NCBI GenBank assembly: GCA_021234155.1
Contig: JAJEKV010000161.1
Location: 1 to 64,000, forward strand
Length of the DNA stretch: 64,000 nucleotides
Direction of reading: 5' to 3'
Source of the DNA: Isoetes taiwanensis
Lineage: Eukaryota; Streptophyta; Lycopodiopsida; Isoetales; Isoetaceae
Below, piece after piece: positions 1 to 64,000 of the stretch. The notes beneath the pieces were generated by a model. That model had not been told where the DNA came from. It saw nothing but the letters and a program-made list of their open reading frames with translations, and made no database searches. Position 1 is the stretch's first letter. Each line of letters opens with the position of its first letter. Made by a program: the position numbers and the translations under genes.

Positions 1-690
1 TGTAGTGGGAAGCAAATGGTTGTTTAAGATCAAAAGAAATCTTTGATGGGTGGGTGGAAAGGTACAAGGCTCGGCTAGTTGCAAAGGGTTACACACGGGA
101 AGGCTGGAATCGATTACAAAGACACCTTTTCACCTATTGTAAAGCTCACAAGTGTAAGGATCTTCTTTGGCACTTGATTTCGGAGAAACATGGACATAGA
201 ACACATGGGCGTCAATTTGCATTCTAAATGGCGACTTGGAAGAGGAAATATACATGGAGCACGGAAGGGTATAGAAAGGCACTAATATGGTTTTGCGGGC
301 TAAAAAAGGCCATTTATGGATTCCTGACTGACAAAGCGTGGTACTTGTGTATGAACAAGTTCTTGATATCTGTTGGCTTTATAAAAAATTTGGTAGAAGG
401 CAATCTATACATGTGGAAAGAAAGGAGACAAATGCGATTATGGCATTGTATGTATGATAATGGCTGCGTCATTGCAAGCAATGATGAGAATGGATAGCCA
501 AATGCAAAATGCTATTAAAAGGCGGCTTCAAATGGCGGATGTCGGAGAACTAAAAAATTGCTAGGGATGGAAGTCAGGAAGGAGTCGGCAAGGGGAGGTA
601 TGCACGACCACGGGAGCGAGTATATCGAGAAAGATGTTAAATAAATTTAGGATGCAAGATTGCATAGAAGGACGTCCTATCCCAAGATTT
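1..690 (+). pseudogene. Ty1/copia reverse transcriptase relic, cut by the window edge
   Basis: The translation follows the copia RT (RVT_2 family) in order, jumping between frames. KWLFKIKRN and ERYKARLVAKGYT lie at about 20-110, DTFSPIVKLTSVRIF at about 120-170, LKKAIYG at about 300-320, KFLISVGFIK at about 355-390 and ASNDENGIAKCKMLLK at about 470-520. A final piece, KMLNKFRMQDCIEGRPIP, ends near 690. This is the RT stretch that copies element RNA into DNA. Frameshifts and stops split it at least five times. The YVDD catalytic box, expected near 440-460, is unreadable. One break, where TQ is expected after GYT, reads CGGG in place of an expected CAG, matching the CAG/CTG loss seen elsewhere. 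No LTR or integrase belonging to it is seen in the window. Confidence 0.85.
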
Positions 691-1983
691 TCTAGCTTTT
701 TATGTAGACTTTCTTACGTATAGCGAGGACAAGCTTACGTAAGATCTTTGCTTAGGTTCCATTATATTAACAAGAGCAATTAACTTTTTGTCTCAAAGGA
801 TCATAACTTGTTTGCGCTATCCAAAACATCAGGTATCAAGGTACACTCTTATATCTTGAAAAAAGATACGGTCACGACCTATTGAACAAAGCTTAACAAT
901 ATCGCTCCAATCTGCAATCTCCATTGCAACATTATTAAGCATAGCTTCTCCCATTTTGACCTTTGCATTATTTGCCCTCTGCCAACCTTCTAACTCGTGC
1001 ATGCTACTAAGACAGCGACAAGCGTACCACCGGATCGCACATGAGAAACTTGAGTTAGCAGACCCAATGGACTTAACGAAGAAGCAATATCATGTCCCAT
1101 CTATACATGCTCTTCCCCCAGGAAAAAGGGAGATATCCGAACATTCTAAAACACTTGAGTCATATTTTAATTAGCCCATGGACACCAAAATTGATGCGCT
1201 CGATTGATTAATCAAAAGGCACGCCATGCAATGTAAGCGAAAATATAAGACTAAAATTGCCATATCAATGTAAATACATTTATTTTGTTAGCCTTATTGA
1301 AGAACTACCTATGCAATCATAGTTCCAAACTCACTTGACATTCAAAAGGCATAATCACATCAAAAGGCTTACTTCCTCAAAGGCTGAGATGGTTCTTTGG
1401 GGCATAATCAAAGCTGCTTGGAGTCCTCCATGACCTCCATGATTTGAAGCGATAATGCCACATAGCACATTTTGCTAGCATATCCACAACTTCATTTTAA
1501 TGTACATTCAAGCGTGACACATCGAGGAGGAACCACCACCTCCACTGTGATGATCAAAGTTTCACTACATTATACCTTCTAATGACTATATAATATCGAT
1601 TTCTGACCATGATCGGTCGGAATCGAAAAAAGGCAACCCAAAAGGCTAGAGCAAAAACACAGATGCATAAGCGGAAGAAAGCTAGCGAAAAAACCTTAGG
1701 TGGCGCGTACCTTGACAGCGACTCTGGAGATTTGCTTTCGCCATGTCGAAGACTCAGAGCTCTTGTTGTGGAGTGGCGCTTAAGTATAGGATAATTATAC
1801 AACACAATAAAAGCGTAGGCAAGCATGATTATTTTGTGAAGATGTGCGAGGCGTGACAATGTTCTACAAATAAATGTCAACTATGGGATTTTTTTCCTAC
1901 AAAGTGGCGAGGATCTATGCTCGGGGATGTAATCATTGACAAGCCTTTGAAAATGGCCAATTCTAATGCTTAATAGTGCTATT
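691..1983. other. No gene recognised
   Basis: AT-rich DNA between the copia relic and the chromovirus. Short open frames (956-1174 plus; 1554-1880 minus; 1609-1794 plus) overlap on both strands, and none shows a known domain, splice signals or low-stop bias beyond chance. Confidence 0.5.
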
Positions 1984-2498
1984 TACAGTTTAGGCTAAAA
2001 AGCAAATAGTGGAGAGGGAATTGGGGACACAATCACGAGAGAGATCTTTATTAAAGAAAAGTAAATACAACGGGGTATGAGATATAGTCAAACCGCCTTG
2101 GAGCCACGGAACTAGCACTTCCAACGAGAATGTTGCGAGAGTCTTCAAACTCGCCGCTAGTTCCTCCCACGAACTTCTTGATGCTAATCTCTTGAGCACA
2201 CTCTCATAACACCACCAACCATCCTCCTTGTTCTCCCACATATGTCTTTTTAAACTGCAGGATCTATTTTCATCCGTACAACTATTATTAGCTCTGGCTC
2301 CTTTAATAGACCAGACTAAGATTAGCATCATCTATTCTCTGAACTCCTCCAAACATAGTTGACCAATAATAGAGTAGCTAATTCTATATTTATGGTACTA
2401 TGATTGGCATGACAGTAGAGTAGCTAATTCTAGTGCCATGGTTGTTTATAAAAGTCTGGATTTTCTAACATTCTAACTATTAGAATGTATTCGTAACA
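1984..2498 (-). repeat. 3' LTR of the chromovirus
   Basis: Direct copy of 7113-7633. Read on the minus strand it starts TGTTACGAATAC; its far end reads AAACTGTA where the other LTR has AAACCGCA, so the terminal CA is changed here. Both LTRs share long identical stretches, for example around GAGAGATCTTTATTAAAG and GCTAATTCTATATTTATGG. Many differences between them fall at CAG/CTG (AAACTGCAGG against AAACTGCGGG, GACCAGAC against GACCGGAC). Confidence 0.9.
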
Positions 2499-2577
2499 GC
2501 CTGCCGGGGTAAGAAATCAACTGTCCTCAGTTGGCAAAGTAGAAGAACCCCCCTGAAACAAAATAGGCCTGTTACAT

Positions 2578-3234
2578 TCATTGCGCAAGTACACTTCCCT
2601 GTACGCTTCCAAAAGGTAAGTAATGTTCAAAATAATTTTCCGCTTTCCATTCTGCTTCAGTGTGTGGCACTTCTTTATATTTCACCAAATACCTGCGATT
2701 TCTGCCACGGCCTTTATGCCTCAAGATCATCTCAGGTTGATACACCGGATTATCATCCACCAACACTGGTTCTGGCTGTTGCGGTATCAATTGGGGATTA
2801 ACCCCTTTGGATGGCCTTAGATATTCCACATTGAAAGAATTGTGCATCTTCCAAGTACCTGGCAGCTCTAACCTGTAGACATTATCATTAATCTTCTCAG
2901 AAATTCTGAAAGGCCCATAGAACCTGGTAAGAAGCTTGTGCTTTTTCCGTTCGGAAGGAGCACGTCTTTCCTTAGTGATCTTAATGAGTACCCAATCGTC
3001 CACCTGATACAAAACCTGTCTGCGCTTCTTGTGCGCTTGACGTGTGTACCTGTCATGTGCAACACTGAGGGCTGCCTTAGCAGATTCCAACACTGCGTTC
3101 ATATCCTTAGCAACCCGATCCGCCTCCATTACACCTTCAGACCCTTTGTGATAGCGGAATTTGGGAGGTAAGCGTTCCTGCAAAACATAAAAGGTGCTAA
3201 ACACGTGGTGAGTGAGTGGCCATGTTATAAGCAA
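2578..3234 (-). pseudogene. Integrase C-terminus plus chromodomain
   Basis: A 218-codon open frame forming the end of pol. The middle part (residues about 70-130: QVDDWVLIKI, KLLTRFYGPFRI, VYRLELPG, HNSFNVEYLRP) is the integrase C-terminal DNA-binding domain. The last 50 residues (YQPEMILRHKGR, RYLVKYKEVP, AEWKAENYFEHY) match a chromodomain, the fold that reads histone marks and steers chromovirus integration into heterochromatin. It follows the integrase core on the minus strand but in a different frame, with a shift around 3225-3240. The start given is only the first in-frame Met after the shift; in a live element this would be part of the pol polyprotein. Confidence 0.88.
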
Positions 3235-3941
3235 AGCTGCACCAGCGGCAAATAAGCTCCCAATCGAGAAACACGCTCATGTACAAAGCTGCGTAACATA
3301 CTCAAGAGACTTCTATGAGTGACCTCTGTCTGCCCATCCGTTTGAGGATGGAAAGCTGTAGAAAAATGCATTCTTGTACCTAAATTTGTGAACAAAGCTT
3401 TCCAAAACTTGCTGCAAAACTTAGAATCTCTGTCAGAAATTATTACTTCCGGCAATCCATGATTCTTAAACACTTCTTTCAAGAATAACCGTGCAGCATC
3501 ATGAGCTTTTAACGTTTTCTTGCAAGGAATAAAAATGGCATACTTACTCAACCGATCCACAATGGTCCAAACCTGATCATTACCTTATGCGCTCGGGTGG
3601 AAACGACAAAATCCATCTTGATATCTTTGAAAAGGTTTTTCTGGAATGCTTAGTGCCATCAATAGCCCTGGTACCTTGGCATGAGAATCTTTAGTTTTCT
3701 GACACACAAGACATTTTTCCACAAATGCAAGAACATCTTTTCTAATAGTTTTCCAATAGAAATACTTTGAAACCAAATCATGAGTGTTAAAGATACCCCT
3801 GTGACCTGCTATTGGAACCTCATGGCATTCACGCAGAACCAGCTCCCTGAATTGTGGAGTCACACAAAGACAATCTTTGAAAAACAAATACCCCTTGCGT
3901 AAATAGAAATTATCAATCACACGTTGCTGATTTTCATGCAA
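3225..3941 (-). pseudogene. Integrase zinc-binding and catalytic core, frameshifted
   Basis: Two open frames cover one integrase. The first (3941-3585) carries the HHCC zinc-binding domain: CHEVPIAGHRG, then CLVCQKTK. The second (3560-3225) carries the catalytic core, with D in MDRLSKYAIF, D in ISDRDSKF and E in HPQTDGQTEV, so all three acidic residues are present. Between them, near 3560-3590, about ten codons are in the wrong frame. The enzyme joins element DNA into the host chromosome. The core is cut again before the C-terminal domain. Context is normal for Ty3/gypsy: RNase H lies upstream and the chromodomain downstream. Confidence 0.9.
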
Positions 3942-4082
3942 ATTAATCCATATACACTCCCAAATTCCTCATCGTGCTCATACATACCCTTCATTGCTTC
4001 AAATGCGTTCCATAAAGGAAAAATTATTCACTGAATAATGTCATCCCGAATGACATCTGCGGTGAGAGCATCGGCAACTTTA

Positions 4083-4592
4083 TTACGGGCACGGCATATA
4101 TTGAATAGCATTAGTATCAATACCAAAACGTTGTAACAACTCAGCCCATTTAACTTGTCGTGGACTGGCAGAAGCTTGTGTCAATAAAAATTGAATGCTT
4201 TGCTGATCTGTTTTAATTTGAAAATCAGAGCCCATGAGGTAATGTTTCCAAATTTTTAAAGCATGCACAATGGCCAAAAGTTCCTTTTCATAGACAGTAT
4301 ACTTTAATTCTGCAGCAGTAAGCTTACGGCTCTCAAAAGCAATAGGATGCCCATCCTGTTCTAACACTGCTCCTATAGAAGAGCCACTGGCATCAGTACA
4401 GCAAACAAAGTATTTCTTAGAAAAATCCGGCAATTGCAAAACAGGTGTGGTGATAAGGCTTAGCTTCAAAGATTGAAAAGCCCGCGCGAAGCGTCCCCAA
4501 TGAAAGGGTGTATCATGCTTCAACAAACTTGTTAAGAACAGCGCCCGAGGCAAAATGCGGACAAATCGTCTATAATAGCTACAAAGGCCCAA
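4083..4592 (-). pseudogene. RNase H domain of the chromovirus
   Basis: A 169-codon open frame with the end of the RT connection (GLCSYYRRFV) followed by the gypsy RNase H domain. The first catalytic aspartate is in CCTDASGSSIGAVL, the glutamate in YEKELLAIVHALKIWKHYL, and the next aspartate in KTDQQS. It degrades element RNA in the RNA:DNA hybrid. The frame ends at a stop near 4083. The usual D-A-L-T motif follows in another frame (VADALTADVIRDD, near 4040-4080), so one shift separates RNase H from the integrase. Confidence 0.9.
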
Positions 4593-4599
4593 AAGGCAT

Positions 4600-5845
4600 T
4601 ACCTCGGTCACATTACGTGGGCGGCCAAGTTTCCCTCGGCGCGCACTGCGGGGATCAGCTTTGAATACCTTTTCGAAACTACATGCCCAAGATACTCAAT
4701 TTGAGTTTGAAAGAAAAAGCTTTTCTTACGGTTTAAGCTGAAACTTTTGATCCGCGCCAATGTGTTCAAGACTTGGCGTAAGTGATCCATGTGCTAAGCC
4801 TCATTCTGCTGTAAGCGAGGAATATCATCGGAAAGACCACAACAAACTTGCCCAAAAAGAGTCTCAAAACTCTACTCATCATGCGACAAAAAGTTGCGGT
4901 CGTTAGTTAATCAAAGGCATTACTAAAATTCATAATGACCATGAGGTGTCGCGAAAAGGCTGTTTTATGAATGTCTGGTTCATGCACACGAACCTGATGA
5001 TACCCAGATTTTAAATCTATCTTACTGAAGATAGTGACGCCCTTTAGCTGATCCAACAAGTCATCCACTCGTGGAATAGGGTACTTATTCTTGATTGTAA
5101 ACTTATTGAGAGCCCTGTAATCAATACACATACGAAAAGAACCATCTTTTTTGTTAACCAAAAGAACGGGTGCTCCATAAGGTGAGCTACTTTCCCGGAT
5201 CAAACCACGATCCAGCAAATCACGCGCCTTACGAACCTCATCAAGCATAGCTGGTGACATTCGGTAGGGATGTTTCACTATTGGTTCAGTCCCTGGAACC
5301 AACTCAATGCGATGATTCTCCGGCCTATCAGGTGGCATCTCCACCACATCATCCTTAAACAAGTCCTCATACGTATTAAGAAATTGCAAACGAGCACGAT
5401 CCAAATCATTAGTAACAGCAGTAGTTTGCTCATGAGGAAAAATATAGACAAGATAAACTCCTATGGGCTCACGGCGTACACATCGCTTAAAAGCAGCATG
5501 ACTAACCATAATAGCAGGATTTGAAGATTTTATACATGTGAAGGTTACTCCATCAACATTAACTTCCAAAGTCTTATAGTTCACCTTAGGGTCAATTTGT
5601 CTCCACCATGGGATTCCAAGTACAATGTCTACTTTCCTCAAATCTGGAACCACCATAAGATCACGATTTGTGACATAATCGCCGATTGCAAATCTCTGCT
5701 GTAACACTTTTGCTTCACAAGATCCAAACATGTTAGAGCAAATGCCTGCCACTGTACGATTAGGAAAACGAACAGTAGGTAATTTCAAGCGTTGAACAAG
5801 ATCTAAAGAAATGAGATCATGCGAGGCACCATTGTCCAGCTGCAC
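4600..5845 (-). pseudogene. Protease and reverse transcriptase, catalytic box broken
   Basis: The 312-codon frame 5845-4907 starts in the aspartic protease: [12 protein letters not shown] near 5840-5805, where Asn replaces the usual Ser/Thr of D-S/T-G. It runs through [10 protein letters not shown] into RT ([28 protein letters not shown], then [15 protein letters not shown]). From about 4955 it leaves frame. The next RT piece, GKFVVVF, is followed on the DNA by TTTCCGATGAT near 4820-4850, where the F-x-D-D active box should be; a single CTG changed to CCG with a base lost would explain this. The frame 4790-4608 (MDHLRQVLNTLAR, IEYLGHVVS) is the RT thumb. The enzyme makes cDNA; this copy could not as written. 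Confidence 0.9.
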
Positions 5846-5847
5846 AA

Positions 5848-7087
5848 TTACATGAGTCTCACCAATATGTCCATCAAATAACAGCAGATCATGATCATCG
5901 GCATCCCCTGAGATTTCTGTTGTGCCAGCATTGACTTTTTCCTTACCATCACCTCCCTTGTCAGCACGTCCACCATGATGGCTATCACGGCTACTTCGCC
6001 CCCGCTTACCAATGCGACAATCACGAGCATAGTGACCTTGACGGCCACATTGGTAGCATGCATCAGCTTCAAAGGTGCGTGGCGCTTACCCAATCGATCA
6101 AATCTGGATCTTACGGGACCATTACGATCACGAACTAGATCCCGGTGTTGCGCGCATTGGGGTTGAAACCGCCGTCTTTCTTTGGCGATGTAGCCATTTT
6201 GCCTAGAGTTTGAACCTCGAGCAGCCTCATCCTTCTCCATTTCCAATGCAGCTGTACGTGCATGTTGCAAAGTTCGGGGCCGGCATAACTTCAACATGTG
6301 TGAGTAGCGGTATTTGAGAGCACCAATGAACCGGGTCTTGATCTCTCTCTTCGTTAATCCTGTCATTTGACTCAACAAAGTGTTAAATCTATTTGTGAAA
6401 TCATCTGGTCTCATCGACCTTATTTTGCTTCATCATCCATACTTTGCTCTGCACAAAATCCTTGTAATTGTCAGGCATAAACTCTGATTTCATGAGTTTT
6501 TTCATTCTGGCCCAAGTTTCAATGGGCTTATTTGCTGCATTCGCCGCATCCACCTTCTGCTGCCACCATAGAATCGTATCACCTTTCAATTGAGCCCTTG
6601 CCCAATAAAGTTTCCGCTTGTCTGAGTATTCATGTTCCGCAAAGAAACTCTCCATCTTGGCCATCCATCGAAGTAAGGATGCCCCATCGCGTTTCCCATA
6701 AAAGTAATCCAACTCCACTTTTGGATCCTTAGGCTTCTTCTCAACTACGGCTCCAGCTCCTACACCATCACCATTGGGCTGCTCCATCTTCTGTAACAAA
6801 AGTTTCTGTAATAACTCATTTTGCTTCATCGACCAAGCGAGTCCCTTGTCTCGCGACTTTTTCTTTGCTGCCCTCCTCATTAGTGTTCCAGCACGATCAA
6901 AAACTTTGGCAAGTTGTTTCTTCGGCATCTCATCATTATCAACATTATCCTCCTCAGGAGGGACGTCTTCTTCACCCGCAGAAACATCTTCCTCCGACGG
7001 AACTTCCTCCACATCTTCCTCTTCAACCTCCTCTGCAATCTCGTGCTTCGGAGCCTTTGCTTTCTTCGCCATATCCGCTTTCCGCAA
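5848..7087 (-). pseudogene. gag polyprotein with zinc knuckle, one frameshift
   Basis: Two open frames (7087-6401 and 6414-5848) make one Gag. The first has a very acidic N-terminus rich in Glu (residues about 15-55), a Lys-rich stretch, then the retrotransposon gag core: ELDYFYGKRDGASLLRWMAKMESFF, YWARAQLKGDTILWW and IETWARMKKLM. The second continues with DDFTNRFNTLLSQM and TRFIGALKYRY. A CCHC zinc knuckle ([14 protein letters not shown]) lies at 6058-6017 in a further frame. Gag packages the element RNA into virus-like particles. The 14-base overlap at 6401-6414 marks a one-base frame slip. The start at 7087 lies 26 bases inside the 5' LTR boundary, and an alternative Met six codons further in is possible. 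Confidence 0.88.
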
Positions 7088-7092
7088 GGATT

Positions 7093-7108
7093 CACGTTGG
7101 GTTCACCA
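7093..7108 (-). other. Candidate primer binding site
   Basis: Four bases inside the 5' LTR the minus strand reads TGGTGAACCCAACGTG. It begins with the TGG expected of a site pairing with a tRNA CCA end. I cannot name the tRNA, and the gap from the LTR end is slightly longer than usual. Confidence 0.35.
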
Positions 7109-7112
7109 GCAT

Positions 7113-7633
7113 TGCGGTTTAGGCTAAAAAGCAAATAGTGGAAGAGGAATTGGGGACACAATCCACGAGAGAGATCTTTATTAAAGAGAAAAGTAAATAC
7201 AACGAGGGGTATGAGATATAGTCAAACCGCCCGAGACCACGGAACTAGCACTTCCAGCGAGGGAAAGTAACGCCGAGTCTTCAAACTCGCGCTAGTTCCT
7301 CCCACGAACTTGATGCTAATCTCTTGAGCACACTCTCATAAGACCACCAACCATCCTCCTTGTTCTCCCGGATATGTCTTTTTAAACTGCGGGATCTATT
7401 CTCATCAGGTACAACTATTATTAGCTCTGGCTCCTTTAATAGACCGGACTAAGATTAGCATCATCTATTCTCACGAACTCCTCCAAACATAGTTGACCAA
7501 TAATAGAGTAGCTAATTCTATATTTATGGTACTATGATTGGCATATTGATAGAGTAGCTAATTCTAGTGCCATGGTTGTTTATAAAAGTCTGGATTTTCT
7601 AACATTCTAACTATTAGAATGTATTAAGTAACA
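7113..7633 (-). repeat. 5' LTR of the chromovirus
   Basis: Direct copy of 1984-2498 and upstream of gag on the minus strand. Read on that strand it runs from TGTTACTTAATAC to AAACCGCA, so it has the canonical TG...CA ends. It would carry the element promoter, though no TATA box can be assigned with confidence. Confidence 0.9.
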
Positions 7634-8028
7634 AGTCGCGGATGATAGTATCAAGATACTCCCACATGCGGCTGCCCACATATGCACATGTTCTCATTTT
7701 ACATTTGCTAATGAATACTATTACCATTATTTTTCCTTGTCTTTCAAACACCTCGACACTTGACATCGGCATATCTTCATTCAGACCACCCCTTTGTCAG
7801 CACCCTATTAGGTGGCATATTTCCGTCGAGAAAATTCATAGGCAGAATATAGTGTAGACCAACATCATAATACTTACCTACTCTTTTTATACAGGCCCAC
7901 CTAGGTGAATAACATTGGCTGTGCTGGTGGTCAAAGTTGGAGCAGTTGATGAGGACTGTTGTTCTGTAGTTAGCAAACTTCCGATCACCGGTAACCTTAT
8001 TAATGGCAGTCATTGGATTATGCCTTGG

Positions 8029-9300
8029 TTAAAACAGCTCATTCCCGGATGGTAAGGTTTCCTTTCTTGATTCACATGCATTGGATGTAATTAACTTTGC
8101 AAATTGCTGGCTGGATATTGATGGATTCATTGCTCGTGCAGGCAACAGCCCACATGAAGCTTTTCTATTTCTGCATCTCACATGCCGTAGATCACTTGGA
8201 TTGACAGGTAGCATAGGTCTTATCTGCCATGGAATATACCTGTCAGGACCAGCATTTAGTTCAAGCATGGGACTATTCCCTTGTTCTCTTGATGTATGGT
8301 TAACACTTGTGACAAAGCGAATTTGAGAGCCAACTCGTATTTGAACGCATGTTGTGTACATGCATGGGAACTGGAGTTGAAAACTCAAGTCCAGCCAGGG
8401 GACGGACACAAGGCATGGCTATCGATGACCTTGAAAACCCAATTGTGTCAAATGTAGAGTTTGACGAGTCCTTGAGATGTTTTCCTGTGCAGAGGTAGCA
8501 GGGGTTGTTATCAAGCTTAGAACAAACATAAAATGTAATAACTGTGGACACCTACTGCTGCCTTCATCGTCCCTAGCGGAGGATCAAAGCCATGAAGCAC
8601 AGGCCGAAAAGGAACATTTGCCCGCAGTTTGAATGGTGACAACGGTCTTCCAGGTTGTCTAATGTTAGGAGCTTTTGAAAGCAAGATAGGAGCAAGATAG
8701 GTGTATCCTCCACTCAAATTTCTGGCACCTGTAACAAGAGCAAAGAGGAAAACCATATTAACTACTACCAACCACTTGTTGTTGCCATTCAATGTCTAGT
8801 CAGACAGGGCCGGAGAAACAAGATACAATATGTCTGACCTGATATAACCTACCGGCATTAAATAATAATTTAATTTTGCAATCTTTTTGAACACAGAAAA
8901 TTAGTCAAATGAACCATTACTGCTTGAGTATAAATCCGAAGTCAATCATTACTGCCCCTTTTGGCTTAATGGAAATCCCATTTTTACTACAAAGAATACC
9001 AAGAACAACATCCAGTGGACAAAGATAGCCAAAACTCAACATTAAAACCTATTGTAAGTTCAACCAGAAAGGAAACAAAAACATGCAACCTTTTTATTGA
9101 CATTTAAGTGGTAAAGATTTCACATACCATTTCTAACCTTTGTAAGAACCCCAAAATGCTCATCTAAGCCTTCTCTTGTTGTAACAACATCATTAGTATT
9201 TCGGAAATAATGAACAGGAACAGAAACCTTTAATCTGACTCGGATGTAAAAAGCGGCGTGCTAAAATTTCATAATCTACCTTGAATGCTTGGATCGTTGA
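8029..9300 (-). pseudogene. Unassigned multi-exon gene relic
   Basis: Minus-strand coding pieces join in frame across plausible splice sites. Exon a, about 9300-9128, encodes HYFRNTNDVVTTREGLDEHF and ends at a GTATGTG donor. Exon b starts after TTGTTACAG near 8729 and encodes GGYTYLAPILLSKAPN, then FRPVLHGFDPPLG, with a donor near 8560. Exon c starts after CTCTGCACAG near 8487 and encodes SSIAMPCVRPLAGLEFSTPV. A last frame to 8029 encodes RYIPWQIRPMLPVNPSDLR. Phases match at both introns, which argues for a real gene. There is a one-base slip in exon a near 9240 and another between exon c and the last frame near 8340. I do not recognise the family. It sits just outside the chromovirus LTR. 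Confidence 0.45.
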
Positions 9301-11280
9301 TGTACCAGAGACTTCGGTGTTTGGTCTTTTCCTTGTTTATGTGCTTTGGTCTTCACTGTTCCTGAGGTGTGCTTTCTTTCAGCAAGATGGCAAGGTTTTC
9401 TTTTCTTGTCTTGGTGAAGGTCACTATCCTCTTTGGCATCCACATTCACTACTGCTTCATAATGAGGTTCAGGCTGTTTTCGGCATCGCCAAGTGAATAC
9501 ATGAGTACTACAACTGGATGTTTACTTAACTTTAATATCCCACCCAACCAAGGGGACTATTTTACTTTCTCATCGCAAAAGGAAACAAAGAAAAGGAAAT
9601 CTAAGGCTGTGTATGCGCTAAATAAATCCAATGTCAACCACTGTCATTTGTTTTGCTAACGACATCAAATTGCACCACCATGTTTATCCCGAAGAGAGCA
9701 TAAACTCTAATTTGCCTCTTTATAGAAATACTGAGGTCAACTAAGGCTTTTTAGATAAGAAACTAAGTTCCAAACTGGTGATTGGTGATCACTTCTTCAA
9801 TAACAGAGTAGCAGTGTTCCCTAGGACATCTTCTCAAGCAAAAGCATCCTACTCGAAGATCCTTCCATGAGATAAATGTGTCCTGCAACCGGTCTTCTTT
9901 AAACAATCACATACATTAGGTGTCATAAAATAGCAGCACTAGCAAGATAACCCCAATGATTACCTAGCAGCATGCACCACATGTTTCAATGCTGGTGCAT
10001 CGGAAAAACCTAGCTCACAGTGTTACACCTACATGGTGAAGTTGGCAGACGTTAAAAGGTAGGATCCATTTAACAAAAAAGTCTTCGGATATCTCTCATG
10101 AGAAAGGCAAGACTGCAAATGCAAAAAAGTAGTATGACAAGGGAAGATCTTGGGACTGGGACTTGACAAATAACAATAAAGATTCCCAATTAGCAGCACA
10201 TGGGCATGGAAACAGAAACTGCAGGCCATGATAAAGAGGATCACCATAACAGCAAAGTCGACAAGCTCTCCTTCTTCTAAATCTGCTTATTTGGAAGACC
10301 ATTTGTAGCATTTTTCAAGCCCAGCATTCTTTGAATGCTCTTCTGATTAGTCCATGTTCTTTTCGTCCTCCTTTTTGCCCTAATTTTGCCTACTCACCAG
10401 TCTTTGTTGTTGTTGAGCTTCCAAATCAGAGGAAAAGCGAAACTGAATCATCTTTTGGCGTTTCCAGGTGTGAAGCAGATACCACAGTCATAAAACTACG
10501 ATCAAGAGAAACTATAACATCATCTGGGTTTCTGCATTCTTCCTCGAACTGTTCATGGTTAAAGTCAAATCCTCCGAGCCATAATCACAGTCGGATAATT
10601 CGAAACCAAGCAGCTCCTCATTCTTCAGCTCAAAATCCCCACTTCTGTCATTGTCATTGTAAGGTTGCTTAGCCTCTCCTTTCTTCGGACATAATCTGCA
10701 GCTTGTTTTTCATTGTAAGATTCTAAGTACTCTGCTTTGGCAAGTGCAGTAGAGTAGTGGGAAGCTGTAAAATATGCCTCTGCATTTATACCAGAGATAT
10801 CCATAGTGAATCTACTTTGAAGGGAAGAATTTAATGGAAAGGATTTAAAAAGCTGGATCTGTCTCCTTTCATAGTGTCCTTTCGAAAGCCCTTCTAAGCT
10901 CATCTAGCCTTCCCCAAACACATTATACCCTTTTCCTGGAAAATCAAGAAGAAATGGTACCTGGAAGGGCGGCAGACAAGAGGAAACCTGGATTTGGTCT
11001 GTGCCGTTCTTTTCAGAGTGCCGTAAACAAAGACAACTTACAACGGCTCCTTCTGGATTGCTTGATTCTCATCGAAGATCTTGAAGAATCCAGCTCATTT
11101 CTATCTTGCTATCGGATAATCCGTGGCCCGCTGAAGAGTTGCATCCACTTCGAATGCGCACACAAACCGGTTGCTCTCGGTTGAAATGACCGAGAGTATA
11201 ATTTGATCAGTCATGGGAATGTCCATGGCATATTCCCAACAGCCCACCTAAACGAAGGTTTGCCCCAGGGTCAACCCAAA
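9301..11280. other. No assigned gene; one minus-strand coding-like patch
   Basis: Most of the stretch shows no domain. A patch at about 10900-10500 on the minus strand has two overlapping open frames. One gives HYSTALAKAEYLESYNEKQA, then DYVRRKERLSNL; the other gives GFELSDCDYGSEDLTLTM. Both have a natural composition but no family I know. The plus-strand frame 9369-9659 (96 codons) has a hydrophobic start and no other support. Confidence 0.35.
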
Positions 11281-12380
11281 AAGCAATGGCCATTGCCATG
11301 GGCCATAAGCAATCTAAATCCACATAACCAACCTGAGAAGGTATGAGAATTTAGACATTTCTTCATTTGTTTTATAAGAGCTATAACTTTGTTTCTATGT
11401 TCAATACCATTGCAACCTACGATGAAGCAAATAACCACGTTAGTATGAAAGTCAATGACCACCTTGGTATTTAATACAATGACTCTTCGTTTTTGCTTAA
11501 ACCAATGCTTAACCAAACCAATTGCGAATGCTTAACCAAACCAATGACCGCTTTGGTTTTTAATACGACTCTTTATTTTTGTAGAATCAACTATTGGAAT
11601 GAACGCCTATAGTGTAGGAATGAACTCCTTTAGATTGACTTATGTGCTTCAATTTACATGGGTATGAATGAGAACTAGGGGACTGAACCTATATTGTTGT
11701 CTCATATTGAACATGGGTTTTCTTTAAGCATATTACACATTGTAATATACATTGTCTAACCTCCTCATTCATTCAGGTGTCCACAATAATGATGAGCTTC
11801 AATCTGTCTAAACATATTATATGCATACATATGAAGCCCGGAAAAACAATCATATTTAAACACTAGACATGTCTTGAAAGGTTTTCTTTTTCTACACTTA
11901 TTCTTTTTTTTTGGGTTGAATCAAACTATAATAACAGTAATGCAAAACCATAAAAAAAAAGCCCAAAAAGCCACATTTCATTAAACTGGGACTCATTCAA
12001 TTCTCACTTTTTTGGGGCGGACTTTTGGGTTTCAATGATATAGACAAATTTTAAGCTGTTTTTTTGGCCTGATTCAAGGAATCCCGTGGATGAACAGTGT
12101 CATGGAGGGCATCGTTTGCACATGGATATGTGAAATTTTGCGAGTTAATTTTTCTAATAATCATGCAAATCGGCGTTCGTCACGACCCACAAACACATGC
12201 ATTTGGACTGCATGTGAAGATGTGATATTACATTGATATTGATGAAACTTTACAAATAAGGGCACAATACTAAATTGGTTTACTCAATTCCATACACGTA
12301 ATATACAAGACACTAGATTGAAACCAGTCAGATCGCAATATTTTTTCAGATCACAATAATTTTTTTTCCAGACAACAAAA
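11281..12380. other. AT-rich intergenic DNA
   Basis: No gene seen. The segment 11961-12010 (AAAGCCACATTTCATTAAA and following) recurs in similar form at 19791-19840. Both places also lie near the CACGGGCACATG repeat, so they belong to one repeat family. Confidence 0.5.
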
Positions 12381-12460
12381 TTTTTTTTCCAGATAATCAT
12401 CAAGCGAATCACTGGAAAACTGGAAAACCGGTGAGCAGTGTTGATTATCTGGAAAAAAAA
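12381..12460. repeat. Inverted repeat, hairpin
   Basis: TTTTTTTTCCAGATAATCA at 12381-12399 is answered by the reverse complement within 12441-12460, leaving a loop of about 40 bases. Two more poly-T + CCAGA pieces stand just upstream (12340-12375). Confidence 0.7.
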
Positions 12461-12504
12461 TAAACTGAACAACATAGACAACTGAACAAATAAATAATTA
12501 TCAG

Positions 12505-12745
12505 CTTCCCCAAAGAAGCAAGCTAGCATCTTTACGGGCACATGCCCGCAAAGAGGCAAGCTAGCATCTTTACGGGCACATGCCTTAAAAAACAAGCTAG
12601 CATCTTCTGGGCACATGCGCAAAGAGGCAAGCTAGCATCTTCACGGGCACATGCCGCCAAAGCAAGCTAGCATCTTCGGGCACATGCGCCAAAGAGGCAA
12701 GCTAGCATCTTCACGGGCACATGCGCCAAAAAGCTAAGCGGGGCA
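12505..12745. repeat. Tandem repeat, ~35-bp unit, about six copies
   Basis: The unit is CAAGCTAGCATCTTCACGGG followed by CACATGCGCCAAAGAGG. Six copies stand side by side, with small losses in some (units near 12589 and 12659 lack part of the CACGGG block). The CATCTTCACGGGCACATG core recurs at 19620-19690. Confidence 0.85.
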
Positions 12746-14385
12746 TCTCCGCGAGGTCTATTGACCAGTTTGCTAACCATATGCAAAAGTGAATCAAGCT
12801 AAATAAGTGACTAGCTTGTAAGAGCTAAGTTGAATGTATGTATTATTAGTAATTTCCTCTAGAACCTAACACTATTGACATTAGTAAGCATACACATTAC
12901 TTAAACAAATATATGTTAGTTAAATACATGCCCTGAAAATAGTTATACATATTGAGCATAGCATGCATTTTATACCTATATGTAAGGATCACAAGGGGAA
13001 GGTGTAAGGTGTAAGAACTTAGCTCGAAGGATCACAACAAAATGGAGACTAAAACTCTCTAGAAATATATATTCCTAATGATTTAGATCCAAAAATGCAC
13101 TTAAGCATCTCAGAACAATGCTAACATCGAACTCTGACCTTTTTAAAATCAAATAGTAAACTTGTGGTCTGGACGAAATCTCTAGAATTCTTCAACCCCT
13201 GGAAAGCTCTTGGACGCCCGGTCTTCAACCGGCTCAATCAGCTTAAAAAAAAATTCCTTTTTAACTTGCAAGAACTTCAAAAAGGAAGTTTGAATTTCGA
13301 ATCTCCCACCTAAAATGCTAAGTTCGAATTTCAAATTACCCCCCGAAAAGAATGGTGGAGATTTCTCACCTAAACCGATGGCATTGGTTGGTTGTGGCTT
13401 GCTATGGGAACATTTTCTGCTGAATCGATGGTGGAGCCTGATTAGCTGCAAGTCCGGGCGGGAACTACATGAAATCCCCCTGTTGATGATCGATTGGGGC
13501 CGAAATGGCCTGATTCAATGGTTTCGGTCTATTTAAAGCCCATAGGATCCGGATTCTGAGGGGGATTTTTCTCTTTGCATCCATCGGTACACCAAATCCA
13601 AAGTGGGAGCTGCACTAAATTTGGTCAGATGAAATTTACAAATCGGCTGCATATTCTTCCTATTCTTTCGATCTTCCCTTTGTGCTGGAGCTTATGCCCT
13701 TTTAGGTTTAGATTTGAGCTCTGCTCCAATCCGGCAGCCTCTCCAGGATTTGCCTTATCCCAGTTCCTGGATTACATCTGCTTCGTGTGGCCCGGAGGAG
13801 TATTTGAGGCAGGGCATCTTCAGCATTAGAATCCGTAATAGAAGCTCTGCCTACGTTTTCTTTTTCGTCCCTTCAGGGCCTGAAGGACGGACTTGAATGC
13901 GCCGTTTGCCTCTGCCTAAATGCAAGCATGCTTCTGCCTAAATGCAACCAGACGAGAATCTAAGGCTTCTGCATGCTTTCCATGTAAGTTGTGTCGATAC
14001 ATGGCTTTTGCCCGATCCACTTGCCCCCTTTGTAGAAATTTTGTAGTTCCGGAAGATGTCTTGCTTGTGGATGAGATTCTTGCAGCTAGGAGATCTTTAG
14101 ATGAAATCGATGCCGCTGTTGCTAGAAATTCCGTGGGACGGAATCTGGTTTTGCGATTTATGTACAAAGAGAGGCCGAAAAGGAAGGGCCTTCTAATGGC
14201 CAGAAGAGATGGTTTGCTTCTTCGATAATATGCCCGGTGATTGGCCCAATAGAATAGATCCGGTGACCCACATTTTGGGTCTTTGGTTGGGCATCACCTC
14301 GGTTTAGACACTAGCTTCTTTACCCGAGCCGTGGGCCGGTTTTTGAGAGTCGAAGCGTGGATTCGACAAAAAGCGGTGGCGTAAA
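12746..14385. other. No assigned gene; possible Cys-rich ORF
   Basis: The only coding-like item is the plus frame 13920-14228 (102 codons): CKLCRYMAFARSTCPLCRNF gives two CxxC pairs like a treble-clef or RING piece, then LLVDEILAARRSLDEIDAAV. The first 30 codons are unlikely to be coding. I cannot assign it. A 58-bp part of it is repeated downstream. Confidence 0.35.
14030..14087 (+). repeat. 58-bp direct repeat, copy 1
   Basis: Starts TTTGTAGAAATTTTGTAG and is repeated almost exactly at 14829-14886. It lies inside the Cys-rich ORF. Confidence 0.9.
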
Positions 14386-14850
14386 CTATCTAGGAGGCGG
14401 GATATTGAGAATTTTAAAAAAGCAGTAGAAGAGAGTGATAAGCACCTTTCAGGATATTGGAAGCCTTCTTCGTGTAATCCCTCTTATTTCAGAGCAATAT
14501 CAGACGGCACAGATGAAGCAGGTCCCTCCAACAGGTCCCCGGTTGAGTTCAGCAAGACTCTCAGAAAAATAAGCCATGATGATATTGGAATTTCTGGGCA
14601 GCTCGAAGCAGCTGAAGGGAGTTCTCGGTGGCTCGGACGATATGGGGTTTGGCATCCAGAGGAGTCTGTAGCGAAGCCGGAGCCTGGGGAGTTCAGCATC
14701 TATGGAGGATGTGCTGCTTAAGCACCGGTGGAGTGATTTAGTTCCATCAGATGTTCCGTTTTTGAATTCTCAAACTCTATTTTGGCCCAGTGATCGAGTT
14801 TCTTATTATGAAGGCAGGCACAAGACCTTTGTAGAAATTTTGTAGTTCCG
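14386..14850 (+). pseudogene. Unassigned coding relic
   Basis: An open frame of about 110 codons reads IENFKKAVEESDKHLSGYW, SYFRAISDGTDEAGPSNRS, IGISGQLEAAEGSSRWLGRY and VWHPEESVAKPEPGEFSIYG. After a frame slip near 14710 it continues as LKHRWSDLVPSDVPFLNSQ and TLFWPSDRVSYYEGRHK. The composition looks like real protein and continues across the slip, so this was probably a gene or transposon ORF. I do not recognise the family. It runs into the second copy of the 58-bp repeat. Confidence 0.4.
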
Positions 14851-14886
14851 GAAGATGTCTTGCTTGTGGATGAGATCCTTGCAGCC
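14829..14886 (+). repeat. 58-bp direct repeat, copy 2
   Basis: Second copy of 14030-14087, with a single T-to-C change visible near its end (GAGATTC against GAGATCC). Confidence 0.9.
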
Positions 14887-14914
14887 GATCTCTAAGACAA
14901 AGAGGGCAAACACC

Positions 14915-15045
14915 TCGACCGTGGCTTGCTTTCTGCTATGCCAAATCCGTGGCTATGCTTTCAAATCTGTGGCTTGCTGTCTGCTATGCCAAATCCGTGG
15001 CTTTCTGCTTGCTTTCTGCTATGCCAAATCCGTGGCTTGCTTCAA
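14915..15045 (+). repeat. Short tandem array of ~28-50 bp units
   Basis: GCTTTCTGCTATGCCAAATC and CGTGGCTTGCT alternate three to four times. CTG is kept here. Confidence 0.85.
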
Positions 15046-15214
15046 AGACCCCGAGATCTTGTAGCTATGGACTGTTTTTTTTTGAGCGAGGAAGAGAAAA
15101 CCGTGCTATAGAAGGCATTTTTTTTTCAACGGTCCACATCAAGGTACTCAATCCCAGCCATTAAATTAATTTAATGGCCCAAATGGCCCTGGGTATATTA
15201 TTTACATGCCCCAT

Positions 15215-15222
15215 GGCCATAT
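15215..15222 (+). repeat. Target-site duplication, left, GGCCATAT
   Basis: Eight bases identical to 19532-19539 and directly outside the hAT ends. Eight bases is the hAT-specific duplication length. Confidence 0.88.
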
Positions 15223-15851
15223 CAAGGATAGGGTCGAAGTATGATACGTATTATACGAAAAACGTATGAATCGTTTTATACGTAGGCCATTTTTTGAAAA
15301 AAACGCGTTTTATACGTGAAAATAACTTTTGGTGATCGAAAAGTTGTCGAAAAATGGCGGAATCATGCGCGCGTAGTTCTTGTGGCGTATATTTTCGCGG
15401 CGGTTGCTAAGGGCGAGGGCGCATCTATCGTCGCTTGTATATGATCGCAGCGGACGCATCATGCATCTTCGCGGGGCGCCTACATGCCCCTTAAGCGGCA
15501 AGCCCGTTTGCCTGACAAAAGGTGGGACTGTCGTAAATAGCGACGCCGGATATCGCGGGCCGCCATTTGTATTTTCGCGGATGCCCCACCATCGTCGTGC
15601 GGGCGGACATATGTGTCCTACCTTATTTGCGGAAGCATGAGGGCTAACATCGCGGCGCTCGGCTTCACATGCTTAAGCATATCCTTAACCATCTTTGCGG
15701 CATGATTTTTATTATAAAAGAACCTCATTTTTTCATAGTTTTCTTGCTACAAAGTGTAGACTACCAAGTGCAGTTTAGAACTCCTTGGGAATGGTCTTCC
15801 TCTGGTGCAACCTTTGAGTACGGGAACCTAAGGTCAATACTTAGCAAGAGT

Positions 15852-16070
15852 GAGGCCACTCCTTTGCTAGTTGTAGTGGCCATGGGATCACTAGGAGTTT
15901 TGTCGGTTAGCCCGATCAAAGGCGATTGTGACATCAGCGAGTGGCTGCTCCTCGCCTATACACACTAGTCTACGGTTGATTTCAGATTTTGATCCACGAA
16001 CCTAGCGCCCGATTCGTAACAAAGTGAGGTCTCTCCTTTGCTAGTTGTAGTGGCGTTGGGATCACTAATT
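15852..16070 (+). repeat. Two copies of a ~48-bp direct repeat
   Basis: CTCCTTTGCTAGTTGTAGTG with flanks occurs at about 15852-15897 and again at 16023-16068, upstream of the BED ORF inside the hAT element. Confidence 0.85.
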
Positions 16071-16089
16071 GCGAGCTTTGGTTTAAGGT

Positions 16090-16512
16090 TTGCATTCAGA
16101 AGTTGTTGCGATGGGCGATGCAAGTGGTGCTGGCACATCTCGTGCGGGGGCAATGAGAGGCAGCTTGAAGCAAGCACAAGCAAAGGGAGTATCACGTGGG
16201 GGAAGAAAACTAGGGATCGAGTGGGAATTTGTTGATAAGATAGGGGGTGGACAGTGGGCATGTAAGTTTTGTGGGCATGTCTCGACTGGAAGTGCTACAC
16301 GGATTCGCGCACACATAATAGGTGAAGCACCGAAAAAAGGAGACAAAACCGACGGCACATCAGCATGTCAGGCCCCGCAGGAAATCCGCAAAGATGCATT
16401 GAGAAGGTTGGAAGCAAAGCGGAAGCGAAAGGACACAAGTGCAAGAGTATATAAAAAGGCCGATAAACTTGTATATAACTTCTCCAAGCTGGCGGCTTTT
16501 GAATCGCAATAG
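16090..16512 (+). pseudogene. BED-type zinc finger, N-terminal part of a hAT transposase
   Basis: A 140-codon frame. Residues about 40-75 read IEWEFVDKIGGGQWACKFCG, then ATRIRAHIIG, and a Cys follows in TSACQAP. That is the W..C-x2-C..H..C pattern of BED fingers, which bind DNA at transposon ends. The following text has Lys/Arg clusters (RRLEAKRKRKD), as usual after the finger. A second Met at 16111 (MGDASGAG) is an equally good start. The frame stops at 16512. No DDE catalytic residues follow in any frame, so this is the N-terminal fifth of a transposase of about 650-750 residues. Confidence 0.8.
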
Positions 16513-17430
16513 TGGTCAATCGAATTGAGAAACTACAATTTCCTTTCATAAGCCTTGACTTCGGAGGTGGAAGAGGACACCGCCGAAGGCGGCAAAGGCG
16601 AGCTACTTGCGGTGAATGCGCGGCGGCGTCGTTGATGAAGACATTCAAAGCATGCATTTTGTCGGCGTCGAAGATGAAGTTGCTCAAACATGTTCTCGGG
16701 CGGCGAGTCGGGGCGATAGCGAGGGAGGCGAGGAATCCGATTCGGATAAGCGGGCCCAAGCAATCTGGCGGTCCCATGCGAGGACCTTGCGTGGGGGATC
16801 AATGGACTCTCAATGCCAAATCGACAGCGTGCTAGAAAGACCACCTCAGGGACAAGCTCTTGGTAAGGGCAAAGGCCATAGAAGGTTGAACTTAGGCCAT
16901 CATGTGGAAGAGGGCGAGGAAGCGGATGAAAGTGATCCGCGATGAAGATGTTGCCTGAGAAAGCAATGAAAAATATATGTAATCATCGTTGTACATTTGA
17001 TGAAAGATACTTTTTGTCGTTCGAAATGAATAGCTTCAAACCACTGTAATCCTTGTTGAACTTTCAATAAAAAAAGTTTTTGTCTCGCTCGCATATCCAC
17101 GTTACTTGTTCACAATGTTTCATGTTCAATGTTCGTGAAGGGTCCAACTATTATTATTAGAAAGGTATTCTTAATTATAGGGTTGGTCGGAATGGAAGCA
17201 ACTGGTTGTTGGCTTACCAGTGCACGTGCTCGTAGATGATCTTGACTTCGAGAAATGGCATGGGAGAAAATGTTGCTCGTTCTAAGAAGTTGAGCAACTT
17301 CTTAAAAAGAGTATCCAATGCCATTTCCTTGCTTAAGAGTCATCGGCGAAGCGCAAGCACCTAGACAAGGCAACCTGAGTGCTTCCATTCCGAAGCCAGA
17401 CTTATTAGTTTCAAACTTAGTAGTTCCTTC
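16513..17430 (+). other. Decayed interior of the hAT element
   Basis: Overlapping open frames (16512-16835, 16616-16945) continue the GC-rich composition of the BED ORF and contain acidic runs such as EGEEADES near 16910, but show no recognisable transposase motif. A poly-A-rich stretch follows at about 17065-17085. Confidence 0.4.
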
Positions 17431-17439
17431 GCGTGACTC

Positions 17440-18370
17440 CCGTGTGATCACTATACTCACGAGCTAAGGCATCATGACTTCCCAATTCCGCCTTCCCCCC
17501 CTCTTTGAGCAATGGAGCTTAGTCAATAGCTAAGCACCATTACCAAAAAGAATGAGAAGGAGGAAGAAGCTGGGAAATCCACGATGCCTCGTCTCATCTT
17601 CTTGTATAGCTAATGCTTTTGAACCCGGTGCTTCAAGTAACCCATAATGAATTCCCAATCTTTCTTTTCGTAGGTCTTTGGACAATGAAGCTTAGGGAGT
17701 ATCCTAAACACCATTGTTCAAAAGTAGGGAAAAAAAAGCGGGGAAATTCACGATGGTTCACCTATTGAGTTGCCGTGTAGCTTAGGAAACTTTGCATCCC
17801 TCTATATTTGTGGACTGATCATCATACTTTTGAGCTAAATCATCATAATTTCCCAATCCGACTTTCCCCCTTCTTTGAGCAATGGGGCTTAGACAATATC
17901 TAAACACCATTACTCAAAGAGGAGAAAAAAAAGATGAGGAAATCTTGATAGTTCAACTCATTCATGCATAACAATCTGGCCTATGAAAGTAAATGTCTAT
18001 AATTTGCTTGGTTTATCGATCGCCGCATGGTCAAGCTTATAACACATAACACGAATGCTATTCAGGAGCGAGAAAGTTCCACTTGTAAAGACCATCTGTG
18101 TTAATGTGTTCAAGCTTGACCACCCGGCGATCAACTACCCAAGCAAAGTATAGACAGTTACCATCGGCGTCAACTTCGGCGAAGACGAAGTTTCATAAGG
18201 CACACGAAGCCACGTCGTCAGGATCCTATAATTTTGAGCTAAATCATCATGATTTCCCAATCCGACTTTCCCCCTTCTTTGAGCAATGGGGCTTAGACAA
18301 TATCTAAACACCATTACTCAAAGGAGAAAAAAAGATGAAATCTTGATAATTCAACTCATTCATCTATAAG
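17440..18370. repeat. Four diverged copies of a ~130-bp repeat
   Basis: The core TTTGAGCAATGGGGCTTAGA with CTTTCCCCCTTC upstream appears in full at 17832-17967 and 18232-18365 (about 135 bp, nearly identical), and in diverged form around 17485-17560 and 17660-17730. Confidence 0.85.
17990..18162. repeat. Imperfect inverted repeat, ~63-bp arms
   Basis: The left arm runs 17990-18052 and the right arm 18098-18162, with a 45-base spacer. The arms share TTGCTTGG, CGATCGCC, TGGTCAAGCTT and AACACAT/AACAC in mirrored order. It lies within the repeat block of the hAT element and could be a nested insertion or a fold-back. Confidence 0.75.
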
Positions 18371-18689
18371 GATGTAGTCGGCGGTGAAGCGAAGTTCAAA
18401 ATGTTCGCGTCGATCCCAGCTAACGTCGATCCGCGGCGGCGGTTCCAATAAAGCTTAGTCGGCATCAGGCGTTATTCCGTTATTTGTATTTAATGTTTAT
18501 TATTTGGTTTATTTAGTATTACCGATTCAAAAAAGTTTATTATTTGATGTATTTAATTGTTGCCGATTCAAAAGCTGACACAACACTACATATTATTGCT
18601 GATTGTTAATGTCCTTTGGTTTCTAATGGCCTTTGGTTTAAATGGTTTAATTAACTTAGACGATAACCTGATCTGACCAAGCCCCATCA

Positions 18690-19095
18690 CATGCTGCAAC
18701 GGTGCAACCTTACTTTTCTAGGGCTGCCTACTAAAGCCAAGTCCATCTGTCAATCGAGTGTTTGCCTTTGGTTGCTCCCATCCCCGTCTCAACACTGGAC
18801 GTTCGTCAACAATATCAATAAGGGACAAGAGCAAGCTTCGGGCAAGCTCTCTCGCAGCATCATCGAGGAGAAAAATCCACACACCATACAACACTACCGG
18901 AGTGAACTCACGGCTAATGCCAGGCAGCGTGGACCCTACCCCACGACAACGCGACCCCTGGCCCTCGGACTCGAGAGGTCTTTCGCACCCGCCCGCGGCA
19001 CCGCGGGGTTTCCTCGCGCGTATCTTGCGGCGAGGCCGGCCCAGAGCCCCCGGACCCTAAGACACTACCTACTATTTTCTAAAAATACTTAAGAA
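18690..19095 (+). other. GC-rich 3' part of the hAT interior
   Basis: A 133-codon open frame (18691-19092) crosses a GC-rich block at 18900-19070. There is no known domain, and an overlapping second frame has similar length, so I regard it as composition-driven. Confidence 0.3.
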
Positions 19096-19531
19096 AAAAA
19101 AAAGGGAAGAGGGGTGGCGCTCACCGTTTTGGATGAGGCAACCCCTCTCTTTGCGTCCGCTTCTTTTTATAAACCGTCGAGCTGCCGCTTATACCCTAAC
19201 ATGTGGCCGCAACAGTCTTCATGCTGCCGCGACCTACTCACCTTGCGGGGCCTTAAAGATGCGGGCAGCGTTTATTCCTTCTGGCGTCGCAATCACCAAC
19301 CAGCGCGGACGCCAAGATGCCTCGCCAGCGGACGCATCATTTGCTTCGCATATGGTTTACTTTGCTATAATTTATTTGTATCACGGCTTCCGCATTTAAT
19401 GGAACATCGTCCGTAGCAGGGTTTTTTCGACCAGCGTATAATACTCCCAAAAAAACGTATAAAACATGAAAAATACGTTTTTGGGCTTTTTATATAAATT
19501 CTAGCCAAAAACGTCTGAGAACCTATCCACG

Positions 19532-19539
19532 GGCCATAT
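19532..19539 (+). repeat. Target-site duplication, right, GGCCATAT
   Basis: Matches 15215-15222 exactly, directly outside the right hAT end. Confidence 0.88.
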
Positions 19540-19599
19540 GGACCTTGTACAAGCATAAAGGAAACATGGGTTCATGCCCTTGCAAACCCCAAGATTCTT

Positions 19600-20000
19600 C
19601 CTCTTAGCTTAGGCGCACATCACATCTTCACGGGCACATGCTCGTAAAGATGTGAGCTCTTTAACATCTTCACGGGCACAAGTCCATGAGAATGTAAAGT
19701 TACATCTTCTAGGAGCATTATTCTCTTAGGTTCGTGGAGTTTGAAAACTGCTTGACTCCCAAAATAGTGAAATAGTGAAATATATATAGGTGGCAAAGCC
19801 ACATTGCATTAAATTGGGACTCATTCAATTCCCACATTTTTTTTTTTTTTTTTTTCATTGCAAGGTTGCAATGAGCAACCTTACATTGCAATAGAAGCTT
19901 CAATGTAAGCCCAAAGTATGTATGTAAGCTTGAATGTAAGGCTAAAGTGTATAAGCTTCCAATTGTGTATGTAAGCTTTTGTGTAAGCCCAAAGATATTT
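19600..20000. repeat. Second site of the CACGGGCACATG repeat family
   Basis: CATCTTCACGGGCACA occurs twice (about 19623 and 19665). The AAAGCCACATT...GGGACTCATTCAATTC block seen at 11961-12010 returns at 19791-19840, followed by a run of about 20 T. From 19890 to 20000 the phrase ATGTAAGCCCAAAG repeats loosely four times. Confidence 0.65.
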
Positions 20001-20346
20001 GTAAGTGTTATGTGTACTTCATTTGTGTGTAACCCTTAGTTCCTTTGCTTATATGCATGTAATTTTCAAGGTGTATGTGCTTCATGCAGGGGGAGTCACC
20101 TATATATAATATGCATATGCCATGTGCGTTCAGTGGGAGGAAGACCCTTATCATACTCCATATCTAGACTGAAAACCCTTATCATACTAACCAGCTTTTT
20201 TTCCCCAAAATATACCCCTTGGAGTACTTTTACATACTAGAATATAAAATATTAATAATATCAACTTAAAAAAGGCTGTTTTATATATCTTGTAGAACCC
20301 TATCTTGTAGCATATATGATCCCTTTGAGTATTTCTTACAAAAAAA

Positions 20347-20642
20347 AATAACAATTTGGAGTATTTTAAAATTAAGCTAGTATCATTACACCAAGACTAA
20401 AAAAAACCCTTTTAAGCCCACTCACATGGTTTATACTCCAAATGTATCTTGACTCCCCCTTGGCTTCATGTGCATTACGTGAATGGTTTCTGAGGCAATA
20501 ACAATTTGGAGTATTTTTAAATTAAGCTAGTATCATTACACCAAGACTAGAAAAAAAAACCCTTTTAAGCCCACTCACATGGTTTATACTCCAAATGTAT
20601 CTTGACTCCCCTTGGCTTCATGTGCATTACGTGAATGGTTTC
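20347..20642 (+). repeat. Tandem duplication, 150-bp period, two copies
   Basis: Starts AATAACAATTTGGAGTATTT; the second copy begins 150 bases later at 20497. The copies are nearly identical, differing mainly in A-run and C-run lengths. Confidence 0.92.
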
Positions 20643-20955
20643 CATGCAGTAAAAAGTAGGGAGCTTGCAATTTCTGAGGCTTCATTGCTTTAGTAAATGG
20701 CGAGCGTTTACTTGCCCATTTATGGAAGCAAGCCAGGAGGAATCACTCGGTGATTTGAGCTTAATCACTTAAGCTCAAATCGATGCTTAACTTTGAGAGC
20801 ACCGAATGGGCTCCATGCGTAAAAAAGTATAGAGCTTCAATTTTTAGGCTCCACGGCCCGATAAATGGCCGGCATTCGCGGCCATTTATGGAAACCGGCC
20901 GAGGCCGAATTACTCAGTGATTTGAGCTTATTCACTTAAGCTCAATTTGGCAAAA
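20643..20955 (+). repeat. Diverged duplication, ~170-bp period, two copies
   Basis: Copy 1 is about 20644-20784 and copy 2 about 20815-20950. Both end in TGATTTGAGCTTA..CACTTAAGCTCAA, itself a small hairpin. ATGCAGTAAAAAGT in copy 1 stands against ATGCGTAAAAAAGT in copy 2, and TTTCTGAGGC against TTTTTAGGC: the CAG/CTG change again. Confidence 0.8.
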
Positions 20956-22639
20956 CTTGAAATGGGCGATTCTCAAAGGGGTGGATGAGTCGGTTTAATG
21001 AATTGTGGCTTCAAGCGTATTTGATAGCTATAAGGTCAAGCTGCTGGAATTCTAGTTGGTGTCATCACGGGGAGGTTGCTAGCTGGTTTGACTCAATCTG
21101 CTAGTATTTATTCGTGATAGCGAGGAAGCACAATTCTCCTTGGAAGGCTGTCTAAGTAGCTTGGTGCTTGGTTTTGTGAAGCGGTAACTTAACCAATTCT
21201 TTGAGGCATGAAGCTAAGTCTGGTTTAAGATTGGTGGCCTTAGAAGAAACAACAAGGCATATCAGGGCGGCCTGAGGCGAAACGGCCCGGGGGCATAGCG
21301 GTGATCAACATATGGCCTCTTCCATCCGGATTTAAGCATTTGGTGCGAGTTAAAAACCAGCGATGGCAATCTGAGTTTTCAAAAGCTGCTGCGAAATAAT
21401 TTTATGGGTCCTCTAAGCCATAGATTTGCAATTGAGCAATTAGAAGATGGCGCCATCGCCCGAGCATGGAGCTCAATTTTGAGCATGCGCGGCAAAGCGG
21501 CGGCAAGATCAATTTATCTTTGAAGCGAATTTGCATATAGGGAGCGGGGGCTAAAATTTGCATTGATATGCATTGTCTGAGAGGCTCTATCACGAAATGG
21601 TGGGGATTGAGCTGAAGCTTACGATCGAGGCGGGGGCTGCCTCAGTGCGCGTGCGGATGCGTACCTAGATGAAAAGTTGTTAGCAGCTTACGCCTCTTGT
21701 TTCCACCATAGCCATTTGCGAATGAAATTTGGAATTGTAACACATTCTAGCCACGAAACACTCTGGCCAGGACCTAAACTAAATCAAAAGTGCACAATGC
21801 GGGCTAGTTGCAACTCACGGATCATATCATTCGGTAGTTGCGCCTCGGATATATGATATATGCGCTCAAACAACCGCCCTCCTTCTCGAGTCATACAACC
21901 ATCGCCTAGCGAGAAATGACTATCTGCTTCGCCATAGCGAGATATGGACGGGGAATTCATTATGCAAATATCTCGTGTAGTTATAATACATATATTACGT
22001 GAGGCGTAAATTTAATAGTTAATGTTGATTGATCGTCAAAATTCAAATTTGTGGGGCAATCTTGCACGAAAAAAATTTCCGACATGCCACCTCATCTGTC
22101 CTTTAAATGTATCGCCACTTCTCCATGCCACCTCACTCATCTCTCCCATATTAATTTTTGTGCAAAGAAATTGCATAAAATACTTTCGAGTTGCTTTGAC
22201 ACCTCATTCACTTTACTAATAACAATGCCACCTCACAATGCCACCTCACTAGGTCTATTAAAACCTCAAATGCCACCTCATCACTTAACATTTAAGTAGA
22301 TTTAATGCCCCAGCATTGATCTTCCTTGCACTTTCTCGGGAAAATGAGGGCTTAGGATTTCCCCTCCCCGTTGATCCAGCGGCTGGAGATAATGGTGCAT
22401 CCCCTCATGCATGGGCATGCATGCCCCCATAAAGATCCAGTGGACATAAGCTTGCCTCCTTGCCACCTCATCACTAATATATATTAATTAAATGCCAAAA
22501 AAACATCACACCTACCATGAAGTTCCTGAAAAACCATAAAAAAACATCAAGGGCTAGGATTTTTCCCTACCATTTGGACCAAACGAACGGTCGAGATTCA
22601 TGTATCTATAATTATCTAACTATATATATTATGACTAGA

Positions 22640-22680
22640 AACGTGTGCGGCGATCTTAGGGCATTAAAATAAATGATGTG
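22640..22680 (-). other. Helitron-like end, hairpin destroyed
   Basis: Counterpart of the end at 36430-36460. ACTAGAAACGTGTG is kept, but the hairpin that follows is changed to GCGGCGATCTTAGGGC. The changed bases are in CCG context. Confidence 0.4.
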
Positions 22681-23542
22681 TGGAATGGATAAATACAATT
22701 GACTGCATAAGTGAATGGAATGTAGTGAAGACTCTAGGAACATTTGAAAGGCATTTGAAGGTTGGAATTTGAGGTCCTTTTATCCTGCCAAAGACATAAA
22801 TTTTTTTGCATGCCTTTGAAATCTATCAATCAAATTTAAACACCCAATGGAGTATATCGTATTTTTTGATGCTTGTGAAATGAAGTTGATGGTAGTGGTA
22901 ACGTGGTAGAAACTTGGTCATTTGAATCTTGTAATTGTGTGAAACTTGAGTTGAAAGATGTGTGGAATATTGTGTATGCTTATATGCATATTAGTGAAAG
23001 ATATGGTCGAGGGTGGTGGAAGATGTAGGTCTATTGCAATGCACCTATAATAAAATATTTATTGTCGGTTGCTTAGTTTCTAGGTTATTTACTTCTTGAT
23101 TGTGGTCTTGTTTGAATGCCTAGACTTAAAAATGGATTGAAAGTGGATAATGGTCTTGTAAAACTTAAAAATTAAATCATGTCAATTCCAACCGAAGAAT
23201 GAAAGCCATCATATAAAATGATTTTCTCAAATAGGATCAATGATAACATCCATATTTGTAGCTAACTTTTATGAACTCATGAATATGTAGATAAACGACC
23301 TCCTCCATGTGCTCTATTGGACATGTGCCTAGTTAACTACTTAACATTCACATTTACACACCAAATGTATACATGAATTTAGAGCCTAGAAAATATGTGA
23401 TGGGCAAGTGTTGTTTGATATAATTATTGTTACCATGTTCTATGTGCGTAAGAACTTTGTACGACACAATCACAAAATAGGATCTTATTAGACATGGGAT
23501 ATAGTTGTTTATATATAAATGCCTCTCCTGAAATTGCTATTA

Positions 23543-23555
23543 AGATGGATAGATG

Positions 23556-23617
<62 letters not shown>

Positions 23618-23618
23618 A
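23543..23618. repeat. (GATA)n microsatellite, ~19 units
   Basis: Nearly pure GATA. The partner at 37338-37386 is about 28 bases shorter. On the minus strand it is the TATC tail at the 3' end of the LINE-like unit. Confidence 0.95.
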
Positions 23619-23639
23619 TTTTAACGTCCACGGGAACCC

Positions 23640-24760
23640 AAGCGGGTTATGGGGCCAGTACAAACCAAGGGCAAGAAGCCCAAAGCGAGAACAAAACACA
23701 AAAAAAAAAACAATAAAATTTACAACAAAGAAGAAAATCTTTGAACATGGGTGCTGGGGCACTAACAATATCCCAACCAAAGGTTAGAGGCCCTTTGCTT
23801 TCGCGGATTATCATTTGTGCGCCCACAATATCTTGCCCATTTTTTGTGCAACCTAGCCCATGAACCTTACATAGCTCCTCTCGGGCTGGTCAAGCTGTGT
23901 GGGTGAAAGGTCCTCTGGGCCGGAGAGCTTAGAGCCCCACGAGGTGACTACCATGCTAAAGGACATCTGACCTACTACTGCATAGTGATGGCGCACAAGC
24001 ATATAGCGAGGTCGATCGGCCTCGAGCACCAACTTCATTTGGGCCATAGCGATACTAGGCTACGGATGTGCATAGTCTCTGTGAAGAAGTGTTCCACTGT
24101 TCAATGTCGAACAAGAATTTTGCCTCCGGTAGGCCTACTATCCATAAATTCATCGCCCGCTCGGCTGGTGCAATGGTGGTTCGGGCATAGAGCATGGAGC
24201 GTGTTTTTCCATTTGTGAATATTACGGTGCAAGCATGGGTGCATCAGCCCTTTGTGGCCTTTGTGCATGCCTGCGTGTCAAAATCTGTTTTGGGTCATGC
24301 GTCTATAGCATCGCACCCAATGTGCGATCTGTGCAGTGATGACCTCTATACATGGAGCCTCGAGTGCGTCCAATGGAATCTACTGCAGGTGGGACTACGG
24401 TAGGAGGCTGGAGGAGTTTCTGAGCTAGTGTAAGCTCTCACGAGCAGGGGTCTTGAGCGGATCACGGGACTTGAATCCAACTATCCACGAGGCGGGGAAT
24501 CTGAGAGGTATACATAGCGGTGATCTTTGGAGGAAGTTTCCTCAATTGCAGCTTGAAGGTCAAGCTCTAGACATGAGGTATCTACATGTTACGGGCCGTG
24601 AGAGTGTTTGCTAAAAGCAGGAAGAAGAGGCATAGCGGGGCTTGGATTTTGCATAGCGAGATCGGCTCGGGTATTGGTGGAGGTGGCGGGCTGGGCTTAT
24701 CCTTGGCGCTTTTACGGCCATATCCACGGCTTTAGGGTCATTGCTTAGGCGGCCGGATGC
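23640..24760 (-). pseudogene. LINE-type ORF1, damaged copy
   Basis: Counterpart of the 260-codon ORF at 37719-38501. The DNA matches throughout, but nearly every CAG/CTG is changed, so the frame is broken into short pieces; only fragments such as DRPRYMLVRHHYAVV (near 24000) can be read. Whether this copy is truly dead or only misread cannot be told from the sequence. Because the changes are at one trinucleotide class, I favour misreading. Confidence 0.7.
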
Positions 24761-25878
24761 TAGATGCGATGCGGATCTTTGGACAACAAGAAAATCAAAG
24801 CAAGCACCAAAGCGAACTTTGTGTCTACTATGGCTGTACTATGGTGGACAATAAGAAAACTGAAACAATTGTGAAGCGCGTGGTTTGTGTCTACTATGGC
24901 GGCACTATCTTTGGGCAATATGAAAACCAAAGCAAAGGGAAGGCCCGATCACGGACTGACTAAGCAAACACGGAGCCTCGGCCATTTAAATTGTGACAAA
25001 GAGATTTTTCACTGAAGAAAGTTGGTCTTTGGCTGGTGAAACTTGTTATGGCTGGTCAAAACTTCTCTAGTGCCCCTGGAAGCCTAAAGCTCACTTCCAC
25101 CTCTGGAATCAGATTAGAACTCTGGCACGAAATCGATGAGGAAGCCCAGGTCATCTACTGGAAGACATGTCGGGGCTGCGGTGATGGCTCTTTGTGGGCT
25201 GCGGAAGTGGGTCTTCTTGTGGCGGATGGGTGAAGCCGAGGCGCTATGGTGTGGTTCTTTGTAAAACCTCAACCCCTTCATTTTCTTATCTCTGATTGGG
25301 AACTCTTCTTTGAAGATCGTGGCGAGGAAGATGAGGTCTTTGGCGATCTTTCTTATTTGGTTCTTGATGCGTGAGAGGCGGCACCCTCTGGTGGGTGGTT
25401 GCACCAACAAAGATCCGACAAGTGCAAGTGCGGGTAAGTTAGATGCATGCTTGTTGGCTTGGAAGCGGTGCGGTGGCCGAATATATCTTTGGCGAGCTAA
25501 AGTAGAAGAAAATAAGACACGGCAAAAGAAATTTTTTTTTGAGTATCGTGATGCTGGGCCGAAATCGTTCTTTGGCAAAATCGGTCTTTGGGGCTGGCTT
25601 TCTGCGGATAGATCTTTGGCTGCTTGCTTTCGATCACCGCTAGATGTTGCTTAGTCTTTGCCTCGGGAACTGAGTTTACATGTGCCTATTTGGCTGGCTC
25701 AAAGGAAACTCATTGACCTTGAAATACCATGACAACAGCTTTGTCACAACAATAGATGTAGGTGCGAAACATGTTCTAAGTTCAATTCTGGGAAAAAAAA
25801 CATCGAAGCTTCTTTTGTTGTCTTTCGTAATTTGGAAAAATCTTGGGATTTGAATGAAAGGAGTGTAAACACGAAGGA

Positions 25879-27655
25879 CGCTGAGCGTGATTTAGTTGCG
25901 TCTTATCGCCATGTACATAACACGCTTGGCGCGGTTTTATTTGTTGCGTTGTATGATATAAGAGTGTGAGGACTGTCATATTTTGTTGCCTTGGATACCA
26001 TGTTTGATGTTTGACAACCCTTGCGCTTCTAAAAGATTTTGGTGTTGAGGCTGAGCGGACACCAAAGTGGATCTATCGTGACCAAACACCAAACACCAAA
26101 GTGTGTCTATCGGCCGCTTTTGAAAAGTGTGTCCATTATTAATGATTTGGCTCTGTGGATGACAGTGGCAGAAGTGTTAGAATCACACCCAGAACTAGAC
26201 AGAAGTGCTCACATGGAACCACACCTTCTTAAATACCCTAAGAAGTATGGATTGGTCCCCTAACATCATCTTGAAATATAATGTGTTTATATGTGATATT
26301 AGGTGTGATTGGACCATATTTTTGGGGCTCCTGTGGACCAGAAAATAATGCAATTTGTTATCATGTCACATAATATTTTCATCTGAATGCTCTTCACTTT
26401 TGGTCTCATCTCAATGAGCAACTTGACTTTCAATTTTGCATATTTACGTCGCATTTATAAGGTCTCATGGTAATTGCAATTTTATGTGAATTTTCAAGCA
26501 AGAAAAAAAGAAAAAAAAATCAAATGCGCCACTAGGAAACAACCATAGGTTGGCGTGCTTTTAGAGTTGACATATTCCCAATTTATTTGAATGATGGTTA
26601 GAGCGGCAAAGCTTATTTCTTGAAGTGGACCTTAGGGCACTTGTCACTAATCCATAAATTAGTGGGAAAATGGAGAAGCGGCAAGAGCTTATTTGCCTCG
26701 ATCTTCATGTCACCCTATCAAAAATAAGGCCTTGATAAGGCCTTTACGTAGGGTTTAGGGTTGCCGCCCATCGTGACTTTCCTAGAGGCATGGCTGCCGG
26801 TGACTAAGCGGGTTTACCTCCCACCTTTGGAAGGGCATTTGAGCGACAAAATGACCAATTTTGCCATGAAATTGGCCAAGTCATAAGCGTGACTTCGCAA
26901 TGATTCCTAAACATGCAGAATTACCAACATCTGTGTAAAAGTTGTTGGGGAATTTAGGCGTCGTTGAGTGCGAAAGGGGGCGACCTTGAACTCTAGACGC
27001 AAAGGAGTCCTATTAACATCTTCATCTTCGTGTGACTATACCCTTACACATCACCACTGAAGGACGTTACTTAATAATACTAGAAATTTGTTGCGGGGTG
27101 GCTGCGTGAACATTTCTTTGATTTCAAATGTGGAGGTGGACCCACTACAATGTTCAAGCCTGATGAATTCTCCTGCTAGTTTCACACAGTGTTGCCTTTT
27201 ATACAATTTACTCCTTTCATACCATTATTTTAGGATTGTGTTCTGGGTTATATTAACTATCTTTGTTACGTTGTTGGATGCCATTTTTTAGAGACTTTTA
27301 TTGTTAGATAATCTTTTGTTCAGCATTACTAGATTATATTCAGCATGTTTGACTCCTTTTTTCCTTTGGCTTGTCTTGGTGAGTTTATTAGATATGTTAA
27401 GAGAAACATCTTTTTTCTTGCAAGGATGTATTCTATTGGCCACTTGTTTTGACTCCCCTACTTGTTTCTTGTTTTGTAATTATCCCTCATTATGACTTAC
27501 GTTTGACCATATAGACGCTATTGGTTCCAACTAGCTTATGCATCATAATGATGTGCGTTCTCCGGGGGGGCGGACATCCTTCAACTATTTTGGTTCTCGG
27601 ATCATTATGCCGGAGGAGGCCGGTGTCCTTTTCGTCGTATTTCGAATTATTTTTT
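25879..27655. other. No gene recognised
   Basis: AT-rich DNA. The plus frame 26039-26263 (74 codons) ends LWMTVAEVLESHPELDRSAH, a plausible protein tail without a family. Frames at 27088-27495 are T-rich and hydrophobic by composition. Confidence 0.45.
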
Positions 27656-29273
27656 TGTTGTTAAGGTATGTGCAAGTTCCTGGTCTAGTTTCTTTGAGCA
27701 CATAGCTGCTAGGGGTATTATCTGTCTCCTGGGCGGTACAAACGGCTGGATCTTCGCCCATCTTGACAATTCTCGCGACCATTGAGGTTCTACAACTTCT
27801 TTCGCTCTTGCCCTCCATCTCCACCATGGCCCTGCCCTCAGGAATTACAACCACGAGCATGACCCAGCCTCCGTTAGACCTTGGCTTCGACCCACTCCCC
27901 ACCACGATTGGGTTCTAATTTGATTTGACGACGCTTCCATCCAGTTCTTCTTTCTACATTCCTTTCCAGTTTAAGCTTTGATTATGGTTGTCGTCATTCT
28001 TCCTGTTGATATGCCATTATTCGTTTTCATTATCTAGACTTATTTGATGTTAAGGTATGTGCAGGTTCGTGGTCTAGTTTCTTCGACGACATAGTTGATG
28101 ATAGTCTTACCAGTCCCATAGGCGGTACAAACGACTAGATCTTCATCACCGTGGCGGGTTTCTAGACCGTTGAGCTTCTATACCTTCTCCGCTCTTGCCC
28201 GTCATCCCAACCATGAGCTCGCCCTCCTCCAGGGCATGTCCACGCACCGCGCCTTTTGGCCCGATAGACCTTGGCTTTTAACCACACCCCCCCCGTAAGC
28301 CGTCACCGATGCCCTTTTCGACATACACATTGTTTTAAGCTTCTTACCACCGTTTATTAACATTCTATCTTGTATTTTTGGACCTATCAATCCACCAGAG
28401 CACGGCATCCAATCTAGCCCTCGACCTTGGAATGGAATACGATGAAGTTCTAATTTGCTTTGGCGACATTTCACCGGTTTCTTCCTTCTATATTCTTTCC
28501 CATATTTTAAGTTTTGGATATGGTTGTCGTTATTCTTTTCATTTTGCGATGCCGTTTGTTTTGTTATTTAGACTTATGCTATGTTAAAAGTATGTGCAGG
28601 TCCGTGGCCTGGTTGCCCGGACGACATAGTTGATTCATGAGCTTCGCCCTCCTGCCATGTCCACGCTTTGCCTTTGCGGCCGATAGAACTTGGCTTTTAC
28701 CCACAACCCCTTTGTAGCCGTCTCGTTGCCCTTTTCGGCATACACATCGTTCGCTTCTTACCACCGTTTATTAGCGTTCTATCTTGTATTTTTAGACCTA
28801 CCAATCCACCAGAGCACGGCATCCAATCTAAGCCCTCGACCTTGGACTTGGCGCACGATGAAGTTCTAATTTGCTTTGGCGACGCTTCACCCAGTTTCTT
28901 CTTTCTAGATTCTTTCCCATATTTTAAGTTTCGGATATGGTTGTCGTCATTCTTCCTGTTGCGATGCCGTTATTTGTTTTTGTTATTTAGACTTATGTTA
29001 TGTTAAAGTATGTGCAGGTTCGTGGCCCTAGTTGCCCGGCGACATAGTTGATGGTGGTCTTATCGGTCCCATAGGCGGTACAAGCGGCTAGATCTTCAAA
29101 CAAGTGGCGGTTCTCTCGACCGTTGAGCTTCGCTATTTTTTGTTTTTTTCGCTCTTGCCCTTCAGCTCAACCATACCCTTGCTAAACCTCGCCGCGACTA
29201 GTTTGGGAGATTCTTCTTGCTTCCCTCTGGGTATACGCCTACAACTCGGGTTCTTCTTCTATATTCTTTTCTA

Positions 29274-29286
29274 TATTGCAAGGTTT
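29274..29286 (+). repeat. Target-site duplication, left, TATTGCAAGGTTT
   Basis: Thirteen bases, repeated exactly at 30732-30744 after a poly(A) tract. Confidence 0.88.
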
Positions 29287-30731
29287 AAATAAGGCGGAGG
29301 ATCTGGAGTCGATGGCGGATGAAACCCTAAGCGGCTAGGGCGGCGGCGGCCTTCCGAAACATTCTGAGGCAGCTTGAGAGCTAGTTCGATGGGCTGGAAG
29401 AGCAGCAATGCTGCTGCTGGTCATTCCAAATCTGTCCCTGTAACCGATGAAATCACCTGTATTTGGCCTTGTCGGTTTTGTGCAGAAGGGGTTGCAACCG
29501 GGGCATGGCCGCTGCCTTGGATGTCTTCTTTCTTCTTCAAGTACTAAATCTGGTTAGATATGGGTTTTTGGCTTGTGTCTCAATGATGGATTAGGAGCTT
29601 ATAGCTGTTGGCACGATTTTTAGATATGATTTTTCAGTCCTGGGTCGTTTTTATACTAGCAGCATCCGCTGTGGTTCTCTTACAACACTGCTTAGGCTCT
29701 ATTGTATCTAAGCACTAAGTACAGGGCTTACGTGGTATCTTTGGATCATCCTTCAGCCATTCCTTTTCTCCATCCCAGCTAGAGTTGGATTCACGGCTGC
29801 CATTGCACAGCAAGGGATAGGTACTCTGATCATTGGACGGGAGGCCTATGTTGGATCTGCTTGTCTCATGCTTGGTTTGGTAAGTGTGGTTGTTTGGGGT
29901 TGCAGCATCTTACTGGACACTTTGTTGGGTTAATGTTCATTGGAAATGCAATGGGCTCTCTTCTATAGTACTTGTAACTGTCAGATTGTGGGGTTCTTTA
30001 CCTTGAGGTTTCACAGGAAACAAGACGCCTAGTCTGTAGTAACCCTGTTGCAGAGAAAAGTTGAGCTGACTACGAGTAGAGTAGTGGGCTGCTCTAGCAT
30101 TGGAGGGCACTCCTGGGAAGTGCCTATAGTACCTTGCTAGTGCAAGACGGTTGGCAATCTTGCCTAGTATAGGTGTGGCTTTGCTTGAAATCTTGCGGAA
30201 GGGGCTTCTTGGTAGCGAAGTGCATTTTTGGGAGAGGAAGTTAGCTCCTATAGTACTGCATGCAGGAGAAGAAGGTGGATTTTCAGGAGTTGCAGTGCAG
30301 GTCTAGAGTGTTCTTACAGCAGCATACATTCTTCTTCTAGGTATTCTCTCGGTTATGTTCTTCAAGATCTTGAAGAATAATTTTGCTGCACTTTACAAGG
30401 GTTACTGCCTCCCCGTAGTATCTTCAATAGGTGGGAAAAAGGCCTCGTCCTCTAGTACAGGAAGAACTAAAAGGGCGAGGATCTTATCATCTTGCACTTG
30501 AGGCAGGGTCAAAGAAGAGGTTGAGGACCTTGACCATAGTACGGGGACATAATCTCATGCTAGTTTTTCAGTTTGATGGCTGCTGGTATCCTTTGTGATA
30601 ATTCTTTCTATCTAGTGACCATGAGCATTGTATTCTTCCTATCAGGCCTATTGTGGAGCCTTTAAGAAGGTCATGTACCATTTTCATAGTAATCAAAAAA
30701 TTTCTTACCCTCCAAAAAAAAAAAAAAAGGG
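29287..30731 (+). mobile_element. Poly(A)-tailed retroposon, 1.44 kb, no RT
   Basis: A 13-bp direct repeat flanks a segment ending in 15 A (30714-30728) plus GGG. Target duplication of variable length and a terminal A-tract are the marks of L1-type target-primed insertion. The 5' end is GC-rich and opens with ATGGCGGATGAAACCCTAAG near 29311, which stops after eight codons. Further coding-like words appear in another frame (TDEITCIWPCRFC near 29445-29485), reminiscent of a LINE ORF1 start, but no reverse transcriptase or endonuclease motif follows in any frame. It could be an internally deleted LINE, a non-coding LINE parasite or a retroposed transcript. Confidence 0.8.
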
Positions 30732-30744
30732 TATTGCAAGGTTT
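30732..30744 (+). repeat. Target-site duplication, right, TATTGCAAGGTTT
   Basis: Exact copy of 29274-29286. It continues into the interrupted tandem-repeat unit (TTGGATATGATTGTC). Confidence 0.88.
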
Positions 30745-31300
30745 GGATATGATTGTCCTCATTCTTCTTGTTAATCTGGTGTTATTGTTTTTACTTATTT
30801 TATATTAAGGCATGTGCAGGTTCGTGGTCTAGCTTCTTCACCGACATAGTAGATGTAGGTCTTATCTGTCTCCTCGGCAGTACAAACGGCTAGGTCTTCC
30901 TCGACCAGGGCAATTCTCTCGACCGTTGCGGCTCTATACCTTCTTTCGCCCCTGCCTTACATCTCAACCATGACCTCGCCCTCATGAACCATGCCCACGC
31001 ACACGCACCTGGCTTTGCTAGATCTCAACCTCGCTTCCCGCTCTGCCGTGTCTTCCCCTCCGTTACCTTTTGGTGCACACATCATTCCTCCCCTTGTCGA
31101 CGTTTATTGATTTTCCAGGTTATGTTTGTTGCACCTGTCCTTTCGCTTGCCTGGCACCCGACCTCGAGTCACCTTGGGCTTAGCCTTGGCACGCAACGAA
31201 CTTCGGACTTAGCTTCGACTCCACTTCAGACTGGTTTTGCCTCTCTTGCCTTTTGCATATTCTCGTTAACTTTTTCCTCTGGCTATACATCTAGTTGACT

Positions 31301-31850
31301 TGGTACATTAGAAGTCCTATATGTCCATTTGCCCCTCTAATCGTCAATTCTTTCTGGAGTTACTTGTCTATAGATCGATATTGGTATTTGTATCAGACGA
31401 CGTCTTGACTATATGATCTATCCTGCAAGTCCAGTCTAAAAGTTCGAGTCCAATGCCCCCTTTAGCATATCATGTGTTTTAGTTGAGTCAGTTGTGCATT
31501 GTAAGGGTTGCTTTCTCCTCTTATGGGTTAATAAATATGGTTTTTTTGTTGTTGTTGATTGCATTTATCACACGTTATTTTAGCCAGTTCATTTCTCGAG
31601 CACATATCTTTGTTAAAATCACGACATTTTTTGATTTGGCATCATTTCAAGAGTTGCTCGTCATGGCTTCTAGTGGTTATCATTTTTCCCTTAGGTACTT
31701 GTATTAGCTAAATTAGTGCAAGTGGTTTTGCTACATCGTTGTTCATAGGATTCGATTTCCACTATCTCGGGACTCATACTTCGTTCTTTTCACCTTTGCT
31801 TTAGGATTGTACGGGTTATTGAGGGCAAAACGTATTTCTTCTTGACATAT
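31301..31850. other. No gene recognised
   Basis: T-rich sequence between repeat blocks. The frame 31483-31707 is hydrophobic by base composition. Confidence 0.45.
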
Positions 31851-31851
31851 T

Positions 31852-31894
31852 ACGACCACGACCACGACCACGACCGCGACCGCGACCTCGACCT
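31852..31894 (+). repeat. (CGACCA)n microsatellite
   Basis: About seven hexamers that drift from CGACCA to CGACCG/CGACCT towards the right. Confidence 0.9.
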
Positions 31895-32449
31895 TGCCTC
31901 ATGCCCCAGGCCCACGCTCACGAACCCGGCCTCTTGAGACCTCGACCTCGACCCACAGTCCACCGCGCGACTTCATCTCCTTTTTCTCTCTTCTTCCTTC
32001 GAGCGTACACATCGTTTCTCTCCTTGTCGATGTTTAGTGACGTTAGGCCTGTGATGGGAGTAGAGTTCTCTTCTTTTCGGCCGGTGTTGTTGTGTGTGTC
32101 TATCGCGAGCCCTCATCCCGAGAATGCATATCAATCCACACCGTAGGATCAAGATTCTCGGGAGAGGACGAGCGATATATATTTTGTCCTTTCCTAGTCC
32201 TCCTTATTTGGCGTTCGTCTCACAGCACCCGCCCATCCCGCCCCCCCTTTTTTTCCCTCTTTTCCCAGATTATCCTTCTTTGTTCTTGGGCTTCATCTAT
32301 ATTGGATTATTTTTATATACATCATGTTCTGTCCGTTATTTGTGTAGATACATTATCAGGTACATCTGTTATTACTATAGATACAATTTAATATTGGATT
32401 CATTTTTATAAATACTGTTGTTTCTGATACTGTTACTTCTATATATATG

Positions 32450-32655
32450 CGCTTGGCATGCGTGACAAGCCCCTCCATTGTTATAGAGGTTTTTTTTTGT
32501 AGTGTGGCACGCATGACCAGCCCTTCTGGAGGTTTTATTTTGTCAAGCTATTCATTTTTTGTGTTCTTGCGTGGCTCACATGACCAGCGCCTCCTTGTTA
32601 TAAAGGTTATTGATCGCGTGGCACGCATGACCAGCCCCTCTGGAGGTTTTCAAAG
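32450..32655 (+). repeat. Four copies of a 'GGCACGCATGACCAGCCC' repeat
   Basis: GTGGCACGCATGACCAGCCC followed by TCTGGAGGTTTT occurs at about 32502 and 32617. Diverged copies at about 32450 and 32572 have GACAAGCCCC or GACCAGCGCC and TATAGAGG/TATAAAGG. Confidence 0.85.
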
Positions 32656-33137
32656 TTCTTTCTATTATGTTGCTATATGTTTTATGAATTTGCTAACAAT
32701 TATAGGAGACGCGCCACTACTTCACCTCCGACGTCCATCTCATTCATATGTTGAGCCTATTAATTTTACTGATGGGTGCTTACCTCTGTATATTTTCCAG
32801 GATTAAACACTCTAGAGCTCTTTATCATTTACCTTCGCGTTGTTTCGGTCCATTTTTCTCCATGCGCAAGTGCTCTACGGCGACACCTCGAGACACATTA
32901 GCGCCCGTTTCTTATTAAGGGTTTCCTCGAAAACCCAAAAGGCGAGGTTTTTCATCCCGATAAGAAGCTGTCGCCAGTCTTCTCACACTCACCTTGCACT
33001 ATCACGATATTTTTTTAGGGGGTAGTCCGATATTGCTATGGTCGGCTACCCCCTCCCACTTCACATTTATCAAAGTCCCAATGTATACTGCTCCTGTGAT
33101 GAATGAAAAGCCTATCGTTTTCCGCCGGTCTTGTTGT

Positions 33138-33145
33138 GTGTGTCT
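33138..33145 (+). repeat. hAT target duplication half, GTGTGTCT
   Basis: Eight bases directly left of the hAT end at 33146. Its partner stands inverted at 34024-34031 (AGACACAC). Confidence 0.7.
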
Positions 33146-33245
33146 CATGGATAGGTTCAATACTCCGTACGTTTTATACGAAATACGTATTTTTCGTTTG
33201 ATACGGCATGAATTTGGCATATAATACGTCAAAAATACGGCAAAA
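33146..33245 (+). mobile_element. hAT terminus 1
   Basis: CATGGATAGGTTC is the same end as in the 15223-19531 element (right end CGTGGATAGGTTC). It is followed by subterminal ATACG/CGTAT motifs (33168-33240). No transposase ORF follows. See the partner terminus at 34032. Confidence 0.7.
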
Positions 33246-34023
33246 AACTTTTCCGACGTAAGTAAGTTGTAAGTAAGTTATAACATGTAATACTATTCTA
33301 GAAGATAATGGATACAAGCTTTTTTATGTCAAACAAGGCAAATACACAAGAATTTTTTAACTAGCAGAAATGTAGGGTTGGGGTGAAGGTTAAGGCGGGA
33401 ATGGAGTAGCTTCATGATCGACATGATTGTCTTGTGAAGTTTGTGCGTCTGTGGAAGAGCATACATATTCTTATATCAAAATCAAATATGTGATGTTCAC
33501 TAATGGAGTTGGAGGAAAACCAAATGCGAATCCAGAATCACCTTCTGTTCCAGATACCAATAGTTCACTAGAGAAACTGTCTGCGGAAGACAATGAATGC
33601 TGGCCATTATATACAGAACAAATCGCTTGATTGGCGCCAACAAATAGCTTAGTTAATCAAAATCTAGATCTTGTGATTTAGACCCGAAAGGTGTTCTTGC
33701 ATGTAATTCTTGAGCCACATGGCCGACGATGACCAACGCTAATTTAAGAATTGTTAGGGCCAAATTGATTTTAGCAAGCCATTGAAAATTTCTTCACGTG
33801 GCTGGATCCCGCATACTCCCTTTTCTGATCAATGGTGTGATCACCCCTTCCCTCTCAAGTCTACCTTGGATTATGAATTGAAGGCCTTTTGAAGTAGCAA
33901 TCTTGATTTAAATGTACATTATAAAAACATGAATTTTTAGCCACTTCACCCTCGGGCCACCAGAAGGCAACCCTCCATGCGCAGCACCTTGTTGTTGACA
34001 TTCTCGGGATGAAGACTCGCGAT
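33246..34023. other. DNA between the two hAT termini, partly inverted flank
   Basis: The right part, 33998-34031, is the reverse complement of 32092-32125 (GTGTGTCTATCGCGAG...CATCCCGAGAATG), so it is flanking DNA in inverted orientation. The frame 33427-33630 (67 codons, SPSVPDTNSSLEKLSAEDNE) is unassigned. Confidence 0.55.
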
Positions 34024-34031
34024 AGACACAC
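34024..34031 (-). repeat. hAT target duplication half, AGACACAC
   Basis: Reverse complement of 33138-33145, directly next to hAT terminus 2. Confidence 0.7.
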
Positions 34032-34130
34032 CACAGATAGGTTCTGTACGTATAAATGAAAAATTTTTGACGTATAAAGTCGAAAAATATATATTTTATG
34101 GTAAAATACGTATTTCTCGCATTTTTCCCT
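34032..34130 (+). mobile_element. hAT terminus 2, same orientation as terminus 1
   Basis: CACAGATAGGTTCTG begins a second end of the family, again with GACGTATAA/ATACGTAT subterminal motifs. In an undisturbed element it should point the other way; see the finding on inversion. Confidence 0.7.
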
Positions 34131-34150
34131 TGCCGGCCGGAAAAAAAATT

Positions 34151-34276
34151 TTCGCGTAAGCGAAACTGAGGTTTCGCTTACGAGAAATTCAAGAAAAATT
34201 GCGAGTAAGCGAAACTTCATTTTCGCATACGCGAAATTTTTTTCGCGTAAGCGAAACATGAAGTTTCGCTTACGCG
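34151..34276. repeat. Three hairpins built on GCGTAAGCGAAAC
   Basis: Stem 1: CGTAAGCGAAAC 34155-34166 with its complement 34171-34182 and a 4-base loop. Stem 2, imperfect: 34201-34233. Stem 3: CGCGTAAGCGAAAC 34244-34257 with its complement 34263-34276 and a 5-base loop. All are separated by A/T runs. Confidence 0.92.
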
Positions 34277-34289
34277 GGAAAAAAAAAAA

Positions 34290-34840
34290 AAAAACCCCTA
34301 AGCCTAAAAGACTTTTAAGACTATGTCTTCCTACTGGAATGACTAGTCTTTTACTTGCAACCTCAGATAGATTCTTGTGCCAAAAAACTATCCAAGCCTT
34401 GTCAAGGAGAAATATAAGATTTCTTATTCCTAGGATGGGTCCTAAGACACAAACAGGTGGCCGAGTTCTCATTGAGCTTTTCAAAATGTTGAGTACAAAT
34501 GGTACCCCCAACTAGGGGTAGAGATAATGATTTTTGAAACACAAAAATACTGCTCCGAAATTAGACAATTATCGAGAGCATAACAAAAAACCACGAAGGT
34601 GCAAACAAAGATGAACGCCCCACCATGTCTGCTCAACAAGGTCCAAAAACCGCGATAACTTCCTTAGGATGGATCACCTGCGTCCGTGAACGGTAGACCC
34701 TGCACATGATACGAAACTGATACATGGCGCAAATAACCCGTTAGATGTCAAATAGCGATCTGAGGTGAGAAGCATCAAAGAAGAACGCTTCGACGGCCGC
34801 GAGGCCACGCCGAGCGAGAACAACGGTCGACCAACCGGTG
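34290..34840. other. No gene recognised
   Basis: Unique-looking sequence between the hairpin cluster and the 4.8-kb duplication. No domain in any frame. Confidence 0.4.
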
Positions 34841-36429
34841 ATGAGTTGGTGTCATCACAGGAGGTTGCTAGCTGGTTTGACTCAATCTGCTAGTATTTAT
34901 TCGTGATAGCAGGAAGCACAATTCTCCTTGGAAGACTGTCTAAGTAGCTTGGTGCTTGGTTTTTGTGAAGCGGTAACTTAACCAATTGCTGAGGCATGAA
35001 GCTAAGTCCTGGTTTAAGATTGGTGGCCTTAGAAGAAACAACAAGGCATATCAGACGGCACAGGCAGAACAGCCAGGGCATAGCAGTGATCAACATATGG
35101 CCTCTTCCATCACCGGATTTAAGCATTTGGTCCGAAGTTAAAACCAGCGATGGTTTCGTAAATCTGTGTTTTTCCAAAACCGCTTATGTAAATAATTTTA
35201 TGGGTCCTCTAAGCCATAGATTTGCAATTGAGAGCAATTCGAAGATGACGCCATCGCCCGAGCATGGAGCTCAATTTGAACGCATGGCACGCAAAGCGGC
35301 AAAGAAGATCCAATTTATCTTTGAAACGAATTTGCATATAGGGGAACAGAGCTAAGAATTTGCATTGATATGCATTGCGGAGGCTCTATCCCGAAATCGA
35401 GCCGGGATTGAGTGAAGCTTCGATCGAGCGGTGGCTGCCTCGAATTGCGATTGCGGATCCGTACCTAGATGAAAAGTTGTTAACGCTTCTGCCTCTTGTT
35501 TCCACCATAGCCATTTGCCGAATGAAATTTGGAATTGTAACACATTCTAGCTTCTGAAACACTACAGCAGACCTAAACTAAATCAAAGGGTCTGCACAAT
35601 CTGGGCTAGTTGCAACTCTGGATCATATCATTCGGTAGTTGCCGCCGATATATATGATATATGCGCTCAAACAACCGCCCTCCTTCTCCGTCATACAACC
35701 ATCGCCTAGCAGAAATGACTATCCTGCTTCGCCATAGCCGAGATATGGACAGGGAATTCATTATGCAAATATCTCGTAGTTATAATACATATATTACGTA
35801 GACGTAAATTTAATAGTTAATGTTGATTGATACGTCAAAATTCAAATTTGTGGGGCAATCTTGCCTGAAAAAATTTCCGACATGCCACCTCATCTGTCCT
35901 TTAAATGTATCTGCCACTTCTCCATGCCACCTCACTCATCTCTCCCATATTAATTTTTGTGCAAAGAAATTGCATAAAATACTCAGAGTTGCTTTGACAC
36001 CTCATTCACTTTACTAATAACAATGCCACCTCACAATGCCACCTCACTAGGTCTATTAAAACCTCAAATGCCACCTCATCACTTAACATTTAAGTAGATT
36101 TAATGCCCCAGCATTGATCTTCCTTGCACTTTCTCGGGAAAATGAGGGCTTAGGATTTCCCCCTCCCCCGATCCAACTACCGAGATGTGGTGCATCCCCT
36201 CATGCATGGGCATGCATGCCCCCATAAAGATCCAGTGGACATAAGCTTGCCTCCTCGCCACCTCATCACTAATATATATTAATTAAATGCCAAAAAAACA
36301 TCACACCTACCATGAAGTTCCTGAAAAACCATAAAAAAACATCAAGGGCTAGGATTTTTCCCTACCATTTGGACCAAACGAACGGTCGAGATTCATGTAT
36401 CTATAATTATCTAACTATATATATTATGA

Positions 36430-36460
36430 CTAGAAACGTGTGCCCGGCGATGCCGGGCAT
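36430..36460 (-). mobile_element. Helitron-like 3' end
   Basis: On the minus strand a perfect 8-bp stem (TGCCCGGC/GCCGGGCA, 3-base loop, 36441-36459) is followed seven bases later by CTAG (36433-36430) and then T. Helitron 3' ends have such a hairpin shortly before CTRR and insert between A and T. The element body would lie to the right on this map. No 5' TC end and no Rep/helicase gene was found, so this may be a short non-autonomous element. Confidence 0.5.
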
Positions 36461-37337
36461 TAGTCGTGATGTGTGGAATGGATAAATACAATTGACTGCA
36501 TAAGTGAATGGAATGTAGTGAAGACTCTAGGAACATTTGAAAGGCATTTGAAGGTTGGAATTTGAAGTCCTTTTATCCTGCCAAAGACATAAATTTTTTT
36601 GCATGCCTTTGAAATCTATCAATCAAATTTAAACACCCAATGGAGTATATCGTATTTTTTGATGCTTGTGAAATGAAGTTGATGGTAGTGGTAACGTGGT
36701 AGAAACTTGGTCATTTGAATCTTGTAATTGTGTGAAACTTGAGTTGAAAGATGTGTGGAATATTGTGTATGCTTATATGCATATTAGTGAAAGATATGGT
36801 CGAGGGTGGTGGAAGATGTAGGTCTATTGCAATGCACCTATAATAAAATATTTATTGTCCGTTGCTTAGTTTCTAGGTTATTTACTTCTTGATTGTGGTC
36901 TTGTTTGAATGCCTAGACTTAAAAATGGATTGAAAGTGGATAATGGTCTTGTAAAACTTAAAAATTAAATCATGTCAATTCCAACCGAAGAATGAAAGCC
37001 ATCATATAAAATGATTTTCTCAAATAGGATCAATGATAACATCCATATTTGTAGCTAACTTTTATGAACTCATGAATATGTAGATAAACGACCTCCTCCA
37101 TGTGCTCTATTGGACATGTGCCTAGTTAACTACTTAACATTCACATTTACACACCAAATGTATACATGAATTTAGAGCCTAGAAAATATGTGATGGGCAA
37201 GTGTTGTTTGATATAATTATTGTTACCATGTTCTATGTGCGTAAGAACTTTGTACGACACAATCACAAAATAGGATCTTATTAGACATGGGATATAGTTG
37301 TTTATATATAAATGCCTCTCCTGAAATTGCTATTAAG

Positions 37338-37348
37338 ATGGATAGATG

Positions 37349-37386
<38 letters not shown>
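37338..37386. repeat. (GATA)n microsatellite, ~12 units
   Basis: Shorter partner of 23543-23618. On the minus strand it forms the TATC tail following the ORF1 unit. Confidence 0.95.
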
Positions 37387-37718
37387 ATTTTAACGTCCAC
37401 GGGAACCCAAGCGGGTTATGGGACGAGTACAAACCAAGGGCAAGAAGCCCAAGCAGAACAAAACACAAAAAAAAACAATAAAATTTACAACAAAGAAGAA
37501 AATGCTGAACATGGGTGCTCGGGGCACTAACAATATCCCAACCAAAGGTTCTGAGGCCACTGCTCGCGGATTATCGCTGTGCCGCCCCTGTATACTGCCC
37601 ATTTTTTGTGCAACCTAGCTTCGCGAACCTTACATAGCTCCTCTCGGCGCCTGGTCAACTGTGTGGGTGAAAGGTCCTCCTGGACGGAGAGCTTAGAGCC
37701 CCTGAGGTGACTACCATG

Positions 37719-38501
37719 CTAAAGGACATACAGCCTACTCTGCATAGTGATGAACTGCACAAGCATATAACGAGGTCGATCTGGCCTCTGAGCACCAACT
37801 CGCTGGGCCATAGCGATACTAGGCTTCTGGATGTGCATAGTCTCTGTGAAGAAGTGTTCCACCTGTTCAATGTCTGAACAAGAAGCTGCCTCCGGTAGGC
37901 CTACTATCCGCAAATTCATACGCCGCTCAGGCTGGTGCAATGGTGGTTCAGGCATAGAGCATGGAACGTGTTTTCCCGACTGTGAATATTCTGGTGCAAG
38001 CATGGGTGCATCAGCCACTGTGGCCTTTGTGCATGCCTCTGTGTCAAAATCTGTTTGGGTCATGCCGTCTATAGCATCTGCACCCAATGTACGATCTGTC
38101 TGAGTGATGACCTCTATACATGGAGCCTCGGTCTGTCCAATGGAATCTACTTGCCGTGGGACTACGGTAGGAGCTGGAGGAGTTTCCTGAGCTAGTGTAA
38201 GCTCTCTGAACAGGGTCTTGAACAGATGCAGGACTTGAATCCAACTATCCACGGGCAGGAATACAGAGGTATCTGTAACAGTGATGCTGGAGGAAGTTTC
38301 CTCAATTGCCGCTTGAAGGTCAAGCTCTAGACATGAGGTATCTACATGTTCTGGACCGGCAGAAGTGTTTGCTAAAACAGAAGAGGGCGCAACAGGGCTT
38401 GGAGGCTGCATAACGAGATCTGGCTCGGGTATTGGTGGAGGTGGCGGGCTGGGCTTATCCTTGGCCGCTTTTCTGGCCATATCCCTGGCTTTCCGGGTCA
38501 T
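37719..38501 (-). CDS. LINE-type ORF1 protein with RRM-like domain
   Basis: A 260-codon open frame. The first 55 residues are basic then proline-rich (KPSPPPPPIPEPD); the middle is acidic and Ser/Thr-rich. Residues about 190-245 read RRMNLRIVGLPEAASCSDIE, then VEHFF, IAMAQRVGAQR and PRYMLVQF, the pattern of the RNA-binding RRM domain in L1-like ORF1 proteins (NLRI-G-PE, AxRxG, RPR-ILV-F). After the stop the same kind of protein continues in-frame (LRGSKLSVQEDLSPTQLTRR), matching the ORF1 C-terminal domain, so the stop at 37719 may be a single change. ORF1 proteins coat LINE RNA. No ORF2 (endonuclease/RT) is present between the ORF and the TATC tail. The start Met is the first after a stop. 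The damaged copy is at 23640-24760. Confidence 0.72.
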   Translation of the reverse strand: MTRKARDMARKAAKDKPSPPPPPIPEPDLVMQPPSPVAPSSVLANTSAGPEHVDTSCLELDLQAAIEETSSSITVTDTSVFLPVDSWIQVLHLFKTLFRELTLAQETPPAPTVVPRQVDSIGQTEAPCIEVITQTDRTLGADAIDGMTQTDFDTEACTKATVADAPMLAPEYSQSGKHVPCSMPEPPLHQPERRMNLRIVGLPEAASCSDIEQVEHFFTETMHIQKPSIAMAQRVGAQRPDRPRYMLVQFITMQSRLYVL

Positions 38502-39626
38502 TGCTTAGACAGCAGATGCTAGATGCTGATGCCAGATGCTGGACAACAAGAAAATCAAAGCAACTGCAAAGCAGGCACTGTGTCTACTATGGCTGTACTA
38601 TGGTGGACAATAAGAAAACTGAAACAATTGTGAAGCACGTGGCTGTGTCTACTATGGCGGCACTATGCTGGGCAATATGAAAACCAAAGCAAAGGGAACT
38701 GATCTGGACAGCTAAGCAAACCTGGAGCCTCTGGCCATTTAGAATTGTGACAAAGAGATTTTTCACCTGAAGAAAGTTGGTGCTGGCTGGTCGAAACTTG
38801 TTATGGCTGGTCAAAACTTCTCTAGTGCCCCTGGAAGCCTAAAGCTCACTTCCACCTCTGGAATCAGATTAGAACTCTGGCACGAAATCGATGAGGAAGC
38901 CCAGGTCATCTACTGGAAGACATGTCGGGCTGCAGCGATGGCTACTGTGGCTGCGGAAATTGGGTCTTACTGTGGCAGATGGGTGAAGCCGGGCGCTATG
39001 GTGTGGTTGCTGTAAAACCTCAACCCCTTCATTTTCTTATCTACAGTGGGAACTCTTGCTGAAGATCGTGGCAGAAGATGAGGTGCTGAGGCAGTGCTGC
39101 GCTGGTTCTTGATGCGTGAGAGGCCGGCACCTACAGAGCTGGGTGGTTGCACCAACAAAGATCCGACAAGTGCAAGTGCAGGTAAGTTAGATGCATGCTT
39201 GTTGGCTTGAGCGGCTGCAGCTGGCCGAATATATGCTGGCCGAGCTAAGAAGTAGAAGAAAATAAGACCTGGCAAAAGAAATTTTGCTGGCTGAGTATCG
39301 TGATGCCTGGACGAAATCGTTGCTGGCAAAATCGGTGCTGGGGCTGGCTTTGCCGGATAGATCTTTGGCTGCTTGCTCGATCCTGCTAGATGTTGCTTGG
39401 TGCTGCCTCCGGAGCCTGAGTTTACATGTGCCTAGGCGCTGAGCGCTCAAAGGAAACTCATTGACCTTGAAATACCATGACAACAGCTTTGTCACAACAA
39501 TAGATGTAGGTGCGAAACATGTTCTAAGTTCAATTCTGGGAAAAAAAACATCGAAGCTTCTTTTGTTGTCTTTCGTAATTTGGAAAAATCTTGGGATTTG
39601 AATGAAAGGAGTGTAAACACGAAGGA

Positions 39627-40584
39627 GACATTAAAAACTTCAAATAATCAATGCAAACTGCAACAAAACTCCTACATACGCACAAATGTTGAGTATTCCA
39701 ATAGAAATGTCAAATAAGCAATGCATGTAAGTAAAGACTTTTGATGCCCACATTGTCCTCATCTTCCTTCCCCGGGGGGTTCACCTTTATCACATACGTA
39801 TATGCCACCGGCGAGATTAAAGTGAGAAAAAACACCCCTATTTACGTACGTAAGAGTGTTGAAAAACACCCCTTCCTTAGAAAAAATACACTAGAATGTC
39901 AGTAAGAGGGGTATTCAAACCCCTAGTATACGTACGGAAACATCAGAAAAAAAACCCCTTTCTTGCACTCTCTTGGTTTATTACGGGTCTTCTGTGTGAA
40001 TCCCCCTTGCTTCCTTCCGGCAATCTCATTTTCTTCAATGTTATTGTGCCTAGGTACATGCACAAAGTTTCAGCGTGTGGCCCAATCAAAATTGAAATGT
40101 ATTTGGATCATACCTGATGCATATGAAATGCAAAGCACACTCATAGCAGAAGTAAAAGTTTACTGGCTTGTTTTTGCAAAATTGTGCCAATGCTCCTTAT
40201 CTAACCAATTGACAAATGCTATAAGATCATCGATGTTCTTCGAATATGCTGCACTTGTCTTGCAAGAGGCTGAATAGATTCACCTTGAGTTTCGTGTTCA
40301 GCTTTGGTCATAAAAATAACTACCCAGAGTAACAGTCATCAACATAGCAAACCACAAAGTCATTCTCCATCATAAAGAGATACTTGAGTTTGAAATGAAC
40401 ACTATAAATGATGCACCGATCTAGACCAGCTTGCGCAATTCTCAAAGAGGCAACCCAGATGAGCAAAGGATTGCCCCCCTAAGGGCAACCCAAAAATGCT
40501 TAACGTACCGTTGGCTTAAAAGATTCCTTTTTAAACCCCTTATTCTATTAGGTTCCCACGATCACTTTTTCAATCATTTTTTTG
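39627..40584. other. No gene recognised
   Basis: Contains near-repeats of AAACACCCCT with TACGTACG (39835-39950). On the minus strand near 40350 a short frame reads NDFVVCYVDDC, like an RT box, but nothing around it supports a retroelement. Confidence 0.4.
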
Positions 40585-41292
40585 GAAGGGAAAAAGGAAA
40601 AATCTTGCAGCCGTTGGATTGTCTAATGGTTGTGGTGAAGTTTTTTACTGCCGTCCAGCTGTTAGTCCGCAATTGGAGACAGAATTGGAAGTTTTAGTGA
40701 TCGAGAATCCTGCGGAATTTGTTGAACATAGGCTTCGTGCGGCGTGGTTGAGCGCAGGTGCAGATCGGCCCAAGGAGATTAAGCCACTGTCATCAGTTTA
40801 CAGTGCTATAGATTGGGTGAACAGATTTAGTCGAGATTTCATAAAGCAACTTTGGTTTAGCTAGTTGTTGAACCATTTTTTCAAACCCCGATTCAGAGCA
40901 GTGCTAGAGTTTGGGATTCTTATCCTGTCATCTAATTTGGCCATCGCTTCTCTCTGATTGATTCTTATGGATTGAAAATAGGTTGAGCAAGAACACTGTA
41001 AGAATATCTTGGACTTTTCTGTTTTTGAGACAAGGTTCACAGCCAGGCGCGAGATTTTACAGTCACTGGGACGTAACGAGACGATTATTTGCTTGCTCGT
41101 TCGGATCCTGGGGCTTGCTTCCGATCTGCAGCTCCAGTCGGAACCTGATCTTGCATCGCAGGGTGCAGTGCTGTGAACAGGAGTGTTTGGGGCTTTTCTT
41201 TGCCACCTTTAAGATTTGTTTTTTATCGGACGGCCTGAAACTTTTGAAATAACAAAACAAAACCCATTAGAGTTCAATACCCATTAGAGTAA
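40585..41292 (+). repeat. 0.7-kb segment, inverted copy of one in the tandem units
   Basis: Reverse complement of 50990-51712 and its counterparts in the next two units. It carries the plus-strand frame 40619-40864 (81 codons: CGEVFYCRPAVSPQLETELE, FVEHRLRAAWLSAGADRP, VYSAIDWVNRFSRDF), unassigned but shared, and extended here by about 22 bases (GTCGAGATTTCATAAAGCAA) that the tandem copies lack. This copy therefore looks closer to the ancestral form. The left edge coincides with the MITE edge in the tandem units. Confidence 0.85.
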
Positions 41293-41396
41293 TATCAAGA
41301 ACTTGCAAAACAGATATACATAAGGGCATTAGTTTTTATAGGAGTCATTCCTGCACTATAGGCATTCTAAGACTTGCAAAACGTACAAGAAATTTA

Positions 41397-41420
41397 TCGC
41401 GGCGGCCAAGGCCGCCGCGA
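41397..41420. repeat. Perfect GC-rich palindrome
   Basis: TCGCGGCGGCC, two bases, then its full complement: 11-bp arms. Confidence 0.9.
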
Positions 41421-41507
41421 ACGTTTCTCTTCCCCGCCCCCCTTGTATATAGCAGACTGAGTCAGAAGAAATGAGCACTATCTAGGCAAAGATATCTCTA
41501 CTGATCC

Positions 41508-41575
41508 ATCTGGTAATAGTGGATGTATATCAACCTATGAATAGGTAATAGTGGATGCATATCAGCCTATGAATA
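41508..41575 (+). repeat. Tandem duplication, ~35 bp
   Basis: GGTAATAGTGGATG[T/C]ATATCA followed by CCTATGAATA occurs twice in a row. Confidence 0.85.
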
Positions 41576-41901
41576 AGCAGGATTGAGACCTATGCTAGTA
41601 CCTAATGTCTAGAAAATACACATTCATTTTTTATAACCACCATGGGATTGCCACTATTGGGCTGGTTTTTCCTCTTAGACCTCCAATCCCTCAACTTCTT
41701 CCATGACACTCCAACCAACGGTAGCTAGTGGGTTTGTTCAAGTGTACATTTCTTATGTCGACCCACTCAGCTGATATGGATATGGCAGCTCGAGGGTGTG
41801 GCCTAGAACGTTGGGTCTTGGTGGACTAACGTGGATGTGTAAGAATTGGCAGAACTATGACAAGGCCTGGCAACCAGCTTCTACTAATATCTCCTCCCTA
41901 T

Positions 41902-42010
41902 TGATATGGTCTGTTAGAAATGAGATAAGCGCCTAGGAAGGGACTTGTCACTAAGCAATTGCCCTTATGCCAAGCTAGTCAAGGGGACAGGGATAAGGCT
42001 GCTTGTATCA
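41902..42010 (+). repeat. TRIM left LTR, 109 bp
   Basis: TGATATGGTCTG ... GCTTGTATCA. Nearly identical to the right LTR apart from the latter's 18-bp internal duplication. Confidence 0.85.
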
Positions 42011-42013
42011 ATT

Positions 42014-42025
42014 TGGTATCATAGC
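42014..42025 (+). other. TRIM primer binding site, initiator-Met tRNA type
   Basis: TGGTATCATAGC, three bases after the LTR end, with one mismatch to the canonical plant site. Confidence 0.85.
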
Positions 42026-42086
42026 TCAGGGTTCAATTCTTCGTGGCAACATTGGTGTGTTCCACATGCTTGAGGGCAAGCATCTC

Positions 42087-42101
42087 GAGGAGGGGGAGGA
42101 A
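42087..42101 (+). other. TRIM polypurine tract
   Basis: GAGGAGGGGGAGGAA, one base before the right LTR. Confidence 0.85.
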
Positions 42102-42102
42102 T

Positions 42103-42229
42103 TGATATGGTCTGTGAGAAATGAGATAAGAGCCTAGGAAGGGACTTGTCACTAAGCAGTTGCCCTTATGCCAAGCTGGTCAAGGGGACAGGGATAAGGC
42201 TGGGGACAGGGATAAGGCTGCTCGTATCA
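42103..42229 (+). repeat. TRIM right LTR, 127 bp
   Basis: TGATATGGTCTG ... GCTCGTATCA with an internal tandem copy of 18 bases at about 42184-42219. Confidence 0.85.
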
Positions 42230-45200
42230 TCAGCCATATGAATTGTGTCTGTTCAAAATGGAATGTATATCAAGTTTGGTCTTGGATGCGAGATTTGGGT
42301 GTGGGTCTAGGTAAATGGTCCAAGAGTTATATACTACATTGTATACGAGATCTAGGTATTGCATAAATCTAGATATATTGTTTAGTTCTATGCTACAAAT
42401 ATTTGCAAAACTACAACCGGGAGGTCTTGGAGTTGAAGTATTGGATCGTATACCAAAATTTCTTAATTGTTTAAGCATGAGTGATGGTCTAACTTTAGTA
42501 TTTTATGCTTTGCAAATATTAGATGTCGGCTGGTGAGGAAGAGGACAATATGTCTTTAGTATGTCTACATCATTTAAAGGACCAAACCTCTAGACTTTTT
42601 GCAATGATGCAAAGATGTTCTTGAACAATGCGAGACTTTGACACACATTGGTACAGTAATTAGTATGTCCAAATTTATAATGTTATGCATAATTCTACAT
42701 GCAAATTATCATATGTACTCCTGTATGCACTATAATACATGAACATCCATGACGAACATGTTAATATCATTGAGCATGTCATTGAACAAATCTAATGGGG
42801 TCACATTTAAAAATAGGTCCAAAATATAAAGCAACACCAAGTCATATGGTAAGAAATGGAGAACTTTATTTACTAAAGGAATGTTGAGTTGCATGCTAAT
42901 GGAAAACTCTCAGATGTTTTTTAGCACATGGCTCTTTTGTGGAGCCCTTATTCCATTGTGTGACACTTTTTTTTTTTAATTATTTTTTACCTCAAAGATG
43001 TTATCCACTTTGAACCATGCAAAAAACATTGAGGACTTACAATCCATAATAGATATTTCATAACAAAACATGCCTAACAAAATATGTTGGGCTGCAATAA
43101 TGGCTATGCAAATTATGGCACTTGTAGAGTAGAAGCAATTGGATGGCATCAAAGATTTTCAGAGGCATATTCATCGTATAGGATCCTACTTGCAAGCCAC
43201 AACACATTATACCATGACATGAAATCTTGCAATAGTAGTAACTGGGAAAGCAACAAAACAATGTCCCATACAGAAATTAGAAATTGGTTGTTCTTTAAAG
43301 ATGATCTATCAATGAGATTGATTCTTGGTATATCCCTCTTACGCCATCCATGTGAATTCTATTCATGCGATCATGGAACACCTCGAGCTTGAATTTACCT
43401 CCATGTAGCCGTCCTGTAATAAGAAAACATAAACTTTTCATAGAAAAATTCATTAGCCATTTCACTACTATCAGAATCAAAGGAATTGTGTTTTGCTATC
43501 ATTCTTGAGCCAGCTGCTAAAAAAGTAGGACTAGTCTTTGCCTATCGACAAAAGATGTCATTGTCTTCTGCAATGCTCATCTTGTTAAGCCTATTGCCCT
43601 GATAAAGAATTCTTTAGTGTTATTCTAGTAAGAATCAAACATAATGAGCCCCATCATTCGTATAGACAACGAAGATCAGACATAGACCACGAATAGTTAA
43701 GCTCAAATATGAAACGCACCCAAATTTAAAGGGTTTTTACATCTGGAGGAAATATTTCGCAATATGAAAGAAAGATGCAATATGTTTGACACTTTGTCAA
43801 AAGAAGTAGGCGACAAATGTAATCGCAATCAATCCATGTAGATGTGTTTAGATTTGAGTTTTTATCGCAAACACTTAATAGTTTTAGATCCTTTGCAACA
43901 TAAGAGAAGAAATGGAAAGGAAAATAAAGAACATGATGATATCTAAACAACTGATATGAAAAGTAAGTGCATGCGTAATTAACTCTACTAAGCATGTCAA
44001 TGCGTTCTCTTCCAGTTCTCTTAATGCCTTTCTACCCCTGTAATATTTTAAAAGTTGCTCTCTAAAAATGGTACAAGTAAAAACTTTTTGTAGAAAGTGA
44101 TTTAAGGAACTAACAGACATAAAATTTCAAAAATGGGACATTTTTTTAAAGGAACTAACAGACATAAGATTTCAAAAATTGCAAAGTCGATATGCTTTTG
44201 ATGATTTGGGAATGCACAGACGAGTTTTGCCAAGATGTGGGTAATAATTTAAATGCACAAAATGGGAGTACATTTTTGGAAGCAAATTTGTTGTTATGCA
44301 AAAGAATGTACACTATCTAAAGCAATGGCAACAAATCCACTTATTTTAGATTCGTCAAGTGCATCTAGAGCAAATCCATGCCACAACACTTCAACAATTG
44401 GAAACTCCATATCCATGTTTTACGCAAGAATTACCTTCAAAAAGTGACGTAAGAAACTAGCAGTTATAAAGCAGCCAACCTCCCTTCTTCTACATCATCC
44501 TAACGGACTTATTTAACGCCCATGATTTTGCATTTAGGTCTGCAAAATACCGCCTAGCGACGAGGAGATACTTGCAACCATCCCATTAATCTCGGGATTT
44601 GAACCACCTATACCCAAGTTCTCCATGCTGTTTTTTAATCATCAAAGATCTCTCAAGCATTAGAATTTTGTGTTACAAACAAGAAGAGAGAATTTAGTTT
44701 ATATTCATCCTTTGATAGCATGTTGATCTTATATTATAGATAGGGACAGTGCCGAGAATAGGGACGGCTCAAATAACAACGCCGAGGGGGTGATGTTTAT
44801 TTGAAGGGCATCAACCCCTTCTAGGTGATTGTGAAGAATTTATAATTATTTATTTAAGAAAAAGTGTCTAGCGTTGCCATATCCTCCACCATATCTTGTC
44901 CACGATGAAAGAGAGGCGCTCACCATTTTCAAATTTGTTTGTAGAGAAACAAAGATCGCTTTTACAAGGCATTGAAGAAGCACAAATTGAACTAATGTAC
45001 CACATCATGTAAAACGTGTGTCTATCTCCATATGTAACCGAGGAATGCGTACCATCATCGGGGCTTGTGTAGGCTGCATGACATTTGCTTTTCAACAAAG
45101 TAATCACAAACTAATTTCATTTTAATCATATAACTCACATGACCTCGACTTCTTGCGCCACCTCCATTGCTTGTCGCCGCCTTCCCCGATAATCAAGATC

Positions 45201-45870
45201 TTATTTCTTCTCATATTTATAAGCAAACAAACCCGTTTTGCAGACCATAATAGCAATGAGCCCCAACAACACAAGTAGTTTCAATATAAAAACATCTCTA
45301 TCTATGTGTCCTAATTTAGCACTAAAAAAGAAATGACCCAGTTGAAACTCTTGTTTGCAAGTTCTCGATCTCTCGATCATAGTAGATTGAGTGCGTGAAT
45401 CGATACCATTTCGATTGAAGATCTTGGTGAGATGTTGAACATGACCCAAAAGTTCTTGCCTATTTTATACTGGTTCTCAACATGCAACCGCCGCAGAATC
45501 TGCAACTTCCATATGTGTTGCTTCCTAGTGTTTTCGAAAGTGTTGCTTCCTAGATACATGTTCTCTGCATCCCAAAGCAAATGAAATCATTACGTAAAAG
45601 AAAGGCAAACACGCCAACAATTCATCTCCAACAATTGTATGAATATTCACCTACATAAGGGCGGACTGCTCCTTAACGCAGACTTGAATATAGTGCAAAA
45701 ATAGAGTTAGCCCTTTCGGCTCGGCCGTAAGCCCTCATCCTGCCGCTAGGTTTCTTGTCTTGCAAGAGGAAGTGGAGCATCTGCAAATTTTAGATGTTTA
45801 CCATAGTCTGAGATTCGGATAAGGTGGAAGCCGTATATATACATTGGAAAGAAGTAGGATAGGAAAAGAA
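42230..45870. other. AT-rich intergenic DNA, no gene recognised
   Basis: Many short frames, none with a domain. A small tandem duplication (AAGGAACTAACAGACATAA, about 45-bp period) lies at 44104-44180 and another (TGTTGCTTCCTAG) at 45517-45556. The minus frame 45201-45449 is hydrophobic near its end, probably by chance. Confidence 0.5.
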
Positions 45871-45874
45871 GGAC

Positions 45875-46069
45875 TTACTTAAGTGGCAGCTCGATTGTCA
45901 ACTTCGCTTCAACCAACATTTCCTGTATTTCTCTATTTAGGTGTCTTGCATTCTTGAAACAAGAAAATGCTATTCTCGTTCTTGAGTTGTTGAGGCATAT
46001 GTGGATTATCACTCTTTCTAGCCACCTTTCCACCTTCTCGTCTACATGTGGCAGATTTATATTCTTCAT
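45875..46069 (-). other. Candidate exon, unassigned
   Basis: A 64-codon minus frame reads VERWLERVIIHICLNNSRTR, FSCFKNARHLNREIQEML, VEAKLTIELPL and meets a strong donor (AAGTAAGT) near 45880. A possible acceptor TTTGCAG lies near 45790, but the next frame closes soon. It may be an exon of a broken gene; the family is unknown. Confidence 0.3.
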
Positions 46070-46283
46070 TTTGCATCTGCTTCTAAATATGCATTATACT
46101 TAGCACTAATTCATACAATAGAACAAATTTTAGCCTTGCACGGAAACCTTTATGAAGTACCAGAGTCGTTTTTTTCTTTGGAAGAATAAAGTGTCAAGAA
46201 AACAAACAAAAACAAAATATTAGCAAACAAGCAATATTAGTCAAGGAGTAATTTCTTACCTGTTTGAGATTCAAGGGTTCCTC

Positions 46284-46700
46284 TTGAGGGCGTGTCAAGA
46301 TTTGAAGAAACAGCTTGCGAGAACCGACATAAAGCCGTCACAACTTCTTACCTTTGATAATCATTTTTCCATACACGGCAGATCCCGGGGAAGAATAATG
46401 GCGCTTAGGTTCCAAGCAAAAAAGCAAGAAACAGGATCAATAGCGCTGTTTGAAGGCTGGCCGTTGGATTTTTATAAATGACAGGGCTCCAACTAGAGCT
46501 GCGGCATCACCCCACGCCGGTGCAAGGCACTGCGTAAGAAGAGCGACGATACCTTTGAAGCAAAGTTTTCCCCTCGATCGGCGAATCGCAACCAAGGTCG
46601 GTGAAGAACGGGACGGCTGCAGTCGGAGTCGGCAAAAATTAGACGGTCCCGATAGGTGCCCCGGTGACACGAATATGCCAATCGAATAAATCTATAGCAT
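46284..46700. other. No assigned gene
   Basis: Overlapping frames on both strands (46284-46481 plus, 46437-46670 minus, 46450-46689 plus) without a domain. Confidence 0.35.
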
Positions 46701-46714
46701 TTATATATGTTAAG

Positions 46715-47510
46715 AATATACGCCGGGGCGAATTACTGTCAAATTACGTCAGTTTTATTTGGCGTAATTTCTCCTCCGCCAGTATATAGTGGCGCCGCCC
46801 TTCACCGGCCAAAGCCCTTCCTTCAGATGGCAACGCCTCAGCAGCGATTCAACAGTAGCAGCGATTCAACAGCAGACCCCGATGAAGAAAAAGCCCATCG
46901 ATGAAGAAAACGCCCATCGATTCAGCAGCAGCAGCCGCGATTCAGCTTCAGAAGCCGCGATTTAGCAGCAGACCCCTCAGCAGCTACTCCAGATGATGCC
47001 GCTGTTGCTGGACGCCCTGTTTCCAGCCAAGTTTTCGCTATTCAACATATTTATCTACATTGTAGTTATTTTTTCCTAAACTTAAGATTGATTTTGATTT
47101 CTTATGCCTTGTTTACAGAGCTTCAACGAAATAGGGCTTTGCCAGAACATTTCATCGGAATAGGGCTTTTCCAGAACAGAGCTTCCCGTACAAACAAGCT
47201 TTTTCGCATTTTTTTTCTTTAATTCGAGTTATGTCTTCCATCGCTGGAACAAAGCTTAGTCGTAATAGCCCATCTGAGACATTTTCACCCTGTTTTGTTT
47301 GCAATGCTAGCTTTACGGTTTGAGTTTTGAAAAAACTCTAGCAATATGCTCCTGTTTGCCGTTCTTCCCTGTTTCCACCTTACATGGAAGCTCTTAGCGA
47401 CCGCCATAGCCCGCCATAGCCAAAAAATAGCGACCGCCATAGCCTGCCATAGCCAAAAAGTTTTCTACGCCGGAAAATTTTTCTGTACGTAATTCGCCCC
47501 GGCGTATATT
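46715..47510. mobile_element. 0.8-kb element with 22-bp perfect terminal inverted repeats
   Basis: AATATACGCCGGGGCGAATT plus AC at 46715-46736 is the exact reverse complement of 47489-47510. Inside, a TATA-like AGTATATAGTGG (46782-46793) precedes an ATG at 46828 opening MATPQQRFNSS, in a CAG-rich stretch (46825-47000) where CAG is fully kept. The frame closes at 46904 and no transposase is seen. It could be a non-autonomous DNA transposon carrying a gene promoter and first exon. The family is unclear, and no clean target duplication is visible. Confidence 0.6.
47397..47459 (+). repeat. Tandem duplication, ~33 bp
   Basis: GCGACCGCCATAGCC followed by [C/T]GCCATAGCCAAAAA occurs twice. Confidence 0.85.
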
Positions 47511-47533
47511 ACGTTTGTTAAAATTCACGGGTC

Positions 47534-47599
47534 GGAAATTTCCGCCGGAAAAATTCTCGGCGGCGCCGCCAGCCTCGAATTTTATCCGGCGGAATTTCC
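47534..47599. repeat. 66-bp palindrome centred on GGCGCC
   Basis: The arms GGAAATTTCCGCCGGA and TCCGGCGGAATTTCC are joined through AAAATTC/GAATTTT and the core GGCGGCGCCGCC (47559-47570). It sits exactly at the left edge of the first tandem unit. Confidence 0.88.
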
Positions 47600-47958
47600 T
47601 CCCCATGAATTTTATCTAATACGTTTGCTTGAAATTACTGTAAAAATATGTCATTTTTATAAGGCGGAATATCGTCCAGGTTTCGCGGAGCGGCGCCGCT
47701 AACCTCCTAACCAGCATCCTCTGCTTTTGCTGCTCTAGTGTTTACCTTGTTTCGATTCTGGCCTCCCACAGTGGGCTCCTTCTTCTCTGATCTAGATCCG
47801 GCCTCATTGCCTGACTGACTCTTGCCGTTTGTTTTCTTCTTGGCGCAGGTCGTGCAGCAAGCCAGAAACGGATTACCCTTTGTTTATCTTTGCCCATCGC
47901 TGTTTAGGAGCTAAGTCAAGCAATTTTTTCCTTCTATCTTCTCTGCCATAGCCGTTGA

Positions 47959-48204
47959 AACGGATTATCCTCGGTTTATTTTTCCCCATCGCCGTATCAG
48001 AAGAAGATTACAGCTCGTTCTGTTTCAGAAGAAGATTGCAGCACTGTGTTAACTGCTTTGGCTCCATGTCTTGGATATCTTGACAACTCTGATAAATCCC
48101 CTTCTAAGGACTGCTGCTCCTCGTTATCTAATGTTAGCAAACAAGCCCGGCTTGCCTCTGTTCCGGCTTTTCCAGCGGAGGAGGCAGTGCTGCTGCCGGA
48201 TTAA
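47959..48204 (+). pseudogene. Lipid-transfer-protein-like exon (unit A)
   Basis: The frame to the stop at 48202-48204 reads SEEDCSTVLTALAPCLGYLD, then SPSKDCCSSLSNV. This is the first half of the eight-cysteine pattern of plant lipid transfer / 2S-albumin family proteins (C-x9-C-x..-CC), closest in style to GPI-anchored LTPs that bind lipids outside the cell. The following C-x-C and last two cysteines are absent: the text changes to SKQARLASVPAFP and stops. The upstream in-frame text is bounded by a stop at 47956, so no signal peptide is attached. It looks like one exon fragment carried in the unit. In units B (about 53394-53652) and C (about 58893-59138) the same frame is broken at CAG/CTG sites. 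Confidence 0.6.
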
Positions 48205-48466
48205 ATCTTAATGCAACTAGAGAGACTTTGTTGCCTAAGGTCTGTAAACTCAATCTTGATGCTAGCCAGTGTAAAAGTAAGTCTTTTTTTTGGAATGCTT
48301 GTTCTAATTCATACGTTTTTTATCTGATATAAGGAAGATTGAAGGAAGAAAGGGCACGCCATAGCCGTTGAACAGAAGCCTCTCCCAAAAACTCTGCCGG
48401 AAATATTTTTAACGTACGTAATTTCAGCAAATGTTTTTTACGTTTTGATAATTTCCGGCCGTCGAC

Positions 48467-48534
48467 ATTCCGGCCGGAAAGTTCCTCGGCGGCGCCGCCA
48501 GCCTCGGAACTTTACCGGCCGGAATCTCTCCGGC
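48467..48534. repeat. GC-rich palindrome, second copy of the GGCGGCGCCGCC core
   Basis: CCGGCCGGAAAGTTCC, core CTCGGCGGCGCCGCCAGCCT, then the mirrored arm GGAACTTTACCGGCCGG. In units B (53930-54010) and C (59410-59510) the core is longer and rearranged. Confidence 0.88.
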
Positions 48535-48832
48535 CGGAAATTTATCTAATACATATCTAAACTATATAATTGCTATAGGCAAGATGCCGTGAGAATATAC
48601 GTTTATATTCTTTCTTATTTGAGTGACACGTCTTTAAGTTCGTCCGGGGAAAAAAATCAAGAAAAGCATAAAATAAAGAATTACACGGGCAACAAGCGTC
48701 CAGCCCTACCTGCTTTCCGGGAAGATGGCTTCTAATCCTTAGTTTAGAGGATGGATACACGAATTGTTGGATCGATACAGAGATAAAGGCTGCCGTGTTG
48801 AGTCGAGTGCAACTGGATTATTATTATTGCAG

Positions 48833-49616
48833 AGATCTCTGCTTGCAGAGGTGATAGAGCTGAAAAAGACAAGCAGCCGAGATTGCAGGATTGTCAAAAT
48901 AGACAGAGAATCCGGAGAGGGAAACATTGTTTTAATAGCAGTAATTAAGAATGTAATTCGCCTTGCTAAAAGTACAGAGCTTTTTGGGGATTATGTTGCC
49001 AGACAAATTGGCCTTGCAAAAGATACATTAGAAGCCCAGCATTTGGCAGATGTTGCAAATGAATATCTTTGCGGGATAAGAGCAGGGCAGACGATAACCT
49101 GGAGAAGATTCGAACATTCCTTTGCTGACAGAATCTGGCCAGAAGGCAACCAGAAATTCTGGTAAGTTGTATATGCAACCAAAACTTTTTAAAATGTTTC
49201 AGAGACGTTAGTTAGTCTAAAGGATTTTAACCCTGGTTTTTTTTTATTTTAGGAACAGTGATGTAATATGGAAATACTATACAGCAGGGGAGGCACTTGG
49301 CAGAGGCTTGTGGAACTGCTTTCTGATAGTCTTGGGCTGGAAAGGAGCACATTTACTCAACATTTTGAGAAATCTTCAGCTAGTGTTAGATGGAACTATT
49401 ATCGACCATGTCCAAAACCATCTATGCTCTGGGCCTTCACCCACATTCTGGTCTCAATGCCATGACTATATTGTATCGAGACAATGTAGGAGGCTTGCAG
49501 ATTTTGCAAAGATGGCAAGTGGATTGGTGTCAAGCCTAGGCCTGACTCCCTCATCATTAATGTGGGGGGCAATCATGTCAATGTGCATATATTCTCAGCA
49601 TTTGCTTGACCAGTAA
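48833..49616 (+). CDS. Unassigned two-exon ORF (unit A)
   Basis: Exon 1 opens after the acceptor TTATTATTGCAG (48832) or earlier at the Met of 48764, and runs to 49161: VIELKKTSSRDCRIVKIDRE, IVLIAVIKNVIRLAKSTELF, EAQHLADVANEYLCGIRAGQ. The donor GTAAGT at 49162 and the acceptor TTTTAG at 49252 remove a 91-base intron and join TG|G in frame. Exon 2 reads SDVIWKYYTAGEALGRGLWN, FAKMASGLVSSLGLTPSSLM and reaches a stop at 49614, which overlaps a second good donor (GTAAGC at 49613). Altogether about 260 residues. I recognise no family. Units B and C carry the same DNA with the frame broken. Confidence 0.5.
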
Positions 49617-50403
49617 GCTCCTCTTGTGTTTGCTCATGTTTCTAACATGGATATATCATCTTTCAGGCTCATTCTTATGCCAGTTTGAGCATTTGCAGCT
49701 TGGGATTCTTTTGAAGATGGGAGGACCTGGACCAATTCGTATTAATATGGCATTGTTGCCCCTGTAGGATATTGGGCATCAGCAAACTCGTGTGGAATGA
49801 GGTAAATTATCTGAATATCAAAATGTGTTGTAGGTCTGATATTCGCTGATTAAGGTCATGTCCTTTACATGCTCGCAGATTCTCAATTTTTGTTCCTACT
49901 TTTTGTCTATGAGTTTAAAAATATTACTTGAGCATGCTATGATTGCCAATCACAATCAAGTGAAGGATCTGCTCAAAGGCCAAAGATTTATTTCTGCAAA
50001 TGATGGGAGAAACCATGGCTTTGCACTAACTTTTGGTTGTGGTATTTGCAGGGAGCTTGAATTGATATGGCACTGCAACTGTTTCAACAATGCACTCAGG
50101 CTTCGTATTTTTGGAACTAGCAGAGTAAGGTTTAGATCTGTCTTGCTATTTTTAGAGTTGAGAGTGTCTCCTGCTTAATGTCTTCAAGCAGGTTTCTGCC
50201 TCTTTTGCAATATGCTAGCCGAGCCTGCAATAAGGCTTCTGGCCTCTTCCGCAATATGCGAGCCGAGTTTGCATTAGGGGCCCCACATCATAGGTTATCT
50301 GCTTGCTTGAAGAGCCTTTTGCCTCCATATCAAGTACCTGGTTTATTTGAAGTTGTTGTTGATGTTGAAGTAGCTTTCTCAACGTGTAATTTCATATTTG
50401 CAG

Positions 50404-50709
50404 TTGACAAAAATTCCCTGGATTCTGAAACATGGCATGCATGTGCTGGACCACTTGTGTGCCTTCCTCAAATGGGTGACCATGTTGTCTATTTTCCTCA
50501 AGTGCACATTGAGCAGGTACTGTGTCGATGTGATGTTATTGTTGTTTCTGTATTGTGCAATTGTTTTTGAGAATTCCTTCAAATTAAGTGTAAGTAATCG
50601 GCTTAATCCAATATAAAGCACCTTATTTCTTCATTTTGGCATGCCTAATGGTATACATCTTTTACAGGCATATCAAGAAACAGGTGAAGTTTATGCACAA
50701 ACTGAGTAA
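50404..50709 (+). pseudogene. Auxin response factor N-terminal exon fragment (unit A)
   Basis: After the acceptor TTTGCAG, 50404-50516 encodes [20 protein letters not shown], then [14 protein letters not shown], ending at a GT donor. This is the conserved start of ARF proteins ([10 protein letters not shown]...V.YFPQGH.EQ; here V replaces the usual G), part of the dimerisation region that precedes the B3 DNA-binding domain. After TTTTACAG a second piece from 50668 reads AYQETGEVYAQTE and stops. The B3, middle and PB1 domains are missing. ARFs bind auxin response elements; this fragment cannot. It looks captured with its introns. Counterparts: unit B 55897-56007, unit C 61383-61495. Confidence 0.75.
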
Positions 50710-50989
50710 TCCACTGCATAACATTGTTAACTAGATCAGCATCAAGGCTTAATAATGCCTGGAATTCATGAGCTCTTTGTTGAAGGTCTGTGGAGAGTGT
50801 GAAGTAGATGACTCGTCAATGAAAGATTGACACTGCAGAACTCGATTATGTCCTCAAAACACAACATTCAGTACCTAGTAGGTTTGAGTTGCTTGAACGG
50901 GCATAAATTATAAAAAATATGTCAAATGACATATTTACTTTTGGAATGAGTCTGACTCTTCTAGCAGCAGATTCCACTCTGATGGGTAT
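50710..50989. other. Continuation of the ARF-side sequence, no further exon found
   Basis: No frame continues ARF homology; the next shared block is the inverted segment. Confidence 0.4.
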
Positions 50990-51712
50990 TGAACTCTAAT
51001 AATGGGTATTGAACTCTAATGGGTTTTGTTTTTTTTATTTCAAAAGTTTCAGGCCGTCCGATAAAAAACAAATCTGAAAGGTTCGATACATGAGGGCCTT
51101 GCCACCGTACACGTGGCAAAGAAAAGCCACTCCTGTTCACAGCACTGCACCCTGCGATGCAAGATCAGGTTCCGACTGGAGCTGCAGATCGGAAGCAAGC
51201 CCCAGGATCCGAACGAGCAAGCAAATAATCGTCTCCTTACGTCCCAGTGACTGTAAAATCTCGCGCCTGGCTGTGAACCTTGTCTCAAAAACAGAAAAGT
51301 CCAAGATATTCTTACAGTGTTACTTGCTCAACCTATTTTCAATCCATAAGAATCAATCAGAGAGAATCGATGGCCAAATTAGATGACAGGATAAGAATCC
51401 CAAACTCTAGCACTGCTCTGAATCGGGGTTTGAAAAAATGGTTCAACAACTAGCTAAACCAAAGTTATCTGTTCACCCAATCTATAGCACTGTAAACTGA
51501 TGACAGTGGCTTAATCTCCTTGGGCCGATCTGCACCTGCGCTCAACCACGCCGCACGAAGCCTGTGTTCAACAAATTCCGCAGGATTCTCGATCACTAAA
51601 ACTTCCAATTCTGTCTCCAATTGTGGACTAACAGCTGGACGGCAGTAAAAAACTTCACCACAACCATTAGACAATCCAACGGCTGCAAGATTTTTCCTTT
51701 TTCCCTTCCAAA
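50990..51712 (-). repeat. Inverted copy of the 40.6-41.3 kb segment (unit A)
   Basis: Carries the minus frame 51674-51465 (69 codons) identical in most positions to 40619-40825, then a ~22-base deletion at the end of that frame. Counterparts at about 56480-57212 and 61965-62698 are damaged at CAG/CTG. Confidence 0.88.
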
Positions 51713-51718
51713 GAAATG

Positions 51719-51869
51719 ATTTTAAAACCTTTGTTTGGGTGTGTTAGTGTTATGGCAGATCTTGTGTTTTTGAGCTGGGAAGAAAATAAAAATTCCAAAA
51801 ACACCATGCATAACATATGGACCATTAAGAATGGAGTGCCATAACACACCCAAACAAAGGTTTTAAAAT
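51719..51869. mobile_element. MITE, 151 bp, 28-bp perfect inverted ends (unit A)
   Basis: ATTTTAAAACCTTTGTTTGG plus GTGTGTTA at 51719-51746 is mirrored exactly at 51842-51869. No coding capacity. The same element is present in units B and C with almost no change. Confidence 0.8.
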
Positions 51870-52163
51870 TTTTTTTTTAGATTTGCTGATTTTTTAATTT
51901 GCTTAGAATTTTGAGTAATTGTAGGCATTTTTCTTAGGGACTTACACATTATGTGCGAATAATATGATATATGAAAGAAGGTGTTGGAGGTTGGAATTTT
52001 ATTTAAAAATGACAAAGCATAAGGAAGAACTTAAAATGCAATTTACTCATGTAAAAGGCCATGTGCTTTTTAATATTTCGTAACTTGGAAGAACATCATA
52101 TGAAAACACAGAAAACAATGCTAAATAGGAAACGAAACAAAGCACAATGTTTCAGTTTCCACC
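51870..52163. other. AT-rich spacer, 3' flank of the minus-strand ORF
   Basis: No frame. Conserved in all three units. Confidence 0.4.
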
Positions 52164-52930
52164 CTATGCACCCATGGTCTGTGGGTGCTCTCGAGCAAGC
52201 ATGGTGAATCCTTTAAGATTTCGTACCAAAAGAGCACGAACACGGTTCATCTCAGCCCTAAACACGCGTCGCTCACGTGTCGAGACTTTGACTCGTTCAT
52301 CGTCCATAGCGGTGAAGCATTCTTCAAGAACATCATAAACATTTTTCAATGATATTTGCATCTCTAAGATGTTTCTTCCAGCATGCTTTGCCATCTCCAA
52401 TGCATCAAAAAATGGGCCGTTCTCAAGGTCTAGAACATTTTCCAATGCGTTATCAATTTCCTTTTGCTCATCAATGGAGCCATCAGAATCTACATCTATG
52501 AAGGGGTAAACCAGTGATTCACTAGCTTCATCAATATCCCTGTTCGCACCTACACATGAGCAAGTATTGTGTCAATAAGATGTGATGAAATAATAAAAAA
52601 GACAAAACACTACATATTCAAAAGAACGTACTATGCCTAAGAAATAGCCAAAGAATGGTCTTTATAATTTAAGGGATGTAATCTTGGAATCGGGATCCTC
52701 GGGTGGGTAAAAGGCCGGGTCTCGGTTCATACTCGCCCCTCCACGTGCAAGGTTCTGGAAGCTACGGTCATAACCATCATCAAGAGGAACACCGCCGCTT
52801 TTCGGGACTAGAGAGGGAGTGCATGAGGCATCAAGCTCATCTAACTTTTTCGGCATCGTTCTCATCATCCCAAACCCTTTCGCCTTCTTTTCCCCCCACT
52901 CTACATTATGGGAACAACGTCACTAGGTAA
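52164..52930 (-). pseudogene. Unassigned two-exon minus-strand ORF (unit A)
   Basis: Exon 2 (52549-52164, after the acceptor CTCATGTGTAG) is open throughout: DIDEASESLVYPFIDVDSDG, LDLENGPFFDALEMAKHAGR, ISLKNVYDVLEECFTAMDDE, RVFRAEMNRVRALLVRNLKG, and it ends in a stop. It is helical and charged, with no domain I know. Exon 1 lies about 52660-52930 but is damaged here; the best copy is in unit C. Conservation in three units and clean splice signals suggest a real gene or a transposon accessory ORF. Confidence 0.5.
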
Positions 52931-53393
52931 ACCATAGATGGTGGCGTACATCTTTGATGGAGGCACGAGTGGGTGTCGTCGTGGCGCCGCCATTTTCGGT
53001 GGCGCCGCCGCCAATTTTATCCCGTGAATTTCCTCCCCATGAATTTTATCTAATACGTTTGCTTGAAATTACCGTAAAAATATGTCATTTTTATAAGGCG
53101 GAATATCGTCCGAGTTTTTTCATGGAGCGGCGCCGCTAACCTCCTAACCGGCATCCTCTGCTTTTCTTTGCTCTAGTGTTTACCTTGTTTCGATTCGGCC
53201 TCCCCGGTGGGCTCCTTCTTTCTCGATCTAGATCCGGCCTCATTGCCTCGACCGACTCTTGCCGTTTGTTTTTTCTTCTTGGCGCAGTCGTGCGGCAAGC
53301 CGTAAACGGATTACCCTTTGTTTATCTTTGCCCATCATTTGTTTAGGAGCTAAGTCAAGCAATTTTTTCCTTCTATCTTCTCTCGCCATAGCC

Positions 53394-53652
53394 GTTGAAA
53401 CGGATTATCCTCGGTTTATTTTTCCCCATCGCCAGGTATCGAAGAAGATTACGGCTCGTTCGTTTTGGAGGAAGAAGATTGCAAAGACTTTGTGTTAATC
53501 GCTTTGGCTCCATGTCTTGGATATCTTGACAACTCTCGATAAATCCCCTTCTAAGGGCCGCTGCTCCTCGTTATCTAATGTTAGCAAACAAGCCCGGCTT
53601 GCCTCTCGTTCGGCTTTTCCGGAGGAGGAGGCGATCTTCTTCTGCCGGATTA
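53394..53652 (+). pseudogene. LTP-like exon, unit B copy
   Basis: Matches 47959-48204, but GATTGCAGCACTGTG is replaced by GATTGCAAAGACTTTGTG and AAGGACTGCTGC by AAGGGCCGCTGC. The frame and one cysteine are lost. Confidence 0.6.
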
Positions 53653-54319
53653 AATCTTAATGCAACTAGAGAGACTTTGTTGCCTAAGGTCCGTAAACTC
53701 AATCTTGATGCTAGCCGGTGTAAAAGTAAGTCTTTTTTTTGGAATGCTTGTTCTAATTCATACGTTTTTATCGATATAAGGAAGATTGAAGGAAGAAAGG
53801 GCACGCCATAGCCGTTGAGCGAAGCCTCTCCCAAAAACTTCTGCGGAAATATTTTTAACGTCACGTAATTTCAGCAAATGTTTTTACGTTTTGATAATTT
53901 CCGGCCGTCGACATTCGGGAGGAAAGTTTCTGGCGCCGCCATTCGGGCGGCGCTTTTCGCTGACTCCGCCGTTCGTCGCCGCCTCGGGGCGGGCCGGAAT
54001 GAACTTTACCGGCGAATCTCTCCGCCGGAAATTTATCTAATACATATCTAAACTATATAATTGCTATAGGCAAGATGCCGTGAGAATATACGTTTATATT
54101 CTTTCTTATTTGAGTGACACGTCTTTAAGTTCGTCCGGGAAAAAAATCAAGAAAAGCATAAAATAAAGAATTACACGGGCAACAAGCGCCCAGCCCTACC
54201 TTTTCGGGAAGATGGCTTCTAATCCTTAGTTTAGAGGATGGATACACGAATTGTTGGATCGATCTGAGATAAAGGCTGCCGTGTTGAGTCGAAAAGTGCA
54301 ACTGGATTATTATTATTGC

Positions 54320-55100
54320 GAGATCTACGCTTGCGAGAGGTGATAGAGCTGAAAAAGACAAGCGTAGCCGAGATTGCGGGATTGTCAAAATAGACAGAGA
54401 ATCCGGAGAGGGAAACATTGTTTTAATAGCAAGTAATTAAGAATGTAATTCGCCTTGCTAAAAAGTCTGAGCTTTTTGGGGATTATGTTGCCGGACAAAT
54501 TGGCCTTGCAAAAGATACATTAGAAGCCCAAACATTTGGCGGATGTTGCAAATGAATATCTTTTGCGGGATAAGAGCGGGCGTGACGATAACCCGGAGAA
54601 GATTCGAACATTCCTTTCTTGACAGAATCCGCCGTAAGGCAAACCAGAAATTCTGGTAAGTTGTATATGCAACCAAAACTTTTAAAATGTTTGAGAGGCG
54701 TTAGTTAGTCTAAAGGATTTTAACCGGTTTTTTTTTTTATTTTAGGAACAGTGATGTAATATGGAAATACTATCTGGCAGGGGAGGCACTGGGCAGAGGC
54801 TTGTGGGCGCTTTACGATAGTCTTGGCTGGAAAGGAGCACATTTACTCAACATTTTGAGAAATCTTCAGCTAGTGTTAGATGGAACTATTATCGACCATG
54901 TCCAAAACCATCTATGCTCGGGCCTTCACCCACATTCGGTCTCAATGCCATGACTATATTGTATCGAGACAATGTAGGAGGCTTGCTTGATTTTGCAAAG
55001 ATGGCAAGTGGATTGGTGTCAAGCCTAGGCCCGACTCCCTCATCATTAATGTGGGGGCAATCATGTCAATGTGCATATATTCTCAAAGCATTTGCTTGAC
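54320..55100 (+). pseudogene. Two-exon ORF, unit B copy
   Basis: DNA matches 48833-49616. The acceptor reads ATTGCG instead of ATTGCAG, and several one- to three-base changes at CAG/CTG sites break the frame. Confidence 0.6.
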
Positions 55101-55896
55101 CCAAGAAGCTCCTCTTGTGTTTGCTCATGTTTCTAACATGGATATATCATCTTTCGGGCTCATTCTTATGCGGTTTGAGCATTTGCAGCTTGGGATTCTT
55201 TTGAAGATGGGAGGACCTGGACCAATTCAGTATTAATATGGCATTGTTGCCCCTGTAGGATATTGGGCATCAGCAAACTCGTGTGGAATGAGGTAAATTA
55301 TCTGAATATCAAAATGTGTTGTAGGTCCGATATTCACTGATTAAGGTCATGTCCTTTACATGCTCATGATTCTCAATTTTTGTTCCTACTTTTTGTCTAT
55401 GAGTTTAAAAATATTACTTGAGCATGCTATGATTGCCAATCACAATCAAGTGAAGGATCCGCTCAAAGGCCAAAGATTTATTTCTCGCAAATGATGGGAG
55501 AAACCATGGCTTTGCACTAACTTTTGGTTGTGGTATTTGCGGGGAGCTTGAATTGATATGGCATCGCAACTGTTTCAACAATGCACTCGGGCTTCAGTAT
55601 TTTTGGAACTAGCGAGTAAGGTTTAGATCTGTCTTGCTATTTTTAGAGTTGAGAGTGTCTCCCGCTTAATGTCTTCAAGCGGGTTTACGCCTCTTTTGCA
55701 ATATGCTAGCCGAGCACACGCAATAAGGCTTTCGGCCTCTTCCGCAATATGCGAGCCGAGTTTGCATTAGGGGCCCCACATCATAGGTTATCCGCTTGCT
55801 TGAAGAGCCTTTTGCCTCCATATCAAGTACCTGGTTTATTTGAAGTTGTTGTTGATGTTGAAGTAGCTTTCTCAACGTGTAATTTCATATTTGCGG

Positions 55897-56007
55897 TTGA
55901 CAAAATTCCCGGATTCTCAAACATGGCATGCATGTCTTGGACCACTTGTGTGCCTTCCTCAAATGGGTGACCATGTTGTCTATTTTCCTCAAGTGCACAT
56001 TGAGCAG
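55897..56007 (+). pseudogene. ARF exon fragment, unit B copy
   Basis: The acceptor is changed (TTTGCGG), and CCCTGGATTCTGAAAC reads CCCGGATTCTCAAAC. ACTTGTGTGCCTTCCTCAAA and following text are unchanged. Confidence 0.65.
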
Positions 56008-57215
56008 TGTAATCGTGGTCGATGTGATGTTATTGTTGTTTTCGTATTGTGCAATTGTTTTTGAGAATTCCTTCAAATTAAGTGTAAGTAATCGGCTTAA
56101 TCCAATATAAAGCACCTTATTTCTTCATTTTGGCATGCCTAATGGTATACATCTTTTACTGGGCATATCAAGAAACAGTGAAGTTTATGCACAAACCGAG
56201 TAATCCATCTTTGCATAACATTGTTAACTAGATCAGCATCAAGGCTTAATAATGCCGGAATTCATGAGCTCTTTGTTGAAGGTCCGTGGAGAGTGTGAAG
56301 TAGATGACTCGTCAATGAAAGATTGACACTGCTGAGAACTCGATTATGTCCTCAAAACACAACATTCATTACCTAGTAGGTTTGAGTTGCTTGAACGGGC
56401 ATAAATTATAAAAAATATGTCAAATGACATATTTACTTTTGGAATGAGTCGACTCTTCTAGCGGCCAGATTCCACTCGATGGGTATTGAACTCTAATAAT
56501 GGGTATTGAACTCTAATGGGTTTTTTTTTTTTATTTCAAAAGTTTGGGCCGTCCGATAAAAACAAATCTGAAAGGTTCGATACATGAGGGCCTTGCCACC
56601 GCACGTGGCAAAGAAAAGCCACTCATTCACAAAGATCGCACCCTGCGATGCAAGATCAGGTTCCGACTGGAGAGCCGCAGATCGGAAGCAAGCCCCGAGG
56701 ATCCGAACGAGCAAGCAAATAATCGTCTCCTTACGCCCCGGTGGATGTAAAATCTCGCTACCGGCCGTGAACCTTGTCTCAAAAAGAAAAGTCCAAGATA
56801 TTCTTTACGGTGTTACTTGCTCAACCTATTTTCAATCCATAAGAATCAATCGAGAGAGAATCGATGGCCAAATTAGATGACGGGATAAGAATCCCAAACT
56901 CTAGCACCTTTCTCGAATCGGGGTTTGAAAAAATGGTTCAACAACTAGCTAAACCAAAGTTATCTGTTCACCCAATCTATAGCAATGTAAACCGATGACG
57001 GTGGCTTAATCTCCTTGGGGCGATCTGCACGCACTCGCGCTCAACCACGCCAAGACGAAGCCTGTGTTCAACAAATTCGCAGGATTCTCGATCACTAAAA
57101 CTTCCAATTACGTCTCCAATTGTGGACTAACACCTGGACGGGTAAAAAACTTCACCACAACCATTAGACAATCCAACGGCTGCAAGATTTTTCCTTTTTC
57201 CCTTCCAAAGAAATG

Positions 57216-57366
57216 ATTTTAAAACCTTTGTTTGGGTGTGTTAGTGTTATGGCAGATCTTGTGTTTTTGAGTTGGGAAGAAAATAAAAATTCCAAAAACA
57301 CCATGCATAACATATGGACCATTAAGAATGGAGTGCCATAACACACCCAAACAAAGGTTTTAAAAT
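57216..57366. mobile_element. MITE, 151 bp (unit B)
   Basis: Same ends and length as 51719-51869. CAG/CTG intact here. A one-base change (GAGTTGG against GAGCTGG) is visible. Confidence 0.8.
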
Positions 57367-57668
57367 TTTTTTTTTAGATTTGCTGATTTTTTAATTTGCT
57401 TAGAATTTTGAGTAATTGTAGGCATTTTTCTTAGGGACTTACACATTATGTGCGAATAATATGATATATGAAAGAAGGTGTTGGAGGTTGGAATTTTATT
57501 TAAAAATGACAAAGCATAAGGAAGAACTTAAAATGCAATTTACTCATGTAAAAGGCCATGTGCTTTTTAATATTTCGTAACTTGGAAGAACATCATATGA
57601 AAACACAGAAAACAATGCTAAATAGGAAACGAAACAAAGCACAATGTTCGGGGTTTCCACCCTATGCA

Positions 57669-58545
57669 CCCATGGTGCGTGGGTGCTCTCGAAAGCAAGC
57701 ATGGTGAATCCTTTAAGATTTCGTACCAAAAGAGCACGAACACGGTTCATCTCAGCCCTAAACACGCGTCGCTCACGTGTCGAGACTTTGACTCGTTCAT
57801 CGTCCATAGCGGTGAAGCATTCTTCAAGAACATCATAAACATTTTTCAATGATATTTGCATCTCTAAGATGTTTCTTCCAGCATGCTTTGCCATCTCCAA
57901 TGCATCAAAAAATGGGCCGTTCTCAAGGTCTAGAACATTTTCCAATGCGTTATCAATTTCCTTTTGCTCATCAATGGAGCCATCAGAATCTACATCTATG
58001 AAGGGGGTAAACAGTGATTCACTAGCTTCATCAATATCCCTGTTCGCACCTACACATGAGCAAGTATTGTGTCAATAAGATGTGATGAAATAATAAAAAA
58101 AGACAAAACACTACATATTCAAAAGAACGTACTATGCCTAAGAAATAGCCAAAGAATGGTCTTTATAATTTAAGGGGATGTAATCTTGGAATCAGGATCC
58201 TCGAGGTGGGTAAAGGGCGGGGGTCTCGGTTCATACTCGGCCCTCCTCCCGTGCAAGGTTCCCGGAAGCTCTCGTGTCATAACCATCATCAAGAGGAACA
58301 CCGCCGCTTCGGGGACTAGAGAGGGGAGTGCATGAGGCATCAAGCTCATCTAACTTTCTGGCATCGTTCTCATCATCCCAAACCCTTCGCCTTCTTTTCC
58401 CCACTCTACGTATGGGAACAACGTCACTAGGTAAACCATAGATGACGCAGCGTACATCTTTGATGGAGGCCTGAGTGGGTGTCTCGTGCGCCGCCTCGGC
58501 TGGCGGCGCCGCCTCGAATTTTATCCGGCGGAATTTCCTCCCCAT
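57669..58545 (-). pseudogene. Minus-strand two-exon ORF, unit B copy
   Basis: Exon 2 is intact up to the last codons, where CGAAAGCAAG replaces CGAGCAAG and the frame runs past the normal stop to 57544. In exon 1 the frame 58545-58231 begins with MGRKFRRIKF, encoded by the palindromic junction sequence of unit C, then joins the conserved VIYGLPSDVVPIRRVGKRRR, VWDDENDARKLDELDAS. The unit junction thus supplies an N-terminus. Confidence 0.5.
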
Positions 58546-58892
58546 GAATTTTATCTAATACGTTTGCTTGAAATTACTGTAAAAATATGTCATTTTATAA
58601 GGCGGAATATCGTCCGTGTTTCGCGGGCGGGCGCCGCTAACCTCCTAACCGGCATCCTCTGCTTTTCTTTGCTCTAGTGTTTACCTTGTTTCGATTCGGC
58701 CTCCCACGGTGGGCTCCTTCTTCTCGATCTAGATCCGCCTCATTGCCGGACCGACTCTTGCCGTTTGTTTTCTTCTTGGCGCAGGTCGTGCGGCAAGTTT
58801 AAACGGATTACCCTTTGTTTATCTTTGCCCATTTGTTTAGGAGCTAAGTCAAGCAATTTTTTCCTTCTATCTTCTCTCGCCATAGCCGTTGA

Positions 58893-59138
58893 AACGGATT
58901 ATCCTCGGTTTATTTTTCCCCATCGCCGTGATCGAAGAAGATTACAGCTCGTTCTGTTTGAGAAGAAGATTGCAAAGATCGTGTTAAGCGCTTTGGCTCC
59001 ATGTCTTGGATATCTTGACAACTCGATAAATCCCCTTCTAAGGACTGCTTTGCTCCTCGTTATCTAATGTTAGCAAACAAGCCCGGCTTGCCTCATTCCG
59101 GCTTTTCCAGCGGAGGAGGCGATCTTCGCTGCCGGATT
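58893..59138 (+). pseudogene. LTP-like exon, unit C copy
   Basis: GATTGCAAAGATCGTG stands for GATTGCAGCACTGTG; ACTCGATAAA stands for ACTCTGATAAA. The frame is broken. Confidence 0.6.
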
Positions 59139-59812
59139 AAATCTTAATGCAACTAGAGAGACTTTGTTGCCTAAGGTCCGTAAACTCAATCTTGATGCTA
59201 GCCGGTGTAAAAGTAAGTCTTTTTTTGGAATGCTTGTTCTAATTCATACGTTTTTATCCGATATAAGGAAGATTGAAGGAAGAAAGGGCACGCCATAGCC
59301 GTTGAGCGAAGCCTCTCCCAAAAACTCTGCCGGAAATATTTTTAACGTCACGTAATTTCAGCAAATGTTTTTTACGTTTTGATAATTTCCGGCCGTCGAC
59401 ATTCCGGCGGGAAAGTTCCCGGCCGGCGCCGCCATTCGGCGGCACTTTCGCGGCTCCGCCGCCGCTCGTCGGCCGCCTGGGTGGCGGCCGCCGGAACTTT
59501 ACCGCCGGAATCTCCGCCGGAAATTTATCTAATACATATCTAAACTATATAATTGCTATAGGCAAGATGCCGTGAGAATATACGTTTATATTCTTTCTTA
59601 TTTGAGTGACACGTCTTTAAGTTCGTCCGGGAAAAAAATCAAGAAAAGCATAAAATAAAGAATTACACGGGCAACAAGCGCCCAGCCCTACACGCTTTCG
59701 GGAAGATGGCTTCTAATCCTTAGTTTAGAGGATGGATACACGAATTGTTGGATCGATAGAGATAAAGGCTGCCGTGTTGAGTCGAAAGTGCAACCGGATT
59801 ATTATTATTATT

Positions 59813-60600
59813 AGAGATCTCGCTTGCGAGAGGTGATAGAGCTGAAAAAAGACAAGCGGTACCGAGATTGCGGGATTGTCAAAATAGACAGAGAATCCGG
59901 AGAGGGAAACATTGTTTTAATAGCAGTAATTAAGAATGTAATTCGCCTTGCTAAAAGTACTGAGAGCTTTTGGGGATTATGTTGCCGGACAAATTGGCCT
60001 TGCAAAAGATACATTAGAAGCCCAAAGATTTGGCGGATGTTGCAAATGAATATCTTTTTGCGGGATAAGAGCAGGCGACGATAACCCGGAGAAGATTGAA
60101 CATTCCTTTGTCGTGAGAATCCGGCGGAAGGCAACCGAAATTACGGTAAGTTGTATATGCAACCAAAACTTTTTAAAATGTTTTGTAGACGTTAGTTAGT
60201 CTAAAGGATTTTAACCCCTTTTTTTTTTATTTTAGGAACAGTGATGTAATATGGAAATACTATATGGCCGGGGGAGGCACTTGGCGAGAGGCTTGTGGAA
60301 CTGCTTTCGATAGTCTTGGGCTGGAAAGGAGCACATTTACTCAACATTTTGAGAAATCTTCAGCTAGTGTTAGATGGAACTATTATCGACCATGTCCAAA
60401 ACCATCTATGCTCGGGCCTTCACCCACATTCGGTCTCAATGCCATGACTATATTGTATCGAGACAATGTAGGAGGCTTGCAGATTTTGCAAAGATGGCAA
60501 GTGGATTGGTGTCAAGCCTAGGCCCGACTCCCTCATCATTAATGTGGGGGCAATCATGTCAATGTGCATATATTCTCAGCATTTGCTTGACCAAGAAGCT
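59813..60600 (+). pseudogene. Two-exon ORF, unit C copy
   Basis: Counterpart of 48833-49616 with the frame broken at several CAG/CTG sites and at the end of exon 1 (GAAATTACGGTAAG for GAAATTCTGGTAAG). Confidence 0.6.
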
Positions 60601-61382
60601 CCTCTTGTGTTTGCTCATGTTTCTAACATGGATATATCATCTTTCGGGCTCATTCTTATGCCGGTTTGAGCATTTGCAGCTTGGGATTCTTTTGAAGATG
60701 GGAGGACTGGACCAATTCGTATTAATATGGCATTGTTGCCCCCTGTAGGATATTGGGCATCAGCAAACTCGTGTGGAATGAGGTAAATTATCCTGAATAT
60801 CAAAATGTGTTGTAGGTCCGATATTCATTTGATTAAGGTCATGTCCTTTACATGCTCATGATTCTCAATTTTTGTTCCTACTTTTTGTCTATGAGTTTAA
60901 AAATATTACTTGAGCATGCTATGATTGCCAATCACAATCAAGTGAAGGATCCGCTCAAAGGCCAAAGATTTATTTCGCGCAAATGATGGGAGAAACCATG
61001 GCTTTGCACTAACTTTTGGTTGTGGTATTTGCAGGAGCTTGAATTGATATGGCATCGCAACTGTTTCAACAATGCACTCGGGCTTCAGTATTTTTGGAAC
61101 TAGCGAGTAAGGTTTAGATCTGTCTTGCTATTTTTAGAGTTGAGAGTGTCTCCCGCTTAATGTCTTCAAGCGGGTTTTCGCCTCTTTGCAATATGCTAGC
61201 CGAGCCCGCAATAAGGCTTCGCCTCTTCCGCAATATGCGAGCCGAGTTTGCATTAGGGGCCCCACATCATAGGTTATCCGCTTGCTTGAAGAGCCTTTTG
61301 CCTCCATATCAAGTACCTGGTTTATTTGAAGTTGTTGTTGATGTTGAAGTAGCTTTCTCAACGTGTAATTTCATATTTGCAG

Positions 61383-61495
61383 TTGACAAAAATTCCCCGG
61401 ATTTCAAACATGGCATGCATGTCTTTGGACCACTTGTGTGCCTTCCTCAAATGGGGTGACCATGTTGTCTATTTTCCTCAAGTGCACATTGAGCG
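61383..61495 (+). pseudogene. ARF exon fragment, unit C copy
   Basis: The acceptor TTTGCAG is kept. GGATTCTGAAAC reads GGATTTCAAAC and TGTGCTGGACC reads TGTCTTTGGACC, so WHACAG is lost. Confidence 0.65.
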
Positions 61496-62701
61496 TGTAA
61501 TCGTGGTCGATGTGATGTTATTGTTGTTTCAGATTGTGCAATTGTTTTTGAGAATTCCTTCAAATTAAGTGTAAGTAATCGGCTTAATCCAATATAAAGC
61601 ACCTTATTTCTTCATTTTGGCATGCCTAATGGTATACATCTTTTACGGGCATATCAAGAAACAGTGAAGTTTATGCACAAACCGAGTAATCCATCGCATA
61701 ACATTGTTAACTAGATCAGCATCAAGGCTTAATAATGCCGGAATTCATGAGCTCTTTGTTGAAGGTCCGTGGAGAGTGTGAAGTAGATGACTCGTCAATG
61801 AAAGATTGACACTGCGAGAACTTCGATTATGTCCTCAAAACACAACATTCAATTACCTAGTAGGTTTGAGTTGCTTGAACGGGCATAAATTATAAAAAAT
61901 ATGTCAAATGACATATTTACTTTTGGAATGAGTCGACTCTTCTAGCAGCAGATTCCACTGATGGGTATTGAACTCTAATAATGGGTATTGAACTCTAATG
62001 GGTTTTGTTTTTTTATTTCAAAAGTTTCAGCCGTCCGATAAAAAACAAATCTGAAAGGTTCGATACATGAGGGCCTTGCCACCGCATTACACGTGGCAAA
62101 GAAAAGCCACTCTGTTTCACAAAGATCGCACCCTGCGATGCAAGATCGGGTTCCGACCGAGAGCGCAGATCGGAAGCAAGCCCCGTGATCCGAACGAGCA
62201 AGCAAATAATCGTCTCCTTACGCCCCGGTGGATCAAAATCTCGCTACCGGCTGTGAACCTTGTCTCAAAAAACAGAAAAGTCCAAGATATTCTTACAAAG
62301 TGTTACTTGCTCAACCTATTTTCAATCCATAAGAATCAATCAGAGAGAATCGATGGCCAAATTAGATGACGGGATAAGAATCCCAAACTCTAGTAATCGC
62401 CTGAATCGGGGTTTGAAAAAATGGTTCAACAACTAGCTAAACCAAAGTTATCTGTTCACCCAATCTATAGCAATCAGAACCGATGATGGCGGTGGCTTAA
62501 TCTCCTTGGGCGATCCGCACTGCGCTCAACCACGCCAAGACGAAGCCTGTGTTCAACAAATTCCGCAGATTCTCGATCACTAAAACTTCCAATTTGTCTC
62601 CAATTGTGGACTAACAATTTGGACGGCAAAAAAAACTTCACCACAACCATTAGACAATCCAACGGCCGCAAGATTTTTCCTTTTTCCCTTCCAAAGAAAT
62701 G

Positions 62702-62853
62702 ATTTTAAAACCTTTGTTTGGGTGTGTTAGTGTTATGGCAGATCTTGTGTTTTTGAGTTTGGGAAGAAAATAAAAATTCCAAAAACACCATGCATAACAT
62801 ATGGACCATTAAGAATGGAGTGCCATAACACACCCAAACAAAGGTTTTAAAAT
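62702..62853. mobile_element. MITE, 152 bp (unit C)
   Basis: Same element as in units A and B. Confidence 0.8.
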
Positions 62854-63144
62854 TTTTTTTAGATTTGCTGATTTTTAATTTGCTTAGAATTTTGAGTAAT
62901 TGTAGGCATTTTTCTTAGGGACTTACACATTATGTGCGAATAATATGATATATGAAAGAAGGTGTTGGAGGTTGGAATTTTATTTAAAAATGACAAAGCA
63001 TAAGGAAGAACTTAAAATGCAATTTACTCATGTAAAAGGCCATGTGCTTTTTAATATTTCGTAACTTGGAAGAACATCATATGAAAACACAGAAAACAAT
63101 GCTAAATAGGAAACGAAACAAAGCACAATGTTTCAGTTTCCACC

Positions 63145-63975
63145 CTATGCACCCATGGTCTGTGGGTGCTCTCGAGCAAGCATGGTGAATCCTTTAAGAT
63201 TTCGTACCAAAAGAGCACGAACACGGTTCATCTCAGCCCTAAACACGCGTCGCTCACGTGTCGAGACTTTGACTCGTTCATCGTCCATAGCGGTGAAGCA
63301 TTCTTCAAGAACATCATAAACATTTTTCAATGATATTTGCATCTCTAAGATGTTTCTTCCAGCATGCTTTGCCATCTCCAATGCATCAAAAAATGGGCCG
63401 TTCTCAAGGTCTAGAACATTTTCCAATGCGTTATCAATTTCCTTTTGCTCATCAATGGAGCCATCAGAATCTACATCTATGAAGGGGTAAACAGGATTCA
63501 CTAGCTTCATCAATATCCCTGTTCGCACCTACACATGAGCAAGTATTGTGTCAATAAGATGTGATGAAATAATAAAAAAAGACAAAACACTACATATTCA
63601 AAAGAACGTACTATGCCTAAGAAATAGCCAAAGAATGGTCTTTATAATTTAAGGGGATGTAATCTTGGAATCAGGATCCTCAGGTGGGTAAAAGGCCGGG
63701 GTCTCTGGTTCATACTCAGCGTCCTCCACGTGCAAGGTTCCTGGAAGCTCTGTGTCATAACCATCATCAAGAGGAACACTGCTGCTTTCAGGACTAGAGA
63801 GGGGAGTGCATGAGGCATCAAGCTCATCTAACTTTCTGGCATCGTTCTCATCATCCCAAACCCTTCGCCTTCTTTTCCCCACTCTACGTATGGGAACAAC
63901 GTCACTAGGTAAACCATAGATGACGCTTGGCGCACACATCTTTGATGGAGGCCCCGAGTGGGGTGTGAGGGTCAA
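63145..63975 (-). CDS. Minus-strand two-exon ORF, best exon 1 (unit C)
   Basis: Exon 1 (63975-63649) is open: PSVIYGLPSDVVPIRRVGKR, VWDDENDARKLDELDASCTP, VPLDDGYDTELPGTLHVEDA, ending FYPPEDPDSKITSP. Basic KRRRR near residue 35 could be a nuclear signal. Exon 2 (63538-63145) matches unit A except near 63490, where AACAGGATTC replaces AACCAGTGATTC and shifts the first codons. The intron lies between about 63640 and 63540 and ends CATGTGTAG. Together about 230 residues, acidic and helical. I know no family. CAG/CTG are intact across this region, so this is the most readable copy. Confidence 0.5.
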
Positions 63976-64000
63976 GCGCCATGCTGCTTCTACTCGTTCT

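Follow-up and report, generated by a model that had tools for sequence, protein, structure and literature searches.

Three tandem units in a 64,000-nucleotide stretch of the Isoetes taiwanensis assembly (GCA_021234155.1, contig JAJEKV010000161.1, positions 1 to 64,000; hereafter the window) raise the question of why copies that otherwise agree almost base for base should part at CAG and CTG trinucleotides, and whether these differences are mutations or errors in the assembled text. A previous sequence-only reading had favoured base-calling error linked to methylation over deamination and over a targeted mutator, and this preference is supported by the CHG context of the differences, their products, the dependence of these products on flanking bases, and the low divergence elsewhere. 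The pattern is probably an error rather than a novel type of mutation, and comparable errors at methylated motifs are already published.

Layout of the tandem array

The units, all on the forward strand, were delimited by self-comparison and three-way alignment as A (47553-52991), B (52992-58491) and C (58492-63966, homology being seen to 63966). All example strings that the sequence-only reading had quoted for A, B, and C were reproduced exactly and located in the window (CCACAGTGGG at 47766, CCCCGGTGGG at 53202, and CCACGGTGGG at 58704; GATTCTGGCC at 47754 and GATTCGGCC at 53192 and 58693; GTGCAGCAAG at 47852 and GTGCGGCAAG at 53290 and 58788). A recount of CAG plus CTG over A 47701-48279 and the parts of B and C that align with it gave the same values as its hand count (30 in A, 5 in B, and 7 in C), and its description of the units as near-identical save at these triplets held as well, as A and B were separated by only 7 substitutions and 15 indels in 1554 columns far from CAG/CTG. 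Over the three-way alignment as a whole, 249 substitutions and 191 gap columns were found between A and B, and a 53-base stretch was present in B and C and absent from A.

Up to ~51.8 kb it is A that is rich in CAG/CTG, and from ~63.6 kb it is C. The tail of unit A (~52610-52991) has lost its CAG/CTG, as has B, while at the end of unit C (63590-64000, forward strand) only C keeps them, with 11/13 positions past the exon in C, 4/13 in B, and 1/13 in A. A 135-codon open frame lies on the reverse strand of A (52164-52571), with counterparts at 57544-58071 in B and 63145-63528 in C. Within A 51800-52571, 6 of the 10 CAG/CTG positions were kept in all three units, compared with 31/176 in the rest (p = 0.005). 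The protein search with the 135-codon frame gave no hit, and the tandem-unit open frames among the 10 tested out of 82 listed had no Pfam match.

Triplet context of the differences

When the unit differences were tabulated by triplet context, a check that the sequence-only reading had proposed, a strong CHG enrichment emerged. In alignment columns 0-5200, 122 of the 171 CAG/CTG of unit A were altered in B and 118/171 in C, while the figures for B and C were 0/200 and 3/200 for ATG/CAT, 0/109 and 0/109 for CTA/TAG, and 6/245 and 3/245 for CAA/TTG. A second count, covering columns 0-970 and 1080-4400, included other triplets only if they started ≥ 9 bases from any CAG/CTG of the pooled A, B, and C. 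With this filter, CAG/CTG were altered at 235/322 sites (Fisher p = 3e-230) and CCG/CGG at 24/76 (p = 2e-19; the pooled sites are non-independent in both tests), the remaining triplets combined at 95/3948, ACG/CGT at 3/68, and CHH triplets at 0 to 5.7%. The differences in the tandem units are hence concentrated in a single methylation context, a picture that is less clean in the second pair of duplicates described below, and the context given by the sequence-only reading has to be widened from CAG/CTG alone to CHG, as CCG is affected too.

Products at the altered sites

The altered forms of CAG, CTG, and less often CCG were CGG, CCG, CG, TCG, CTTTG, and similar. The middle base was hit by a single substitution (A>G or T>C) at 25/120 changed sites in B and 27/117 in C, and the net length changed at 59/120 and 60/117, respectively; an adenine-deaminase-like mutator acting on CAG (A>G without length change) was rejected on these length changes. 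Among single substitutions alone, the middle-base A>G or T>C made up 25/30 in B and 27/28 in C, i.e., a confusion of A with G and T with C toward C or G. The changes are thus A-to-G, T-to-C, and small indels and not C-to-T, as had been read from the sequence; single C>T was seen once and single G>A never at the 237 changed sites (multi-base changes were not resolved further). At the 118 sites altered in both B and C, the text was the same in 39 cases and different in 79.

The product depended on the flanking bases in the same way in the array as in the unrelated second pair (50 changed sites of that pair were used), with an agreement of 0.078 vs. 0.030 after shuffling and 0 of 2000 shuffles as high, so that the outcome appears fixed by local sequence, as for a signal k-mer. 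Homopolymer-length error is the usual second type of nanopore error. Some homopolymer runs in B and C were longer and some shorter, with no clear shortening and hence no clear sign of this error type.

Other copies in the window

An older inverted part-copy of the unit (40572-41286, reverse strand) matches A 51000-51721 with 14 mismatches in 743 columns (~2% substitutions), both copies being clean. It agrees with A at 32/34 CAG/CTG sites, and of the 32 that they have in common, 23 are missing in B and 22 in C; used as an outgroup, it places the older state at CAG/CTG in unit A.

The second pair of duplicates consists of a CAG/CTG-poor copy (21054-25878) and a copy that is CAG/CTG-rich in part, mainly at 37504-39458 (34844-39626), both on the forward strand. 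In the poor copy, 112/154 CAG/CTG of the other were altered, and 33/75 were altered in the reverse direction. ACG/CGT differed at 23/54 sites (not distance-filtered), and outside CAG/CTG ± 8 bases differences were found in 40/447, 45/1411, and 25/547 columns of three parts. Because of the ACG/CGT differences, the reverse alterations, and this background divergence, the pair is regarded as noisy and not as a clean replicate. One part of it (22823-23423) holds no CAG/CTG and is identical in 599/600 columns between both copies. A further pair (1988-2498 and 7117-7633) had 9 sites, too few to use, and two more short pairs had no CAG/CTG.

Origin of the differences

We consider it very likely (a probability of about 0.9 for the three-step explanation as a whole) that the differences between A and B/C are sequencing errors and not mutations. 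The CHG sites of these repeats would carry 5-methylcytosine in the plant. Nanopore reading of native DNA would then have relied on a base-calling model able to handle methylated CpG and failing at methylated CHG, so that CAG, CTG, and less often CCG are misread with a product set by the neighbouring bases; this pattern is seen in the units, and the platform is the presumed part. Judging from the assembled text, the best-fitting source is a long-read consensus left uncorrected, most likely from Oxford Nanopore, whose base caller had not been trained on CHG methylation in plants. The sequence-only account needs an added step, as it leaves the clean state of one copy unexplained. A later correction, probably with short reads, may have mended only a single member of each set of near-identical copies at a given place, since short reads find their best match in whichever copy has the fewest errors to begin with; we regard this step as fairly likely. 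Repair would have reached A to ~51.8 kb and C from ~63.6 kb, with B, the larger part of C, and the last part of A left as they were. The switch of the clean copy from A to C fits such a correction of a single copy, and the 40.6 kb copy and A, both clean at ~2% distance, were also counted in its favour.

A real CHG-directed mutation process in B and C would share the strong CHG context and the older state that the 40.6 kb outgroup places in A, but it would have to strike ~70% of the sites per copy with little divergence elsewhere, with outcomes that differ at 79/118 shared sites, are length changes in half of the cases, and are set by flanking bases, and we judge it highly improbable. A RIP-like process, or C>T deamination at methylated CHG, might account for regions such as 22823-23423 in which both copies are poor in CAG/CTG, but as the cause of the separation of A from B/C it is contradicted by the near absence of single C>T and G>A changes, and its probability is negligible.

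The remaining alternatives accept the miscalling. The clean copy could simply lack CHG methylation in the plant, without any correction, so that the error marks a methylation boundary in the array. The rarity of errors over the shared open frame is what would be expected if that exon were without CHG methylation, while the change of clean copy within the unit (first A, later C), the almost identical sequence of clean and altered copies otherwise, and the cleanness of the more diverged 40.6 kb copy speak against it without being decisive; on balance, this is unlikely. A reading in which the density of miscalls in the assembled text reports CHG methylation, and in which a real epigenetic boundary separates an unmethylated A from a methylated B and C in a young array, seems rather doubtful; if it were true, uncorrected plant assemblies in the public domain would reveal methylation states with no need for raw signal. 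It is also improbable that units B and C, in whole or in part, are false duplications, i.e., uncorrected long-read text beside one real corrected unit. The near-identity of the three units off CAG/CTG and a clean sequence that sums to one unit would suit this, but B and C differ in text at most of the shared altered sites and both hold the 53-base stretch that A lacks, and a real array would look no different.

Published parallels and consequences

The explanation by miscalled methylated CHG has counterparts in the excerpts of the literature used here. With default models, ~70% of consensus errors fell in the Dcm motif CC(A/T)GG, at ~0.4% error (Wick et al. 2019; PMC6591954); as here, 5-methylcytosine in C-W-G defeats default models and the errors reach the consensus, but that motif is a bacterial one of five bases, whereas here any CHG triplet is concerned and ~70% of CAG/CTG are affected, and the excerpt does not give the error products. 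In bacterial genomes, A/G and T/C ambiguity leaned toward C or G in 84%, and PCR cut 2357 ambiguous positions to 44 (Lohde et al. 2024; PMC11610573). The wrong A/G and T/C calls leaning to C or G resemble ours, the removal by PCR being theirs; their case differs in its motif (RACG/CGTY), in consisting of substitutions only, and in that no matching methylase was found there, none being known for that motif. For plants, lower nanopore accuracy was reported with DNA methylation as the likely cause, as proposed here, and species-specific models helped (Ferguson et al. 2022; PMC9749173), but "CHG" occurs 0 times in its text and the excerpts hold no table of errors by context. One plant nanopore assembly had 99.986% accuracy before short-read correction (PMC7419231), therefore such errors are not universal. 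The excerpt of PMC9716091 is unrelated to miscalling.

In an assembly of this kind, near-identical duplicates appear several percent diverged, and miscalls distort duplication ages, pseudogene calls, reading frames, and CAG/CTG codons and create false CGG/CCG sites. The signature of CAG/CTG lost, CGG/CCG gained, and one clean repeat copy can help to flag uncorrected stretches.

Segment models and a retroelement frame

A two-state model of G after CW splits the window into CAG/CTG-rich and CAG/CTG-poor segments. It was rejected as an error map because the poor segment 4458-7836 has an unbroken 392-codon retroelement frame, and because 22823-23423 is free of CAG/CTG yet nearly identical in both copies of the second pair. 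CpG enrichment, tried as a second mark, sorted 800-base bins only roughly and was also set aside. Rfam gave no match at gathering scores in the window. The retroelement frame was the sole one to reach Pfam cut-offs among the 10 tested of 82 listed frames, and its protein search returned 1488 hits; among the best 120 of these there was no close species, and the named ones were mostly green plants and the alga Closterium.

Tandem array and loss of CAG/CTG

Three tandem units of ~5.5 kb each close the window, as established by self-comparison and alignment: unit A at 47553–52991, unit B at 52992–58491, and unit C from 58492, with homology detected up to 63966. The sequence-only reading had described these units as near-identical apart from CAG and CTG; the strings it quoted were reproduced exactly in A, B, and C, and its count of 30, 5, and 7 CAG+CTG, respectively, over ~580 bases was exact. 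Over alignment columns 0–5200, B departed from A at 122 of the 171 CAG/CTG of A and C did so at 118, next to 0/200 and 3/200 for ATG/CAT, 0/109 in both units for CTA/TAG, and 6/245 and 3/245 for CAA/TTG.

Background divergence was measured outside CAG/CTG ± 10 columns (columns < 4400), and the near-identity held: 7 substitutions and 15 indels separated A from B (1554 columns compared), 6 and 18 separated A from C (1557 columns), and 12 and 17 separated B from C (1554 columns). The residual differences (outside ± 6) were largely homopolymer lengths and CCGG-rich stretches. A GC-rich stretch of ~53 bases in B and C is absent from A at 48480–48510 (~48.5 kb), which may be a real indel, a collapse or an error.

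Positions 40572–41286 hold an older, inverted copy of part of the unit. This copy shares 32 CAG/CTG with A, 23 of which are missing in B and 22 in C, while two CAG/CTG of A are absent from it and two others are unique to C among the four copies. Compared with this outgroup, columns with a single odd copy numbered 0 (A), 21 (B), and 35 (C) near CAG/CTG, and 1, 2, and 3 away from them; the outgroup thus sides with A, which carries the older text in that part. The roles switch at the far end, where 13 CAG/CTG positions past the exon are present 11 times in C, four times in B, and once in A. There, an open frame of C (63649–63999) has a counterpart in B (58231–58554) that diverges over its second half. 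An inverted repeat resembling, by eye, a small hairpin element (51720–51870) adjoins the end of the part of A that keeps its CAG/CTG.

Sequence context and nature of the changes

Because triplets adjoining CAG/CTG overlap them and appear altered as well, other triplets were scored only if no CAG/CTG of A lay closer than 9 bases to their start; columns 970–1080, which span a 53-base gap of A with its GC-rich flank, and columns ≥ 4400 were excluded. With B and C pooled, 235/322 CAG/CTG and 24/76 CCG/CGG were altered, vs. 95/3948 for all remaining triplets; among these were CGC/GCG (7/30) and CGA/TCG (8/60), two classes within which CCGC and CCGA also fall and are counted, GTA/TAC (7/70), ACG/CGT (3/68, 4.4%), and the CHH triplets (0 to 5.7%). 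From these counts it follows that alteration reaches all three CHG triplets and is more frequent at CWG than at CCG. The altered context is that of plant CHG methylation, in which CWG likewise exceeds CCG. This context and the named relatives of a retroelement in the window are the grounds for treating the DNA as that of a plant.

Change types were scored for 162 CAG/CTG of A (columns < 4400), with multi-base changes counted whole, without splitting them into steps. The 120 changes in B comprised 25 single middle-base substitutions (A>G or T>C), 31 equal-length multi-base changes, 59 with a net length change, and five other single substitutions; the 117 in C comprised 27, 29, 60, and one, respectively. 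Only one single C>T occurred among the five in B, in agreement with the earlier description of A>G, T>C, and indels rather than C>T. When B and C were compared at 168 sites (columns < 5000), each scored together with three flanking columns to either side, 118 sites were altered in both; the two copies read identically at 39 of these and differently at 79. A further 17 sites were altered in B only, 12 in C only, and 21 in neither.

A second duplicate pair

In an unrelated pair of duplicates, 112/154 CAG/CTG of the second copy (34844–39626) were altered in the first (21054–25878); the least altered classes were AAA/TTT (9/266) and ATG/CAT (13/221). The change products follow the flanking bases alike in this pair and in the array, an agreement reached by 0/2000 shuffles (restricted to clean-anchor sites: 234 from the array and 66 from the pair, 50 changed pair sites entering the statistic). 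The pair is not a clean replicate of the array: 33/75 CAG/CTG were altered in the reverse direction, and, without the distance filter, CCG/CGG (42/74) and ACG/CGT (23/54) also differ. In its three parts, differing columns amounted to 107/453, 22/239, and 351/1703 inside CAG/CTG ± 8, and to 40/447, 45/1411, and 25/547 outside. A shorter pair (1988–2498 and 7117–7633) offered nine sites and no direction.

Within the second pair, ~600 bases at 22823–23423 and 36616–37216 are identical in 599/600 columns and contain no CAG/CTG, while the flanks on both sides differ more; this segment looks naturally CAG/CTG-poor. The CAG/CTG-rich copy holds a 261-codon open frame (37719–38504, minus strand), which may resemble a LINE first frame and for which a Pfam search gave no match; no frame of that length was among those listed for the other copy.

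Origin of the altered copies

The pattern fits a methylated CHG signal misread by a nanopore base caller, platform and methylation both being inferred. The base-calling artefact preferred by the sequence-only reading is supported, its context being more exactly CHG, with CCG/CGG altered too, than CAG/CTG alone, while a biological mutator acting on the copies is very unlikely. With default models, ~70% of consensus errors in a Klebsiella genome are reported in the Dcm motif CCAGG/CCTGG (PMC6591954). Another bacterial case describes ambiguity between A and G and between T and C, with C or G favoured in 84% and ambiguous positions falling from 2357 to 44 after PCR (PMC11610573), but differs in its motif and in that no matching methylase is known there. 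In plants, methylation has been named as a likely cause of poor base calling (PMC9749173); however, one plant nanopore assembly is given as 99.986% accurate before short-read correction (PMC7419231), which speaks against a universal effect. Homopolymer lengths compared within the array lent the nanopore reading no clear support, and exactly this pattern was not found described for a plant assembly in the titles and abstracts screened, although such a description may exist elsewhere.

As for why one copy is clean, we favour short-read correction, which would land on one of several near-identical copies, since the clean copy changes along the unit, being A first and C towards the end, and since the 40.6-kb and 51-kb copies, whose ~2% substitution difference (14 mismatches over 743 columns) makes them distinguishable, are both clean (32/34 sites). 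Alternatively, the clean copy could owe its state to methylation that differs among the copies; over the open frame common to them, errors are less frequent (6/10 sites kept in all three vs. 31/176, p = 0.005), which fits an unmethylated exon. It is also conceivable that long-read text was falsely duplicated.

Other features of the window

A frame at 50136–50570 contains WHACAGPLV, presumably reminiscent of auxin response factors, and had no match in a Pfam search. On the minus strand, 2578–7102 carries open frames of a Ty3/gypsy-type retroelement, one of which (4907–6085) has a reverse transcriptase and a zinc knuckle above the Pfam cut-off; among the matches listed, its named relatives are from plants and Closterium.
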